In this document: positions 1 through 64,000 of the stretch, in pieces
How the letters are laid out: each line of letters opens with the position of its first letter
Numbering within the stretch: position 1 is the stretch's first letter
Source: Strobilurus pachycystidiatus
Lineage: Eukaryota; Basidiomycota; Agaricomycetes; Agaricales; Physalacriaceae
DNA: 64,000 bases
NCBI GenBank assembly: GCA_019915135.1
Contig: JAHLMK010000010.1
Coordinates: 620,001 to 684,000, forward strand
Direction: 5' to 3'
The notes under the pieces: generated by a model
Database searches by the model: none
Told to the model about the DNA's origin: nothing
Seen by the model: only the letters and a program-made list of their open reading frames with translations
Position numbers and translations under genes: made by a program

Positions 1-697
1 CTATTTCTGTCTCCTGAAGTCCCGCTTGTCTTGGCAAAACTCCTTAATGAGTTCTTTCGTGTCTTTAGGCGTTGGTTGGGTTTGTCCTTAGCGCTTGGAA
101 GGTGATTTGTTTTCGACAACTCAGTGACGCCACATCAATACGCGAGTTCCAATGAGGTACAAGGTCCATGATCGGGCCTTTTAGCCAGGTCTATCTTTAG
201 TGATTGGCGGCGGCGGATCGAAGTCCGTTTTCTTCTTTGGTGCGGGGCGTCGGAGCGGAGATCACTATTCCGAAGGCGCCATGGCCCGGAAGAGAGATCT
301 TCTCCGTGATCTATCCTTGGTCGCACGAGTTCTGACTTAGCACGAGTAAACTCCTTGAGCCTTCTTGGTAGAGTATCTCCTGCCTGGGTACTTTCCGTAG
401 TGCTATTTCTGGTAGGCACTTGTCGTTGCGTGACCGACACGGTTGAATGAACTCCTGGTTTTAAGAGTACAACGCTTGGATAAGGATATTTGGAGTTAAG
501 AAGTACGATCGGTCGATCATACCGCGTCCTAAAGGCGTGTATGGTGTTTCCCTTAGTCCTGGAGACTTGCCTGCGTTAAGGTAGTTTCTCCGTGTGTCTC
601 TCTGGTCGTTGTGCTGTGACTGGAAGTCCTGGCATAGACTCCTACAGGAATTGCAAAATTCCTTGGTTCTGGCACTAGGATTCTACAATGCGTATCA
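1..697 (-). mobile_element. 3' LTR of giant element (partial, cut by window edge)
   Basis: Direct repeat of 18522-19218. On the minus strand it starts TGATACGCATTG at 697, the same start as the 5' LTR and as the sister-family LTRs at 7643 and 61808. About 1 kb of it (the U3-distal, R and U5 parts) should lie left of position 1. Differences from the 5' LTR copy are mostly C/T or G/A transitions, which suggests a fairly recent insertion. Confidence 0.85.
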
Positions 698-710
698 TCT
701 CCTCTTGACT
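698..710 (-). other. Polypurine tract of giant element
   Basis: Read on the minus strand, AGTCAAGAGGAGA directly abuts the TGATACGC start of the 3' LTR. This is the expected place for the plus-strand primer of reverse transcription. A similar motif recurs at about 4562-4580 without an adjacent LTR. Confidence 0.7.
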
Positions 711-840
711 TTTGAAATGTCGTCCCCGACATCCTAGTAGTATTGCGAAAACGCTTATTCCTTCTGCCTTGGTGCAAAGCTCCAGACCTTTTGCCGTTCT
801 ATCTTTATCAAGGTCCTTGACAATTTTCACCTTGCCCACC

Positions 841-848
841 TATAAAAA
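841..848 (+). promoter_or_regulatory. TATA box of antisense cargo gene 1
   Basis: TATAAAAA lies 54 bases before the ATG at 895. The same TATAAAAA motif lies 42 bases before the ATG of the next plus-strand gene, so both antisense genes appear to have their own promoters inside the retroelement. Confidence 0.5.
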
Positions 849-894
849 CACCTGTTTTATCTCCTGGGCGTTTTCATCCTTACTTTCCTTCGAC

Positions 895-2851
895 ATGGCT
901 CCCAAGTCCTGGACTTCCTGCGCTTGTCTTTTGCCTTCAGTCCCTTACCTTCCTTCCGCGAAGGAGATCGCCACTCACAAGGATGCTTCCGTGGCCGTCC
1001 TCGCCTACTCCGTGGAATACAATCCTCCTGCGACCACCCCGGACACCTTTACGGTCCTCGGGCTTCGCATGTCAATGGCTCTCCCTCGCCTCAACCGTCT
1101 TGACATCAAAAAGGCCTGCCTCAACATGGAGCTTTCCAAGCAGATCACCGAGCAGGTCGATAAAATCATGGAGGCGGTCTTGGTGTGTCCCTTTTATCCT
1201 TCGTTCATGTCGTTGTTTCCTCAATTCCTCCTAGATGGCCAACACCGACATCAAGTCCGTTCCTGCCGACTCGAAGGTCCCATCCGACCTTGTCTTGTTC
1301 TTTCACAACGTCAAGAACTACCTCGGATTGACGCTCCATCTCCTTGGTATCCATCCTCAAACGCCTTCGCACCACATTGCGCACATCTTCCAACCTTTGG
1401 TGAACACCGCCAAGAAGATGTCGAACGCGCAGTTCCAGCCGTTGCCTGCTGATCATCCCATGCATCCGACCAACGTCTTCGTTAAACCGGACCCCAAGGG
1501 CAAGGTTCGTCTTTCATACTTGTTCGTTAGGTCTTTCTTAACGCCTTACCTCTTCACAGGGAAAAAGCAAGAAATCTCCTGAAGTTATCACCGACGCCAT
1601 GGAGAAACAGGCGGAAGAAGACATCGACATGGATGCTGATGGCCGTGCGCGATTCTTCAAGCGCGAGTATTTTGATTGGGCTGACGATGTTGCAGAAGCC
1701 GACACCGACGGTGAGGAGTCCGTGATTGTCGTTGGTGAGGACGTACGCTCAATCGCTCTATAGCCCTCCGCCTCCAGCTGGCTGATTTCTTCCAACAGAT
1801 GTCCTTGTCCAACAACCTTTTCAAAGAGGCGGAAGCGGTGAGTCGTTTACTACTCCTGGTCCTTTTACCTTCACTTGGTTCTGATTGGGATTTCCCTTTA
1901 GAGCACTTCCGTGCGTTATCTTCCTTTTGCTGCACTACCCAAGATGGACGTTAACACCCGTGTTTATCAGCGCGCCATGCAAACTAAGGACCTCCATGAG
2001 TATCAAGAGTCAAGAGTATACTCGCATACTTGACTCGTCATAATACTCATGAGTATGACTCGTTCTGATCCGCGGATCAAGACGAGTCAAGTCAAAGATG
2101 GGTCGCGAGTATGAGTTTTGGAGACATGAATTTTCATAATAGGTGTATCATCATATATTTCTTGAGTAAATGAATGTTTTGTGAATCCTCTACGTATATT
2201 TAATCAACAACTTCTATATGATAGTCATTCATTATATAAATGGAATGATATACACTGGAAAAGCAAGAGTATCCGTGAGTATTGACCCGTAAAACCCGTA
2301 CTTGTCTTGATCCGTACCCGTATGAGTCAAGTCAAAGAAGAGTCACGAGTATTGGTTTTGAAGCATGAGTACTCGTGTCACGGGTCAAGAGTATACTCGA
2401 GTATTGACTCGTGGAGGTCCTTAATGCAAACCTTGGGATCCCTTAACGGTCAGGAACTTCCTCCTAAGCGCAAGCTCCCCGACGACCTTTCTCGCCGCGC
2501 CGCTAAGGCTGCTCGTCCTTCAACCTTTATGATCGAGCCGGTCTTGCTCAAGCAATTGGACGCTGATACGCCCTGTTACTTGATCTGTCTTTCTCCTTTC
2601 TGACTCCTTGGATATCAGCGCCCCAGTATATCAACGGCTTGCAGGCCGCCTTGGCGCAAGTTCACAAGCGCATAACCCGCTTGGCCGGCGTGGATGATCC
2701 CAATATTTTGCCGGGACTTCTCTGGTTGGAGCATCAATACCGCCACAACATTATCTCGTCTTACAATGAGATCCGGGGTCGTATTCAGTTTGTTTTGTCG
2801 ACTCGGGATTTGTACATTTCCGCCTTAGACGGAGTGGACCAAGTCCAGTAG
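895..2851 (+). CDS. Antisense cargo gene 1 of giant retroelement, unknown function, broken by MITE
   Basis: I do not recognise the family. The exons are 895-1182, 1235-1504, 1560-1742, 1799-1837, 1902-1984 joined to 2432-2574, and 2619-2851. All introns are 44-63 nt GT-AG. When the MITE at 1985-2423 and one copy of its 8-bp duplication are skipped, the exon lengths sum to 1239 nt, an exact multiple of three, with no internal stop, giving 412 residues. The predicted protein has a hydrophobic helical first third, a Lys-rich then Asp/Glu-rich middle (from exon 3) and a basic KRK/RRAAKAAR segment before a helical C-terminus, so it could be nuclear. It lies antisense to gag-pol between the polypurine tract and the next cargo gene, and has a TATA box at 841. 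The clean frame shows it was a functional gene until the MITE landed in exon 5. The start is the first ATG after the TATA box. Confidence 0.7.
1985..2423. mobile_element. hAT-type MITE 1 (439 bp)
   Basis: The terminal inverted repeats start TAAGGACCTCCA at both ends and continue imperfectly with GAGTA-type repeats. The element is flanked by the 8-bp direct duplication ATGCAAAC (1977-1984 and 2424-2431), the duplication size of hAT transposons. The interior is AT-rich, non-coding, and full of copies of ACTCATGAGTA-like and GACTCG-like motifs that may be transposase-binding sites. It interrupts an exon of the surrounding gene. Confidence 0.85.
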
Positions 2852-3304
2852 TTTCCTAAAGGTGGTCTCAACCTCCTCCAAGTCTTAGCCAGTCGTCTAG
2901 TTCCTTCTCCTTTCATGTTTACACTGGCTTCGGATTTTGTTTTATCCCTTGTAGGTCCGATAGCACTTTGTTTCCTGTAGCTACTTTAGTACACAGCCGT
3001 CTCAACACGACTAACATTGTTTTTACTCCTTTTGGCGCAATCCGTTAGAATTCCGGCGATCCTTCCTAAGTCCAGTGATCGCCTTCATCAAACTAAGTAA
3101 GTTCGATCGGGAATTCCCGATCACCTTCGTTGAATCGTTCATCCTAGGTTTTTACAGTGCCTAGGTCTTTTAGTGGTCTTCGGAGTAGCTTGAGCTTTAT
3201 TCCTAGACTCGCTTAAGCTATTTCTTCCTTTGCCTTGAATCGTTACGGCGGCCCAGGCGCTCTATAAAAACGCCAGAGTTGCTTCTGACTTTGCCATAAC
3301 CGCC
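2852..3304 (+). promoter_or_regulatory. Intergenic segment with TATA box of antisense cargo gene 2
   Basis: This spacer of about 450 bp separates the two plus-strand cargo genes. TATAAAAA at 3263-3270 lies 42 bases upstream of the ATG at 3305. I see no open frame or repeat of note. It presumably holds the terminator of gene 1 and the promoter of gene 2. Confidence 0.45.
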
Positions 3305-4420
3305 ATGCCTATCCCGATTCTCCCTTTGTTCTCTGATACTCGCCTTCGCGGCATCCCTTTGCACAACCTGCTCCGGAGGAGCTCGAGGCCCTACTTGGCG
3401 AATTGGCCTTGACCAGCGCCTTGGAATTGTATACCTTCGCTCGGCGATTCAGCATTGTTATCCGTTACGACGACGGAACTCTCTCCACGGTTGACAATAC
3501 CGCGGCGGTAGCTGCCTTAGAAGAGCCAGTACTTCATTTTGGTGAAGGGAAGCCCTTGGATGTTCCGTCCTTGCGGTATTTGTTGTATACCTTGGTGCGT
3601 AACAACGCCTTAGGTCCTTTATGCCTGCTTACTTCCACTCCAGCGTCGTCTGGCGTATATGTGGGATCCCGCCTTCTACGAAAACCCCGCCATTTACCTT
3701 GGCTTTCGCCGGTACTTCTTTCCTTTGTACTATGGAGCCGTGGAGCTCTGTAAGTCTTGGTTCCGAGCCGTCAATGGAAGGACCCTCGACGGTTTCGCCC
3801 TTGATAACTTCCTTGGGTATGGTTTGCTGGACATCCCGGGCGTGCATCCCGACTTGATGAAGGACATTATTCCCCGGTTCATGGTGCGCAAACACCTTCT
3901 CCAGAATCGCCTTGTCTGATTATTTCTTCTAGGTGGAATCCACCTTTGGCGGTTACATGGGATTCGATTCCACTCTCCGCGAGTTGATTGTCGACCCAAA
4001 TGCCTTGCGAATCCTCCCTGTTCAATACGACCAAACGCCTCCGTCCATTGTAACCGTTATGAAGTGGTGGCCGGAGTTTCAGCGAGCAAATTCTGCCTTG
4101 TATGGTTTTCCTAAGTTGGGAGCCTTGATGCGACCTACTCGTCTTAGGCGTTTGGCTCCCCACGTTGAAGTTCCTTCAAACACCGTTCGTCAACTCCTTC
4201 CCGCGCTTTGCACACCTTGTAACTTCTGTGCTTGTAGCGAGCCGATGAGCACTTGTCTTTTGTCACTCCATCCTTCTGGGAAATAAACTGGTCCAACGCC
4301 TCCGCACTGGACTACGAACTCCTGGAGAACTATATCATGATCCTGGATGTTAGGTCTTCGGGTTTCTTCTATGAACGCTTAGCGCGCCTCCCAGTGGGTC
4401 CAGATTGGAATTGTTTTTAG
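3305..4420 (+). pseudogene. Antisense cargo gene 2 of giant retroelement, unknown function, one frameshift
   Basis: I do not recognise the family. The exons are 3305-3594, 3644-3883, 3933-4184 and 4238-4420, with introns of 49-53 nt and donors GTGCGT, GTGCGC and GTTCGT. Exons 2-4 are each a multiple of three (240, 252, 183 nt). Exon 1 is 290 nt: the frame that starts at the ATG hits a stop, and the frame feeding exon 2 opens about 30 codons in, so one base appears lost between about 3345 and 3400. The inferred protein is about 320 residues, rich in aromatic residues in exon 2 (YMWDPAFYENPAIY, YFFPLYYGAVEL) and ends GPDWNCF. It looks like a compact globular protein with no evident signal or membrane segment. 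It has the same orientation, TATA spacing and intron style as the gene at 895-2851, suggesting a linked pair. Confidence 0.6.
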
Positions 4421-4631
4421 TCTTATTTCTTCATAGAAACTCCTTTACCCGTCTAAAATTAACCACCTTAGTCGTTTAGTCTACTTAGCCAGGTCCTATA
4501 AAATTTCTTCTTAGTTCATTTTCATACACACTTGTATTTCCCCTTAGACCTTATACAAAATTCCTCTTGACTTTTGAGAAGTTTACCCTGCCTGGCTTGG
4601 CTTTTTAAGGTGTTTTTGCCTTACTACCTTA

Positions 4632-5443
4632 GAGCCTGTTCGGCACCCGGATCCTGCTGGGATCCGCTGCCGGATCCGCCGTAGGGCTGAGCCAGCATCC
4701 ATCACGGTGTCTGGTCCGAGCGCGTGCAGACAACTCTCTTTGCGCAAATGCGTTCTATACAAACATTGCGCGGTAGCTACGTCTCAAAAGTTGTAAATGA
4801 GGTCCAAGTATGTACATCTATGTTCTCTGGTGGCCTAGGGGGGCCGAGGTGGCCAATGTCAATGTGTTGAACACAAATTTAGTATCACACCCCCAAGGTG
4901 GTTTTAAATATCCATTGTCACGGTAGAGGTCCCTCTGAAACGATTCAGAGAGTAGCATAGCTATCCTATAGCCTTTACATGAGCTGCGCTCATTGACTTA
5001 GCTCAAGATTCACTGCTACGTGTGGCAATAAATATACACCAACATTCTGACTTGCTCCATTGTGTTGCATGCCCCGAGTAAAGAAGCGGCCTTCATGCAG
5101 GTTGGGTAACTACAGACCCCATCATTGTAGATGATTCTCTTAAGACACACGCAAGTATGAGGTGAATATTACCTATCAGAGTGGGTATCAGTTCATTGAA
5201 GTTGTTACTTGGTCGGGAACGGTCCTTTTAAGGCAGGAAGGGTGCCAAATTCTTTCGGATACAAAGGGACATATAATATGTTATCTACTGGACATACGGG
5301 AGGGCTTGGAGATACTACAATGCGCGTTGAATGAAGAGAAATTATCTGCGCGCGCTCGGACCGGACACCGTGATGGATGCTGGCTCAGCCCTACGGCGGA
5401 TCCGGCAGCGGATCCCAGCAGGATCCGGGTGCCGAACAGGCTC
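4632..5443. mobile_element. PIF/Harbinger-type MITE (812 bp)
   Basis: Long, nearly perfect terminal inverted repeats of about 95 bp (4632-4726 against 5349-5443) begin GAGCCTGTTCGGCACCCGG. They are flanked by the 3-bp duplication TTA (4629-4631 and 5444-5446). A TTA/TAA duplication and a G(A/G)GCCTGTT terminus are typical of Tourist/Harbinger non-autonomous elements. The interior has no convincing coding frame. Confidence 0.8.
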
Positions 5444-5627
5444 TTAGGTCTCAAGGTCTTTTTCTTTCTCCTTAGAAATTCACACTTTTGATTTCAAAGA
5501 AAGCGGATTTTTATTTTTGTAGGCGGGTGCGTGCGGTAGATGTAAAGCGTATATAAAAAAATGTTCAAAACTGTTCGTATATCATTCGAAGTAAAACGGC
5601 GGCGGCGACGAGGAGAGGTGCGACCCA

Positions 5628-8600
5628 CTATTGTTTTCCCAAGATTACCGCTTTGACCAGTTCCCTATCTTCCCGTTTGAGCTCGAAGAACATGCTGAGT
5701 ACCTGATTGACGGTGGCGCGCGATTCTTCGAGACTGCGGGTGTCGGGGACCAGGCGACTGGAGCCTTCGCCTCGGTTGTCTAGGCGCGGGTTTGGTTCCT
5801 TGAGTTGGACTGGGGACGCCAGGCTGGGCGTTTGACCAAGCGACCGTTGCGTCAGGCGACGCGGCTGGTCAACTTCCGACTTTGCATCTTCTTCGGCGTC
5901 CGGGGTCGATTCTCGCTTCGCCTTTCCTTTTCCTTTGGATTCCACCCCCTTCTCCACCTTGGCCTTCTTCGCTTTCGGGGGGGCTTTCCTTGGTTCCTTC
6001 CATTTGCGAATACCTTGTTCGAACGGCACCTTGTGTTCGGCCTTGGCGAGGTGTCGGCTGGCGGTGTTGACGAGCTTCTGGACCAGTGATGGGGCGAGGT
6101 CTTTCCACGCGGGCGGAATCTTCTCCTCTTTCCAAACCACTCGACACGGCCCCCACTGCCCCTTCTTCTGCTTACACTGGTCACAGGAGAACAAATTGCT
6201 CCGATTCGCCTGACGCGCGCTAATGTAAGTACACGTCAAGCCCTGTTTGTGACAAGGGATGCAGTGCCCCTCGTTGTCGTAGAGCGGGATGCGCTTCGTT
6301 TCGCGATTGTCCAAGACGTAGGCGTACCCGTCATCAAAGGGTTCGAGTTTGTCTCCCTCGTCGCTGGCCTCCGCGTCGTTGCTTTCCTCGTCTGGAGTGG
6401 GGTCTCACTTGCGTTTCTTAGGCGCGACGGCGTGGGGAGGTTCCGGGTCTTTGGGTTCGACCTTGGCGACACTGCGAGGGCTGCGCGAACCTTCAGTTGA
6501 GTATAAGGGAGCTATAAAACGGCGGACCACATACTGGTTCGCGGTTTTTGGGCCCAGCCCAAGTCCTCGTACCGTCGCCCTTTGTCTGGGTGCGGGTGGC
6601 ACATCTACTGACATGGCGGTCTTTGTGGGGGAGGGAGGGGGCGCGAGCGCGGTTACTCCAGTGGTCGCCTTTTTTGCGCGGGGCGTCTCTTCATAATCCC
6701 CTACCAGCTCGTCTTCTTCTTCTTTCGCCTCCTCCTCCTCCTCGTCTTCCTCGATGTCTCGCAGCGATTGTGGCGTTTTTACTGGAGTTGCACTGCGAGC
6801 TTTGGGCGGAGGTGGGAGCGGCGTCGTTGGTCGTTTTTGGAACTCCAGGTTGTAGGTATTCTCGTCGATGAGATTCCCCAGTACATACCTGAAGTTCCCA
6901 TAGATGGGCGCACCGGCGGATTCCTGTTGCATTCGAGACATTACCGTCCCCCAAAACTTCTTTGCTCGAGGAGTGTCCTGGACAAACGTCCAGAGGTGCT
7001 CAAGGCGGAAGAACACCTGTTGTGCTTGTTCCTCTGTGAGCGCGACCTGTACGTCGGTGAAGACATCCTTGTTGTCGAGAAACGGGGCGCGGAGAGTTTT
7101 TTGTGAAGGAGGGGGCAAGTTTTTCGTCGCGCAGACTGCAGTAGCGGCCAGTTCGACTTTTTCCAGCGGGGAGAGCGAAAGGTCCTGCTGTCCTTCGAGC
7201 GCATCTTCGAATTCGACCCAAAAGGTCGCGTTCGGGACATAGTGGTCGTACCCCGCGTCCTCCAGAACTGTGCGTAGACGTTCCGTTCGTGATGCTACTC
7301 GCAGGGCTACACTCTGAGTCCACGTCACCCTCCAGGCCTCCGGAATTGACATGTTGAATACGAAGTTCAAGTAATCAAACAACGGCCTGGGCGGTATGGT
7401 CAACTGGTGCGAGTTTTCTGGAGTTTCTTTCTAAAACCGTTTTGTTTTAGTTTTCTTGGTTCTTTTTATCTTTTGTTGTTCCGAGCCTGCTTACCGTCTT
7501 TTTGCGGTCTTCTTCGCGCTCTTCAGTTGTCGGGCCCGGACTCTCTTCCTTGGTCGGGGACGGTGACTTCTCCTTTTAGTAAGTAAGTTCGCCTTCCCTG
7601 ACTGCGTTTCACGACGCGTGCTTACCTTTGCTTGGGTGGCGCTGATACGCAGGGTACTATTCCAGTACTAGAAACGGGGAATTTTGCGATTCCTGAATAG
7701 CCCAAAGACCTTAGGAACCTCCAGTCAAGTACTTAGGATAGAGCACGCAGGAGTTACTGCCTTGACGCGGGCAAGCCTCCAGGACAAGGTCCAGGCGCCT
7801 TAACAAGTCCTTTAGGACAGGCGCGATCAAAACCTTTGATCACCTTCATCCGAATATTCTTATCCGCGCGTTGGATCTCTTTCAAGATCCCGTACCTTTG
7901 CGTGTACCTTGTACTACAGACGATGTGCTATAACCATTTGCACCCAAGGAGGGTCCAAAGGTCTCCAAGCGGTTCAGTTAGAGCAACCCAAGACCTGCGC
8001 ACCTCAACCCAAAGACCTGGAAGGTCCCGAAATAGTTCAAGGACGTCACAACCCTTCTGGGGAAATAATCTTCGGAGCTGTCAAGGACTCCGAACCGACG
8101 CCTTCCGCTATGCCGATCGATCATGATCCACGATCAAGGACCACCCCAAAAGCAGGGTGTATTACCACTTTAAGAAAGCACTCCCCTGTAGTGTTTGCGC
8201 TCGAAAGGACGTTCTTAACGATCTCCATCCAACCTAACCACAAGAAAGCAGGTGTCCGTAGGACCTTGCATCGTAAAGATACCTAAGGATCAAAGTCCTT
8301 ATTGGACCTCGATCTCCTGGGCCCAAGGATTATACCATACCGCCAAGGTGGCGTATATGGCTAAAGGACCAAGCGGCCTGTCCGCAGTTGTTTTGACCAG
8401 GGATAGCCAATAAGAACCCAGCATTTGTATGACTCGAATGTCCGATGTATCCGATCCTAGAATAGATGCTTACTCAGTAGGAGACCACCAGTAGTATAAA
8501 AGGGCCCAAAGGACCCATATTTCGGTAGCTTAGAGCCCCCTCCAGTAGCCGCTAGTCAGACGCAGCCATTGTAGTGAATCTATCTCGAGTTTTGACTCAT

Positions 8601-9351
8601 TTCTACAAAGAACCCAAAGACCCCAAAGACCCCAAAGACCTTTCCAAGATTTAAAGACATCAGGTGTTGCCAAGCTCCTTGAAAGACTCAAAAGAACCTT
8701 ATTCCGACGTACCAAGTCAAGTACCAACAAATCTACTTGGTGTTAGAACCTTGTATTCGCAAGAAGGCCGGTTTGCAAGTGGTTCTGCCCTGCATTCACG
8801 CTATTTCATGAAGTACTTTCCTTTGAGGAATAAGTTGAGTTTGAACGAGTGTTGTCAACGTCTGAGACACCTTTCGGAACCTTTGGTCCCGGTGCAAGAC
8901 ACTAGAAGTTTGGTTTAAGTGCAAGAAGGAGTCCTTATTGTTAGCAGTCCAGTGGCGTAAAACCTGCGGTAGCGGCCTGACGATTCCAAGACAAAGTCCT
9001 TGTACACCAGAGCACTTGATAGGTAGAAGCTACATTGCCTCGCGCTGTTTAAGGTCTTCATACGTCAAGAGGTTCGGCCTACGACTTCAAGGTTTTCTTG
9101 TGTCATTTCGATCAGAATCCCTACACCCCCAAAAACAACTCGTAGTTTAACTACAGCATTCAGAATACATCTCTATTTCTCCATTACCCAAAAGCACCTT
9201 GTTCTCTCGAACCTTTGTGCACCCCAGCTCCCTTACAAGGAGTACTAGTTGTGATAAGAATTGATAGTGTGGTTAGACGATAGCTTCTTTTCAGAGGTCT
9301 ATTCCGAACTTGCACATCAGCGCGGTCTTGCTCTTGTTCTTGCTCTGACAT
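5628..9351 (-). CDS. Sense-strand cargo gene of giant retroelement, cysteine-containing, one in-frame stop
   Basis: Exon 1 starts at the ATG at 9351-9349. It is split by the solo LTR at 7643-9319 (parts 9351-9320 and 7638-7626, dropping one GCGC duplication). Exon 2 is 7572-7495 and exon 3 is 7430-5628. Exon lengths are 45, 78 and 1803 nt, all multiples of three, giving about 641 residues with a single TGA at 6405-6407 (codon 383), probably a mutated CGA. The N-terminus is highly charged (MSEQEQEQDR). A helical domain of about 200 residues follows, then a proline-rich stretch and an acidic run (EEDEEEEEAKEEED). After the TGA come cysteines spaced C-X2-C-X6-C and C-X2-C-X9-C, then Lys-rich sequence and a helical end. 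The cysteine layout resembles a zinc-binding cluster but does not fit Zn2Cys6 exactly. It lies about 500 bp downstream of the integrase frame on the same strand. Function unknown. Confidence 0.7.
7643..9319 (+). mobile_element. Solo LTR of sister giant-element family
   Basis: It starts TGATACGCAGGG and ends TTGCACATCA, with a 4-bp duplication GCGC on both sides (7639-7642, 9320-9323). It is nearly identical to the LTR at 61808-63477 and, inverted, to 60263-61807, and it is a diverged relative of the surrounding element's own LTR. TATAAAA at 8495-8501 is the likely U3 promoter. No internal region is attached, so it is a product of LTR-LTR recombination. It splits exon 1 of the cargo gene that starts at 9351. 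Confidence 0.9.
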
Positions 9352-9845
9352 CGTGGTAGTATAAGAAAAGGTGAACGGACTTGTTTGCGCTTCTTTTCTC
9401 CTTGCTTACCACATTGTTCTGTTGCTCATCACTTTTAAGCTTTCGCGTTTGTGGCCGGGCACAGCCCTGCCCGAGCTGTGCGTCATAGTCTCAAGGGGCT
9501 ATGACCCTTTTTCTTTCCATTCCCTCGTTACGAAGCTCTCATGTACCATATTTAGAGCCCAAAATTTCATTTTTATTTCAAAATTATAGTCTTTAGAATA
9601 AATGGGACCATTGTCCCTCTATTCCCTTTTTATTTTTTCTGATGACGTCCCCGTCATCCTGCCAGAGCACTTGGATCATTTCGGACACTACTGGCTCAAC
9701 GGCTGAGCACCTCGTCTTGGACTTGGTTTCAAACCCAAGCGCCGGTTCGAGTTCCTCTGCTGCCAGTCTTGCATCCTTAACTGTCATTTGCATCCAAATC
9801 TTTTTGGAACGTCTTTATCGTTTAGACTTTTAACCTTTTTGTCTT
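9352..9845. other. Spacer between integrase and sense cargo gene
   Basis: This stretch probably carries the promoter of the minus-strand cargo gene. A minus-strand frame of 66 codons (9793-9593, starting MQMTVKDARLAAEELEP) is open and lies immediately downstream of pol. It could be a short extra product or the decayed end of pol. GC-rich inverted repeats are visible near 9455-9510. I see no other feature. Confidence 0.3.
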
Positions 9846-11479
9846 TCAAGTAGTTTTCGCAATCGTATCCAACGCTTTTCCGACTCCGCGACTGATACGC
9901 CTAAGCCTAGAGAAGAATGTTTCTCCTAAAGCAATAGGATCCCTTCTGGCCACGAAGGGGATTACTCGGAATTGAGCTACCTTATCCCTCCAGATGGTGC
10001 CATCCAGCTCACATACCACATAATTCCCTGCGGATGTCCTGGAAATCACCGCAAAAGGTCCCATAAAGCGTTCTTTAAACTTGGCGTTCATTTCGGCTTC
10101 GATCCGGGTGTTTCGTACTAACACTAATTCACCTGTTTTGAATACATAACGCGGAATGCTGTTGTTGAATTCGTCCATAAACTTCTCCGCTGCCTTCTGT
10201 TTGTTCAGAAGGACTTTAGACTTTAGCCTTGCCGTATCACCTTTGTGTTTTATTAACTGCCTTGCTTGGAGTGCAACCAAATCCGAGTGCGATACAAGGT
10301 GATCTGGCATGTCCACTAGCCAAGTAATCTCCACCAGGTCCATAGGCATTATAGGTTCACAGCCCGTTACTGCGTGGAAGGGAGAAGTTCCTATACTCCT
10401 TTTGATAGTGATTCGTTCTGCCCATAGGATCTTGTGTAGATACTCCGGCCAGTCTTCCGGATTTCCTTTACACACCTTAAAGAGTGACTGGCGAATATCC
10501 CAATGTCCTCTCTCGACTTTACCATTTGCCTGTTTGTTATAGGCGGTAATTAGGATACCCGTGATGCCATATTTCTCCTCTATGTGTCTAAGGGCTTTCT
10601 TGATAGCTGGACCATTGTCCGTTACAATCTCCTTGATGCAGCCCCAGCGGCAGAGAATGTCCTCAAAGATCCCTAGTGTTTCCGCTGTTCATCTCGGAGA
10701 GCTTTGGCTTCTGGCCAACCTGTCAGGCCACACCTTGCCACGGTAACAGCGTTGAATCCCGCCCACTTGGATGGTTGTTTCTTTTTGGCTGAATGTTCTC
10801 CGGCCTTGGGCATTTGGAAGGTGTCTATGTAGGCCCTTTCGAATATCCCAGGTGTAGAGGTGATGGTTGGCGCTATCTTTATGTTTCGTTTTTGTCTCTT
10901 TTGGCATATAAGGCAAGATCGCACATACCACCGTATGTCTACCTCCATCCCTGGCCACCAGAACCGTTTGGTAAGTAGCTGAAGCACCGAGTACTGACCT
11001 TTGTGACCAGCTCTGTCATGCATATCTTTACAAATTGGAATCCGTTCCTTTGGGAGGAGTACACGACGGAGATTCCCATCTAAGTGAGACCTATACAGTT
11101 TTTCGTGTCTGATTGAAAAGTCCTGACTCCATTTTTCGAAGTCTTCATCCTCCTGGACTTTACTCCCGACTAAGTGTGGCTGGAGATCAGGCAACCTATT
11201 CTCCCAAAGGCGTTCTCGCTTGCTTTTTACTAAGCTAGGGAGCTCCTCGATCTCCATCCACTCCTCAATGTCCTTGATACCAGCCAGAGCGGAAGTCCTA
11301 ACTGCCTTTGATACTTTCATATGTTTTGGCAAGAGACTTCTGGCTATTTCCTGACTGTAGCCTCCCCTAGTATCGATATCATATCTGAATGTCTCAAACT
11401 CCAGAGGTTTGTCTTCTGTCTTCTGTCGGAAGGTCCTCAGGTTCTTGATATTCAAAACTATTGATTCGATCGTCCTCAT
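9846..11479 (-). pseudogene. Integrase domain of giant element pol (frameshifted)
   Basis: Two overlapping minus-strand frames (11479-10673 and about 10640-9846) together give a complete retroviral-type integrase. A zinc-binding HHCC module comes first (HDRAGHKG, then CLIC). The DDE core follows, with D in YIDTFQMP, D in VTDNGP and E in GKVERGHW. The C-terminal domain has FKERFMGPFAVI and later a basic tail. The three catalytic acids are present. A frameshift near 10680 separates the first Asp from the rest, so this copy would not make a continuous protein. The gene is the last part of pol, 3' of RT and RNase H as in Ty3/gypsy, and no chromodomain is visible. Confidence 0.85.
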
Positions 11480-13685
11480 CCCCTTGAGCGGGTCTGGGTA
11501 TTACTTCGTCGTTCTCCGAAGCAGGACGGCGGCTAAGACCGTCTGGACCGTGGACTTTCCCTGGTACGTGTATAAGCTTGAAATGGTACATCAAAATCTC
11601 CTCTGCCCATCTTTGTAGGTTGGCATTGGCCAGGGAGTCAATATTTGACAGCATCCCCTTGATATACTTAGCATCTGTTTCAATCTCTAGTTTTCTACAA
11701 CCTAGGAGATAGTACTTACACGCGGACAATGCCCGGAACAGACCAAACAGTTCCCTCTTTACTTGGGAGTACCTGGCTTCTCGGTCGTTGAGCGTTAAGG
11801 ACATGAACTTGGCATAGTATCTTTTCTTTGGGTCATCAGGATCTACTTGGGATAGGTAATATCCTACCGCTTGGTAAGAAGTATCTACCGACAAGGTGAT
11901 CAGAGTTGACCATTCGTAATTCAAGGGTTTTAGCATCGGACAAGTCCTAACTGCTTCCTTGAGGAGGTCCATACTAGCTTGTTCAATATCCGTCCATTGA
12001 AACTTTGTTATGTCCTTAGTCAACCGGGTAAGAGGTAGGGCTTTCTTTGAGTAGTCTTTGACAAAGGCCCTGAAGATCCCCGCGGTCCCTAGGAAAGCTC
12101 TAACTTCTGTCAGGGCCTTACAAGGTGGCCAATCAAAAATCACCTTAACTCTTTCTTCTGCCGGTTTCCTTCCTTCATAAGTGCAGACATGTCCTACGAC
12201 TACTATTTCTTCCGCACATATGATGGCTTTATGTCCAGAAAAAGTACCTCCCGCATATTTCATTTGTTGTATAATACGATTCATATTTAGAAGGTGTTCC
12301 CAGACAAAGCGCCTAACTTCTGGATGCCCCGGAAGCGTTTCATAACTTCCATCCGGCTGTACATATCTAGTGGCTGGGCCACGGACAGGTACATCATCAA
12401 TATAAGGTCTTGTGAACGCCGGTATCTCATCCATTAGAATGGTTGTAACATTGTCGTGAAAGATCGGAACCGAATTGGTCCATCCCATAGGTAAAGTCTT
12501 TAATCGTAAAGCACCATAAGGTGTTGAGAAGGTAGTCATATCGCAAGAGGCAGTGGCTAGTAGCCGTTCATCATACCCGACATACAAGTCCAGTGTACCT
12601 CCACAGGCTCTGCCTGCAAACGCTTCAGCCAACTCCTCTGTAGCAGGAGGCAACCCCGAATGTGCGATGGTTACCGCGTTAAGGGGTTCCAAGCTATGTA
12701 CCAAACGGAGTTTCTTTCCATCCTTTTTCACTACACAGAACCACCTTGAGCGATATGAAGAGTTCGAAGGTTCATATACGCCTGAGTCTAGTTTGTGCTT
12801 GATTATCTTACAGACTTCATCATAGATTCCTGGGGGTATAGGTATGTTCCTTAACACCCACGGAGTATGTGGAATAACGGGTATATCGACAGGTGGAAAG
12901 TACTCTGGGTCAAAATGTCCTTTTTCCATTTCCTCCCAGGCGAATCCCGCATTCTGTCCACACATAAGTTGGTCTACAATTCATCTTTCCACCGAAGTCA
13001 GAAAATCTCCAGGGTGGTCCGCTTGTAGTTGTTCACGTCTTTCCGCAGTATACCTCCCAGTTGGTACGAAGGGCGGGGGATCTGGACTGAGTTCAGGCAT
13101 TCCTGCTAGAGGATCGCCTTTGATATGTCGTTTGATCCTGAATTCTTCGGGTAGAGTCCCTAGATGGGCTTTGGTTTTCAGCGCCATCGGTTTATACTTT
13201 TTCCCGGCGAACACGCCTTGTACTGGACGTTGACTTTCTAGTTCCAGGAACTTGTCCTGTGCTTCCGTCACATAATCTTTAGGTAGCGTAACTGAAAGTC
13301 CTGAGAATGATTTGTGCAACTCCTGTGGTACCCCATAGAAGAGATTCATGGTCACTGTGGCGTGTGACTTAGTTCGTTCTTGATTTTCGGCAATTCCCTT
13401 TATGTTAAACACCTTTTGAAAGCCTTGTACCTTGGGTGTATTGATGTCTTTTAATAAACCCCGAGGCGTTACCAGGCTAGCTGGTACAGTTCCTGGCACC
13501 GTCGAGGCTTTCATAAAGGCATGTTGTTTCCTAAGGCTTTTTGCCGCCTTGTCTATGTACGCAGGAGATTTCTTCAGGTAGAGGGAGGTTAAGGCCCCTT
13601 CTCGGAAGTGTGCTTCATTTTCTCCTGGTACCCATGTTTGCTTGACTTCTACATTACCATTAGGTGATCTTTCCAGGATCAACAC
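11394..13685 (-). pseudogene. Reverse transcriptase and RNase H of giant element pol
   Basis: The frame 13685-12984 (pre-RT region) continues after one in-frame TGA (12981-12983, probably from CGA) as RT. RT motifs: SRWFCVVKKDGKKLRLVHS, then TFSTPYGALRLKTLPMGWTN and the active site YIDD (about 12400). RNase H follows, with D in SVDTSYQAVGYYLSQ, E in RELFGLF, D in IETDAKYI and D in GPDGLSRR. The YIDDVPVRGP version and the following WPPCK...VRAFLGTAG motif are typical of a gypsy lineage very common in Agaricomycetes. The polymerase residues are intact; only the upstream stop and the flanking frameshifts disable it. Confidence 0.9.
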
Positions 13686-13705
13686 CGCCTCTCCGTAGGC
13701 GTTTC

Positions 13706-15100
13706 CTACTTCCTTGAGTCCAGGTGAAAACCCTGTTGCCCCAGTGGTAACATATGCCTAGGTATTTGTCCTCGTCGGTACGACGGTATGGTCAACTTCT
13801 TGCCATTGGTATTATCTGTCAGAGTTCCCAAGGTGTTTCCATTGGACAAGTTCGTAATTACCAGGTTGGATACAATCTCGAATGGTCTACCTAATAGGAC
13901 TTCATAGGCGGGGTCCTCCAGTACATGTAACTGGAGGTAGTACACAATCCCTTCGAAGTCAAAGGGTACATTGCGGGCTAACCCAAGTGTACTAGTCCGT
14001 CCTTTATCCGCGCTTTCCATGGTTATTTTGAAGTTGGGATCATAAGAAACCCCTAGTTCTAACGCAGCTTTCAGCGAGATTGAGGCGATTTGCAAACCCC
14101 CATCAATGAGGCTTTCCTTCTTTCCGTTGCAGTTTATCATAGGCCAGAAAGTCCTTAGATCAGCGTTTTCTGGTGCAATGTTTCCCGTAGTCATGTGGAA
14201 TGGTCCAGTATATTGCCCTCCCGTGAGGTTTATGAACTGTTCCACCGCATCGTGAACTACAATTCCTCCAATCGGTAAGTTGTCTCGTGCTTGTAAGTTA
14301 ACTGAGTATAACTCCGGTTGGTAGTCGTCTTGTACCGTTTCGGTTAATTCCTCCTGTTGGAGTACCAAAACCGGCGCATTTTGTTTTCTAATGAAGTCCG
14401 ATATGCTTCGCTGCCACGGGAGATTCGTTGCTAAGAGAGCTTCCGGAAGTAAGAACTTCCATGCTTCTCTCCAGCTCGGATTCTTGTGTAGCAATTCCTC
14501 CGCTAAGCTGCGGCGTTGGAAACTTTTGACCTTCTGCTGAGGGTGTAAGGTTTTCTGGTTCGTTGGTGTACTCGAAGGTAGAGTTGAATCTACCTTAGGC
14601 TGCGCTGCAGGCGCAGGTTCTTCCATAGCCAGAATCTCCTCAAGAATTTCCTGATCCACAGGAGGTATTTCTTGAGTGACTTCGGGTTTGGTGAAGGTTA
14701 CCTTTGGCGATACCGGGGCTTTAGGAGGTATTACCACGGAGACCCGGTCCCGAGGCCAAGGTATTTTTGTCTTTTCCGGTGTTGAAACCGGTTTGGAATG
14801 ATTATCTTTATTACTTTGTCGAGTTTGAACAGTCAACTGGCTCTCCGGAGGAGTCTGTGCACTAGGCACTCCTTCCTTCATCAAGCCTTGCCGAAACCCG
14901 AAAATGGTTCGCTACTGAACTCGCTTTCCTGGGGAGTCATTTGCATATATACCGAGGGATCCGACGCGAATTCATCTTCTTGGGATTGGAACGCGGAGAC
15001 CTTGGTTGCATTTTCTTGTTGGTATTTTTGTACCTGTTTCCAAGGACTTAGCGGTTGCTTCGCATTGGTCCTTTGAATGGGCTGTCCATTTTGTAAGTGG
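13706..15100 (-). pseudogene. Gag-pol junction and aspartic protease of giant element
   Basis: The minus-strand frame 14884-13706 holds a Pro/Lys/Gln-rich linker followed by a retropepsin-like domain. The motif ESLIDGGLQIASIS stands where the DTG/DSG catalytic loop is expected, and YEVLLGRPF corresponds to the C-terminal ILGR motif. Having DGG instead of DSG or DTG is unusual. The short frame 15204-14881 bridges gag to this part, and a one-base indel in a GGGTTTT run near 13720 separates it from the pre-RT frame. At least two frameshifts here are probably decay; the first might mark a natural gag-pol frameshift. Confidence 0.7.
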
Positions 15101-16242
15101 TAGATGTTTGTCCCCCCTGGTTTGAATATATGACCTTGGGTTTCACAAATTTTTTTACCGGACAATTGGCGATTATATGTCCCATGTGCCGGCAGAAGTA
15201 ACATCTTCCATCATTTACTACAAACTTGTTGCCTGGAGGAATTGCACCTTGCGGGGCCTTATAGACACCATTAGGCAGATTGGCCGGAAACGAGACGCCA
15301 TTCGTTGGAGTTTGTAAATACACACTAGGTGTTTCTTGTACATAGCCTTGCGAACGCAGACCTTGAATGTTGGTCCTCTGCAGGCTCTCCAAGACTGCCG
15401 TCAAGAGTTTCTGATCATTCTTTCTAGATTCCTCTCGATCTTTCTCCCCTTTCTGGATAACGTCCTGGAGCGAGGCTATACGGTTCAGGTATTCGTCCAG
15501 CACTTCGGTCTTGACACGCGAAGTGGGCATAGGAACTAAGTCCCTGGAAAACGCGCTCGTGGTCGGGGGACCAGATACCCATTTGTCCGTGAGGAAGTAA
15601 TTGGAGACTGCCTTGGCTACTTGATCTAAGGTAAAATCATACGTTGGAGTAGTTCCGGCGACTGCTGTCTTCAACACTTCCTGTCTTAGGTCCCCTAGGA
15701 CATTGTGCCAGATTCCTTCCGTAAGGGAGGACTTTATATACTCAATAGCACCTTTGTTGGTTACCTCTCCACTCTGAATCAAGGCTTCCAGAATATGGAG
15801 GACTTCGCGCGAGAACGCTTCCCAATACTGTTTGTTATTAACAGGCCGGGAGATATAAGGTTCCAAAGCGTCCTTGAGGTCACTAGGGACATACTCCGAA
15901 TCGTTCTTACCCTTCGAGTAGGAGGCTAAGATTGATTCCTTGAAGTCTGCCCAAACACCTTTTGCATAGTCTGCATGTCGGTGCCAGCGTTTCCTCTGTT
16001 CATGGCCTGCATAGAAGGCAGCCATCTCCATTTTGGTTCCTTGTTCTTTGACGTTCGAGACATCGAAGATCCAGTCACAAGTCGCGAAGAATTCCCTAAT
16101 ATCTTCTCCTGTTTTGCCTTTACACTTGGGGGCGTTGTTGAAGAAAGGTATGGGAACCTTTTTGTCCTTGATTTCTGCCTTTGCCTCATCACTGAGTTCG
16201 TCAGAAGGGATTAACTTTCTAACGGCAGCCATTGCGGGCATA

Positions 16243-16497
16243 CTGTAGTATTTTGACCGTATCTTTTGGTCACAGGTCACAGACCTCTTTGAAATGAAGA
16301 TCTGAGCACTTTGTCCCAGGTCACAGACAAAAACCTGAGGTACACAAGGCTTAAAAAGGAAATTTTTCTCCGCCCGCCTGATAGCGGGCATACAAATAAG
16401 GCAATTCCCGCTTAATTTGTAAGAAATGAAGATGTGTCCCGGTGAAGATGAGAGGTCACAGGTCACACCCCATGAAGATATGGTCAAAACACTACAG
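16243..16497. mobile_element. Tc1/mariner-type MITE (255 bp)
   Basis: The inverted termini are CTGTAGTATTTTGACCGTAT and its partner, starting CTGTAGTGTTTTGACCATAT when read from the right end. They are flanked by TA on both sides (16241-16242 and 16498-16499), the target of Tc1/mariner elements. Inside are two direct copies of a GGTCACAGGTCACA-type motif. It sits inside gag without changing the frame once removed. Confidence 0.8.
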
Positions 16498-16784
16498 TAG
16501 TGTTGGTTCGTGGGTTGGAGTTTCCGAAGTTAATAAACGTAGGAATCGGTGGTAAACTGTCGTCGTCTTCTAAACTAGTTAGAGGACTTCCAAAAGGTGT
16601 GGAGTTCGTAGAACTAGGCGAGATTTCGGAAGCTGAAGATCGCCTTTGGCTGGTAGTAGCTCGCGAAGGTGTTTCAGGATCTGAAGTGGCTCTTCTCCTA
16701 GTAGATGCTTGGGGCGTTGGTGGTACTTTTGTCCCACGTTTCGACTTTTTGGACTTTGGTGTTGACAGGTTCACTAAACGCCTT

Positions 16785-17224
16785 TAGAGATCCTCACGAG
16801 TTATTCAATGATCTGAACCTTGATCCTCAGAGAGGATATCCTCTCCAAAATTAAATAAACCTTGATCCTTTCAATGATCCTTAAGTTTGGATCATTGAAC
16901 AGTTCGAATCAAGGATCATTGAATGATCCTTCTATGTTTGGGTGATAGATGTCTGATGTCTGATAGAATATGCATGCATAATCATCAATACGTACCATTG
17001 AAAGCTGTTTAAGTACTGTGAAAGCTTTTCTGTACTTGTATTTGCATAACGTTAATGATTCAACAATGATCCTTCAATGATTTTTACCTTCAGTGAATGA
17101 ACCTTGATCCTTACAATGATCCTTAGGTTCGGATCATTGGCATGTTAATGATTTGAACTTCGGATCAAAGTCAAGGTTCGGATCAAGGATATCCTCTACT
17201 TCTAATGACTCGTGAAGATCTCTA
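16785..17224. mobile_element. hAT-type MITE 2 (440 bp)
   Basis: Terminal inverted repeats TAGAGATCCTCACGAGT (left) and TAGAGATCTTCACGAGT (right, reversed) are flanked by the 8-bp duplication AACGCCTT (16777-16784 and 17225-17232). The interior is crowded with CAATGATCC/GGATCATTG copies in both directions, typical of subterminal binding sites in hAT elements. Non-coding. Confidence 0.85.
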
Positions 17225-17489
17225 AACGCCTTTGAGCTGCAGCAACTTCTTGGGGAGTTCCGTTGAAGAGAGATCCGGCTGTAGGTTGTTTTGTTCGAAG
17301 CCGACTTGCTATCTCAGAGTTTGTAGGACTTGATGATCCTGCAATGACTGGTTTCGCTTTTGGTGGTGGCGGGTTTGCTTGGTTCTGACTGTTGGTATAA
17401 CATTCAGAGTTCCTAGCGGCCAGGTCGTTGTTTGGAATTTAAGACTTTGCAGATGCCTTGGTAGATTTCGTTGAAATCAAAATATATCA

Positions 17490-17509
17490 CCCCCTTGCGG
17501 TGGGCTCTA
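17490..17509 (-). other. Primer-binding site of giant element
   Basis: Read on the minus strand, five bases after the LTR end, the sequence AGAGCCCACCGCAAGGGGG corresponds to TGGAGCCCACCGCGAGGGGG in the second element (63483 onward). The latter starts TGG, matching a tRNA 3' CCA end. I cannot assign the tRNA. Confidence 0.55.
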
Positions 17510-17514
17510 AAATA

Positions 17515-19218
17515 TGATATGCACGTTCGAAATAGACCTCTAAAAAGGGACTATGAAATCTATCCTATCTATCCTTATATCTCACTAATACTCCTTGGGG
17601 GAGCGAGGCTGATGTAGTTGTTCAAAGGAACAAGTACTTTTGGTACTGGAACAATAGAGATGTATTCCGAACTTGCGTTCGAGTAGTTTTAGGGGGTGTA
17701 GGGAGATTGATTCACAAAGTCGAACAAGATAATCTGAAAGTCGTAGGCCAAAGTCACAACGTACGGAGACCTTAAACAGCGCGAGGCAATGTAGCTCCTT
17801 CTTATTGATCGTTCTTTTATACAAGGCGATTGTCTTATGGCAGGCCGCTACCGTAGGTGTTTATGCTACTGGACTGCTACCAAGTAAGGCGATTTCCTTG
17901 TCCTTAAACCAAACTTCTAGTGTCTTGGACTGGGACCAAAGGTTCCGTAAGGTGTTTCAGACGGTAACAACACTCGTTCAAACTCAACTAAACTCCTCAA
18001 AGGCGAATACTTCACAACAGAGCGTGATTGCAAGGCAGAACTACTTGCAACCCGGCCTTCTAACGAACACAAGGGTCTAACGCCAAGTGGTGTCGTTTAG
18101 TATTGTCTTAGTGACTTGGAGGATAGGAACCGATGAGTTCTTCAAGGAGTTTGCTAACACCTGATATCGCCTAAATGGTTCTAAGGTCTTTTTGGGGCTT
18201 TCAAGGTCTTTTGGGTTCTCTCTAATTCAGAGTAAGTTGAGTCGAAACTCGAGTTAGATTCACTACAGCGACTGCGTATTACTAGCGGATACTGTGGGGG
18301 CGCTAAGCTACCTATCTACTGGCGCTTTCTGGCCTTTTATACTATTCCTACTATTCTATACTGTAAGCGGGTTTACTACTTGTCGGGCCTCTCGGAGGTC
18401 GAGTCATTTTGTACTAGCGTCCTGATTGGCTATCCCTGTTTGAAACAGCCGACCCGGGAGAAGACTGAACACTTGGTCAGCGCCAAGTGCGCCACAACAC
18501 CGATCTGGCTCTTCCTCAAGTCTATTTCTGTCTCCTGAAGTCCCGCTTGTCTTGGCAAAACTCCTTAATGAGTTCTTTCGTGTCTTTAGGCGTTGGTTGG
18601 GTTTGTCCTTAGCGCTTGGAAGGTGATTCGTTTTTGACAACTCAGTGACGCCACATCAATACGCGAGTTCCAATGAGGTACAAGGTCCATGATCGGGCCT
18701 TTTAGCCAGGTCTATCTTTAGTGATCGGCAGCGGTGGATCGAAGTCCGTTTTCTTCTTTGGTGCGGGGCGTCGGAGCGGAGATCACTATTCCGAAGGCGC
18801 CATGGCCCGGAAGAGAGATCTTCTCCGTGATCTATCCTTGGTCGCACGAGTTCTGACTTAGCACGAGTAAACTCCTTGAGCCTTCTTGGTAGAGTATCTC
18901 CTGCCTGGGTACTTTCCGTAGTGCTATTTCTGGTAGGCACTTGTCGTTGCGTGACCGACCCAGTTGAATGAACTCCTGGTTTTAAGAGTACAACGCTTGG
19001 ATAAGGATATTTGGAGTTAAGGAGTACGATCGGTCGATCATACCGCGTCCTAAAGGCGCCTATGGTGTTTCCCTTAGTCCTGGAGACTTGCCTGCGTTAA
19101 GGTAGTTTCTCCGTGTGTCTCTCTGGTCGTTGTGCTGTGACTGGAAGTCCTGGCATAGACTCCTACAGGAATCGCAAAATTCCTTGGTTCTGGCACTAGG
19201 ATTCTACAATGCGTATCA
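17515..19218 (-). mobile_element. 5' LTR of giant element (1704 bp)
   Basis: On the minus strand it begins TGATACGCATTG at 19218 and ends GTGCATATCA at 17515 (TG...CA). Its 3' part is homologous to the LTRs at 7643-9319 and 61808-63477, while its first 500 bases are more diverged. A TATA motif (TATAAAAGG on the minus strand near 18340) is the likely promoter driving the element RNA leftwards. At 1.7 kb it is a long LTR for a fungal gypsy element. Confidence 0.85.
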
Positions 19219-20040
19219 GCGCCTCCCCTGCTCGGTCAAAAGAACCATGCGCAACCGCAGCACATCGCTCCCAACACGGCGGGAGCGCTCCCGATGGAAC
19301 CTTCGAGCAGAGGAGTTACTCATCAAGAGGTCGACGTATAAATACAGACGCTCTTTGTAGTAGATAGACAGACTTCGTCCTTATCAAGTTTCCTTCCGCA
19401 TTCTCTTGCCGGATACTCTGACTCCCTCTGAGCAAGGGCTCCCCCCATGCCCTCCCTCGGTAACTCTGATATCGCCCCCCACTCCTCAAACGGAGGATCC
19501 CAATGCACCACATCTCGGACCGGGTCCGATGAGCCGCGCGACATCAGGAGACGGGGTCTCCTAGGTGTTCACTCTCTGGGCGATACGGAGGGGCATCCGT
19601 CGAGGACCTCCGCGATCCCTCCCAAGCGATCGGACGAATGCGTTCCGGAGATATGCGTGTTGTGCCTGCAGGAAAGCCACGGTTGGAGCGAAGAGACACG
19701 CCATTGTGAGCGAGTCCTTGTCACGGCAGGATCAGGTCGTAACATGGCTGCCCATTGGTCGGGAGGGCGGGATTGGTCGGGTACCGACTCCCGCATGATT
19801 CACACGGCCTAAGTATATTCCCGGGATGTCATGCACCATGTGTGCTTGCTCCAAAGTACCTTCGGGAGGGCGGGACTTCATGATCCCAGCTCTGTTGCCA
19901 TAAGGGATCGAACCCTCGACCCCTTGACATGCCTCTCGGCATCTTCCGGTGTGGCACTGGTTTGCGTAGCCGTGGCATCAGGACGCCAAAGTGTGATCCA
20001 AGTGGAGGGCCTTGGGTTACGGTGAGGCCACATCATAACA
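19219..20040 (-). mobile_element. LTR fragment, minus orientation, unrelated to giant element
   Basis: Read on the minus strand it starts TGTTATGATGTGG at 20040, resembling the TGTCATGATGCG start of the solo LTR at 22387. Both contain CCCGCCCTCCCGACCAATGG-like blocks and a TATA motif (TATTTATA near 19335 here). The other end is missing, abutting the giant element's LTR at 19218. It has probably displaced the 5' part of the chromovirus that follows. No coding frame. Confidence 0.45.
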
Positions 20041-21618
20041 CGAAGCTAGTCAAATGCCCAAGGACACCCGTCCTCTCGCTGAGCGTATCCCTTCTCAATA
20101 TCATGCCTATCTCACTGTCTTTGACAAGCATATATCGGACCGCCTTCCCCAACACAGCCCCTGGGATCATGCCATTGATCTCAAACCCGGTTTCGAACCA
20201 AAACCATGCAAAACCTACCCATTGTCCCCAACCGAACAAGCCGAACTTGACATGTTTCTTGACAAAAATCTGGCAAAAGGATACATACGCCCCTCAAAGT
20301 CCCCTATGGCGAGTCCCTTCTTCTTTGTTAAAAAGAAAGACGGAAAGCTACGCCCCGTCCAGGATTATTGCGAACTTAACAAAGGCACCATCAAGAACGA
20401 GTACCCACTCCCGCTCATTGAAGAATTGATCGATAAACTCAAGGGTGCTCGTTACTTTTCAAAGGTAGACCTTTGTCAAGGCTACAACAACTGCCAAATC
20501 AAGGAAGGAGACGAGTGGAAAGGCGCATTCAAGACAAACCGCGGCCTGTTTGAACCCTTGGTGATGTTCTTTGGTCTTATGAATTCTCCTGCCACGTTTC
20601 AAGCAATGATGAATACTATTCTCAAGGACCTGATTGACTCCGGCAAAGTTGTTGTATACATGGACAACATCTTGATCTTCACCAAGACCTTAGAAGAACA
20701 CCGCAAGGTTGTCTTGCAAGTTCTCCAGCGCCTGAAGGAGCACGATCTCTATGCTAAGCCCGAGAAGTGCACCTTTGAAGCTAAGTCTATTGAATTTCTC
20801 GGACTCATCATCTCTCACAACAAACTTTGCATGGATCCAGTCAAGGTAGACGGTGTCGCCAAATGGCGTTACCTCGGAATGTCAAGGACGTCCAATCATT
20901 CCTTGGCTTCGGAAACTTCTACCGCCGTTTCATCAAAGGTTTCTCTTGAATCGCGCGCCCTCTGTTTGATCTCACCAAGAAAGACGAACCATGGGTCTGG
21001 AAACCGGAGTGTCAAGAGGCCTTTGAGGCACTTAAAGATGCGCTCACATCGTCACCCGTCCTTATCATGCCTAACCCCGACAAGCCCTATTGTGTGGAAG
21101 TAGACGCTTCAGACTATGCCACAGGCAGAATCCTATCCCAAACAGGCGACGACGACCAATGGCATCCTGTTGCCTACATCTCTAAGTCCCTCTCTGAACC
21201 TCAACACAATTATGACATTCATGACCAGGAACTTCTTGCTATTATCTGTGCTCTTAAAGCCTGGCACCAGTACCTCAAAGGTTCAGCACACCAAGTTGAC
21301 ATTCTCACCAACCACAAGAACCTTGAGTATTTTGCTAACTCGCAGAAACTCAGCCGGCGACAGACTCGCTGGGCACTATTTCTCACTCGCTTTGATTTCA
21401 CTCTCACTCATAAACCTGGTACTCAGAACCGTAGTGGCCCCCTTTCCCGCCGTGCGGATCACAAAGAGGGGGTTGATGACGACAACACCGACAGGGTCCT
21501 TCTTGATCCAAAGTTTTTCCGAATTCGCGCTACCAGACCCGGAGAAGTTGTAGCCATTGGAGACGCTGAACTGCGGCGACGTATTTGGGAATGTCCAAAT
21601 AAGGACGCTGAGGTCCTT

Positions 21619-21881
21619 TAGACATGATCACGAGTGTCTATTCGGATGTATCCGACATCCGAACCACAAATATGTGCACCTCAAACCCAGATATTAGTCA
21701 CATAGCTAACACAGAACACTCATATACTACAGCCCACACTATCATGTCTCGGATGTCTGCTCAGAAAGTGGACATCCGACATCCGAGAGGTATCCGACAT
21801 CCAACATCCGAATATCTTCGGATGTCGGATACAAATATAATTAGAATATCCGAAAATATCCGACATTCGTGCTCATGTCTA
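21619..21881. mobile_element. hAT-type MITE 3 (263 bp)
   Basis: The inverted termini are TAGACATGATCACGAGTGTC and, from the right end, TAGACATGAGCACGAATGTC. The 8-bp duplication is AGGTCCTT (21611-21618) against AGGTCCGT (21882-21889), one mismatch. The interior carries many GGATGTCGGA/TCCGACATCC copies. It lies between RNase H and integrase of the chromovirus, whose frame continues on both sides. Confidence 0.8.
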
Positions 21882-22386
21882 AGGTCCGTGGTGCGTTAGA
21901 AGTCATTCTTCGCAATGGTCCTCGTTTGCTGGTCAAAAATCTACAGGAATGGAACTACAAAGACGGACTAGTTCTCTTCCGTGGCAAGGTCTATGTTCCC
22001 AATGACCTGCAATTACGTCGAGACATCGTCAAGATGCACCATGACTCTCTCGGTCCTGGACACCCGGGACACTTCAAGACCTATGAACTTCTCAGTCAAG
22101 AATTCTGGTGGCTAGGCATGTCTGTCTTTATTTGCAATTATGTGGATGGCTGTGCTATCTGTCAGATGACGAAACCTAGGAATCATCCGGCACATGTTCC
22201 TCTTATACCCAACGAGATTCCTGAGCGCCCTTTTGGGACTATCACCACCAACTTCATCACAGATCTACCTGAGTGCGAAGGGTATAACGCTATCCATTGT
22301 GTTGTTGACCGTTTTACCAAGACGGTAATTGTATCCCCATGCCGCAAGACCATCGATGCGGATGGTACGGTTGATATCTTGGTGGA

Positions 22387-23948
22387 TGTCATGATGCGTC
22401 TCCAGGCAGACCACTTGTCTCATCTACACAGCCACACGGCTCATCGCCACAGCCACAATTCTGGCTCACAATGGCTGCACATTCATCTATGATCTATCTT
22501 CCATGCCACAGAAGCTCTACCGGGAAATAAAGCAGGATGATGACAGAGTCTAGATGCATCAGGAGCTCTGGGAGCACCTGCGCATACTCTCATAGTGGAT
22601 CAATGTGAACACCAGGGAACCGGTACTTGTCACAGCATGACAGTAGCTTCTCTTGGTCTTGGATCACTTCTCAGACCATTGCACACATCGTTGTAATGGC
22701 CACAACACTCAGGAACAGCTACAGCACTCAAGAAGGAAGCACACACAAGATACCACTACCAAGAATTGCTCTAGAGACTTGTGGAGTCATCTAGATGTAT
22801 ATCTATTGAAGGAGAAGTCACAACACTAACACTCAACGCTTGGAGAGCCTCTGGACCGCAGGATAAGGTTGTAGAACCATGGAGAAGGTCCCAGAAGGTT
22901 CAGAGCGCCTCCAGAACGTCATCCCGCCGCATTGGGCGCTCTGACTCACTCAGGAGTCGCTGCAGCATGTGGAGCGGCGGGATCCCGCCCTTTACCCGCT
23001 CTGACTCATTCAGGAGTCTCTGGAGTCATCACAGGAACTTCTTGGCAGCCTATGACTCGAGCCAAGTCTATACTTAGGTGCATGAGCGCATGCTCCCGCC
23101 ATTCCCGCCCTCCCGACCAATGGCAGCCCGCCAATCGGGCGCCCCGCCCCTTGAAACAGTGGATTAAGTGTCTTCCATTGCATCCGACACAGTGGGAGCT
23201 CTGACTCAGTCAGTAACCAATTTGGGGCACTAGAACAGTATATAAGTCAAAGTACATTCCCCCATGTACTTCAGAGCTGGACATTATTGCATCTGCGCTA
23301 TTGTACATTCCTTCGCAGTACCCTTTGGCATCTTGCCTCTGCCATTCCTCTGCCATTGGGAAATTGCTCTCTAAGGGGCCCTCTCTCATTGTACGCTTCA
23401 CTCCTCGCTGAATCATACTCTTACTCGTCATCCTCTCCTCTCTCTCCACTATCCTTTTGCCACAGGATTGTCCTTGCGTCACTAAGTACGCCGTCGACAT
23501 GCCATGCAGCTGGACGCTTGCTCTCATCGATGGTATTCCGTGGGGATCTCTGTCGAGTGGGTCAGGGATGAATATGGATGGATCTCTCGGACACTGGCTG
23601 TACACTTGCTCTCGTCGAGGACGAGGCAATGGTGCAGTCACTGTTGGATTGCTGTCTATGCACCGAGGGTGCTAGACATTGATCCCCGCTTGTGTAGCGC
23701 TGCCCCAATGGAGTGTAATGAGTGGCGCAGGTGAATAGGATCCACAACGACACTATGGGTCTACCGTTGAGCAAGACAACGGCTAGACAATCTGAACAGG
23801 AGTCTCGCTAGGCAGAGTGCCTAGGAGATCTCCTGGCCTCCACCCCGAGGACGGCTTTGGGACACGGGATTCACATATGGAGGTGTGCAGTTGCTGTGTG
23901 GCGCTGTATGAGCTTGAGCACGTGAGAGTGCGGGCTCAGGTCCTAACA
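22387..23948 (+). mobile_element. Solo LTR (1562 bp) inside chromovirus integrase
   Basis: It begins TGTCATGATG and ends TCCTAACA, with a perfect 5-bp duplication GTGGA (22382-22386, 23949-23953). Skipping it rejoins the integrase core. It contains several CGGCGGGATCCCGCC-like GC palindromes, paired copies of GCGCTCTGACTCA-type motifs, and TATATAAG near 23238 as a likely promoter. No convincing protein is encoded. Confidence 0.8.
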
Positions 23949-24936
23949 GTGGATGGTGTCTATCGACGCTGTGGTTTCGGGGACAAGATGATCTCCAATT
24001 GTGGTCCCCAGTTTGCAAGCCTTTCACGCTAAGCTAGGAATTACCTCTGCGCTTAGTACGGCTTACCATCCTCAAACAGATGGCAAAACTGAGCATTATA
24101 ATCAAGAACTTGAACAATACCTCCGCGTTTTCTGTAACTACCGACAAGACGACTGGGTCAAATACCTTCCCTTTGCGGAATTCTCTCACAACAGTCGCAT
24201 TCACTCCGCCACAGGCAAGTCCCCCTTCGAACTCCTTCACGGTTTCAAACCCCGCTTATACTCCTCTTTGAACCCCACGTCCAACATTCCCACTGTTGAA
24301 GAACGCCTGACCAATCTAGAACGGCTCCGCGAGGAAGTCAAGGCTAGCCTTACCACCGCCGCAGAGATCATGAAGCGGAATAACGGAGATGTCACCAAGA
24401 AGGGCATTGCGTTCAAAGTTGGTGACAAGGTGTTGCTTCACGGAAAGAATCTCAAGACAACGCGACCCAAAGCTAAGCTCTCAGACAAGCATCATGGGCC
24501 TTTTGAAGTCACTGACGTACTTGGACCAGTCAACTATTGTCTCAAACTCCCTCCCACATGGCGTATACACCCTGTCTTCCACGCCGCCCTCCTCCTTCCT
24601 TTTGTGGAAACCGAGGCCCATGGGCCTAATTTCCCATCTAATCCGCCCGACCTCATTGACGACAAGGAAGAGTTTGATGTTGAAGCCATACTCGACTCTC
24701 GCCCAACTTGTAACAAGCACAGCATTCAGTATTTGGTGAAGTGGTTGGACTACCCGTCATCAGAGAATACCTGGGAGCCCAGCTCCAGCCTCACGAAGGC
24801 ACTCCCATTGATCAAGGAATTCCATTGTACACACCCCACGGCTTATTCCAAACCCCTTCCCCACCTTCGCACTCTTGGTGTTACCGTTAACGACATCTGG
24901 ATGGGGACTTCTGTGCTCCAGGCGCAAGCGCATCCT

Positions 24937-25323
24937 AAAGAGGGGGTATTGTCACGAATCGCCTCTATTCTGCTTCCTTCATCGCGTCTCCACTCCTGAC
25001 ATTGCCACATTCTCCCACTCTACATTCACCTCGGCCTGGGCCTAGCCCACATTCACTTGGCATCCATTGTCTTGGCATTGCCTAGACCTGTCCATCAGTC
25101 GTCTGATGAGCACCTGGGTCCACTCCGGACCGGCTATTGTCTCTACTCCGGCCCGCCTATTGTCTCGCCACATTAGGACTTCCTATTGTCTTATTGTTCT
25201 CCTCCTTACTACACAGCCACGGACTTTGTATATATATAGTAGCTCCCTTCCCTTTAGTTTCCTCAGTCTGTTCTCTTCGTCTACTCACTGCTCGGTCGCT
25301 TCTAGTACTGGTGTAGCTTGACA
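24937..25323 (+). mobile_element. 3' LTR and polypurine tract of chromovirus
   Basis: The purine run AAAGAGGGGGTAT (24937-24949) precedes an LTR of about 374 bp that starts TGTCACGAAT at 24950 and ends AGCTTGACA at 25323, so the ends form TGTCA/TGACA. A TATATATATA promoter motif lies near 25228. The pol frame runs about 50 bases into the LTR. The matching 5' LTR is absent upstream. Confidence 0.75.
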
Positions 25324-25329
25324 CACTCC

Positions 25330-25990
25330 CCTTTGATATCTATCTCTATCTCTATCCCTTTCTCCTTGTCTCGTTTGTGTGACTTGAGTGGTCGCCGTAG
25401 TAATTGGGCACCAGTCTTGACAGATGCCGTCTTGAACGGACTGAACCATGCCTGAGACTCGTCTTCAGCAACAACAAAATCCAGCCCATAGACAACGCAG
25501 TCATCTACAAGACCAGTTTCAGGCGAGTGAAAGTTTGGGTCATCAGCAACATCTTGGACAGAGTAGTATCCTCTGGATGATGCGATGGCCACGACTTATA
25601 TAGTCAGTACAACCCAAAGGAGTTTGTCTTTGTCTGTGTGACCGTCACAGAAGGAATTAGTGATAGAGGACGTGCAGGAGATGATGGCCAAGAAGGGGAG
25701 GGGGAAGGGGTATGTTCAATGATAGATTGGTACTGCTGCATACATTATGGAGCAAGGTCCGTTGGTATAAAGTCACGTAAGCGCTGTGGTACGCGTCGCT
25801 GATAAAGAGCTATCGGAGATGATGAAACATTCCGTAAGATTTTGGTATGGTCGGAGGCTACTTGGCCACTAGCAGAAATCAAGACAGGAACAGGAATTGC
25901 AGGATTAAGTGTGGGGAGATCAGGAACGGGGGAAGGAGAAGACAGAGATTGGGATTGGGAGATCCTCATGAAAAGCATCTGCCATCACAA
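25330..25990 (-). pseudogene. Possible transposase remnant (Plavaka/CACTA-like N-terminal region)
   Basis: Minus-strand frames 25978-25745 and about 25740-25340 contain a basic segment ending RLRDFIPTD, a Ser/Pro-rich stretch, then a TNSFGLY motif followed by a SWPSHHPED-like segment and DDPNFHSPE. This order resembles the N-terminal region of Plavaka-type transposases of Agaricomycetes as I recall them. The frames shift, stops are present and no catalytic region follows. An A/T-rich ATCTCT microsatellite lies at 25337-25365. The assignment is tentative. Confidence 0.35.
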
Positions 25991-26127
25991 TTGTTACGAA
26001 TGGACTATCTTTTCATCTTATCCTTCACATCTTATCACCTATCATATCTCTTCATCATATCTTATCCCTTGTCCGTGTCTCAGAAACGTCCCCTAGTGAC
26101 ATCATTCATACTCCTTGACACGCAACA

Positions 26128-26453
26128 TGTTGACAGCATGGTCTGACATCATACCTCATGGCTAGCAGGCTATTGTCGTGCAGGGGACACATGGAGGGAA
26201 TCTGGAGCGTCATAGAACCAAGGCAGTGCTTAATATCCCTGGAGGAAACAGGTTTGGACAAGGGGCTAGGGCAAAGGGTAGTCAGTAGTGGACACGTATA
26301 TAAGCAAGTAGGTTACTGTGTAGTCTGTAGCTTTGATCTCGTCTATACACCTGGCCTAGCCAGACTTTCTTAACTTGATACTCGCTCGTCTCTTAGTTAG
26401 ATCAACTGTGTGGTGCCTGGTTTAGCCCTGTGGTTAAGTCAGTGCTGACAACA
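26128..26453 (+). mobile_element. Short solo LTR (326 bp)
   Basis: It begins TGTTGACAGCA and ends TGCTGACAACA, an 11-base near-perfect terminal inversion, with a TATATAAG box near 26299. The size and ends suit a Ty1/copia LTR. I do not see a clean target duplication. The 346 bases after it, up to the next gene, hold nothing I can support. Confidence 0.55.
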
Positions 26454-26799
26454 ATGTCATTGAGGCCTACTCAATTGTGATCAACATTTTGTGGCAAGTT
26501 CAATATGTGCTGTCAAGATAGATAAGAGCATTGAATGATGTAGAGAGAAGGTTTACCTTTCTTAATTTCTTGGATTTCTTCTTCAATATACTAGTCGGCT
26601 TCAATGAAAAGAGACTGGTTGTCAGTATGCCGGAAGGTAATCCCAGTGTAAGAGATTGAGTGTACGCGGCACAATAGGCCTCACAGCACTGGTTGTGAGC
26701 ATTGATGGATTTTATGGAGTCTGTTTTGAGAGTCCCAAGAAGTGCAACACGTTAATGGGGGCACACTGACTGTTTCCTTTTTCCTCTCTTACCGCCATC

Positions 26800-28921
26800 A
26801 TGCCTCGTAAATCTGCTACTTGTGCTCCGGCTCCGGCTCCTGCAACTCCCCAGGTCACACACAACAAGTACAAAAAAATCCAAGTCCAAATCTAAGAAAG
26901 ATAAGAAGCGACACCGCGAGAAGGAAAATGACAATGACCCCGACAACGGCAGCAATGATGGACCCCAGAAGTCACAGTCTCAAAAACGCACTGAGCACAA
27001 ATACTCCGCTTCTGAGACGGAAATCCATACCATCAGAAAGAAACCCTGTACATGCTTTGTTTGTTTCTATGGCAGCCACTGCTCAAGAGCAAGCAGCATC
27101 AAGGCCGACATTGAGTTTTTTCGTGCCACCGGGCGTCTAGCCATTTGCACCATCGAGATGGTCATGCCGCTTCCTTCTCTTATTGAGCGCGGCTTTGCTC
27201 TGGCTGCTCAAGAGCAAGCCACTCAAGCAGAGGCAGCAAAGACAGCAGATGATGAGCCTGGCAACTCTCCAATTGCCCAGCTACCAGCGTGCACCCCTTT
27301 CACTCTTTTAAGTCTCTATATATGCGCGCATATACTCAGTGCTCTTTGCAGGGATTTCAAGAAGAACCGAATTCTTCAAGCTTTCTATACTATGATGCGA
27401 TCAGATATGCCCGACTTCATCAACTTCTGCACCATGATTCAAAAGTATGATCAGAAACCGGCTCTGCTCAAGCGGTATCTTGCTAAGGTGTGTCTTCTCT
27501 TCTACTCTGACTCAGCATCTGTGACCTGTTCAGTGTTCACTCAGATGCAAGAGGCAGCCGGCGATGCGCGGGCATATGACACTCAAAAGATTAAGTTACA
27601 ATTCAAGAAGCTCCTCAAGCCCCATAAAGAATCACTTCCATCGCCGGAGCCAAGCAACTGGGACAACCGCAGTAGCTTTGGATTCAATTATCTCTGAACG
27701 ACCCTTCTACTCTGCCCTGTTGACAATCGACACAAATTTGATGATGACCCCAACGCGTACGCAATTCATGCTTTCATCTCTCCATGCTTTCATCTCTCTC
27801 TGATTCTTAGTTATATTAGATACATGGACCTGATGAAGGATCAGAAACGTCCCCTCAAATGGACTCAGCTGTCGCAATTTCTTTTTGACAAGCTTCTAAT
27901 TTCAGATCAGGACAAGGCTGACTGTTTGGGATCTTTTGCCACTACTTCCATTTCCGAGTATGCTTATACCTGCTCCTTGTTGTTTATCTCTTGTTGGGAG
28001 ATATGGGCTTATCCCCCACTATGGAGATCTCGGTGAAATGACATAGGATCACGTGGGCGCTTATGCGACAGCATTCGGCGACTGTCCTTCTCAGCTTGTT
28101 CCCATCACGGACGTCTGAGGAGGTATGTGCATTCAGTTCCTCATTACCATACATTGTGCTCACAGTAGTTACATGTAGCTTACAATTGTTGTCTTCCCTG
28201 CAGGTTACGCCTAGACCACCTGGTCTATAACTCTAATGATGTCTCTTTCTAGATAATGCTTCACATATTTTTAGGCAGTGGCGTCCCTTCAACAGGTGAC
28301 CGACAATGCATGAAACCACCTGTTGCCACCATCCATCATATTGCCAAAGTTAATCCAGCAATGATAGCATATAGCGCTGTTCTGGTATGTTCATCATCCC
28401 CTTATAAACCAAATCTGATTGTTCTTAGGGCTACTTCGCATTGACCAATAAGACAATGTTCCAGATGTCCAAGACATGCGCCAAGCTCTATACCTTTGTG
28501 CAAGAATTCTTCACCGCAGCTGATAATGCCGTACCAGCAGAAGATCTACTAGAGTGGTGGAACGAGTAAGTCTTATATCTCATACTGTCTGTGCCGTGCT
28601 CACAATCCTGGGAGGGCATTTGTCAAGGCAAATATGTGGACTCCTGAAGGAGACAACAACAGCAAAGAGGACATTGAAGACGGTTTGTGTATGTCATATA
28701 TCCTCAAGGCAATGGGCGCTGCTGGTTACAAGGATCTTTCAGATGGCAACGGCGACGGCGACAGTGATAGCGACAATGGCGATGTCAACGCAGATGCAGA
28801 AGACAATGACAAGGACCGTGAGGAGAACACTACTGCTAAGGACTTTGATAGAACAGATTGCCAGACAACTTTGGGACCATTGTTGTCAACTTACTCTGAT
28901 GTCAACAATGACCGTGCATGA
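26800..28921 (+). pseudogene. DUF6698-like protein gene with a frameshift and a stop
   Basis: The multi-exon model starts at the ATG at 26800. A seven-A run near 26872 shifts the frame by one, and a TGA at 27695-27697 interrupts a later exon (probably CGA originally). Introns fit at about 27288-27350, 27488-27544, 27769-27825, 27958-28049, 28117-28252, 28386-28429 and 28567-28615. The order of motifs fits the basidiomycete family DUF6698 as I know it: a basic Lys/Ser-rich N-terminus, a helical part with MQ..A..AR..DT, a LLCPVD segment, a SPAT-like IHHIAKVNPAMIAY segment, and LLEWWNE near the end. A long Asp/Asn-rich acidic tail follows. Function is unknown in the family. It may be a recently lost gene, or the A-run could be a sequencing error. 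Confidence 0.55.
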
Positions 28922-30002
28922 TTAGATTGATTTCGGCTGCTTTGTGTACTATTGCTGGATTCTGCTTTGATTCTCTGATACCGGATTGGCTTGTACTGCT
29001 CCATTGATTGACATGATTTCCTCTATAATCCTGTGTGCATCATAGCGCTAGCGTATTCATATTCTCAAAACTGTACCTTCCTGGACCCTTCAGTGCCCCT
29101 TCAAAGACCCTGGGAAGGGTCTTGAGTACCGCGTGAAAGAACTTTGGAAGGGTCTTGGATACCCCGTGGAAGCTTCGTGGCAGGCTTTCCCTCTTGCATT
29201 CACCGTATAAGCCCCTTGTATATGACAACCTCTGTTTATTTAAGGTGTTGACAAAGACATAGTAATCTGTACGTTACACCCTTGGTAGGTGCTTGTCATA
29301 CCTCGAGCAACTAAAGATACCCGAAGAGACTTCCCAATCCCAGGCATGGTTCCTCAGGGTCTTACGTGCATGAAAAAGCATGTCAGGACATGCTAGAGTC
29401 TTGCATCCGTTGAGGCGATTTTGTGATGAACCCATGTGAAGGCCTGATTATTTTTGCGGCAAACTTCAAGGGGTAAGCTTAGACATGTACTGCAACCCCA
29501 GACCCGCCAAGAGGCAGTTACAGATAGTGCACAGCGAGAAAAAGGCGGGAACCTTTACCTCAACAAGAGACCCGGCTGGAGGTAAGCCTGGAACCCAGCC
29601 ATCGCTGTGGATAAATCTACTCGCGCCGGGTATAAGCTGACACACTCGTGAACATACGAGGCAATTTTTTGGGACAAGTCCTACGGCTGGGGGAGATGCT
29701 TGAGGACAGTTAAGCTGGATTTCACTTGCCCGAGTCTTCACCCCTCTTGCTTCCGTCCGCAAGATCTAAAGCAGGTGAAGTCATGAGATGATACGACAGT
29801 AGCCTAGTTCAAAGCTGAAGATGCACGGAAGATTCACGAAAAGATTGACGAAAAGATTCACGAAGGATCTACGAAGTGAATCGTGACCAGCAGTGACCAT
29901 GTATAATTTTATCGCAGGAGAACTCGTGTTTTCTCCTGTCTGCAACTTTGTATTGGTCTCTCTAGTCTCAGACTACATGTCAGCATTCCAGATCCATACT
30001 GT
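28922..30002. other. Intergenic, no gene recognised
   Basis: I find no coding frame of weight. At 29080-29170 the motif GGGAAGGGTCTTGG is repeated in related forms about 55 bp apart. The arm of an inverted repeat lies at about 29800-29885 (listed separately). Confidence 0.4.
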
Positions 30003-30170
30003 CTATGGGGAAACGGCGGGATTGCAATGAGGAACGCAGATAAGCTGCCAGCACATAGTCACAACGTGACCTTTACGCGGTGAATCTTTCCTGAATCTTT
30101 CGTACATCTTGTCCGTGAATCTTGCCGTGAATCGCCGTGAATCTTCAGCTTTGAACTTGGCTAGTCTGCT
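29800..30170. repeat. Inverted repeat built of short AAGATTCACG units
   Basis: The left arm (about 29802-29880: TAGTTCAAAGCTGAAGAT, then three or four GATTCACGAAAA-like units) is mirrored by the right arm (about 30080-30165), which when reversed reads AAGTTCAAAGCTGAAGATTC followed by the same kind of units. The spacer is about 200 bp. It could be a MITE with repeat-rich termini or a folded transcript. I see no clear target duplication. Confidence 0.5.
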
Positions 30171-30467
30171 TGGTTCATTAGCTTCTCCAAGTCCAAAAGG
30201 CAATTCTGACGTCCAAGTCGCGCCGCGCCGGGTAACATAACATACCGTTGTATGACGATTGTGGACAAGAAGGCGTTTAGCGTTGAAGAGGAAGGCTTTG
30301 TCGTCGAGAGGGAAATAGCGGGCAGGGGAGGACGCCGCAAGTAGACTGGAGACCCCTTGTAAGAATGGAGCCCGCATGGAGAATGGAATGACAGTCTGGC
30401 GGCGGAAGAGTAGTTGAGCGTTCCGTGTAGAAGATAGTAACGATCTAGTAGTTAGCCAAAGGAACAA
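30003..30467 (-). CDS. Hypothetical 154-codon frame, weak support
   Basis: An open minus-strand frame. The first 60 residues are rich in Arg, Ser and hydrophobic residues and lack acids (RSLLSSTRNAQLLFRR), resembling a mitochondrial presequence. The C-terminal third is encoded by the right arm of the inverted repeat, giving RRFTARFTDK-type repeats, which argues against a conserved protein. No standard ATG is evident at the start (the first codon appears to be a near-cognate one). It may be chance. Confidence 0.2.
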   Translation of the reverse strand: MFLWLTTRSLLSSTRNAQLLFRRQTVIPFSMRAPFLQGVSSLLAASSPARYFPLDDKAFLFNAKRLLVHNRHTTVCYVTRRGATWTSELPFGLGEANEPSRLAKFKAEDSRRFTARFTDKMYERFRKDSPRKGHVVTMCWQLICVPHCNPAVSP

Positions 30468-30873
30468 GGGGGTACTCCGACGTATTGGTCAAGCCGCTGC
30501 TGGGATCACGAACGGTGGGCGAGTAGGCACAGCCAAGCATGGAGTGGACAGACAGCAGTGCGAGGTCAAGCTCTTTCTTGTTGACTTTCAGCTGAAGGTG
30601 TAAGTAGTCGTACATCTTCAGCAACGAAACGACTTGTGAGTGGGCCAGGCGGGCCGACGGCGATCATTCCACGGCATCTTCCTTTTTGCTTCCGCCGCGC
30701 CTCGCTTCCATCCTTCCATCCTCTTCACCACGACTCAGACTCGGACTTTCCTTCTTTTTGGGAGACGACGGCGCACACGTTCTCAGCGCACCGATATCGG
30801 ATTTGGGATTTGGAGGTTGGATACTTGGGGACGACTAGACTTATAGGCGGAGCGAGGATATCTTGGACTTTAG

Positions 30874-31128
30874 GTGAGTGCGTCTTTGCGTCTCGTCTCC
30901 CCACGCCATCCCTTCTGTCGTCCGTCTCTGTGTGCCCGTCTATCCTGCCCGCTTTCTTCACCCCAATACACGCCGCCACATCTTTCCATCTTACGTTTGT
31001 CTGTTACCATCCATCTCTCCATCCCTCCCGTTCCCTTCGCTTCGTTTCCCTGTCCGACCATCTCCTGCGCGAAATCCCCCGTATCCGATGCTAATCATCC
31101 ATCCATTCATTCATTCATCTGTCTCCAG
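30874..31128 (+). other. Probable 5'-UTR intron of the gene at 31283
   Basis: A GTGAGTGCGT donor after GGACTTTAG and a CTGTCTCCAG acceptor bound a pyrimidine-rich 255-nt stretch that ends with CATTCATTCATT repeats. It would place the promoter near 30640-30870. Confidence 0.45.
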
Positions 31129-31282
31129 GCACAGGGCACATTACATCAAAATCAAAAACGTTGCCGACGAGCGCCCATCCACCGCAGGAGACTCCAACTC
31201 GGGCGGCGTATAATTTTTTCCTTCGACACTTGCATTGGAACCACCATCTACGACACACCCACACACCCGAACTCGCACCCGC

Positions 31283-32812
31283 ATGGCAGACCTAACCGAC
31301 CTGACATCGCGCGCCTCACTCCCAGCGTGGGGAGGCGGGCAGGATAAACGGGGCTGGCGGGCGAGTCTGAAGGCCGTCGCCGGGAGTGTCGTGAACGAGA
31401 ACGAGGCGCGGAAGTCGGCGGAGCAGGACAGTTCGGAGTCGGAGCAAGAGCAAGAGAAACCGACACCGAAAGTGGACAAAGGCAAAGGCCGCGCTATCCC
31501 TCCACCCGCACCCGAGGGCAACAACGGAGGACTGTCGCCAAAGTCGGCCCGCGGGTTGTCGAGGGAGAATAGGCCACGTCCGCTGTCGCTGGCGCCTAGC
31601 GGAAGTAGTGCGCGTCCTCAATCACCTGGTCCGGGGCGCCCGCTGAGCTTCACGATCGCGCCCACGCCGCCGAAGAGCCCCGTAGGCGGCGGGAAACACA
31701 TGTGGAGACGGAGCGGGGGCGTCTTCGCAGGGAGCACGCCGGATTTGACTTCGCCGAGTGCAGCCAACTTCGCATCGCCCAGTACACCCAACCTGGCGTC
31801 GCCCAGTACGCCGAATTTGGCGTCGCCAAGTACGCCCAACTTGAACCTAGTAGCATCGCCTAGTAGGGCGGGATTTACATCACCGAGCACCCCCAATTTG
31901 GGAACGTTCTCGGACGCGCCGGCGGGGCATTGGGCGGGGAGGGCGGGGAGGATGAGTGTCATCAGTCCGCGGCCGCAATATGGTGGTGGGACACCGCAGA
32001 CAGCGAGTCCGAGTGGGTGGAGTAGGAGCGCGACGCCCACAGCGTCGTCCAGTGGGTGGAACATCGCTGCGCCGACGCCGCAGACTGCGTCGTCGAGCGG
32101 GTGGAGCATGGCTGCGTCATCTGTAGCGAGTGCGAGCGGGAGTACGCGACCGCGGCATCGCCCGACGCGCTCGCGCAGTGCGCCTCCTGGTGGCTTGGCG
32201 ATGGCGGATCATAGAGGATATATGGTGAGTCTCGTTTGGTTTTACTCGTCGACTTTCTACTTCCTCTGTTCTCCCGCTTGCTCCAGTCCCTCTGCTTTCA
32301 TTTCGGGCTTCCGTTTGCTAACCATTCCTCTGTCCTCTAGATCGGCGGCGGCGCGAACATCCACGCAAAACCCACGCCCGTGCCCATCATGAACAAACCG
32401 CCACAGCCAAAGCGGGCGTCCACGATGGGCGTCGTCAACAGCTGGGGAGCCGGGACGGGGTCTGGGTCTGGGTGCGTTTCCTTCTCCTTCTTCCTTTTTC
32501 TTCCTTATTCCTGATTCCTTCTCCCTCCTTACTCCGCCTTGTAGCCCGACACTCCCCCCACCAGGGATGCACCGCCCCAAGCCCTTCTGGCGGCACACGC
32601 GCAAGAGCGGCGTCACCGCCATGAGCTACGCGCCCGCGGGGCACGTCATTCGGCGCTCGACCTTCATCGCCGCCGGCCTCCCCATGGACTCCCCGGGCGA
32701 TCAGGGATTGTTGGTTCTGGGCGTGGAGGGGAGGTTGTTGAGGAGGGGACTGGAGGGCGAAGGGGCGGGGATGGTTGGCGGGGGTTTGGGCGGGTTTTGG
32801 GAGTTGGGTTAG
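31283..32812 (+). CDS. Ser/Pro-rich conserved-type protein with SPSTPNL repeats, function unknown
   Basis: Three exons, 31283-32224, 32341-32471 and 32545-32812, sum to 1341 nt: 446 residues with no internal stop. The N-terminal 300 residues are disordered and low-complexity, with a charged stretch (EQDSSESEQEQEKPTPKVD), then four or five tandem copies of (A)SPSTPNL at about residues 155-205, then Ser/Gly/Ala-rich repeats. Exon 2 is proline-rich. Exon 3 encodes the only likely folded part (KPFWRHTRKSGVTAMSYAP, then GHVIRRSTFIAAGLP) and ends in Gly-rich sequence. The SP/TP repeats could be kinase sites. I do not recognise the family. A G-rich run (32812-32835) follows the stop. Confidence 0.75.
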
Positions 32813-34571
32813 GGAGGGGAGGGGAGGGGAGGGGAGCACAGTGCTGCATCTATTATTTAACCATCCATCCGATCTAGAGTTTTTTGTTTTTTGTTTCTTT
32901 CTTGAATACCCTGTATGTTTGTTTCGCACCACATTGTTACCATGATTTTATCCTGAAGGTCAGAGCTGGTGGGGTTCTGGCTTGAATTCTGGTTGGGTTT
33001 GTAACAGCAAAACCCTGAAGAGTAAGTATGTAGTCTCCTCATGTCTGTGACTCTTTGCTTTGTGATTCAACCTGTGTGGACAGCATTGCTTTTGAGCAAA
33101 CAGGTCATTGTCTAGCTTTCTGATACGGGACTGTGGACCCAACTTTGCCACTGAAACTCAGAGTTTTCTTCACCCCCGTTTAAGTGCAAGTCACGGTGGA
33201 CGTGCGGTACTGGTCCCTCACAAATTGGACGCTGCACAGGACATTCTAAAGTTTCCGCAATTGTGTGTATACTAAATGATGTGTGGAGGACAGGTGACGG
33301 CGCTGCGCGTATACCAACCATGGTTGTCATATGCAGCAAATCCACGCCGTCCGTTGACCCATCTCAATCTTTGCTCTTCCAACTGATGTCTCATAGCTCA
33401 GCAAACTTGATCCGTGGACCCTCACATGACAATCTATTGCTGTCGCTTTGGCCATCCAGGTTGTGCCTTCTCCGGCGGAGTCTGTGCTTCCTGCTGGCAT
33501 TGTCAGCATTTTCACAGTGACTCTTTTGCCCACCTCGCTGCTCCTGCTAACTCTGAATGTCAGCAACCAAGTTGGGCGCTTGGTCAGTCAATCCTAATAC
33601 ATTGAGGTATGCTCTTGCTTCCCCTTGATACTTTTGCTGACTATTACAGATGGTTCTGTCATGACTTGGTTGCAGACCAGTCACAAGACTGCATAATTCC
33701 GTGAGAGTGGAGGCTGAGTATGCCACACAAAAGGAGAACTATCTACCAACCATAGGATGCGCCATCACAGATATTGCCAATGGCCCAACTTGGACCCTGG
33801 GTGTTTGATCCCGTCTGCACAAAGGCCAGTCTCACATTTATTAGCCGTCCCTCCCGTACGCCCCATGCAACGACACGCTGTTCTACCAAAGAGTGACTCA
33901 ACAATTACTATCTTTAGCATCAGGATTCAGTCTCGCATGGCGCAAACAGCGGCCCGCCACCGTATTCTGCCTTATCTTGCCCACCGTCCAATCAGCAACG
34001 CCCAATCCATCACGCAACTCCCAACGTAACAGGATGACTGCACACTACCAACAAGTTCTTGTCAGATACTCTGAACCCTCTTGAATAGGGACTCATTCCA
34101 TGTCTCTCTTCAACAATTTCATTATTGCTACCCCTTTTCTCTCAGAGGAGATCTTTATGTGCCACATTGAACAGGGTCTACAAATGAACGCGACACCTTA
34201 GGACAAGGTTTCCCAGACATTTTTTTCACTAGCAGGATGGGAGTGCAACCATCGAGGGTCACCACAACTAGTCAGATGTGAATAGTCAAGCATACCTCCT
34301 ACTACACGGTACTTACTTGTTCGTCACCACGTACGTTGTCTGTCTATGAGAGACAACCTCTAGAGTATGCATGTTGTGTCACACTTGAAACATAGTGGCT
34401 TATCAGTGTGTGCAAGTCCATATTACAGTGGAATCAGGTTGCAGCATTGTAACTTATTCAAGTTTTCTTGAAGAACTCTGAAGACTTATTCAAAATCAGC
34501 TGTCAGGTTATACATTCTAATTCATATAAATTGATCATACTTACTAACTAGTTCACAGTATTACATATAAT
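32813..34571. other. Intergenic with left copy of a diverged direct repeat
   Basis: Apart from the repeat at 33065-33830 I find no gene here. The stretch becomes AT-rich towards 34571. Confidence 0.4.
33065..33830 (+). repeat. Diverged direct repeat, left copy (CpG-depleted)
   Basis: It aligns along about 650-750 bp with 37117-37815, e.g. GTGCTTCCTGCTGGC, CTGTCGCTT.GGCCATCC and a conserved GAGGTATG...ACAG intron-like stretch (33605-33651 against 37762-37810). Most differences are CpG in the right copy and TpG or CpA here. The two copies bracket the DUF6535 gene at 34572-37007. No continuous frame is shared, so it may be a pseudogene or a regulatory duplication. Confidence 0.6.
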
Positions 34572-37007
34572 TCAAACTACATGTTTAGTCAAAAGCTGTT
34601 CAGCACATTCAATAATATCTGTGGGTTTTTTTTTACTTTGATCAAGATGAATTGTACAGCTTTCAATCAAATGTTGAAGTAATATTCTGAAATAGGTGAT
34701 ATTGTCTGGTTCTATAGATATATCAGTGTTTAATTGTTGTAAAATCTCTTTAATCAAAGTTTCCAATAAATTCTGGATTTCACTGCCAGTAAAAGGATAT
34801 GTATCACTACCTCTCAGAACTTCACAGTATAGGTTGATAAATGCTGATTGGAATTTAATCAAAGATTGAGAGAGTAAACTTGTCTTAAAAATAGGAAGAT
34901 AAGTTGGATACCAACAATGAAGGCGTAGATTGAGCTTTTGACCTACAACACGCTGAAACCAAGTTGTAGCAATAACTTCTTCATAAGATAGAGATATATG
35001 ATCAATCTCAAATGCCCAATAATTAGGAGAACTTGAATGTCGAAATGTGTTTAAAATTGATTTGTCACCAATACATAGATATATCACATCTTCTGCGCAT
35101 GAGAGTTGAAATTTATATTCTCCCCATGCTTGAGGTGCTAATGTAACATCCACTAAAGTTGTCCATATCCCTGCATGTAAGTATGTGTTATTTTGTTGAA
35201 TGAATGTGGAAGCTTTCATTGATTCAGGTATAGAAAAATTTTCAGAGCGATATTTCAATATATTAGTGATTGCAATAGCAGCACGAGTTTTTATTAATGT
35301 TGTAGCTGTCAACTCTACATCACAATAAAATAACAAATATGGAGCAGCTTGAATACAGCTTCGAATAAAACATTCATATTCAATTGAAATATTGATTCCT
35401 TTTTCATATTTTTGTTTGATATGAGATGCAATTATTTCAATTTGAGTTATGCGTTCATAGTTGGAAATATTTCTCTGAAATGATTTTTGAGTAATTTCTG
35501 CTGGAAATCCACCAAGAGCATGTATAACAAGATTTTTTGCAGTAGGATTGGAAGTATTATATAAAATCCAACCTAAAACTTTCACTCCAAAGTCTTGGAA
35601 TGCAAATCCCTTGGTAACTATCTGTTTCTCAACCTCACGTAAAGTGTAATACCGTCCAAAAGTGAACTGTTGTATGAAATGCATGCCAATGATTTTTCTT
35701 AACCATACAACCTTTGAACGAAGATACGGAGATGAAATACCTGATCCAAGCATATTTATACAGAGTTCCTCAACTTCTATAATTATATATTCATACAGTC
35801 TTCTGGAAAAGAAAAACATCCAAGCTGTAAGTGGCGTTCTGTACGGACATTGAGCATAAAATGCAGACAAGAAATGACTGACAAAATATGCTAGATATGT
35901 AATACCAGCCAAAGATCCTACAACATATGCAAAAGAAAGATGTTGGCCTATAAGATATATAACAAGACCAAGAAAGAAAAGTCCAAGGGCTGAATGCATG
36001 AAAACAGGAAGAATTCCAATAATTGCTGGAACACCCCAATTGATCCAACCATTGTATCGGAATTGGCGGATCAAGCTCCGGTCTCTAGGTGTACCAGTGG
36101 TTGTATTCATGAATTGGTACAACCACTGCTTTACAAGTACACAAATCAGAGCAGTAATCAGGCTGAGGGTCAGACTGATATACCAGAGACCATTGACCCA
36201 CACAATGGATGATTGGGGTACAAATGTTATGGCAGATGGGGATTGTGCTACGGGGTCCAAGGAAACAGCTGTGCCGTTACCAATAGCACGTTGAACAAGG
36301 AGAATCTCATAGACAATGGTAGCAGAGATTTCCAGATAGTCAGGTGACAACTGTTCCGAGACCTGTACGAGAAACGTGGTGACAACAGCAGAGAAAAGAC
36401 CAGCCTGATCAAAATGAGTCAAAAGCCCCATACCACAACATGGAAGCACCTACAAAGACAAGGAGTACATCGACAGTATCACGGAAATCTTCAGCCAGAT
36501 CGGTGTCAAAGATTGCGAACTCGTCGAGACACATCCTCCAGACACGGGCATTTGGCCCGGCCTCCTCATAGATTGCATCTGGAGGATACTTCTGTTCATA
36601 GTCAAAGGGGTCGATAACTGTCAGGTATTGGAGTGAGTTGAGAGTTGACGGCACATGGGAAATGACATACGCTTGGTTGCTCCTCCTGCAAATTCTCTTC
36701 CGGACATCCCAAACAGCTTATCCTTGCGGCGAGTGCGCCTAGACCCAGTGCCGGGAGTGAAGTTCACAGCTTCTCTCTCTCCCTCGTGTCCCTCGTGCAC
36801 CGAGCCGTCAGCGCCGCCGGAATCGTCCTCTTCATCTGAGGATGCGCTGGCTGAGTCAAACTCACGACCTGCCGCGGCCGGGGACGTGGCTGTCAAATGC
36901 GGGGAGATGGAGGGAGATGGCGGAAGGGGCACGTCCTTTGGGGACGGAGCACGGGTGCCCCGCGCGGCGGCATCCTCGGGCTCATAGACTTCGGTGATAG
37001 TAGGCAT
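34572..37007 (-). CDS. DUF6535-domain multi-spanning protein, AT-rich C-terminal part
   Basis: Exons 37007-36671, 36617-36454 and 36404-34572 give 777 residues with no stop. After a Ser/Glu-rich N-terminus comes the DUF6535 signature: DPFDYEQKYPPD, a helical segment with VWRMCLDE, DTVDVLLVF|AGLFSAVVTTF as the first membrane segment, then WVNGLWYISLTLSL, LVKQWLYQFM, RDRSLIRQFRY and PAIIGILPVFMHSALGLFFLGLVIYL. So there are four or five membrane helices in the first third and a long soluble helical rest. Exon 2 is 164 nt, exactly as in the paralogue at 41495-44588, and the intron positions are identical. From about 36200 down to 34572 the sequence is strikingly AT-rich, unlike exons 1-2 and the paralogue, yet the frame stays open. 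The family's function is unknown and it is strongly expanded in Agaricomycetes. Confidence 0.85.
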
Positions 37008-37116
37008 TGTTATCTTGGAGAGCGGAAAGCAGGTTTTTGACAAAGGTTCAGCGGGGACTGAGACGATGAGTGTGGAAGGCAAAAAGGACCACACCCCAAA
37101 CGGGATTGCTGTACCT

Positions 37117-37815
37117 GTGTGGACAGCAACTGTGTGAACAGCATCGCTTTCGAGCGAACGGCACGTCAACGGGTCATTTGAATGTCAAACATTTATGATG
37201 CAGAAGCTGTGGAGACAACTCAGTCACTGAGAGTTCATTTGACTGCTCTCACCACGTCCGAGCAGTGGACGCGCGGTTGCTCGCGGACTAGACCCTGCAC
37301 GGGAGATATTGAAGTGTCTGCAATCGTGCGTGCAGACCAAATGGCGCGTAGAGGATGGGCGGCGGCGCGTGTCCCTCGGGACGGCGCGCAAACAACCATT
37401 GCCATTGGCGATCGTCGCGATATGCGGCGGATCCGTCGGCGTCGATGCCGGTCTTTTGCCGTCTCTTGACCCGTCTCTTCATACGACCATCATCGACTTT
37501 CCAAGTGGAAAACACTTGATCTCTGGACCCTCGCATGGCATTTATTCGCTGTCGCTTCGGCCATCCGCTGTAGCCGTTCCCTCATGGCCTAGCTCCAGAG
37601 CAGGTCGTGCCTCTCTCTCCGGGGTCCGTGCTTCCTGCTGGCGTCGTCGGCACTGCCCTCAAGGCGACTCTTTCGCGCACCGCGCCGCTTCCTGATCGTC
37701 TCTTGCCCGCTTAAATGCCAATGTCCAAGTCAGGCGCTTGACAAATCGATCGCAGTGCATCGAGGTACGTTCTTCCCTCCCCCCCTCGATACATTTACTA
37801 ACTACCACAGACGGT
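37117..37815 (+). repeat. Diverged direct repeat, right copy (CpG-rich)
   Basis: This is the partner of 33065-33830. It begins about 110 bases upstream of the DUF6535 start codon at 37007, so it may include that gene's promoter. It keeps CpG dinucleotides where the left copy has TpG/CpA (e.g. ATCGCTTTCGAGCGAAC here, ATTGCTTTTGAGCAAAC there). Confidence 0.6.
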
Positions 37816-40800
37816 TACTGTTCTCTCCACGCGGAATGCCATTCCGTCTTATGTCGGAACCCACTCTTCCACGCGTCCTTGTCAGACGGCGATTTCTTTC
37901 TCCTGGCGGCCACCGTCGTTGTTAGCGATCTTGTGAACCACTTCCATTCCGCTCGGCGCTCAATCACACATCGTGCGTCGCCTACCCAGCTTGTTCTTCC
38001 AAAGAGGCTTACGCGATCTCGCAGTGACTCAAATCGTACTCCTGCCCTGTCGTATTCCCTCGCCGATCTTGCTTCGCTCGAAGGCGACGATTCAAGGACA
38101 AAGCAATGCGCATTTCAGCGAGCCGACTACCCCGTCCTCCTCAACGATTTCATGCGCGAACGACGCTCGACGCCTTCTTGTTCACAATGACATGGTGGTC
38201 ATCGGACTCTCTATCCGTGTCGTTTTACCATCCGGCGCGCGTTGGAAGTTTGTTGCTGCCGGATATTTTTGTTGGAGGAACCATGAACAAGCGGAGGTTG
38301 AAGAAAGTGTCATCGCTTGGTTCCTTTGTCGTGAGCTTGTCGTACGTGCTCTCTCTCGTCTCGGCTTTGTCAGGACCTCACACGCTGCTCTAATCCTTCA
38401 GACGTCCTTTGGCACTTAGTGGCTAGTAGGTATGGCCCAAACCAAGGCAAGATGGTAAAGCACGGCGCCCGGCAGTGCTTGGTCGAGATGGGTAGGTCAT
38501 TCGATTCGCTCCATTGACTACAGGATAGTACTGATCGACGCGATCGTAGTTCTTTCCCCGAGAATACTGCTCACTCTGGACGTGGACCTCATCAAGCACC
38601 TCCCCGGTTTTGCTCGCTCATGTGCTTGGCTCAGCCGTGATACACGCCATATGGTCTGGCCCAACCCAGCTGATTACTCCATACAGCTCGTTCACTCGCA
38701 CTCGATGCTTAGGAGTGCGGCCGCAGGATGCGCAGGAGTTGGCGCTCCATCTGCTAGTGGCATGTAGTCATCTGCAAATAGATTCTACAGGTGTGTCGGG
38801 TAGGATCTTTGTTGCGTTCACTTTGACTAACCTCCAGACACAAATTCAGATTTGACCTTACGGAGCCTTGGCCGCCATTCTTCCGTACGCCTCTGTGCTT
38901 CTCCCTGTACGTATCCGCCCTCCACGTCGCTCTCTTCAACTTCGAGCCACGAACGGCTTGCCGCCTCTTGCCCGACTCGAACATCATTCGGACCGTCCAC
39001 TACGCTGTTCCAGGACGCATACATGCGATCTGTGGCTATCGTTTCTCACAACAGGAGACTTAGCATGTGCGCCATCGTACTGTTTAGACTCGGACTCAGC
39101 GCGTAGCAACTTGCTGCCTCGAGAGGTAACAAGGGCTTCTCATACATGATTGGACTTTGGACTTGTCGTCGTGAATGAACACGTTTCTATGCCATTCTGT
39201 CCCACATGATCATGTACTTGTGTTCTTTTTGGTCAATGAACTATACTTCATTTCATTTCATATATTCACTACCAAACGTCTCACAAATACTACTGCTTCG
39301 CCCTCCTGACTCATCGAGACCAAATTTATACCGAACGGGCGTACATTAGATCTGCTACTCCTCAAGAACCATTGTAGAGGGCCGACGCTGATAGAAGGAT
39401 GAGGCCGAAGGCTTCAGCTCAAATTGCACATCGGGATTTTCGGGTGGAAACAGCGGTTTCCTGATGGGACATCGACGAGCGCTTCTAGTTCTGTCCACTC
39501 AATACCATATATCATTGGTTCTACGAACGGTGAGTGAGAGCATCAATGCTACGCGTAGAAACATCACTTCAGATACTCGTCGAGTATCCCGGGAGATATC
39601 TCGCACAGTGCCAAATCGGGTAAGTGCACCCCGGGCCAGCTTGGCTTCCTACCCCGACGTCAAAATGCCTTGCCGTCCTCAGCGACGTCGCGCTGCTCTT
39701 TACGCCACGATTCCGACGAGATAGAGCATCCTACTGCTGGCCGCCACTTCTCGGTGTGCAGTTTGACCGCCACGTTCAATGCGGCTCCGACGCCTCTATC
39801 ATGGGCGCGTCTCAAACTTGGGCCTCGCGACGACTGGCGTCTCTTAGAAGGCTCAATGTCGATCTGCGCGGCAGAGCTGCTGTCTGTCGGTCTGCTTGTA
39901 CACGATCACAGACAATTCGACATGCAAACCCAGGCTGGCGCATATAGTGCCGTCCCGACGCGCCGATGGCATGATTTGCACCTGCATCCACAGCCGTTGA
40001 TCCCGGTGACGATCCACGTACCTCCGGAAACGGGCGACCTCCTCGAGGCTCAGGATGACCTGTTCAAGCGTGTTCCAGGCTTCCAGTCAACCGACGCGCT
40101 CAAGATCGAGAGTCAAGGCTTACGACCGAATTGTCGCGTGGACCCCCAATAGAATCTCCCTTTACCTATCCAAGAAGTCATTTGTTCCGGGCTGTATCTT
40201 CGCTGAGATCGCGCTGATGGGATCTCTCACAGGTCGCTATTGTTCTTGGACGTGAATTGAGGCTCTTCTTATTGTCTTGGTCGCTCGTCTAGTGACGGGC
40301 GTCTAGGGTGGTAGCCATCCAACGGAAAGGATCTACATGCCATTGTCATGGCTATCACAGCCTCGCGGACGTAGCGACACGATAATCTTCGCCAGGGTAA
40401 TGTCGAGCCCCACATTCGTGTACTGTCGTGTCTGGACTGAAAACGCTATATCAGACATCAAGACAAATTTAGACTAAGACAGTCGCTAAGTCACAACACG
40501 CTTGTAGCGTTCTTTCTCTCTCTCTCCTCTACGTGTGTGGCGTAAATCCGTCTTGCGAGATATCCGCCCTACAGCCCATCCCGATGTCTTCGTCTCTTCG
40601 CTGAATGATGCGTTGGCAAACTTGTCGTGGCTTCGATAATGCTACTTATGGAGAGATGCAACAAGGCCGCGAGCGTAGATCGATGATATGGGCCTGCGTC
40701 TTGTTGCAGGATATGGTAGTCGCTTGTACTCTTCGCGTCCTTGTTTTCTGACTGTTATATCTCGGATATGGCTGCTGTTCTGAAGAAGACCCCCGATTCT

Positions 40801-40840
40801 ACCTTCCCTCCCAAGTTTCCTCCGCCCCCTGCTAATCATC
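37816..40840. other. About 3 kb without a supported gene
   Basis: Several plus-strand frames of 80-160 codons exist (for example near 37973-38419 and 39670-40152), with CpG-rich, coding-like composition. None has a start, domain or consistent intron chain that I can defend. They may be decayed relatives of neighbouring genes. Confidence 0.35.
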
Positions 40841-41138
40841 ATGTCACTGACGCCCGATCAAATTGCTCAACTGGAATCCAAATTTAAGGCAGGGCCGACT
40901 ACTCCTACCATGGAGCAATATGCGACATTGGCCCGGCAGCTCAAGTCAGTCTAACATTGTGTTCCCCATTTTCGCGCTGATTTGCTGCAGGATATCTACA
41001 GCTGCAATCATGGCCTGGTACGTTCAACGTCAGGACTCGGAGAAGCACACGAGCAATGCGTACGTGGCCTCTCTGTTTTGTGTTTTGTTTAACAGACGTT
41101 CTTACCCTTATTGGTCCAGATCTCGGAAGCCGTCCTAG
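40841..41138 (+). CDS. Tiny homeodomain-like protein (63 aa, three exons)
   Basis: Exons 40841-40944, 40991-41059 and 41120-41138 sum to 192 nt and give exactly 63 residues with GT-AG introns of 46 and 60 nt. The protein is almost nothing but a homeodomain-like fold: LTPDQIAQLESKF (helix 1), EQYATLARQLKIS (helix 2) and IMAWYVQRQDSEKH (recognition helix), where W-Y-V-Q-R stands in place of the usual W-F-x-N-R. The missing Asn, a key base-contacting residue in classical homeodomains, means DNA binding may be altered or lost. It lies 350 bp upstream of the DUF6535 gene on the same strand. It could be a functional mini-regulator or the surviving fragment of a larger homeobox gene. Confidence 0.55.
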
Positions 41139-41494
41139 CGTCGATCCCGTGTCCATTGCGCTGGCCTATTCTGTGGACAAACCCTCCCACGCTAGTCCAT
41201 CACATCTTACCCCGACACTGTACGCTAGTACCCACCGTCGAAACGGCCTGCACTTGCTTCAAATCTCTATCACAATACACTGGCCACGATATCGACAAGC
41301 CACCAGATGTCTTGACTGTGACACGTATTTGGATGTGCTTATTGTCTTTCATGGCAATCACAAACCGCCAGACAAAAGTCAGACTCAATTGTTGTTGGAA
41401 CTCCATACGGGGTTAGAATTCATCATAAAGAAGGCGACTTTGGCTGTGTGTGTCCCTTCACTTCCTTCACACATACCCGCCATCTGCGCCACGC

Positions 41495-44400
41495 ATGACG
41501 CAGGAAGTACCAGCTTGTCCCGGCCACTGCTGCCACTGCCCGTCCCTCTCTGGTACCCGATCTGATGAGTCCGTCCACAGCAGTGCCGAAAAACCCGTTT
41601 TCGATCCAATTGACGAGGCATGCGCTGCGGATTTATATGCTGGAATCCCATATATCTACACCGGCAGGCCGCCCTCATCCCAGCGCCGCTTTCGTGATGC
41701 TCGTCGTTTCCCGTGGTCGCAGGGCGTCCCGGGCTCGAGCCGTAAGTTCAACACATATCACAACCTTGCCTTCCAGCCTTTTGATTATAGTGGCAGATTC
41801 TTTTGACTACGAGGAGAAGTATCCGCCAGATGAGGAATACAAAGAATTATCCGAGAAATCTCGTTTCTGGATGACATACGCGGACGAATGTACCAAATAC
41901 GATTTGGAAATGATTGAGGACTGGCGAGATACACTCGATTTGTTGCTGTTGTTTGTACGTCTATTAATCCAACAGAGTTTTCCATCTGAATCCTGAGTCA
42001 TGCAGGCGACCCTGTTTTCTGCTGTCGTCACTACGTTTGTGGTTCAAAGCTCACAACGACTCAGCGTGGATTACAGCCAGATGACGGCCATGTCGGTAAT
42101 CCGACTGACGGATCTCCAGATTGCACTTGCTCAAGGTGCCGAAGTGGATGATTTGTCCAAGTTTGCCGACCAATCAAGTCTGTCCGCTACATTTCGCCCA
42201 CAGCTGGCGGACATTTGGGTGAACGCCCTCTGGTTCACCAGCCTCGCGCTGAGTTTGGCCACGACCTTAATCTCCGTTCTGGCTCGGCAATGGATTCATC
42301 AATTTATGACATTGCCATCCGGGACGCCCCGCGACCGCTCACGGATTCGCCAATTCAGATATACAGGTCTTCTGAAATGGCATGTACCCCTGATCGTCGG
42401 CCTTCTTCCGGTCCTTATGCATATGTCGCTGGGTCTTTTCTTTCTGGGTCTCGTCATCTTCCTCTGTGCGCTCAACAAGGCCATCACCTGGATGCTAGCG
42501 GTGACAGCGGGTCTTACTTTCTTAGCCTACTTCCTCAGCAATGTACTCCCCCTTGTCGATCCTCAGTGTCCCTACAAAACCCCGTTATCGCATTATTCTC
42601 ATTTCCTTTTGCGCTATGCTCGTCAGCATTGTCGCTTTCTGCGAGTCGTCTTCCAAGACGTTCCGCGGTATCAGATCTCAACGGAGACGCTGAAGGACAA
42701 AGAACGCCGGGTTGTTCTACAGAGCACCGATGCAGTTGACGCGCAAGCCATAACATGGCTTCATAACTCCTCATCCAATGTTTCCGTCCAGAGTATCGCT
42801 TTGCAAGCTCTCAGTGCCGCACCTTTACAGAGCATAGACACGATCACCGGCGCTGTTGGTATTTCCTGGCCGGTACACGAACCTCAGCAGCTGCCGGTGC
42901 TAGAGGCGATCAGGAGCCATCATTACTTTGAGCAGCCGAGGGATCGTGTCGAGCGATTTCAGCGGGCAGCGGCGCGGTTTGGTCCATTCCGTATGGTGTG
43001 TGCCGATGGAAAGAACTCGAAGTACGACGTTATACATCTTTCTTCCCCCGAGCGAGCCACGAAACTCGTGCAGGAGAACATCCTCGGAGTCTGCGTGGGC
43101 CCCGAGACAACATTCGATGTTCTCATCTGGGGCAAGATTTTTGAGAAAGCGCTGCACGCCGGCTTGGAACCTCTCTCCATACCGTCTGGACCAGACACCC
43201 CACCGTCGCAGGTGTGGTACGAGATTCTCAAGACAGTCATCCGATGGGACTCTCATGATTGCCTGTTGATGAATTGCGATGGCCAAAGACATGATGAGAT
43301 CTTCACGTTCTTCCTTGGTCCGGAAAGGTTCCGCCTTGTCATGAACCAATATGACATGGAAGAGAACGGCAAGACTTCTACCTTGACGGCTGCATTGGGC
43401 ACCAACATGCGTGCTTCGTTTGCGCACTGGCTGCTCCATGTTGGTTTCCCTTCGTTCGCACGCTCAGAGGACAGCTTTACTCAACACCTCCCTGACGACA
43501 TCATCTTAGTGCTCGCAATGCTCCAGTCACCCAAGGTTCAGCAGAGCTCTTCCGCTTATGGGAGCGTACCATTCCCAGACTCATTTGACAGCCTGTTTGC
43601 CCAACTCCTCCTGAAAGTACATGTGTATGCCCATACTACCGAGGTCGGGCTACCGACGCCACACAGAGACGTCGATCGAGCAACTCTCCACGCCCTCAAA
43701 TCTGTCGTTCAATGTCAGTCTTTTGGGCTGGGTTCAATCATCCCTGCTCACGAAGCCTTTATTCTGGAATGCCTGTTCAGCGGATTGAATCGCAGATGCG
43801 AGGTTTCCGACCTTCCATCCGACCATGATCCATCCTGGTTGACACCAGCTCTATTCGAGAAAATCTGGAAGGTTGCGTGTACGCGGACCAAAATTCTGGA
43901 CGATATGAACGGAAGCACGGTCCCGGCATATATTTTCGCGTATGTGGCTCGCTTCACAACACTCTCTTATGCCGCGGAAGCGATATATGCGGATCTGGTG
44001 GCAATTGATTGGCTCCGTGATATTGGAGAACATTTATCCCATGTCGTCTCGTCCGAGTCAATGTCAGACGAATCACTCCCCGATCTTTGGTGCCCTGGGT
44101 ACAACTACCTCGCAACGACGTTCATTGACGGCTTGTCCCGTCATGGGTCAGGTTCAGAGGAGGCTCGGGAGAGTGCACGATCCTATATTGCGAGGCCACA
44201 GAACTTGGCGACTATCTGCAAGATTCTTCTACTCTCCGACGACGATACGCAGGATAGACTGTGGCGTTTAGCAGAGCTGGTGAGAGGTGACATTTGGTCA
44301 GATTGTCTACGGGACCTTTCGGTGTTTCTGTCTAGCACTGACAAGATAAGGAGGGAGTACGAAAACGTCAAGGCATTCATGCGCACTAAAGCCGGTACCA

Positions 44401-44588
44401 AGACCAAAACTCGTTATAGAGATCTTGAGTCGCTACCAGATTTGGTTGCTATCCTTGCAGCAGATGTTCGTTTGAAACACTTCTTGCCGCCTGCCCGTGA
44501 ACCTATCAAATCCGAAGAAGTACAAATCTCTTCTTTGCTCCTATGTAGAGCTTTGGTTGACTTTGTTCCCAGACACATACCTCAATGA
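41495..44588 (+). CDS. DUF6535-domain multi-spanning protein
   Basis: Exons 41495-41741, 41791-41954 and 42006-44588 give 997 residues with a clean frame. Exon 2 carries DSFDYEEKYPPDEEY, FWMTYADECTKYD and DTLDLLLLF. Exon 3 starts with ATLFSAVVTTFVVQSSQ, then WVNALWFTSLALSLATTLISVLARQW, RDRSRIRQFRY, a further hydrophobic pair (VGLLPVLMHMSLGLFFLGLVIFL, ITWMLAVTAGLTFLAYFLS) and DPQCPYKTPL. This is the full DUF6535 membrane module followed by about 650 soluble residues. It has the same intron positions as the minus-strand paralogue but normal GC content. The start at 41495 is the first in-frame ATG, and an upstream exon is possible. It is probably a membrane-anchored protein of unknown role. Confidence 0.85.
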
Positions 44589-46120
44589 CAGCAAGCTCGC
44601 ATGCAACCCTAACAGTACAGCGTCATGAGTCATGGTACAGGTCTATCACCAAGGGTCTTGGTGCAATGTTAGGGCGCGGATCAGATAGCAGCACGGTATT
44701 CAGCTCGACTTCGAGGACATTGTCAAAGGGAGGGGAGCTTCCGGGACCATGATGTATGACAATATAGCGGTTGCTGTGACGCTTCAGTCTTCATGCGCTC
44801 TCCAGAATTGTATTTTCTGGTAAACAGATATTGAGACCTGGTGGCCGTCAAGAAAGAGGATGCTGTTTCGAGTCTCGACCCGGGCACAGCCAAAACCTTG
44901 GCCAAAACCCTGACACCAATCAGACCTTCGCTTCCAGGTTTGTTCTGATCGCGACAAGTTGTGGGATCCTCAATAACATTGTCGGACCTCTTGAAGACGT
45001 CCCTGGAAAACGCAAGCGAATATCTAGTCTACTAACTTTTGGCGGCTGAAACTACTTTCAGCGCCCAGGTGATACTCCCTCTTATGAGAACTTTTCACCG
45101 TCAAGCAAAGGAGGAGTGATTCAAATACAGGGTACTATAAGTGGATATGCAATTATTACTCACGGAGTGATTATCACTTCGTCATTTCCGGTTGTCTTCA
45201 CGTCTTTCTCCGTCCATTTATCTGGCACGTCTAGAGCGTTATATCATATCTGTACTCTGAACAGCTCTGGGGATGATACAAGCTGCATTTGTGGAATGAG
45301 AGAACGAGAATGTCGCTGGCAAACCCTGATGATATCATTGGACCCTGAAGTAATAATTGCACTTGAACCGTAAATTATGTGCGCATCCCCGCGTCTCCTG
45401 CCTAGATACTCTGGTGAATTACTGATACACACAAGCTGTAAGGATATAGCAAATCAACGGGACAATTGCGGGAAGAAACCAGTGAGAAATGGCAAAGTGA
45501 TAATCACTCCGTGAGTAATAGTCACATATCCATCAATAGTACGGTCTAAGGTACGCTCTATTGCCTGATTGATGATCACTAGCCTTGACTGCCTCGAGTC
45601 GCTGATCTCTACATCCACTGGCAGTGAAATGACAGTTTCTACTCTTGTATGACGTTTGTGCACCTCGTTGAAGGCTGGCGCGCGAGACTGAGCGTCTGAG
45701 TACTAGCGCTACAAGGCTAAATTTCTAACTGAGTCGCCGTCGCAATGTGTGCGAACAGTAAAGAAAAGAGAGAAAAGACGCCACACATACATTCAGCCTG
45801 CGGCGGGCTCGGGATTATCGTACGACATACCTAGCGCCCGGGCCTTGGGGGTTTTGTTCGTTTAGTCGAGACTTGAAGATTTTCTTACGGCCGTACTGTA
45901 CAGTGCCTGAAGAATTCAGTTGTATGATGAGTGGAGGGGGCGCGTGATCCGAACCGCAATTGCAAGCCCCGATCATTGCGCCTTTCGGAGCTTCTATCGC
46001 GTCTTCGAAGTTTTTCACATACCTGCACATACCATATGGACCTGGAGGCTAGTACATACATACATAAGATGCGATGGGGCTCTTGATGCGCCTTCGGGTT
46101 TCGTGTTTCCAGCCCTCATC
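44589..46120. other. Intergenic with a short inverted repeat
   Basis: There is no supported gene. About 58 bp at 45131-45189 is repeated inverted at 45489-45546. The core ATTACTCACGGAGTGATTAT is identical in both arms and itself contains the palindrome TCAC-GGA-GTGA. The pair may bound a small MITE-like element of about 420 bp. Confidence 0.45.
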
Positions 46121-48117
46121 ATGTCGGATACGTCCAGCAAACACTCTCGGGATCGGGATGCGGTGGGGCGCAAACGGGAAGATGTTGAGCACGCAGCGCC
46201 ACAGGAGCCCGAGCACCTCAGGCGGGCTCTAACGTCTCGTCAGGTGCGTATCAGTACTCACTCCGTGTGTTTATGCTGAAAGATGGTGTAGGTGTCGATG
46301 ATAGCCATCGGCGGATCCATCGGGACAGGTCTGTTCCTCGGTACAGGCAAGGCGCTCGCGACGGGCGGGCCTGGTGCGTACCAGTTCTCCGTAGTCCACA
46401 TGCAATCTAACCCTCACATCCTATCTCAGGCTCACTTGTAATAAACTACGCCCTTGTCGGGGCCGTCGTCCTCCTCGTGATGCTCTGTCTGGGCGAGATG
46501 GCCACCGAGTTCCCCCTCGCGGCTTCCTTCTCTGGGTACTCTGCGCGCTTCGTCGACGAGCCGTTTGGGTTCAGTATTGGGTGGAACTACGCGTTCAACG
46601 ATGCGATTTCGGCTGCTGGGGACTTGACTGCCGCGCAACTCTTGATGGATTATTGGCTGGTGCGGTCCAGTTTTCCTAGTCTTGATTATCACGGTGCTGA
46701 TGAGTGTAGCCAAGCGGCCATCTAACATGGCTCCCGTCCCTGTTCTTCCTGTTTACGATCGTCGCGATCAATTTAATCCATGTCAAGGCGTATGGCGAGC
46801 TTGAGTATTGGCTTTCATTGGTCCGTACCTTCTCTCCCATTATCCCTCACCCATACTGACCTGTTCTATTGCACAGCTCAAGATTATAACCATCGTGATA
46901 TTCTTCTTCCTCGGCATCGCGGTCAACGCCGGAGGGAACACCACCAACACATACATTGGCGCTAAATATTGGAGTGAGGGCGAGGCGCCGTTTGTTGGCG
47001 GGTTTGGCGGGTTCGCGAGTCTGTTTGTGACGGCGAGCTTTGCATATGGGGGTACAGAGTCCATTGGAATTACGTGAGTCTCGCGTCTCAGTGCTAGTTC
47101 TAGGTGTGAGCTGATGCTTATTCGTAGGGCTGGTGAGACCAAGAACCCAACCCGCAACATGCCACGCGTGATAAACCGCGTCTTTGCGCGTATATTCATC
47201 TTTTACATCCTCACTGTCATCATCATCGGGTTCGACATCCCTTACTCCTACCCAAACCTCTCCACCAAAAGCACCGCCACGTCCCCGTTCACGCTCGTGT
47301 TTGCCATGGCTGGGTCTAAGGCTGGCGGATCTTTCATGAACACCGTCATCCTCACGTCCGTGCTCTCTGCCGGGAACCACGCGCTCTTCGCCGGCGCGCG
47401 CGTCCTCTACGGGTTGGCGACCATCGGGCACGCACCCGCCGTGTTCGCCAAGACGAACCGGAACGGCGTCCCGTGGGTGAGCGTGCTGGGTATCGCGTCC
47501 GTCTCATTGCTGTTCTTCGGCGCGTCGTTCCTACCAGGGGGCGCCGGCAAGATCTGGACGTGGGCGCAGAACCTCGTGGGCGTGTCGAACCAGCTCGCGT
47601 GGTGGTGCATCGGCGTCGCGTCCTGGCGTTTCAGGCGCGCATGGGTCAAGCAGGGTCGGAAGATCAGTGACTTGAAATATAGGAATCCGTTTGGGGGCGC
47701 GGCGGCGCCGTTGGTGGTCATCAGCACTACCGTTATCATTCTAAGTGAGCGAGACATGATCCATAGTACCGTCAGTCACCTGCTAATCTGGTGTAGTCCA
47801 AGGGTGGTCATCTTTTAAGGGTAGTTTCGACGCTGAGTCGTTCGTGTCCAACTATAGTACGTTCCATCTCCTTGCTTTCCCTCCTTCCCCACTCCCACTC
47901 ACCCTTTTTCGCAGTCGAGCTCCCAGTATTCGCACTCCTGTACATCGTCTGGCGCATCATAAAGCGCGCCAAAACGCATTCCCTTGAGTCCATCGACCTG
48001 GACACGGGGAGGCACGTCGAGACCGTGGCGGACGAATTGGATAATGAGCAGATTGCGAAGCGAGAGGGAGATAAGAGGTGGGGATGGGCTTGGAGGGTAT
48101 ATAGCTGGGTTGCTTGA
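46121..48117 (+). CDS. Fungal amino acid permease (APC superfamily, YAT family)
   Basis: The spliced protein (at least seven exons; introns at about 46241-46291, 46376-46430, 46660-46711, 46828-46879, 47072-47127, 47743-47797 and 47860-47914) starts MSDTSSKH and has a soluble basic N-terminus of about 45 residues. The APC core follows. TM1 carries IAIGGSIGTGLFLGTGKAL, the substrate-backbone-binding glycine motif. After it come GEMATEFPLAASFSGYSARF, GWNYAFNDAISAAGDL, VTASFAYGGTESIGITAGE, NPTRNMPRVI and SAGNHALFAGARVLYGLA. The C-terminal tail (LDTGRHVETVADELDNEQ, WAWRVYSWVA) is cytosolic. About 12 membrane segments and about 540 residues are normal for the family. It imports amino acids across the plasma membrane by proton symport; substrate specificity cannot be told. 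No defects seen. Confidence 0.9.
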
Positions 48118-48378
48118 TTTTCCATTCGTGTACTACTTAACTTTCATAATCTTTTGACTCGCATGAGCAGCGGTAGGGACGCACACATCAAAGATGATGA
48201 TGAACGTGCCGAGTAAAAAGAGGTCTGCGTGGGGTTAGGCTTCTGGCTGCCCTTTCTTTCTTTCTTTCTTGATAACCACCAAGGTACCAAGGCCCAATAT
48301 CCGCCACCATTCCTTTCGTCTCAGTGATTCCTGTATCAATTGAAGAACGCATGGATTCTGTGTAAGGCATTGTGTCTG

Positions 48379-50007
48379 ATGTTCACCATGGTCAATAACC
48401 GTTGTTTGGTTTACAGCACCTCAGGCTCGTTGTTCCCCGCCACTATCCATAAATTACCCGACTGCCCGTCTGCCCCAATTCATGAACGCCTTCCCATCGA
48501 GATCATGCACAAGATCTTCGATCTCTGTAATTTTCGCTGCTCTCATAGCATAGACGCAATCCGACTCATATCCGACCCATCCCGATCACCATCCCCCGCC
48601 TCTCCGCTCTTGCTCGTGTGTCGCGCCTGGAGAGAGATTCTTTACGCATGGCCCCCTCTCTCGTCAAAAATCCACATCACATTTGAAACGCAGGTCGATA
48701 TGACTTGTGATCATTTGGCATATCTCAACAACGTTCTCCGCCGTTCCGGAGATTGCTCCCTGGAATTAAGACTATGCTATCAAGAAGAAGAGAGGGATTA
48801 TGCTATCTATCCCCCGCCCAACTCCTCGGGTCCGGATTATGCCATCGCGAACAGGATTTACTCTACGATCGTCGAATCGGCACATCGTTGCAAAGACCTG
48901 ACAGTGGATTCGTTATGTTTTGTCATGGCCCAAGACAAGTTTTCTGCAATCAATGCTTGGCCCCGCCTGCAGCATCTAGATGTCTTCCTCAACCTGCTAG
49001 CCCTGCCACCCTATGACAGATGGGGTGTCGGAGTGTGCCCCAACCTGTTTTCGAACGCACCTATGCTGTTCCGGGTGCATCTGTTCGACATTGGCCTGAA
49101 TATGCCCTGGAAGCAGCTTCGTGTACTTTTCTTCCACCATCTAAGATACAGATCCGACACAGAATTATACGCCTACCTCGCCTCCGCCATCACCAGTGGC
49201 TCATCTCTCCGTCACCTCACCGTCGACATCGACCCAGAGACGCCCACATGGCCGCTCATGAATGCATCCATCAACTCCCTGGAATTGTCATCAGACAGTC
49301 CTCTCTTCAAAGTATTCCAATTTCCATCCCTCATGGCCCTAAAAGTCATTCTCCCCGCCGGTGACCCCGCCCCATCTGCCGATCTCACAAGCTTCCTCCT
49401 CCGCTCCCGAGCGCCCATCACTGACGTTGAGATACACCAATATCAAAAACACCCACTTATCATTGACTTTTCCAGAGCAGCTGCCGGGCTCCACGCCCTC
49501 CAATTTCTCAATCTCAATATGTACCGAAGGAAAAGCGAGATGTCCTTCGATGACAGCCTATACCCTGTCGTCTCGATCCTCCTTGACACAGACCTTCTTC
49601 CGACCCTGCGTAAGGTGCATTTCTCGATGGCGATGTGGGTCTGGAGGACAGATCACAGCTGTTGGCCAGGGAAACGAAGTATCGACACTATAGCTGGTGT
49701 TCTTCGTGCCCGTCAGGATTTACGCTTTGCTGGTGTCTACTGCCTTTCGGAGCGGCGGACTGTCCGAAATAAACCACTTGAAGGCTTGCCGACGACACCA
49801 GAATATTCCGACGCTCTTCGAGAGCTGGCTGAGGTCGGCGGGACACGGGTGGAGATGAAATGTTTTGGTAGGTTGCATCGCAATTGTCTTTGTTGTTGCC
49901 GTCGAATGATGCCCTATCCATGTAGGTCAGAATCTCCTTGCGCGGGAGTCTTGAGAGCTAGCAGACATATGATGGGTCTTACACTAACAAGCACAGACAC
50001 GCTATAG
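48379..50007 (+). CDS. F-box protein with leucine-rich-repeat-like body
   Basis: A single-exon frame of about 540 residues from the ATG at 48379. The F-box is at about residues 28-75 (HERLPIEIMHKIFDLC, then LLLVCRAWREILYAWP), which would dock to Skp1 of an SCF ubiquitin ligase. The rest alternates Leu-rich helices and strands (LQHLDVFLNLL, LRHLTVDID, LQFLNLNMY), as in the large F-box families of mushrooms, and would bind a substrate. It ends in a Cys-rich tail. A fragment homologous to residues near the C-terminus recurs at 53285-53490. The start could also be the ATG nine bases later. Confidence 0.75.
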   Translation: MFTMVNNRCLVYSTSGSLFPATIHKLPDCPSAPIHERLPIEIMHKIFDLCNFRCSHSIDAIRLISDPSRSPSPASPLLLVCRAWREILYAWPPLSSKIHITFETQVDMTCDHLAYLNNVLRRSGDCSLELRLCYQEEERDYAIYPPPNSSGPDYAIANRIYSTIVESAHRCKDLTVDSLCFVMAQDKFSAINAWPRLQHLDVFLNLLALPPYDRWGVGVCPNLFSNAPMLFRVHLFDIGLNMPWKQLRVLFFHHLRYRSDTELYAYLASAITSGSSLRHLTVDIDPETPTWPLMNASINSLELSSDSPLFKVFQFPSLMALKVILPAGDPAPSADLTSFLLRSRAPITDVEIHQYQKHPLIIDFSRAAAGLHALQFLNLNMYRRKSEMSFDDSLYPVVSILLDTDLLPTLRKVHFSMAMWVWRTDHSCWPGKRSIDTIAGVLRARQDLRFAGVYCLSERRTVRNKPLEGLPTTPEYSDALRELAEVGGTRVEMKCFGRLHRNCLCCCRRMMPYPCRSESPCAGVLRASRHMMGLTLTSTDTL

Positions 50008-50101
50008 ATGAGCATGCGGTCAAAGAAATTCCCAAAGTTTGTTCGTTAGTCTCGAAGGCCACATCTGCCTGTGTACTCCAAAAAAAATTAATCTTTCGTA
50101 T

Positions 50102-51431
50102 CTATGTATGACTGTTAGTGACACTGCGAATGCAGTAAGTCATGAGCAACTTACGAAAGCCCGTTTCCACCAGATACGCCTCGTGCTCCTTCTTATGTCC
50201 TCTCACCTCACGATCCACCGTCATACGCCATATCGGCAGACCGACCTGTGTGTACGTACGCCACATGAGAAAGATGACACGAACTCAAACAAAAAAGAAC
50301 ACGCACCCAACCAATGAAATTGTATATCGAATCGATAAAGACGTTATTCGACGGCGTAACACCCCGCATCGACGCGCGGAATATGTTGCCCAACAAATCT
50401 GGCGAGATATGGAAGTCGCCTCGCTCGACGCCCTTGAGCAGCCCCTTGGCATACTGCTCCCCCGTCACACCGGGATCCGTCTCCTCGATCTTGAGCGTAA
50501 TCTTCGGCTTGGTCTTGTTCTCGATATCATACCCAGGAGTGTACATCGTCCCGGGAAAGGCGATGTGGACGCCAATATCGTACAAGAGGAATTCCTGACG
50601 GAGTGTGTCGGCCAGGGCTACTCGACATTAGCGTACAATACGCAGGGCGCAGAAGAGAATCCACTACGCACCCCGCAAAGCCATCCTCCCAGGTCCATAC
50701 GCCGCATAGCCAATGAGGGTAATGTACCCAATGTAGGCCGAGTGGAATACGATCTTCCCTTTGACTTTATCCTTGACCATACGCTTCGACGCCTCCAGAG
50801 CTGTCCACGCTTGGACCCAGTACGTCTGATCCATCTGGGTCTTCATCGTCTCCTCCGTTTCCTCAATGAAGAAGCGCGGGTGGCACGATCCAGCACACAT
50901 GAAGATGGCATCAGGAACACGTCCGTCGTGCGCGGAAGAGACGGCATCCAGAGCCTCGCGTGCCCCGGAAGCAGTAACAAGGTTGAACGGATAGGATTTG
51001 AGAACCTGAATCGGGGATACGCGGACGCTCTGGTGAAACGGCAAGATAAGCATTGAGCGTGTATCGATGGTGCGGTTGTCTTGACCTCAAGTTGTACCAT
51101 GGCATCCTCAAGACGCTTCTGGTCTCGCGATACGATGGAAACATGGGCGCCTTTGGCGACGAGAAGCTTAGCGAGTGCTAGACCCAGTCCTGAAGAACCG
51201 CCGGTCTTGGGGCGTATTCAGCTGGAGCCGCGAGACGGTGGAAGATAGTGTGTGTACTGACGACGTAGCAATGCTGTGGGACGTCACTTGTCCTGTTCCT
51301 TTGGCGGTTGTATGTTTGAGCGGTACCTTGGCTTTTGGGTCCCAATTCTTACTGAATAAACGTCCGAACATTGTGAAGAAAGTGAAAAGAGTGACCAGGA
51401 CGGTGGGGGCAGTATAGAGTAGCTGGTGCAT
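50102..51431 (-). CDS. 3-ketosphinganine-reductase-like SDR (TSC10/KDSR family), altered active site
   Basis: The multi-exon model from the ATG at 51431 starts with an N-terminal membrane helix and LFSKNWDPKAK, then HCYVTGGSSGLGLALAK (Rossmann TGxxxGxG) and LLVAKGAHVSIVSRD. It continues to VLKSYPFNLVTASG, FMCAGSCHPRFF and YWVQAWTALEASKRMV. The C-terminal half has PGTMYTPGYDIENKTKPKIT and GNIFRASMRGVTPSNN, specific to the enzyme that reduces 3-ketodihydrosphingosine with NADPH in sphingolipid synthesis at the ER. The usual catalytic pair differs: YxxxK reads YGPGR, and the Ser 13 residues before the Tyr is Ala (the preceding residue is Ser). It is either a degenerate paralogue or one with changed activity; the essential copy may be elsewhere. 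The terminal exon runs to a TAG at 50102-50104. Confidence 0.75.
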
Positions 51432-51695
51432 TCAGCTGCGAGATGAAGGAAGGGGAAAAGAATGAACACAAGATTATCGTTGCCCCTGGTTGATGTAAGG
51501 ATCGAACGAGCGCGCGACTGACCGGCAAAATCCTGGCAGTTTCTGACAAAATCAATGCTAATTTCCAATGCCACTCATTCGGCGCTCGTCCCTAACAAAT
51601 ACTTCATACCGTACGCAATGTACGGCTGATTATCATTTCAAATCGCACCTCTTCCTCTCCCCCCCATCCTTCTCTGCGTGGCGCTGACAGAGGCC

Positions 51696-53104
51696 ATGGT
51701 TTCCTCAGAGCAGTCCCATTTCATCTCGCTCTTTTGTGAGTCTGTTCTGTATGGTGAGCTTTCCAGTTTGTCTGATCAGATCCAGCAGCGCCTCATTTGT
51801 CATGTACTCAGGCATGTACACTGTGCTCTTCCTCGCGCTCATCCCAAATCTCCAGTAAGTGCCCACCTCGAGAGTAGCGCCCTTCGCTCAACTGGCTCTT
51901 CCAGTGGAAAGAGACGCAACTCGGGACCATCCTTCTCCATCATTCGCACTCTCACTGTAGTCCAATACCTTATGGCATCGACGCATATAGCCCTCGCGTT
52001 CTATCAAAACTTCATGGCCTTTGCTGTTCGTGACAACGCCTCCGAGGAGTTCAACAGGCTAGGCGCGGCACCTTTCACTTTAGCGCAGATGGCTTTGGAG
52101 TTCACCAATGTGGGTGCATACACATCGGCCGTTGTGTTCGTGTATAATGATACCAGGGCCTTCCTAGTGCGCCTTCGCAGACTCTATCCTGATTTGGCGA
52201 GTATGGATCCTCTGGAATCATCGTCTCCTTCTTGTCATACCTCCAATCATCCTTATCATCATCTCGACCAGTACGTACACGGTACATCCACCCACCCACA
52301 TTACACAACTCGTGTCTTACAGCGTCCGGCTACCTCGTCGTCTACTCCATGACGGTTGTCGACAGCTCTGCCGACTCCCAGTTCGGCGACCTCTTCGGCC
52401 CAGCCGTCGAAAAATGGGCCATCCTTCTCGCAGTATGCACGGTCCTCACGAATATCGGTTGTACAGGCCTCATTGCTGGTCGGATATGGTAAGTCACGTC
52501 TGGTAATACTCTCCGGCGCGTACCTCACTGCCTTCTTCATTCAAGGTGGCACAACCGCCAACTCCAACGAGTCGTCGGCGTGCAAGGCATGTCCCATCGC
52601 TCACGCACCATCTTTTACGGAATCCTCGAGTCCGGCGCTCTTTACCTCCTCGCATGGGTTTGTAACAATGCCCATCTCTTTCCTGCTTGCAAAAAAACTC
52701 AAGGTCTGCAGATCATTGCCATCCTCCTCTACCTTATCAGCACCGCCGCCATCGTCCCCATGCTTGATATCATCTCGCAGCTCACCGGCATCGTCCCCGC
52801 GCTCATCGTCCTCCTCGTCTCGCGCAACATCGACGCGCAGACTCACCACGAAGAGGCGCTTAGCACGATGCGTTACGCACACCGTGACAACAACCTGAAC
52901 CTCCATCGGACGCGGACGTCTGGCGACCACGAGCACATTCCCGTGCACCTCAGCAACTCGTACGACCCGCCGCCGGAGTCGAATAACCTGAAGATGATCA
53001 CGTTTGCGGACAACGCGAGTGTGATAGGGATGGATCAGCGGCGGACCGGGCAGACGGACTCGACGGGTGTTACAGCTGTTGATAGGGTGTCGGGCGAACG
53101 ATGA
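51696..53104 (+). CDS. Basidiomycete multi-spanning membrane protein (about seven TM), function unknown
   Basis: The gene starts at the ATG at 51696 with an intron in the first 100 bases that I could not place exactly. After it, FVMYSGMYTVLFLALIPNLQ is the first membrane helix. Later exons give LTVVQYLMASTHIALAFYQNFMAF, a loop, a helix near 52220-52350, WAILLAVCTVLTNIGCTGLIAGRIW, a segment around ILESGALYLLAWVCNN, and LYLISTAAIVPMLDIISQLTGIVPALIVLLVSRNI. A hydrophilic His/Asn-rich tail ends at the TGA at 53102-53104. The order of helices and the ILESG and GIVPALI motifs match a large receptor-like family in Agaricomycetes with no known ligand. Exon borders are approximate. Confidence 0.6.
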
Positions 53105-53284
53105 CGCCGCGCCTAGATCAGCGCGGGGATGTACATTACATTGTACAGTATATGTATTGGAGGATAGGCTGACATATGCGCTCCTTCTCCCAGTCCTCCC
53201 TCATATCTGGTCCCCCTGCCCTGTGCAAGGCGCATTCATCAATGTCCGTCATGGACAGGACAAAACACAACTGCTGATCACGGA

Positions 53285-53490
53285 TTTAGAGTATCAATAT
53301 CGTCCAGCGGTCTTCGTGCCCGTCAGGTCTGCGCTTCGTCGCGTATATTGTTCTTCGGACGGGGTCCGGTCGAGAGCTTCCCAGAGGGCTATTTCGATGC
53401 TCTGGAAGAGTTGGCTGAGGTGGGCGGAACGAGGGTGCAGATGAACCGCCGTGGTAGGCTGCACATGAATCATTTCTCTGTACAAACTTA
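53285..53490 (+). pseudogene. Duplicated C-terminal fragment of the F-box gene
   Basis: It encodes RFVAYILFFGRGP, then ALEELAEVGGTRVQM and RLHMNH, matching the C-terminal region of the F-box protein encoded at 49690-49890 (ALRELAEVGGTRVEM, RLHRN). The DNA match (CTTCGTGCCCGTCAGG, GAGAGCTGGCTGAGGT-like) covers about 190 bp. There is no F-box and no start, so it is a remnant of a tandem relative. Confidence 0.6.
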
Positions 53491-53619
53491 GTACTAATAC
53501 TTCCTTAGGCTAGGCCAGGACCTCCCCGCGCAAGTTTCTTGAGACAGATCAGATATTTTCGTATGAATGCTCACAGATGCTCTAGAGTCTAGACATGTAC
53601 AGCCCACATGTACCTTGAA

Positions 53620-54913
53620 CTACTTCGAGTCGATACCCTCGATCCACTCTAACAAATCCTCATTCACCGCCTCTGGCTGCTGCAACATCACCCAATGCCC
53701 CGCATCATAGTCCTGCCAGGTAAAATTCGCTGCATGCCCAAACACTGATGCGCGCTGCGTAGCGGGGACGCAGATGTAGTCGCGCGATGCGCCTCCATAG
53801 AAGATGGGTTTCGTGACGTTGTATGCTGATACTGGGATGTCTAGGTAAAATCTGGTAAGATAACGGAGAACAAGAGTGAGATTGGGGCATCAAGGCGTAC
53901 CCTGGTCGTCGAGACGGTCGATGTCGGAGGTCATGATCTTATACCAGTTGAGGGTAGGGAGGACACCTGACGACAAGAAATTGGCCTTGCTTGTGTCATA
54001 TTCCTGCCACGCAATAATGTCAGCGTGTACTGTATAATGATGAATGACGACAGGCATGTACTAACATTCTTGGACAAGAACGTCTGTGTCTTCGACCCGG
54101 CCTCAAGCCAAGCCTGCAGAGCACCATGCGGCGCAAAATTTGACAGCCACAACCTAGGGTCTAAGGAGAACATGAGCGTCCAGAACGAATCGGGGGCGCC
54201 TTGGATTATGTGGGATGTGTTATTCTGTGAGAGGAAGTCCCAGTAGCCGAATTCATCGTAGCCAACAACGGCTTTTGTCTGTGAAAAAGTAAACGAGATG
54301 ACTGAGAAGATGAGGTGTATTACACTGTACCTGCGCTTCAAAATCCGCGTATGGCGGGAAAGAAGGGACTTGATATCCGCAGGCGTAGAACGCGAAGCCT
54401 AAGAAGCGATCCTCAAAGTAATTCGCCAGGCGGCTCGTTATTTTTGATCCCCTGCCGCATAAGACATTCTTAGCGTCCACTACAAATTTTGCTCCGTCAA
54501 AACCTCACCACTCACCAATCATGCCCCACGGCAATAATATCCCCAACGTGTTCGTGATCCAGGATATCAACGAGGTCCTTCGTGATCAGACTACTTCTAT
54601 AAGCCTCAGTGTCTTGAGGCCTGGCAGTATCGCCGTAGCCCAGCATGTCCGGGACGATGACGCCATATCCGCGGGCGGAGAAGTAGGCGGACTGGTAGCG
54701 CCAGTCGTACGCGCTGCTGGGCCAGCCGTGGAGGAATATCAGGCAGGGCTTGGATGCATTTCGGGGCGCGGTGATGTGGTAGTGGTAGTTCAGTCCGCGG
54801 GAAACGACGAAGTCTTTGGAGAGAAGAGTGTCTACCCCATCATGTGGGATGGAAGCCGCGAAACTGCAGCCCAAGGCCACGAAAAGTGTGATGCACAGGC
54901 GAAGGGCGTACAT
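53620..54913 (-). CDS. Secreted alpha/beta-hydrolase, epoxide-hydrolase type
   Basis: The multi-exon protein from the ATG at 54913 starts with the signal peptide MYALRLCITLFVALGCSFA. Then come FLHGWPSSAYDWRYQ (the HGxP oxyanion motif), YGVIVPDMLGYGDTARP, and VGHDW ending exon 1, whose Asp is the nucleophile of epoxide hydrolases. The lid domain follows (ITSRLANYFEDRFLG, YWDFLSQNNTSHII, LAPHGALQAWLEAG-like). The acid is in GASRDYICVP and the general-base His in YDAGHWVMLQQPEAV. The expected Asp-His-Asp triad is complete and the length of about 330 residues is normal. It probably opens epoxides or hydrolyses related substrates outside the cell or in the secretory path. I cannot tell the true substrate. 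Confidence 0.8.
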
Positions 54914-55671
54914 TCTTGAAGACACAGTTCAATCATAAGGCAGATTACGCCTTTTATGAGTGCTTATATAACCTTAGTGTACCGCTGACCGAGGATGCTG
55001 ACTGGCCTTTGCTGAGAAATTTTGGCCATGAGCGGCGAGGAGAAGTTAGATGGTCGCTGATGGTGTATGTTGCATGCTTATTCATGGAGAGTCATCGAAC
55101 TCAATGGACTTGATGACAGTTGACAAAGTTGACAAAGGTCAGTCGATCACATTCAACGTACACTTGATTGCCTGTCATAGCTCATAATAGGTCATAGCTA
55201 GCACCCAGCTAGCACCTCAAGTGCCCAACAAATATCGATACCAGACCGACAAGACCTGCCGAGTTCAATCTCTGACTCCATCCTCTCGCACAAATCAATG
55301 GCATTTGGGCTCGTCTCACTGATTGCCGAGTGCATTCAATAGAAGAAACATTCTGTTGAGCACATATACGTATGGGAGATATAGTGGGGAATAATTCAGA
55401 TCAGGTAGTACTTACTTTTTGAAGTACTTTTCACGGTACTTTGACTCTAAAAGTACTTTTTGTTGTACTTTTCCGCGTACTATAATCCTGGACTTTTTCA
55501 AAGCACTTTCTTGAGTACTTTTGACTGAGCTTTGTCTCGTGTTCTCAAGTAGTGGAAATACTTTGCCAAGTTTGGTGTCTAGGTGAAATCAATCCCTCGG
55601 CGAGGATCTCCTTTTTGGACTTAAGACTTAAACATCCGAGTCCGGATCAAGGTCTTAATTGGGCATAAGCC
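54914..55671. other. Intergenic with an AGTACTTTT repeat cluster
   Basis: No gene recognised. Between 55405 and 55530 the motif (A)AGTACTTTT or its variants (GTACTTTT, GCACTTTC) occurs about nine times at 10-25 bp spacing, several with the palindrome AGTACT. It may be a decayed transposon end or a cluster of protein-binding sites. Confidence 0.45.
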
Positions 55672-57269
55672 TTAAGTTAAAGTGTCATCATTCAGCAGAG
55701 ATATCAGTCGTACTACAGCCTCGCAATACACATTGATACCCCAGTTACCATCATCGCGTGTAAAATCAAAGCCACTGAGCTTAGTGCGCGCCTCCTCAAT
55801 GTCCTCGTCGCGGTTGAGTGAAGTTGGACCATCATCCTCCCGAGGTTGTATATCAATCCCTGCATCGTCTCCACCATCCACGCCATAGTATCCATCAACG
55901 CAAGATATATCGTCGCCCACATCACCCGTCCAGACGCCCTTGAGCATGAGGTCCGTGCGGCTCAACTCGTACATGGCAACCGGCGTTCGGTTCCTTGCAG
56001 TCCGAATCTGATGATGGTTCCATGCGTCCTTGGCCTGGTTGAGGGCTTCTTGAATACGCGGCTGAAAGACTAGGAAGAGACATATGCAATGAATGTGGTT
56101 TTCCTTGTACCATAGCTCGTTCCATTCCAGATATAGGAAGACCTGTCGGAAGGCCTCGAGCGCATCCTTCTGCATGTCCACCCAGATACGTTCGATTCGA
56201 ACATTGTGAAGAGATCTATATGCTAGTCAACACGGAAAGGTTTTGGAAAGGAAATGAAGACTTGCTGCCCCCGTAAATAGGACCGATGTGCCTCGCCCCA
56301 GTGAAAGATCATGGCCGCCTCTATGCCGTTATTTTCTTTCCCATAATCGCCGCGAACACGACTCGGCCAGCCAAGCATGTCGACTCCGGCCAAGAAACAC
56401 TGAGTGACCGTATTTGCGCGCTTGTTCGATTGACATTCCATGTAGACAATGAGGCGGGAATGACCATCTATACAGCCATGAACCCAGAATCCCCAGAACT
56501 TGAGTTTTTCATGGCCGTCCTGATGCCAGAGCGCGTTTGAGCCTCGAACCTTGTAGACTCTGCGTTTGGTCGTCCTGTGCCATCTATCGGAAAGGTGAAT
56601 AAACACTCAAAGTAGATATCAAGCGACGCACCTGGTGAGGACTCCCAGAACGTCTACCCTTTTCAAGCTTTCCTGGACGCGTTTCCGAGGAAGGTGGATG
56701 TTCAGGGACTGGAGATGTCCACGTAGTATGCCAGACCCAGTAAAGGGATGCTGAAGAGAGAATTGGGCGACAATCTCATCCAAATCGTCGTTGCTGATGA
56801 CAGTGAATTCCCGAAGCTCTCCTTCCAGTCCATGGCGGCGGATATGCGAGAACAGTGTCTTGCGATCAATCCCGTATGTCTTGGCAATATCGCCCCAGGT
56901 GTTGCCAAGATCATGCAGAAGACAGATGCGTTCCATATCCAGGGCATATGCTGGACGTCCAGGCCGGCCTGTATGGTGGCGAGGGAGCTGACTGGAAACA
57001 GATGGTGGGGGATGGTCCAAGAAGTCCTGAAGGTCCTGGAGATGAGCGTCAATGCTCGCCACAATATTTTTGACATCCTCTGCGGCCAGATTATCGTCTT
57101 CCAGTGATAGAGCAACTCGGCGTATGGCCTCAAGTTGATATGAGATACGCTCTACAGCGCCTACATCGGCATTGGGAAAGGAGGTAATGATGAAGACTGC
57201 GTCGCTGAGAACTTTGTGACAATGATGTAGGAATTGGGCAGTGTGGTCGCGTTCATTGTCTGATTCCAT
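55672..57269 (-). CDS. DDE integrase-core (rve-like) transposase of agaricomycete type
   Basis: Three exons from the ATG at 57269: about 57269-56634, about 56587-56266 and 56215-55672. The N-terminus is helical. A helix-turn-helix stretch follows (CLLHDLGNTWGDIAKTYG, RKTLFSHIRRHG), then the core: D in WHQDGHEKL, D in VRGDYGKEN and E in HNVRIERIWVD, so the catalytic triad is present. LEALNQAKDAWNHHQIRT-like and TPVAMYEL segments after the last Glu are typical. The second intron (56265-56216) uses a GC donor (GCAAGT) and an AG acceptor. The tail is acidic. The family is widespread in mushroom genomes as single genes, probably of transposon origin. I see no terminal repeats right around it, so it may be domesticated or have lost its ends. 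Confidence 0.75.
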
Positions 57270-57522
57270 GGTGGCGTGAAAGGAAGATGAAAATCACGTC
57301 ATGTTTAATTACGCATATACGTCCGCATCGTAGTGTACGTATAAAAAATTAGACAAGTAATCTACATTGAGACTGAGTAATATTGTAACCTCAGACTGTC
57401 TTTGGTTTTGGTGGATCAGACAGATTGACACAAATGATACTAGCAGCCAATTCATTACATATTTGCTCCCATAGATCTCCGTTGCCAACAATATGATGGG
57501 TATTACAGTCAGGATAGTAAGC

Positions 57523-60217
57523 CTAAGGAATTGTTAGCCAGGTCCGGTCGTTCAAGAGAATTCCTACCAAATGAGCAGCGCGGAACTGCACTTTCCGAGA
57601 CTTGTCAGGTGTTGTACCCTGCCAGAAGCTCTGACGCGTCGTGAACAGGGGATGGCCAAAGTCGCGATGAAGAAACTTGATGAGATTATCCCAAGTGAAG
57701 ACGGTCTCTGGAAACTGAAGCGCGCGAAAGAGTTTCCCTTCGAGCGTGTTCAGGGCAGGGCCACTGGTATCCCAAAGAGGTTCTTTATTCTTATCTTCGG
57801 GTGCAGCCCGTTTCGGTCGTGGTCGTGGTCGTTCCGGTTGTGGTTCTTCGGATGGTAAACGTTCCGATTGGGGTTCTTCCGAGGGGAAACCAAAGTCACG
57901 CCTTGTAAAGGTATCTGCAAACTGTTCAAGACATAGCCTATGATCATATGAAAAACTGAGCTTACTGGGTATGACCAACTCAAGGAACCATTCGTCATCC
58001 TGTCCGTTAGGACATGGGTCCAAATCTAGAACACGAATGAGAACATGCTAACATTGGGGAATTGGACGTACAGGTATCTCTCTGGCGACAACCGGCAGAG
58101 GGTTCCTCGTTTCCTGTTGTTTCGTTGATAGTCGCCTCGACTACATGGATAGGACGAGATTGCCTGTAACACTTTGGAAGCTAGAGGAACTGTCGGTATA
58201 TATAGGCGCGTGTAAACTGAGTCTGACCTTGAGAAAATTGAACAGCTTCCACGCGATAGCTTTGCAAAAACGGCCCAGAACTCCGGTCAGGTCATGATAG
58301 TGTGTCCCGACCGGCGCATCCAATAGGTGATGACGAAGAATGTGCATCAATAGTCCCAAGCCAAAGCAGCCCGTGTCGAGCGTTGTTACGAACATGAGCG
58401 CCGGATTACTGCAATGACCTGCAAACTGCTCGAGATGTTCGCTAAGGTCCTCCACCGTGGTGGTTTCGTCCTTTAACAACTCGGATAAGAGGTTGAGGCC
58501 ATTATGAAAGACCAAATCCCGGGGTGCTCGCCTCTTCAGAAAGAGTCAGAGTAGTATAGAAGAAGAGATATAAGACCATACCGTGTAGGTTCGAAGATCT
58601 GGCTGGTTGAATTCGATTACAGCAGCTAGCTGGCGGAACCCACTGAGAGGATACCAGAACTGGACGGGCACCTGGCGCTGGAAGTACGTGATAAGTGTTT
58701 CCAGATTAGCCGCAATAAGAGCTAGTGATTCCAAGTGCGTCTGTAACTCAGCCAAAGACACCTTGGACATCCCAGTTATACCGGAGATGAGAATGGTAAG
58801 ACTAGCCATGTCACGCGCAGCTTTGACTGCGGCCCCAAAGTTTTTACTCCCAAGGTGGAAGATATCGATGAACGGACGGTTGTCCTCCACTGGATGATTG
58901 AGAGCGCAACAGATACTGTAGGCAACAGTATTGAAAGGCTCAAATACTGTGAGGTGTGTCTTGTCCGTTAGTAGGAGCTCAGTGGCGAAGTGAGGATTGT
59001 TCTTGACAGAAGCCGAGTTCTTGACCATCAAAGTCGTATTGGCCGCTTGCCCAATGAGAACCTCGAACTTTGCGTAATGATACGAGGAGGAGGTTGACGA
59101 CTATGCTTCCATGTCAAGAGATGAGTCTGATATCTGATCAAAGGCGTACCCATTTCCCACTCGCACCGTAACTGCTGTCGCCAAACCGTTGACCACCAAT
59201 ATGTGGACTGTACATGTTCAACATCGCTCGTTCAAGGGACCCAAATTCAGGAGGCATTTTCAGAATCTGTGGACGGTATGAGAGATTTGAACAACCAGGT
59301 GGAACTCGAGGTACCTTGGATGGAGAGGGGCGCTTGGTCTTACACGCGTCTGGATCCACAGGTTGAGGAGAAGCTGGACGATGTGATGCCTGCATAGGTG
59401 GGGGCGATGGCGAGTCATCTCGTTCGCTAGGGTCACTATCAAAGAGAGCATCGTCCTCGTCAATGACACATGTGGTTGGGCGGGCTTTCTTGACTGGTGG
59501 AGGTGACGGGGAAGGGGAGCGCTTGCGCTTGCGCTAGTAGAACTGTAAGTGAAGATCTTGGGACCTTAGAATAAACTGTACCTTTCTTGACGACGACGAT
59601 GCCGCCTGCTCTGGTTGAGCTTTCTCCCGTTGCTCTGTTGGATCCGTGAAGGGCAGATCTTCATACTCCTCAGGCAGGACTATATAGAGGCAGAACGACA
59701 TCTGGCTATTCATGCCCGACGGTTGGGCTTTTCGTGCATTGCTAGTTGAAAGAGGTATCAGCATATGATGAACGTGATTTGCACAACACGACTCACTTTT
59801 TCAGATGACCAAAACTGGCTCTGCCCAAGTAGACTGATTCGGTGACACCTATTCTGCTGCGGGCACCAGGTTTCTCCCGACGGAGAATCTCACAAATCTC
59901 AAATGTGTCAAAGGAAAAGTCCTCACGAACATTGTCCAGTCTTCGGAGCGGCTTAATATGTGCAAAGGCGGTGGAGATGGCATCTTTGGTCTCGTAATTG
60001 GAACCGGGATCGTGGAGAGATATGTCGCGAGCATAACGTGCGTCGGACAGCTTCTGGTACAGAGCCTCATTCGGGCGAATGGCAGTTCCTTGGTGAACGC
60101 GTTTCGTCCAGGGGAGCAGGATGCACGAGCCCTTGTAGGCTTTCACCTCTTTTTTCTTCCGTCCTCGGGGCGCAGCATGCCCGGTGTGATCCTCTAAGCT
60201 ATCCTGGACCTTCTAGA
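57523..60217 (-). pseudogene. Large unrecognised gene, 5' end missing next to an LTR
   Basis: A chain of minus-strand exons reads coherently from about 60217 to 57523. It has a basic first segment (GRKKKEVKAYKGSCILLPW), a Ser/Pro-rich nuclear-type stretch (RKRKRSPSPSPPPVKKARP, about 59480), a helical globular part (59031-58560, LLLTDKTHLTVFEPFNTVAY), a further helical part (58515-58150) and a C-terminal part with RPRPRPKRAAPEDK and FLHRDFGHPLF. The most 5' exon opens right after a stop at about 60217, 45 bases from the inverted LTR at 60263, with no ATG. The start exons seem lost or displaced by that insertion. No known domain was recognised. Confidence 0.45.
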
Positions 60218-60262
60218 GGTCCAAACATAAGTACAAGTGCAGTTAGCGTCAGAAAAGCTCGC

Positions 60263-61807
60263 TGATGTGCAAGTTCGGAATAGACCTCTGAAAAAGAAGC
60301 TATCGTCTAACCACACTATCAATCCTTATCACAACTAACACTCCTTGTAAGGGAGCTGGGGTGCACAAAGGTTCGAGAGAACAAGGTGCTTTTGGGTAAT
60401 GGAGAAATAGAGATGTATTCCGAATGCTGTAGTTAAACTACGAGTTGTTTTTGGGGGTGTAGGGATTCTGATCGAAATGACACAAGAAAACCTTGAAGTC
60501 GTAGGCCGAACCTCTTGACGTATGAAGACCTTAAACAGCGCGAGGCAATGTAGCTTCTACCTATCAAGTGCTCTGGTGTACAAGGACTTTGTCTTGGAAT
60601 CGTCAGGCCACTACCGCAGGTTTTACGCCACTGGACTGCTAACGATAAGGACTCCTTCTTGCACTTAAACCAAACTTCTAGTGTCTTGCACCGGGACCAA
60701 AGGTTCCGAAAGGTGTCTCAGACGTTGACAACACTCGTTCAAACTCGACTTATTCCTCAAAGGGAAGTACTTCACGAAAGAGCGTGAGTGCAGGGCAGAA
60801 CCACTTGCAAACCGGCCTTCTTGCGAATACAAGGTTCTAACACCAAGTAGATTCGTTGGTACTTGACTTGGTACGTCGGAATAAGGTTCTTTCGAGTCTT
60901 TCAAGGAGTTTGGCAACACCTGATGTCTTTAAATCTTGGAAAGGTCTTTGGGGTCTTTGTGTACTTTGCGGAAATGAGTCGAAACTCGAGATAGATTCAC
61001 TACAATGGCTGCGTCTGACTAGCGGCTACTGGAGGGGGCTCTAAGCTACCGAAATATGGGTCCTTTGGGCCCTTTTATACTACTGGTGGGTTCCTACTGA
61101 GTAAGCATCTATTCTAGGATCGGATACATCGGACTTTCGAGTCATACAAGTGCTGGATTCTTATTGGCTATCCCTGGTCGAAACAACTGCGGACAGGCCG
61201 CTTGGTCCTTTAGCCATATACGCCACCTTGGCGGTATGGTACAATCCTTGTGCCCAGGAGATCAAGGTCCAATAAGGACTTCGATCCTTAGGTATCTTTA
61301 TGTTGCAAGGTCCTACGGACACCTGCTTTCTTGTGGATAGGTTGGATGGAGATCGTTAAGAACGTCCTTTCGAGCGCAGACACTACAGGGGAGTGCTTTC
61401 TTAAAGTGGTAATACACCCTGCTTTCGGGGTGGTCCTTGATCGTGGATCATGATCGATCGGCATAGCGGAAGGCGTCGGTTCGGAGTCCTTGACAGCTCC
61501 GAAGATTGTTTCCCCAAAAGGGTTGTGACGTCCTTGAACTATTTCGGGACCTTCCAGGTCTTTGGGTTGAGGTGCGCAGGTCTTGGGTCGCTCAAACTGA
61601 ACCGCCTGGAGACCTTTGGACCCTCCTTGGGTGCGAATGGTTATAGCACATCGTCTGTAGTACAAGGTACACGCAAAGGTACGGGATCTTGAAAGGGATC
61701 CAACGCGCGGATAAGGATATTCGGATGAAGGTGATCGAAGGTTTCGATCGCGCCTGTCCTAAAGGACTTGTTAAGGCGCCTGGACCTTGTCCTGGAGGCT
61801 TGCCCGC
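60263..61807 (-). mobile_element. LTR of sister giant-element family, inverted, lacking its first 124 bp
   Basis: The reverse complement of 61932-63477 at very high identity. The left edge is TGATGTGCAAG (the CA end of the LTR on the minus strand). The right side stops at GCTTGCCCGC and meets the TG start of the next LTR at 61808. No primer-binding site lies left of 60263, so this is a solo or 3' LTR. The missing 124 bp would be expected at the far end of the element that starts at 61808 if that element inserted here. Confidence 0.85.
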
Positions 61808-63477
61808 TGATACGCAGGGTACTATTCCAGTACTAGAAACGGGGAATTTTGCGATTCCTGAACAGCCCAAAGACCTTAGGAACCTCCAGTCAAGTACTTA
61901 GGATAGAGCACGCAGGAGTTACTGCCTTGACGCGGGCAAGCCTCCAGGACAAGGTCCAGGCGCCTTAACAAGTCCTTTAGGACAGGCGCGATCGAAACCT
62001 TCGATCACCTTCATCCGAATATCCTTATCCGCGCGTTGGATCCCTTTCAAGATCCCGTACCTTTGCGTGTACCTTGTACTACAGACGATGTGCTATAACC
62101 ATTCGCACCCAAGGAGGGTCCAAAGGTCTCCAGGCGGTTCAGTTTGAGCGACCCAAGACCTGCGCACCTCAACCCAAAGACCTGGAAGGTCCCGAAATAG
62201 TTCAAGGACGTCACAACCCTTTTGGGGAAACAATCTTCGGAGCTGTCAAGGACTCCGAACCGACGCCTTCCGCTATGCCGATCGATCATGATCCACGATC
62301 AAGGACCACCCCGAAAGCAGGGTGTATTACCACTTTAAGAAAGCACTCCCCCGTAGTGTCTGCGCTCGAAAGGACGTTCTTAACGATCTCCATCCAACCT
62401 ATTCACAAGAAAGCAGGTGTCCGTAGGACCTTGCAACATAAAGATACCTAAGGATCGAAGTCCTTATCGGACCTTGATCTCCTGGGCACAAGGATTGTAC
62501 CATACCGCCAAGGTGGCGTATATGGCTAAAGGACCAAGCGGCCTGTCCGCAGTTGTTTCGACCAGGGATAGCCAATAAGAATCCAGCTCTTGTATGACTC
62601 GAAAGTCCGATGTATCCGATCCTAGAATAGATGCTTACTCAGTAGGAACCCACCAGTAGTATAAAAGGGCCCAAAGGACCCATATTTCGGTAGCTTAGAG
62701 CCCCTCCAGTAGCCGCTAGTCAGACGCAGCCGTTGTAGTGAATCTATCTCGAGTTTCGACTCATTTCTGCAAAGTACCCAAAGACCCCAAAGACCTTTCC
62801 AAGATTTAAAGACATCAGGTGTTGCCAAACTCCTTGAAAGACTCAAAAGAACCTTATTCCGACGTACCAAGTCGAGTACCAACGAATCTACTTGGTGTTA
62901 GAACCTTGTATTCGCAAGAAGGCCGGTTTGCAAGTGGTTCTGCCCTGCACTCACGCTCTTTCGTGAAGTACTTTTCCTTTGAGGAATAAGTTGAGTTTGA
63001 ACGAGTGTTGTCAACGTCTGAGACACCTTTCGGAACCTTTGGTCCCGGTGCAAGACACTAGAAGTTTGGTTTAAGTGCAAGAAGGAGTCCTTATCGTTAG
63101 CAGTCCAGTGGCGTAAAACCTGCGGTAGCGGCCTGACGATTCCAAGACAAAGTCCTTGTACACCAGAGCACTTGATAGGTAGAAGCTACATTGCCTCGCG
63201 CTGTTTAAGGTCTTCATACGTCAAGAGGTTCGGCCTACGACTTCAAGGTTTTCTTGTGTCATTTCGATCAGAATCCCTACACCCCCAAAAACAACTCGTA
63301 GTTTAACTACAGCGATTCGGAATACATCTCTATTTCTCCATTACCCAAAAGCACCTTGTTCTCTCGAACCTTTGTGCACCCCATCTCCCTTACAAGGAGT
63401 GTTAGTTGTGATAAGGATTGATAGTGTGGTTAGACGATAGCTTCTTTTTCAGAGGTCTATTCCGAACTTGCACATCA
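61808..63477 (+). mobile_element. 5' LTR of a second giant element (1670 bp)
   Basis: It starts TGATACGCAGGG, ends TTGCACATCA, and is followed directly by the primer-binding site and the Gag N-terminus, so it is a 5' LTR of an element running out of the window to the right. TATAAAAGGG near 62660 is the promoter. It is almost identical to the solo LTR at 7643-9319. Confidence 0.9.
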
Positions 63478-64000
63478 TATTTTGGAGCCCACCGCGAGGG
63501 GGTGTAAATTTTGATTTCGAAAGAGACTTCTAAGTCGACCTTGAGATTGGAATCTCCATAAACAAAAGACACTGGCTGCAAGGAACTCTGGTCGTTACAC
63601 CAACAGCCAGAACCGCGCAAATCCACAACCACCAAAAGGAGACCCAGTTATTGCCGGATCTTCGAATCCAGCAACCTCTGGTATCACTAGTCGCCTAAGA
63701 AGCAATCGCCCAATCGCCGGCTCACTTTACAACGGTTTACCTAGTGAAGTAGCTCAAGCACAGCGACGCTTTGCAGACCCGACTACTCCCAAGAACCAAA
63801 AGAAGAAACGTACGCAAGTACCCCCTTCAACACCTACTGCCTCTAGGATCAGATCTTCTTCAGATCCTGAATCACCTTCGAGAACTCCAACCAGTACCCG
63901 AAGACATTCGGACTCTAGAACTTCGCCTAGTCCCGCATTTGTGACACCTTTCGGAAGTCCTTTGACTGACCTTGAAGACCCCGAAAGTCCAGAACCTATT
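63478..64000 (+). mobile_element. Primer-binding site and Gag N-terminus of second giant element (partial)
   Basis: TGGAGCCCACCGCGAGGGGG at 63483 is the likely primer-binding site. An open frame from about 63545 encodes a Ser/Thr/Pro-rich Gag N-terminus homologous to that of the element at 1-19218 (shared ANPQPPKGDPVIAGSS-like, AQRR, SRTPTS, TPFGSPLTDLED). There is no ATG in frame before the homologous part; a CTG precedes it in both copies. It is cut by the window end. Confidence 0.75.

Follow-up and report, generated by a model that had tools for sequence, protein, structure and literature searches.

Three accessory genes, two of them antisense and intron-bearing, in large Ty3/gypsy-type LTR retrotransposons of Strobilurus pachycystidiatus

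Do additional genes found between the integrase and the 3' LTR of a fungal retrotransposon belong to the element, and what might they do for it? The window analysed here is a stretch of 64,000 nucleotides from Strobilurus pachycystidiatus, of which positions 1..19218 had been described, in a sequence-only reading, as a giant LTR retrotransposon with three extra genes as cargo. The window copy is a decayed member of a recently active lineage of large Ty3/gypsy-type LTR retrotransposons. It is 20,225 bp long with gag-pol on the minus strand; the earlier extent was accurate at the right edge but short of the true span of 20.2 kb, of which about 3.6 kb is accounted for by five later insertions. 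The backbone consists of the following features:

1..697, minus strand: 3' LTR, continuing 1,007 bp to the left of the window (L009:8994-10000)
698..712, minus strand: polypurine tract adjoining the 3' LTR, read from the sequence
9846..14911, minus strand: pol in several frames, with a weak protease match, reverse transcriptase region, RNase H and an integrase with H2C2 zinc domain
15048..16241, minus strand: gag, first ATG read at 16241
17492..17509, minus strand: primer-binding site with two changes compared with sisters, 5 nt inward of the 5' LTR
17515..19218, minus strand: 5' LTR, 1,704 bp, with TG...CA ends

The two 1,704-bp LTRs differ at 17 of 1,704 sites (99.0% identity), in agreement with the near-identical ends reported earlier; the window begins inside the left LTR, and its outer edge was located where it had been expected, beyond the window. 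The window element has an imperfect target duplication (ACGC/GCGC), but exact 4-bp duplications with a central CG flank all five of the other scorable complete elements. A primer-binding site and a polypurine tract are both present at the inner LTR edges, as had been noted, but the former is altered in the window; in all three sisters that were inspected, its 18 nt are perfectly complementary to a multicopy tRNA-like gene, counted at 13 places. The locus thus combines paired LTRs with TG...CA ends, a target duplication (itself imperfect in the window), a primer-binding site and a polypurine tract, and the RNase H and Integrase_H2C2 profiles show pol in the Ty3/gypsy order, with RT-RNase H ahead of integrase.

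The RNase H profiles scored above the cut-off at window positions 11397-12980 and Integrase_H2C2 at 10676-11500 (E 2.6e-19); the latter was also above the cut-off in a copy of a second family (F2), located after RNase H. No reverse-transcriptase profile scored in two profile searches of pol, the rve core was under the cut-off in one search (E 0.099) and without a match in a second, and the zinc-knuckle matches in gag were weak and under the Pfam cut-off. Gag-pol had been called complete, but pol of the window copy is split over several frames; in eight sisters, a frame of 1,303 codons is open at the integrase. Five sisters measure 16,577-17,081 bp from LTR to LTR, and their insertions are recent since the LTR pairs differ at only 0-7 of about 1,696 sites.

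Three genes follow gag-pol, one sense and two antisense, in the arrangement previously recognized:

5628..7352, minus strand: gene C, sense, single exon, first ATG of the frame at 7350-7352
3305..4286, plus strand: gene B, antisense to pol, three exons (3305-3594, 3644-3883, 3933-4286), two introns
895..2851, plus strand: gene A, antisense to pol, six exons (895-1182, 1235-1504, 1560-1742, 1799-1837, 1902-2565, 2619-2851), five introns

All three had been thought to contain introns, which holds for A and B but not for C, where unbroken copies have a single open frame of about 612-630 codons and no intron is needed. The products of A and B are 409 and 295 amino acids long in intact sisters, and TATA-like motifs are located at 840 and 3262, 55 and 43 bp upstream of the respective start codons. 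Each gene is damaged in the window: A has lost a splice donor and received a 440-bp insertion, exon 1 of B has a 4-bp deletion and C has one in-frame stop. The frame of C remains open to 7430, and its start codon in the window's family (F1) is tentative.

The later insertions are missing from the sisters compared, with the regions 4633-5442 and 7643-9319 comparable to the C1 copy only:

1985..2423, no strand assigned: insertion in gene A, not in sisters (sister alignment)
4633..5442, no strand assigned: 810-bp insertion with terminal inverted repeats of about 115 bp, missing from the C1 copy
7643..9319, plus strand: solo LTR of F2 in opposite orientation, missing from the C1 copy
16247..16497, no strand assigned: insertion directly upstream of gag, a gap versus the sisters compared
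about 16790..17218, no strand assigned: insertion in the leader, a gap versus the sisters compared

The insertion in gene A, which we take to be hAT-type MITE-like, has inverted ends (TAAGGACCTCCA) and a duplicated 8-bp target, and the solo LTR is bordered by GCGC/GCGC. We considered whether the 9-kb region was simply a pile-up of unrelated insertions and rejected this, because sisters have C-B-A without these insertions.

In total, 19 F1 copies were found, with B and C in all of them and A in 18, so that the prediction of sisters with the same three genes was borne out. Position 61808, proposed as the start of such a sister, was rejected as one, since the sequence there is an F2 LTR. C lies within 6 kb of the integrase in 18 of the 19 copies (14 kb off in the last, on the same side) and B within 8 kb in 17 (12 and 28 kb in the other two, likewise on the same side); the three far-off genes are separated by insertions. 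The order and orientation of C, B and A are unchanged in F2 and in a third family (F3), for each of which one copy was read in detail, and the F3 copy has two C-like genes. GT-AG introns are available at matching positions and phases in all three families, as judged near the expected places only and with alternative ends for some introns. An integrase row of the F1-F3 families is present within 9 kb at 54 of the 59 listed places of B; the remaining five are two insertion-split F1 copies, one truncated copy, one place at 12.7 kb, and C5:547339, where C is alongside and no integrase row is nearby.

Purifying selection on genes A and B is strong: omega is 0.029-0.209 over 15 pairs for A and 0-0.077 over 21 pairs for B, overall 0-0.21. 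These values are somewhat understated because dS in the two genes (0.13-0.19 between the window and C15) is higher than the divergence of the introns (24 of 378 sites); dN in the same comparison is 0.013-0.014, still well under intron divergence. Third codon positions make up 37 of the 47 variable sites in A and 50 of the 61 in B. For comparison, omega is 0.045-0.094 for RT and 0.156-0.189 for gag. No homologues of A or B were detected at E<=0.001 among the scored candidates of the protein collection, where intron-bearing genes were possibly missed; no Pfam family scored above the cut-off for either gene, and TRP28 (PF04195) gave no match at E up to 1.

Gene C encodes an N-terminal part, an acidic/basic linker and a Zn2Cys6-like cysteine pattern. 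The canonical binuclear cluster reads CX2CX6CX5-12CX2CX6-9C, and the pattern in F1 and F2 has a longer loop of 15-17 residues. The Pfam family Zn_clus was under the cut-off for C of the window (E 0.054) and one F3 ORF (E 0.57), gave no match in five other C-type sequences (two L019 pieces, P0001, P0002 and L038) and did not come up for the F2 protein; no Pfam family passed the cut-off for gene C. The protein collection contained two relatives (68% and 45%), a scan of IMG/VR none, and the predicted structure was unusable (mean pLDDT 38.7).

Between alleles of C, dS is saturated in elements with mostly 92-100% identity in the flanks, and the window-type allele occurs in 4 of the 19 F1 copies; within one allele, omega is 0.12-0.22. 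We compared identity in 100-bp blocks among the C1, C15, C19 and C12 copies. Between C1 and the other three, identity drops from mostly 90-100% to 32-64% over all of C and is regained within about 200 bp beyond it. Between C15 and C19 or C12, and between C19 and C12, the divergent stretch (about 49-86%, one block 92%) covers only the upstream spacer and between a third and a half of C at its N-terminal end, past which identity is mostly 90-100%, at lowest 86%. These profiles show that C alleles are exchanged as a cassette between otherwise similar elements. Some pairs also show a short dip to 73-80% near the integrase end, indicating exchange or gaps not confined to C.

Relatives without the genes, which would have spoken against the earlier proposal, do occur in F2, but as copies that lack C, B and most of A while retaining a piece of A. 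At least 15 copies have one deletion junction and three another; these copies are secondary internal deletions that have since been amplified. As such derivatives have spread, the accessory genes are not needed in cis; their products most probably work in trans and may be nuclear regulators. The spread is also compatible with a module that is dispensable for transposition altogether.

We lean, by a narrow preference, towards the interpretation that C-B-A is an ancestral conserved module with antisense-promoted B and A genes and trans-acting proteins, in which C is likely a nuclear regulator. B and A would be expressed from opposite-strand promoters of their own, and their introns would outlast reverse transcription because introns encoded on the other strand cannot be spliced out of the sense genomic RNA; C would be without introns because it is sense. 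Retained introns would then be a signature of antisense genes read from the opposite strand. With the three proteins acting in trans, gag-pol-only derivatives could spread beside full copies. C would most likely be a nuclear nucleic-acid-binding regulator of these elements, an activator or anti-silencing factor, with A and B as its partners or as separate regulators, and allele swaps of C would let elements change specificity with the rest kept. The assignment of C as a regulator is based on the Zn2Cys6-like pattern and basic stretches. A more specific version, which we put forward tentatively, is that C is a nuclear zinc-cluster specificity module with ancient, template-switched alleles, that A and B are its partners in trans, and that the module-less derivatives are parasitic. 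The exchanged unit would be the N-terminal part of C or the whole cassette. If so, elements could change what they recognize, be it LTR targets, host silencing or rival elements, which may be likened to recognition-domain swapping in restriction systems.

Other explanations share parts of this evidence. Env-like genes sit between the integrase and the 3' LTR in the elements covered by PMC7264820, and shared particle proteins that complement in trans would account for the deletion derivatives; however, a role of A, B and C in the particle or its transfer, env-like or capsid-accessory rather than regulatory, seems unlikely given that no envelope family was found in Pfam searches of the accessory proteins, that C has a Zn2Cys6-like pattern with basic stretches and that two antisense genes suit separate or regulated expression. 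It is likewise doubtful that C is a factor for self-recognition or competition, between elements or against a host repressor, under frequency-dependent selection and shuffled by template switching. Such a role would fit the blockwise collapse of C identity between similar flanks in C1, C15, C19 and C12 and the restriction of the window-type allele to 4 of 19 F1 copies, but purifying selection acts within an allele, plain recombination with other families would give similar blocks, and the dip to 73-80% near the integrase end extends exchange or gaps beyond C.

We consider it very improbable that antisense transcription itself matters, as RNA-level copy control or dsRNA, with the proteins incidental: antisense promoters of retroelements are known (examples in PMC7264820) and the TATA-like motifs upstream of A and B agree with this, but the strong amino-acid selection, the third-position bias and the protein homology maintained between families do not. 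Least credible is a capture of host genes as cargo of benefit to the fungus, for which the ordinary intron-bearing gene structure could be cited. The association of B with integrase rows and the divergence of the genes along the element families leave this view unsupported, and the compatible intron positions in three families argue against a recent capture. The cargo-bearing family of the sequence-only reading therefore stands as regards extra genes present in almost all copies and in two more families under purifying selection, but not as regards captured host passengers, to which the lack of a Pfam family also lends no support; A, B and C would be better called accessory genes. Within this single genome there are three families, near-identical copies of recent origin, strong selection on the proteins, and deletion derivatives and allele swaps that arose naturally. 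A fungal system is thereby available for testing whether the genes are needed, whether they act in cis or in trans and what determines specificity.

The literature contains repeated descriptions of antisense accessory genes in LTR elements, with no function assigned (PMC7264820), and the element is a variation on this theme, as known from plant Grande/Retand and fungal Boty (brtn). The literature searched yielded no combination of three conserved genes with retained introns and an exchangeable cassette. As described in PMC7264820 and PMC11963269, the plant Ty3/gypsy elements Grande, RIRE2 and Retand share a long region from pol to the 3' LTR and conserved antisense genes present in most copies with no assigned function, and the antisense gene of Grande has its own promoter. 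Antisense ORFs of Retand contain TRP28 (PF04195) in 97% of clusters (PMC11963269), unlike A and B. The elements described here differ further in that two antisense genes accompany a sense gene with a cysteine cluster, that introns number seven in total and that the C cassette is swapped. The element Boty, from Botrytis cinerea, is also a fungal element with an antisense gene, brtn, after pol (Zhao et al. 2011, as cited in PMC7264820 and PMC8365987), but belongs to an ascomycete and has one antisense gene named in these accounts, compared with A and B by description only. LTR retrotransposons of bdelloid rotifers share extra ORFs after pol, including captured ORF3s, but those named in PMC5408684 are env-, DEDDy- or GDSL-like, and none is named like A, B or C. 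By functional analogy only, we hypothesize that C could have a role like that of VANC, the anti-silencing factor of the VANDAL elements of Arabidopsis. VANDAL elements are DNA transposons. The likeness would lie in a diverging, element-encoded factor that acts in trans and in a sequence-specific manner (PMC5735166).

Linkage was counted over the places found in searches that scored the best candidates only, with fragment matches excluded; integrase of F1, the family of the window element, was defined by at least 96% identity, and two matches on contig C18 that are split by an insertion were taken as one place. Among the 19 places found for F1 integrase, the sense accessory gene C was located within 6 kb in 18 and at 14 kb on the same side in the remaining one, and the antisense gene B within 8 kb in 17 and at 12 and 28 kb, again on the same side, in the other two. 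The second antisense gene, A, was counted within 12 kb at 17 places, of which 16 stand, and was farther away at two more. The A gene credited to C27:283810 was judged from its strand to be a neighbour's and was dropped. The counts of B and A at integrase places are lower bounds. The extra genes described by the sequence-only reading are indeed part of the element, B and C being found with all 19 F1 integrase places and A with 18: A, B and C are genes of the element itself.

Similar associations were seen in two related families, F2 and F3. Among the matches listed for the 52 full-size places of F2 integrase (78-83% identity), C was present in at least 36 and B in at least 33, with C only at 4 and neither gene at 15. 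In F3 (68-73%), a C-like gene was located within 7.5 kb downstream in 19 of 23 places. Of the 59 listed B places, 54 have an integrase match (fragments included) no more than 9 kb away, and the other five comprise four with integrase at 12, 12.7, 23 and 28 kb, and C5:547339, which has a C gene alongside and no integrase match nearby.

The window corresponds to C10:620001-684000 in a genome of 51.8 Mb. The element has its sense on the minus strand, and its order from the right is LTR, primer-binding site, gag, pol, C, the opposite-strand genes B and A, polypurine tract and LTR.

Features of the window element and the tRNA-like gene matching its primer site
From 1,007 bp outside the window's left edge: left LTR, 1,704 bp
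1985-2423: insertion, 440 bp, MITE-like, missing from the sister F1 copies compared
4633-5442: insertion, 810 bp, terminal inverted repeats of about 115 bp, ends AGCCTGTTCGGCACCC, missing from the C1 copy
7643-9319: insertion, reversed solo LTR of F2, missing from the C1 copy
16247-16497: insertion, missing from the sisters compared
about 16790-17218: insertion, missing from the sisters compared
17515-19218: right LTR, 1,704 bp
C8:1061494-1061640 (L043): multicopy tRNA-like gene, 3' end matching the element's primer site

For the insertions at 4633-5442 and 7643-9319, C1 was the sole copy similar enough for comparison. The two LTRs differ at 17 sites, 15 of which are transitions. The element is 20,225 bp long, as compared to 16,577-17,081 bp from LTR to LTR in five measured sisters, and the five insertions sum to this excess of about 3.6 kb. 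The size that had been called giant is thus partly a product of decay, but even a length of 16.6 kb, with a long stretch between pol and LTR, is probably unusual among fungal gypsy elements. The gag-pol described as complete is not so in this copy, where pol is spread over several reading frames. C is interrupted by a single in-frame stop, B has lost 4 bp, and A carries the 440-bp insertion and lacks a splice donor. Eight F1 copies, the window copy among them, were read in detail; A is open in six of these and B in seven. An integrase-bearing frame of 1,303 codons is listed in eight F1 copies. In searches with Pfam profiles, RNase H scored above the cut-off, as did the H2C2 zinc domain of integrase, the gag zinc knuckles below it, and the protease (E 0.088) and rve core (E 0.099) weakly; reverse-transcriptase profiles gave no matches, and the RT region was therefore assigned by position and conservation.

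The sister element expected from 61808 is instead an F2 LTR (61805-63477), inverted head-to-head with another at 60260-61807. Elsewhere, a repeat of about 1.56 kb, found more than once and matching window 22387-23948, splits the 5' LTR of an F1 copy (C1:3870001-3880000), and adjacent F1 copies with a common LTR form an array at C15:424001-444000.

In the three sisters examined (C4, C6, C12), the primer-binding site is the 18-nt complement of the tRNA-like gene's 3' end plus CCA. This end was identical at 13 of the 20 genome places matching the search pattern, most of them on C8 and C13. By eye, the gene reads as an intron-containing tRNA whose anticodon is TTT; it was not called by ARAGORN in bacterial mode. 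Exact 4-bp target duplications flank complete F1 elements on C6 (GCGT), C19 (CCGT), C18 (GCGT), C12 (ACGG) and C1 (CCGT), and solo LTRs in the C1:5155001 stretch (GCGG) and inside the window (F2, GCGC). The C4 duplication, readable over three bases only, is consistent, and the C15 copy, whose LTR is common with its neighbour, was left out. A central CG is present in all seven duplications readable on both sides, possibly reflecting CpG-directed integration. The left LTR edge sought for the window element was found, but the two flanks of the element (ACGC/GCGC) do not match exactly, because of which this copy may be of recombinant origin.

Both antisense genes are under strong purifying selection, with omega of 0.029-0.209 for A (six copies, 15 pairs) and 0-0.077 for B (seven copies, 21 pairs); window versus C15 gave 0.10 and 0.072. 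Variable sites at codon positions 1/2/3 numbered 4/6/37 in A and 8/3/50 in B. The two alternative forward frames gave omega above 2 (C15 versus C6), and one reverse frame was also low (0.145 and 0.066), which we take as an echo of third-position changes. For comparison, omega was 0.045-0.094 for RT and 0.156-0.189 for gag (window versus seven sisters), and 0.241 for integrase (window versus C12 only, over a longer, less similar alignment). Introns (24/378 sites) and spacers (19/348 and 20/271) have diverged less than the synonymous sites, which therefore evolve fast; even so, dN of A and B lies far below the intron divergence.

One copy each of F2 and F3 was read in detail. F2 is 90.5% identical to F1 in RT and 74-81% in integrase, as compared to about 40-57% in A (one stretch 73%), 42-56% in B and about 29-35% in C. 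F3 shows 67-73% in integrase, 34-43% in A and 29% in B, and carries two C-like genes with 27-33% mutual identity; an F3 C-like ORF at L040:4198-4941 matches DUF7179 below the threshold (E 0.00043). A script that sought GT-AG introns near the expected places only recovered compatible same-phase ones, some with alternative ends. In F2 these were all five introns of A and, in B, the second but not the first; in F3 they were A's fifth intron and B's first. The C-B-A order and orientation are identical in all three families. The accessory genes diverge much faster than pol, yet keep their position.

Gene C also varies within F1. One class (window, C1:3885363 and two C27 copies; 4 of 19) has about 29-39% identity to the other copies, at a dS that is saturated or nearly so. 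In 100-bp blocks, C1 versus C15, C19 and C12 shows 32-64% throughout C, with flanks mostly 90-100% outside the border blocks. The other classes differ pairwise (about 49-86%, one block 92%) over the N-terminal third to half of C and the upstream spacer; beyond this, identity is again mostly 90-100%, with a minimum of 86%. In some pairs there is also a dip, to 73-80%, close to where integrase ends. C6 and C19 are 97-100% identical in the blocks and C15 and C19 84.5%, though C15 and C6 only 58%, which we think reflects a frame change in C6. C is thus swapped between F1 elements, and the sharp block borders would be expected of template switching between co-packaged RNAs.

Relatives ending soon after integrase do occur in F2, but L039 retains an A remnant between integrase and LTR, which marks a deletion. 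Its junction matches at least 15 places at 92% or more (best 40 of 115 candidates scored), and 13 of the 15 F2 places with neither gene carry it. In L041, B and the greater part of A are missing while C is kept; its junction is common to at least three places among the 40 scored, which are three of the four C-only places. Outside its F2 LTR, L041 has further cysteine-cluster ORFs (762-1709 and 3233-3658) with spacing that recalls gene C and no Pfam matches. Both types of derivative multiplied after gene loss, so that the genes either come in trans from full copies or are unneeded for movement itself.

The accessory genes are protein-coding, conserved and not needed in cis. A and B would each be driven by their own promoter, with TATA-like motifs at 840 and 3262 and start codons at 895 (A) and 3305 (B), and their introns would persist owing to the antisense orientation of both genes relative to the genomic RNA. 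In F1 and F2, C has the pattern CX2CX6C...CX2CX9C with a loop of 15-17 residues, longer in the F3 C-like ORFs, plus basic stretches; it scores under the Pfam threshold, and we take it to resemble fungal Zn2Cys6 proteins. A regulatory or anti-silencing role would be the most likely, followed by a role in the particle.

No basidiomycete element with a C-B-A-type module was named in the literature searched, which covered papers outside subscription. A survey covering 59 fungal genomes mentions extra domains, in its accessible text, only as nested "complex transposons" or inserted in pol (PMC3248453). Antisense accessory genes as such are already known, according to the portions available, from plant Grande/Retand elements (PMC7264820, PMC11963269) and from brtn of the fungal element Boty (PMC8365987).
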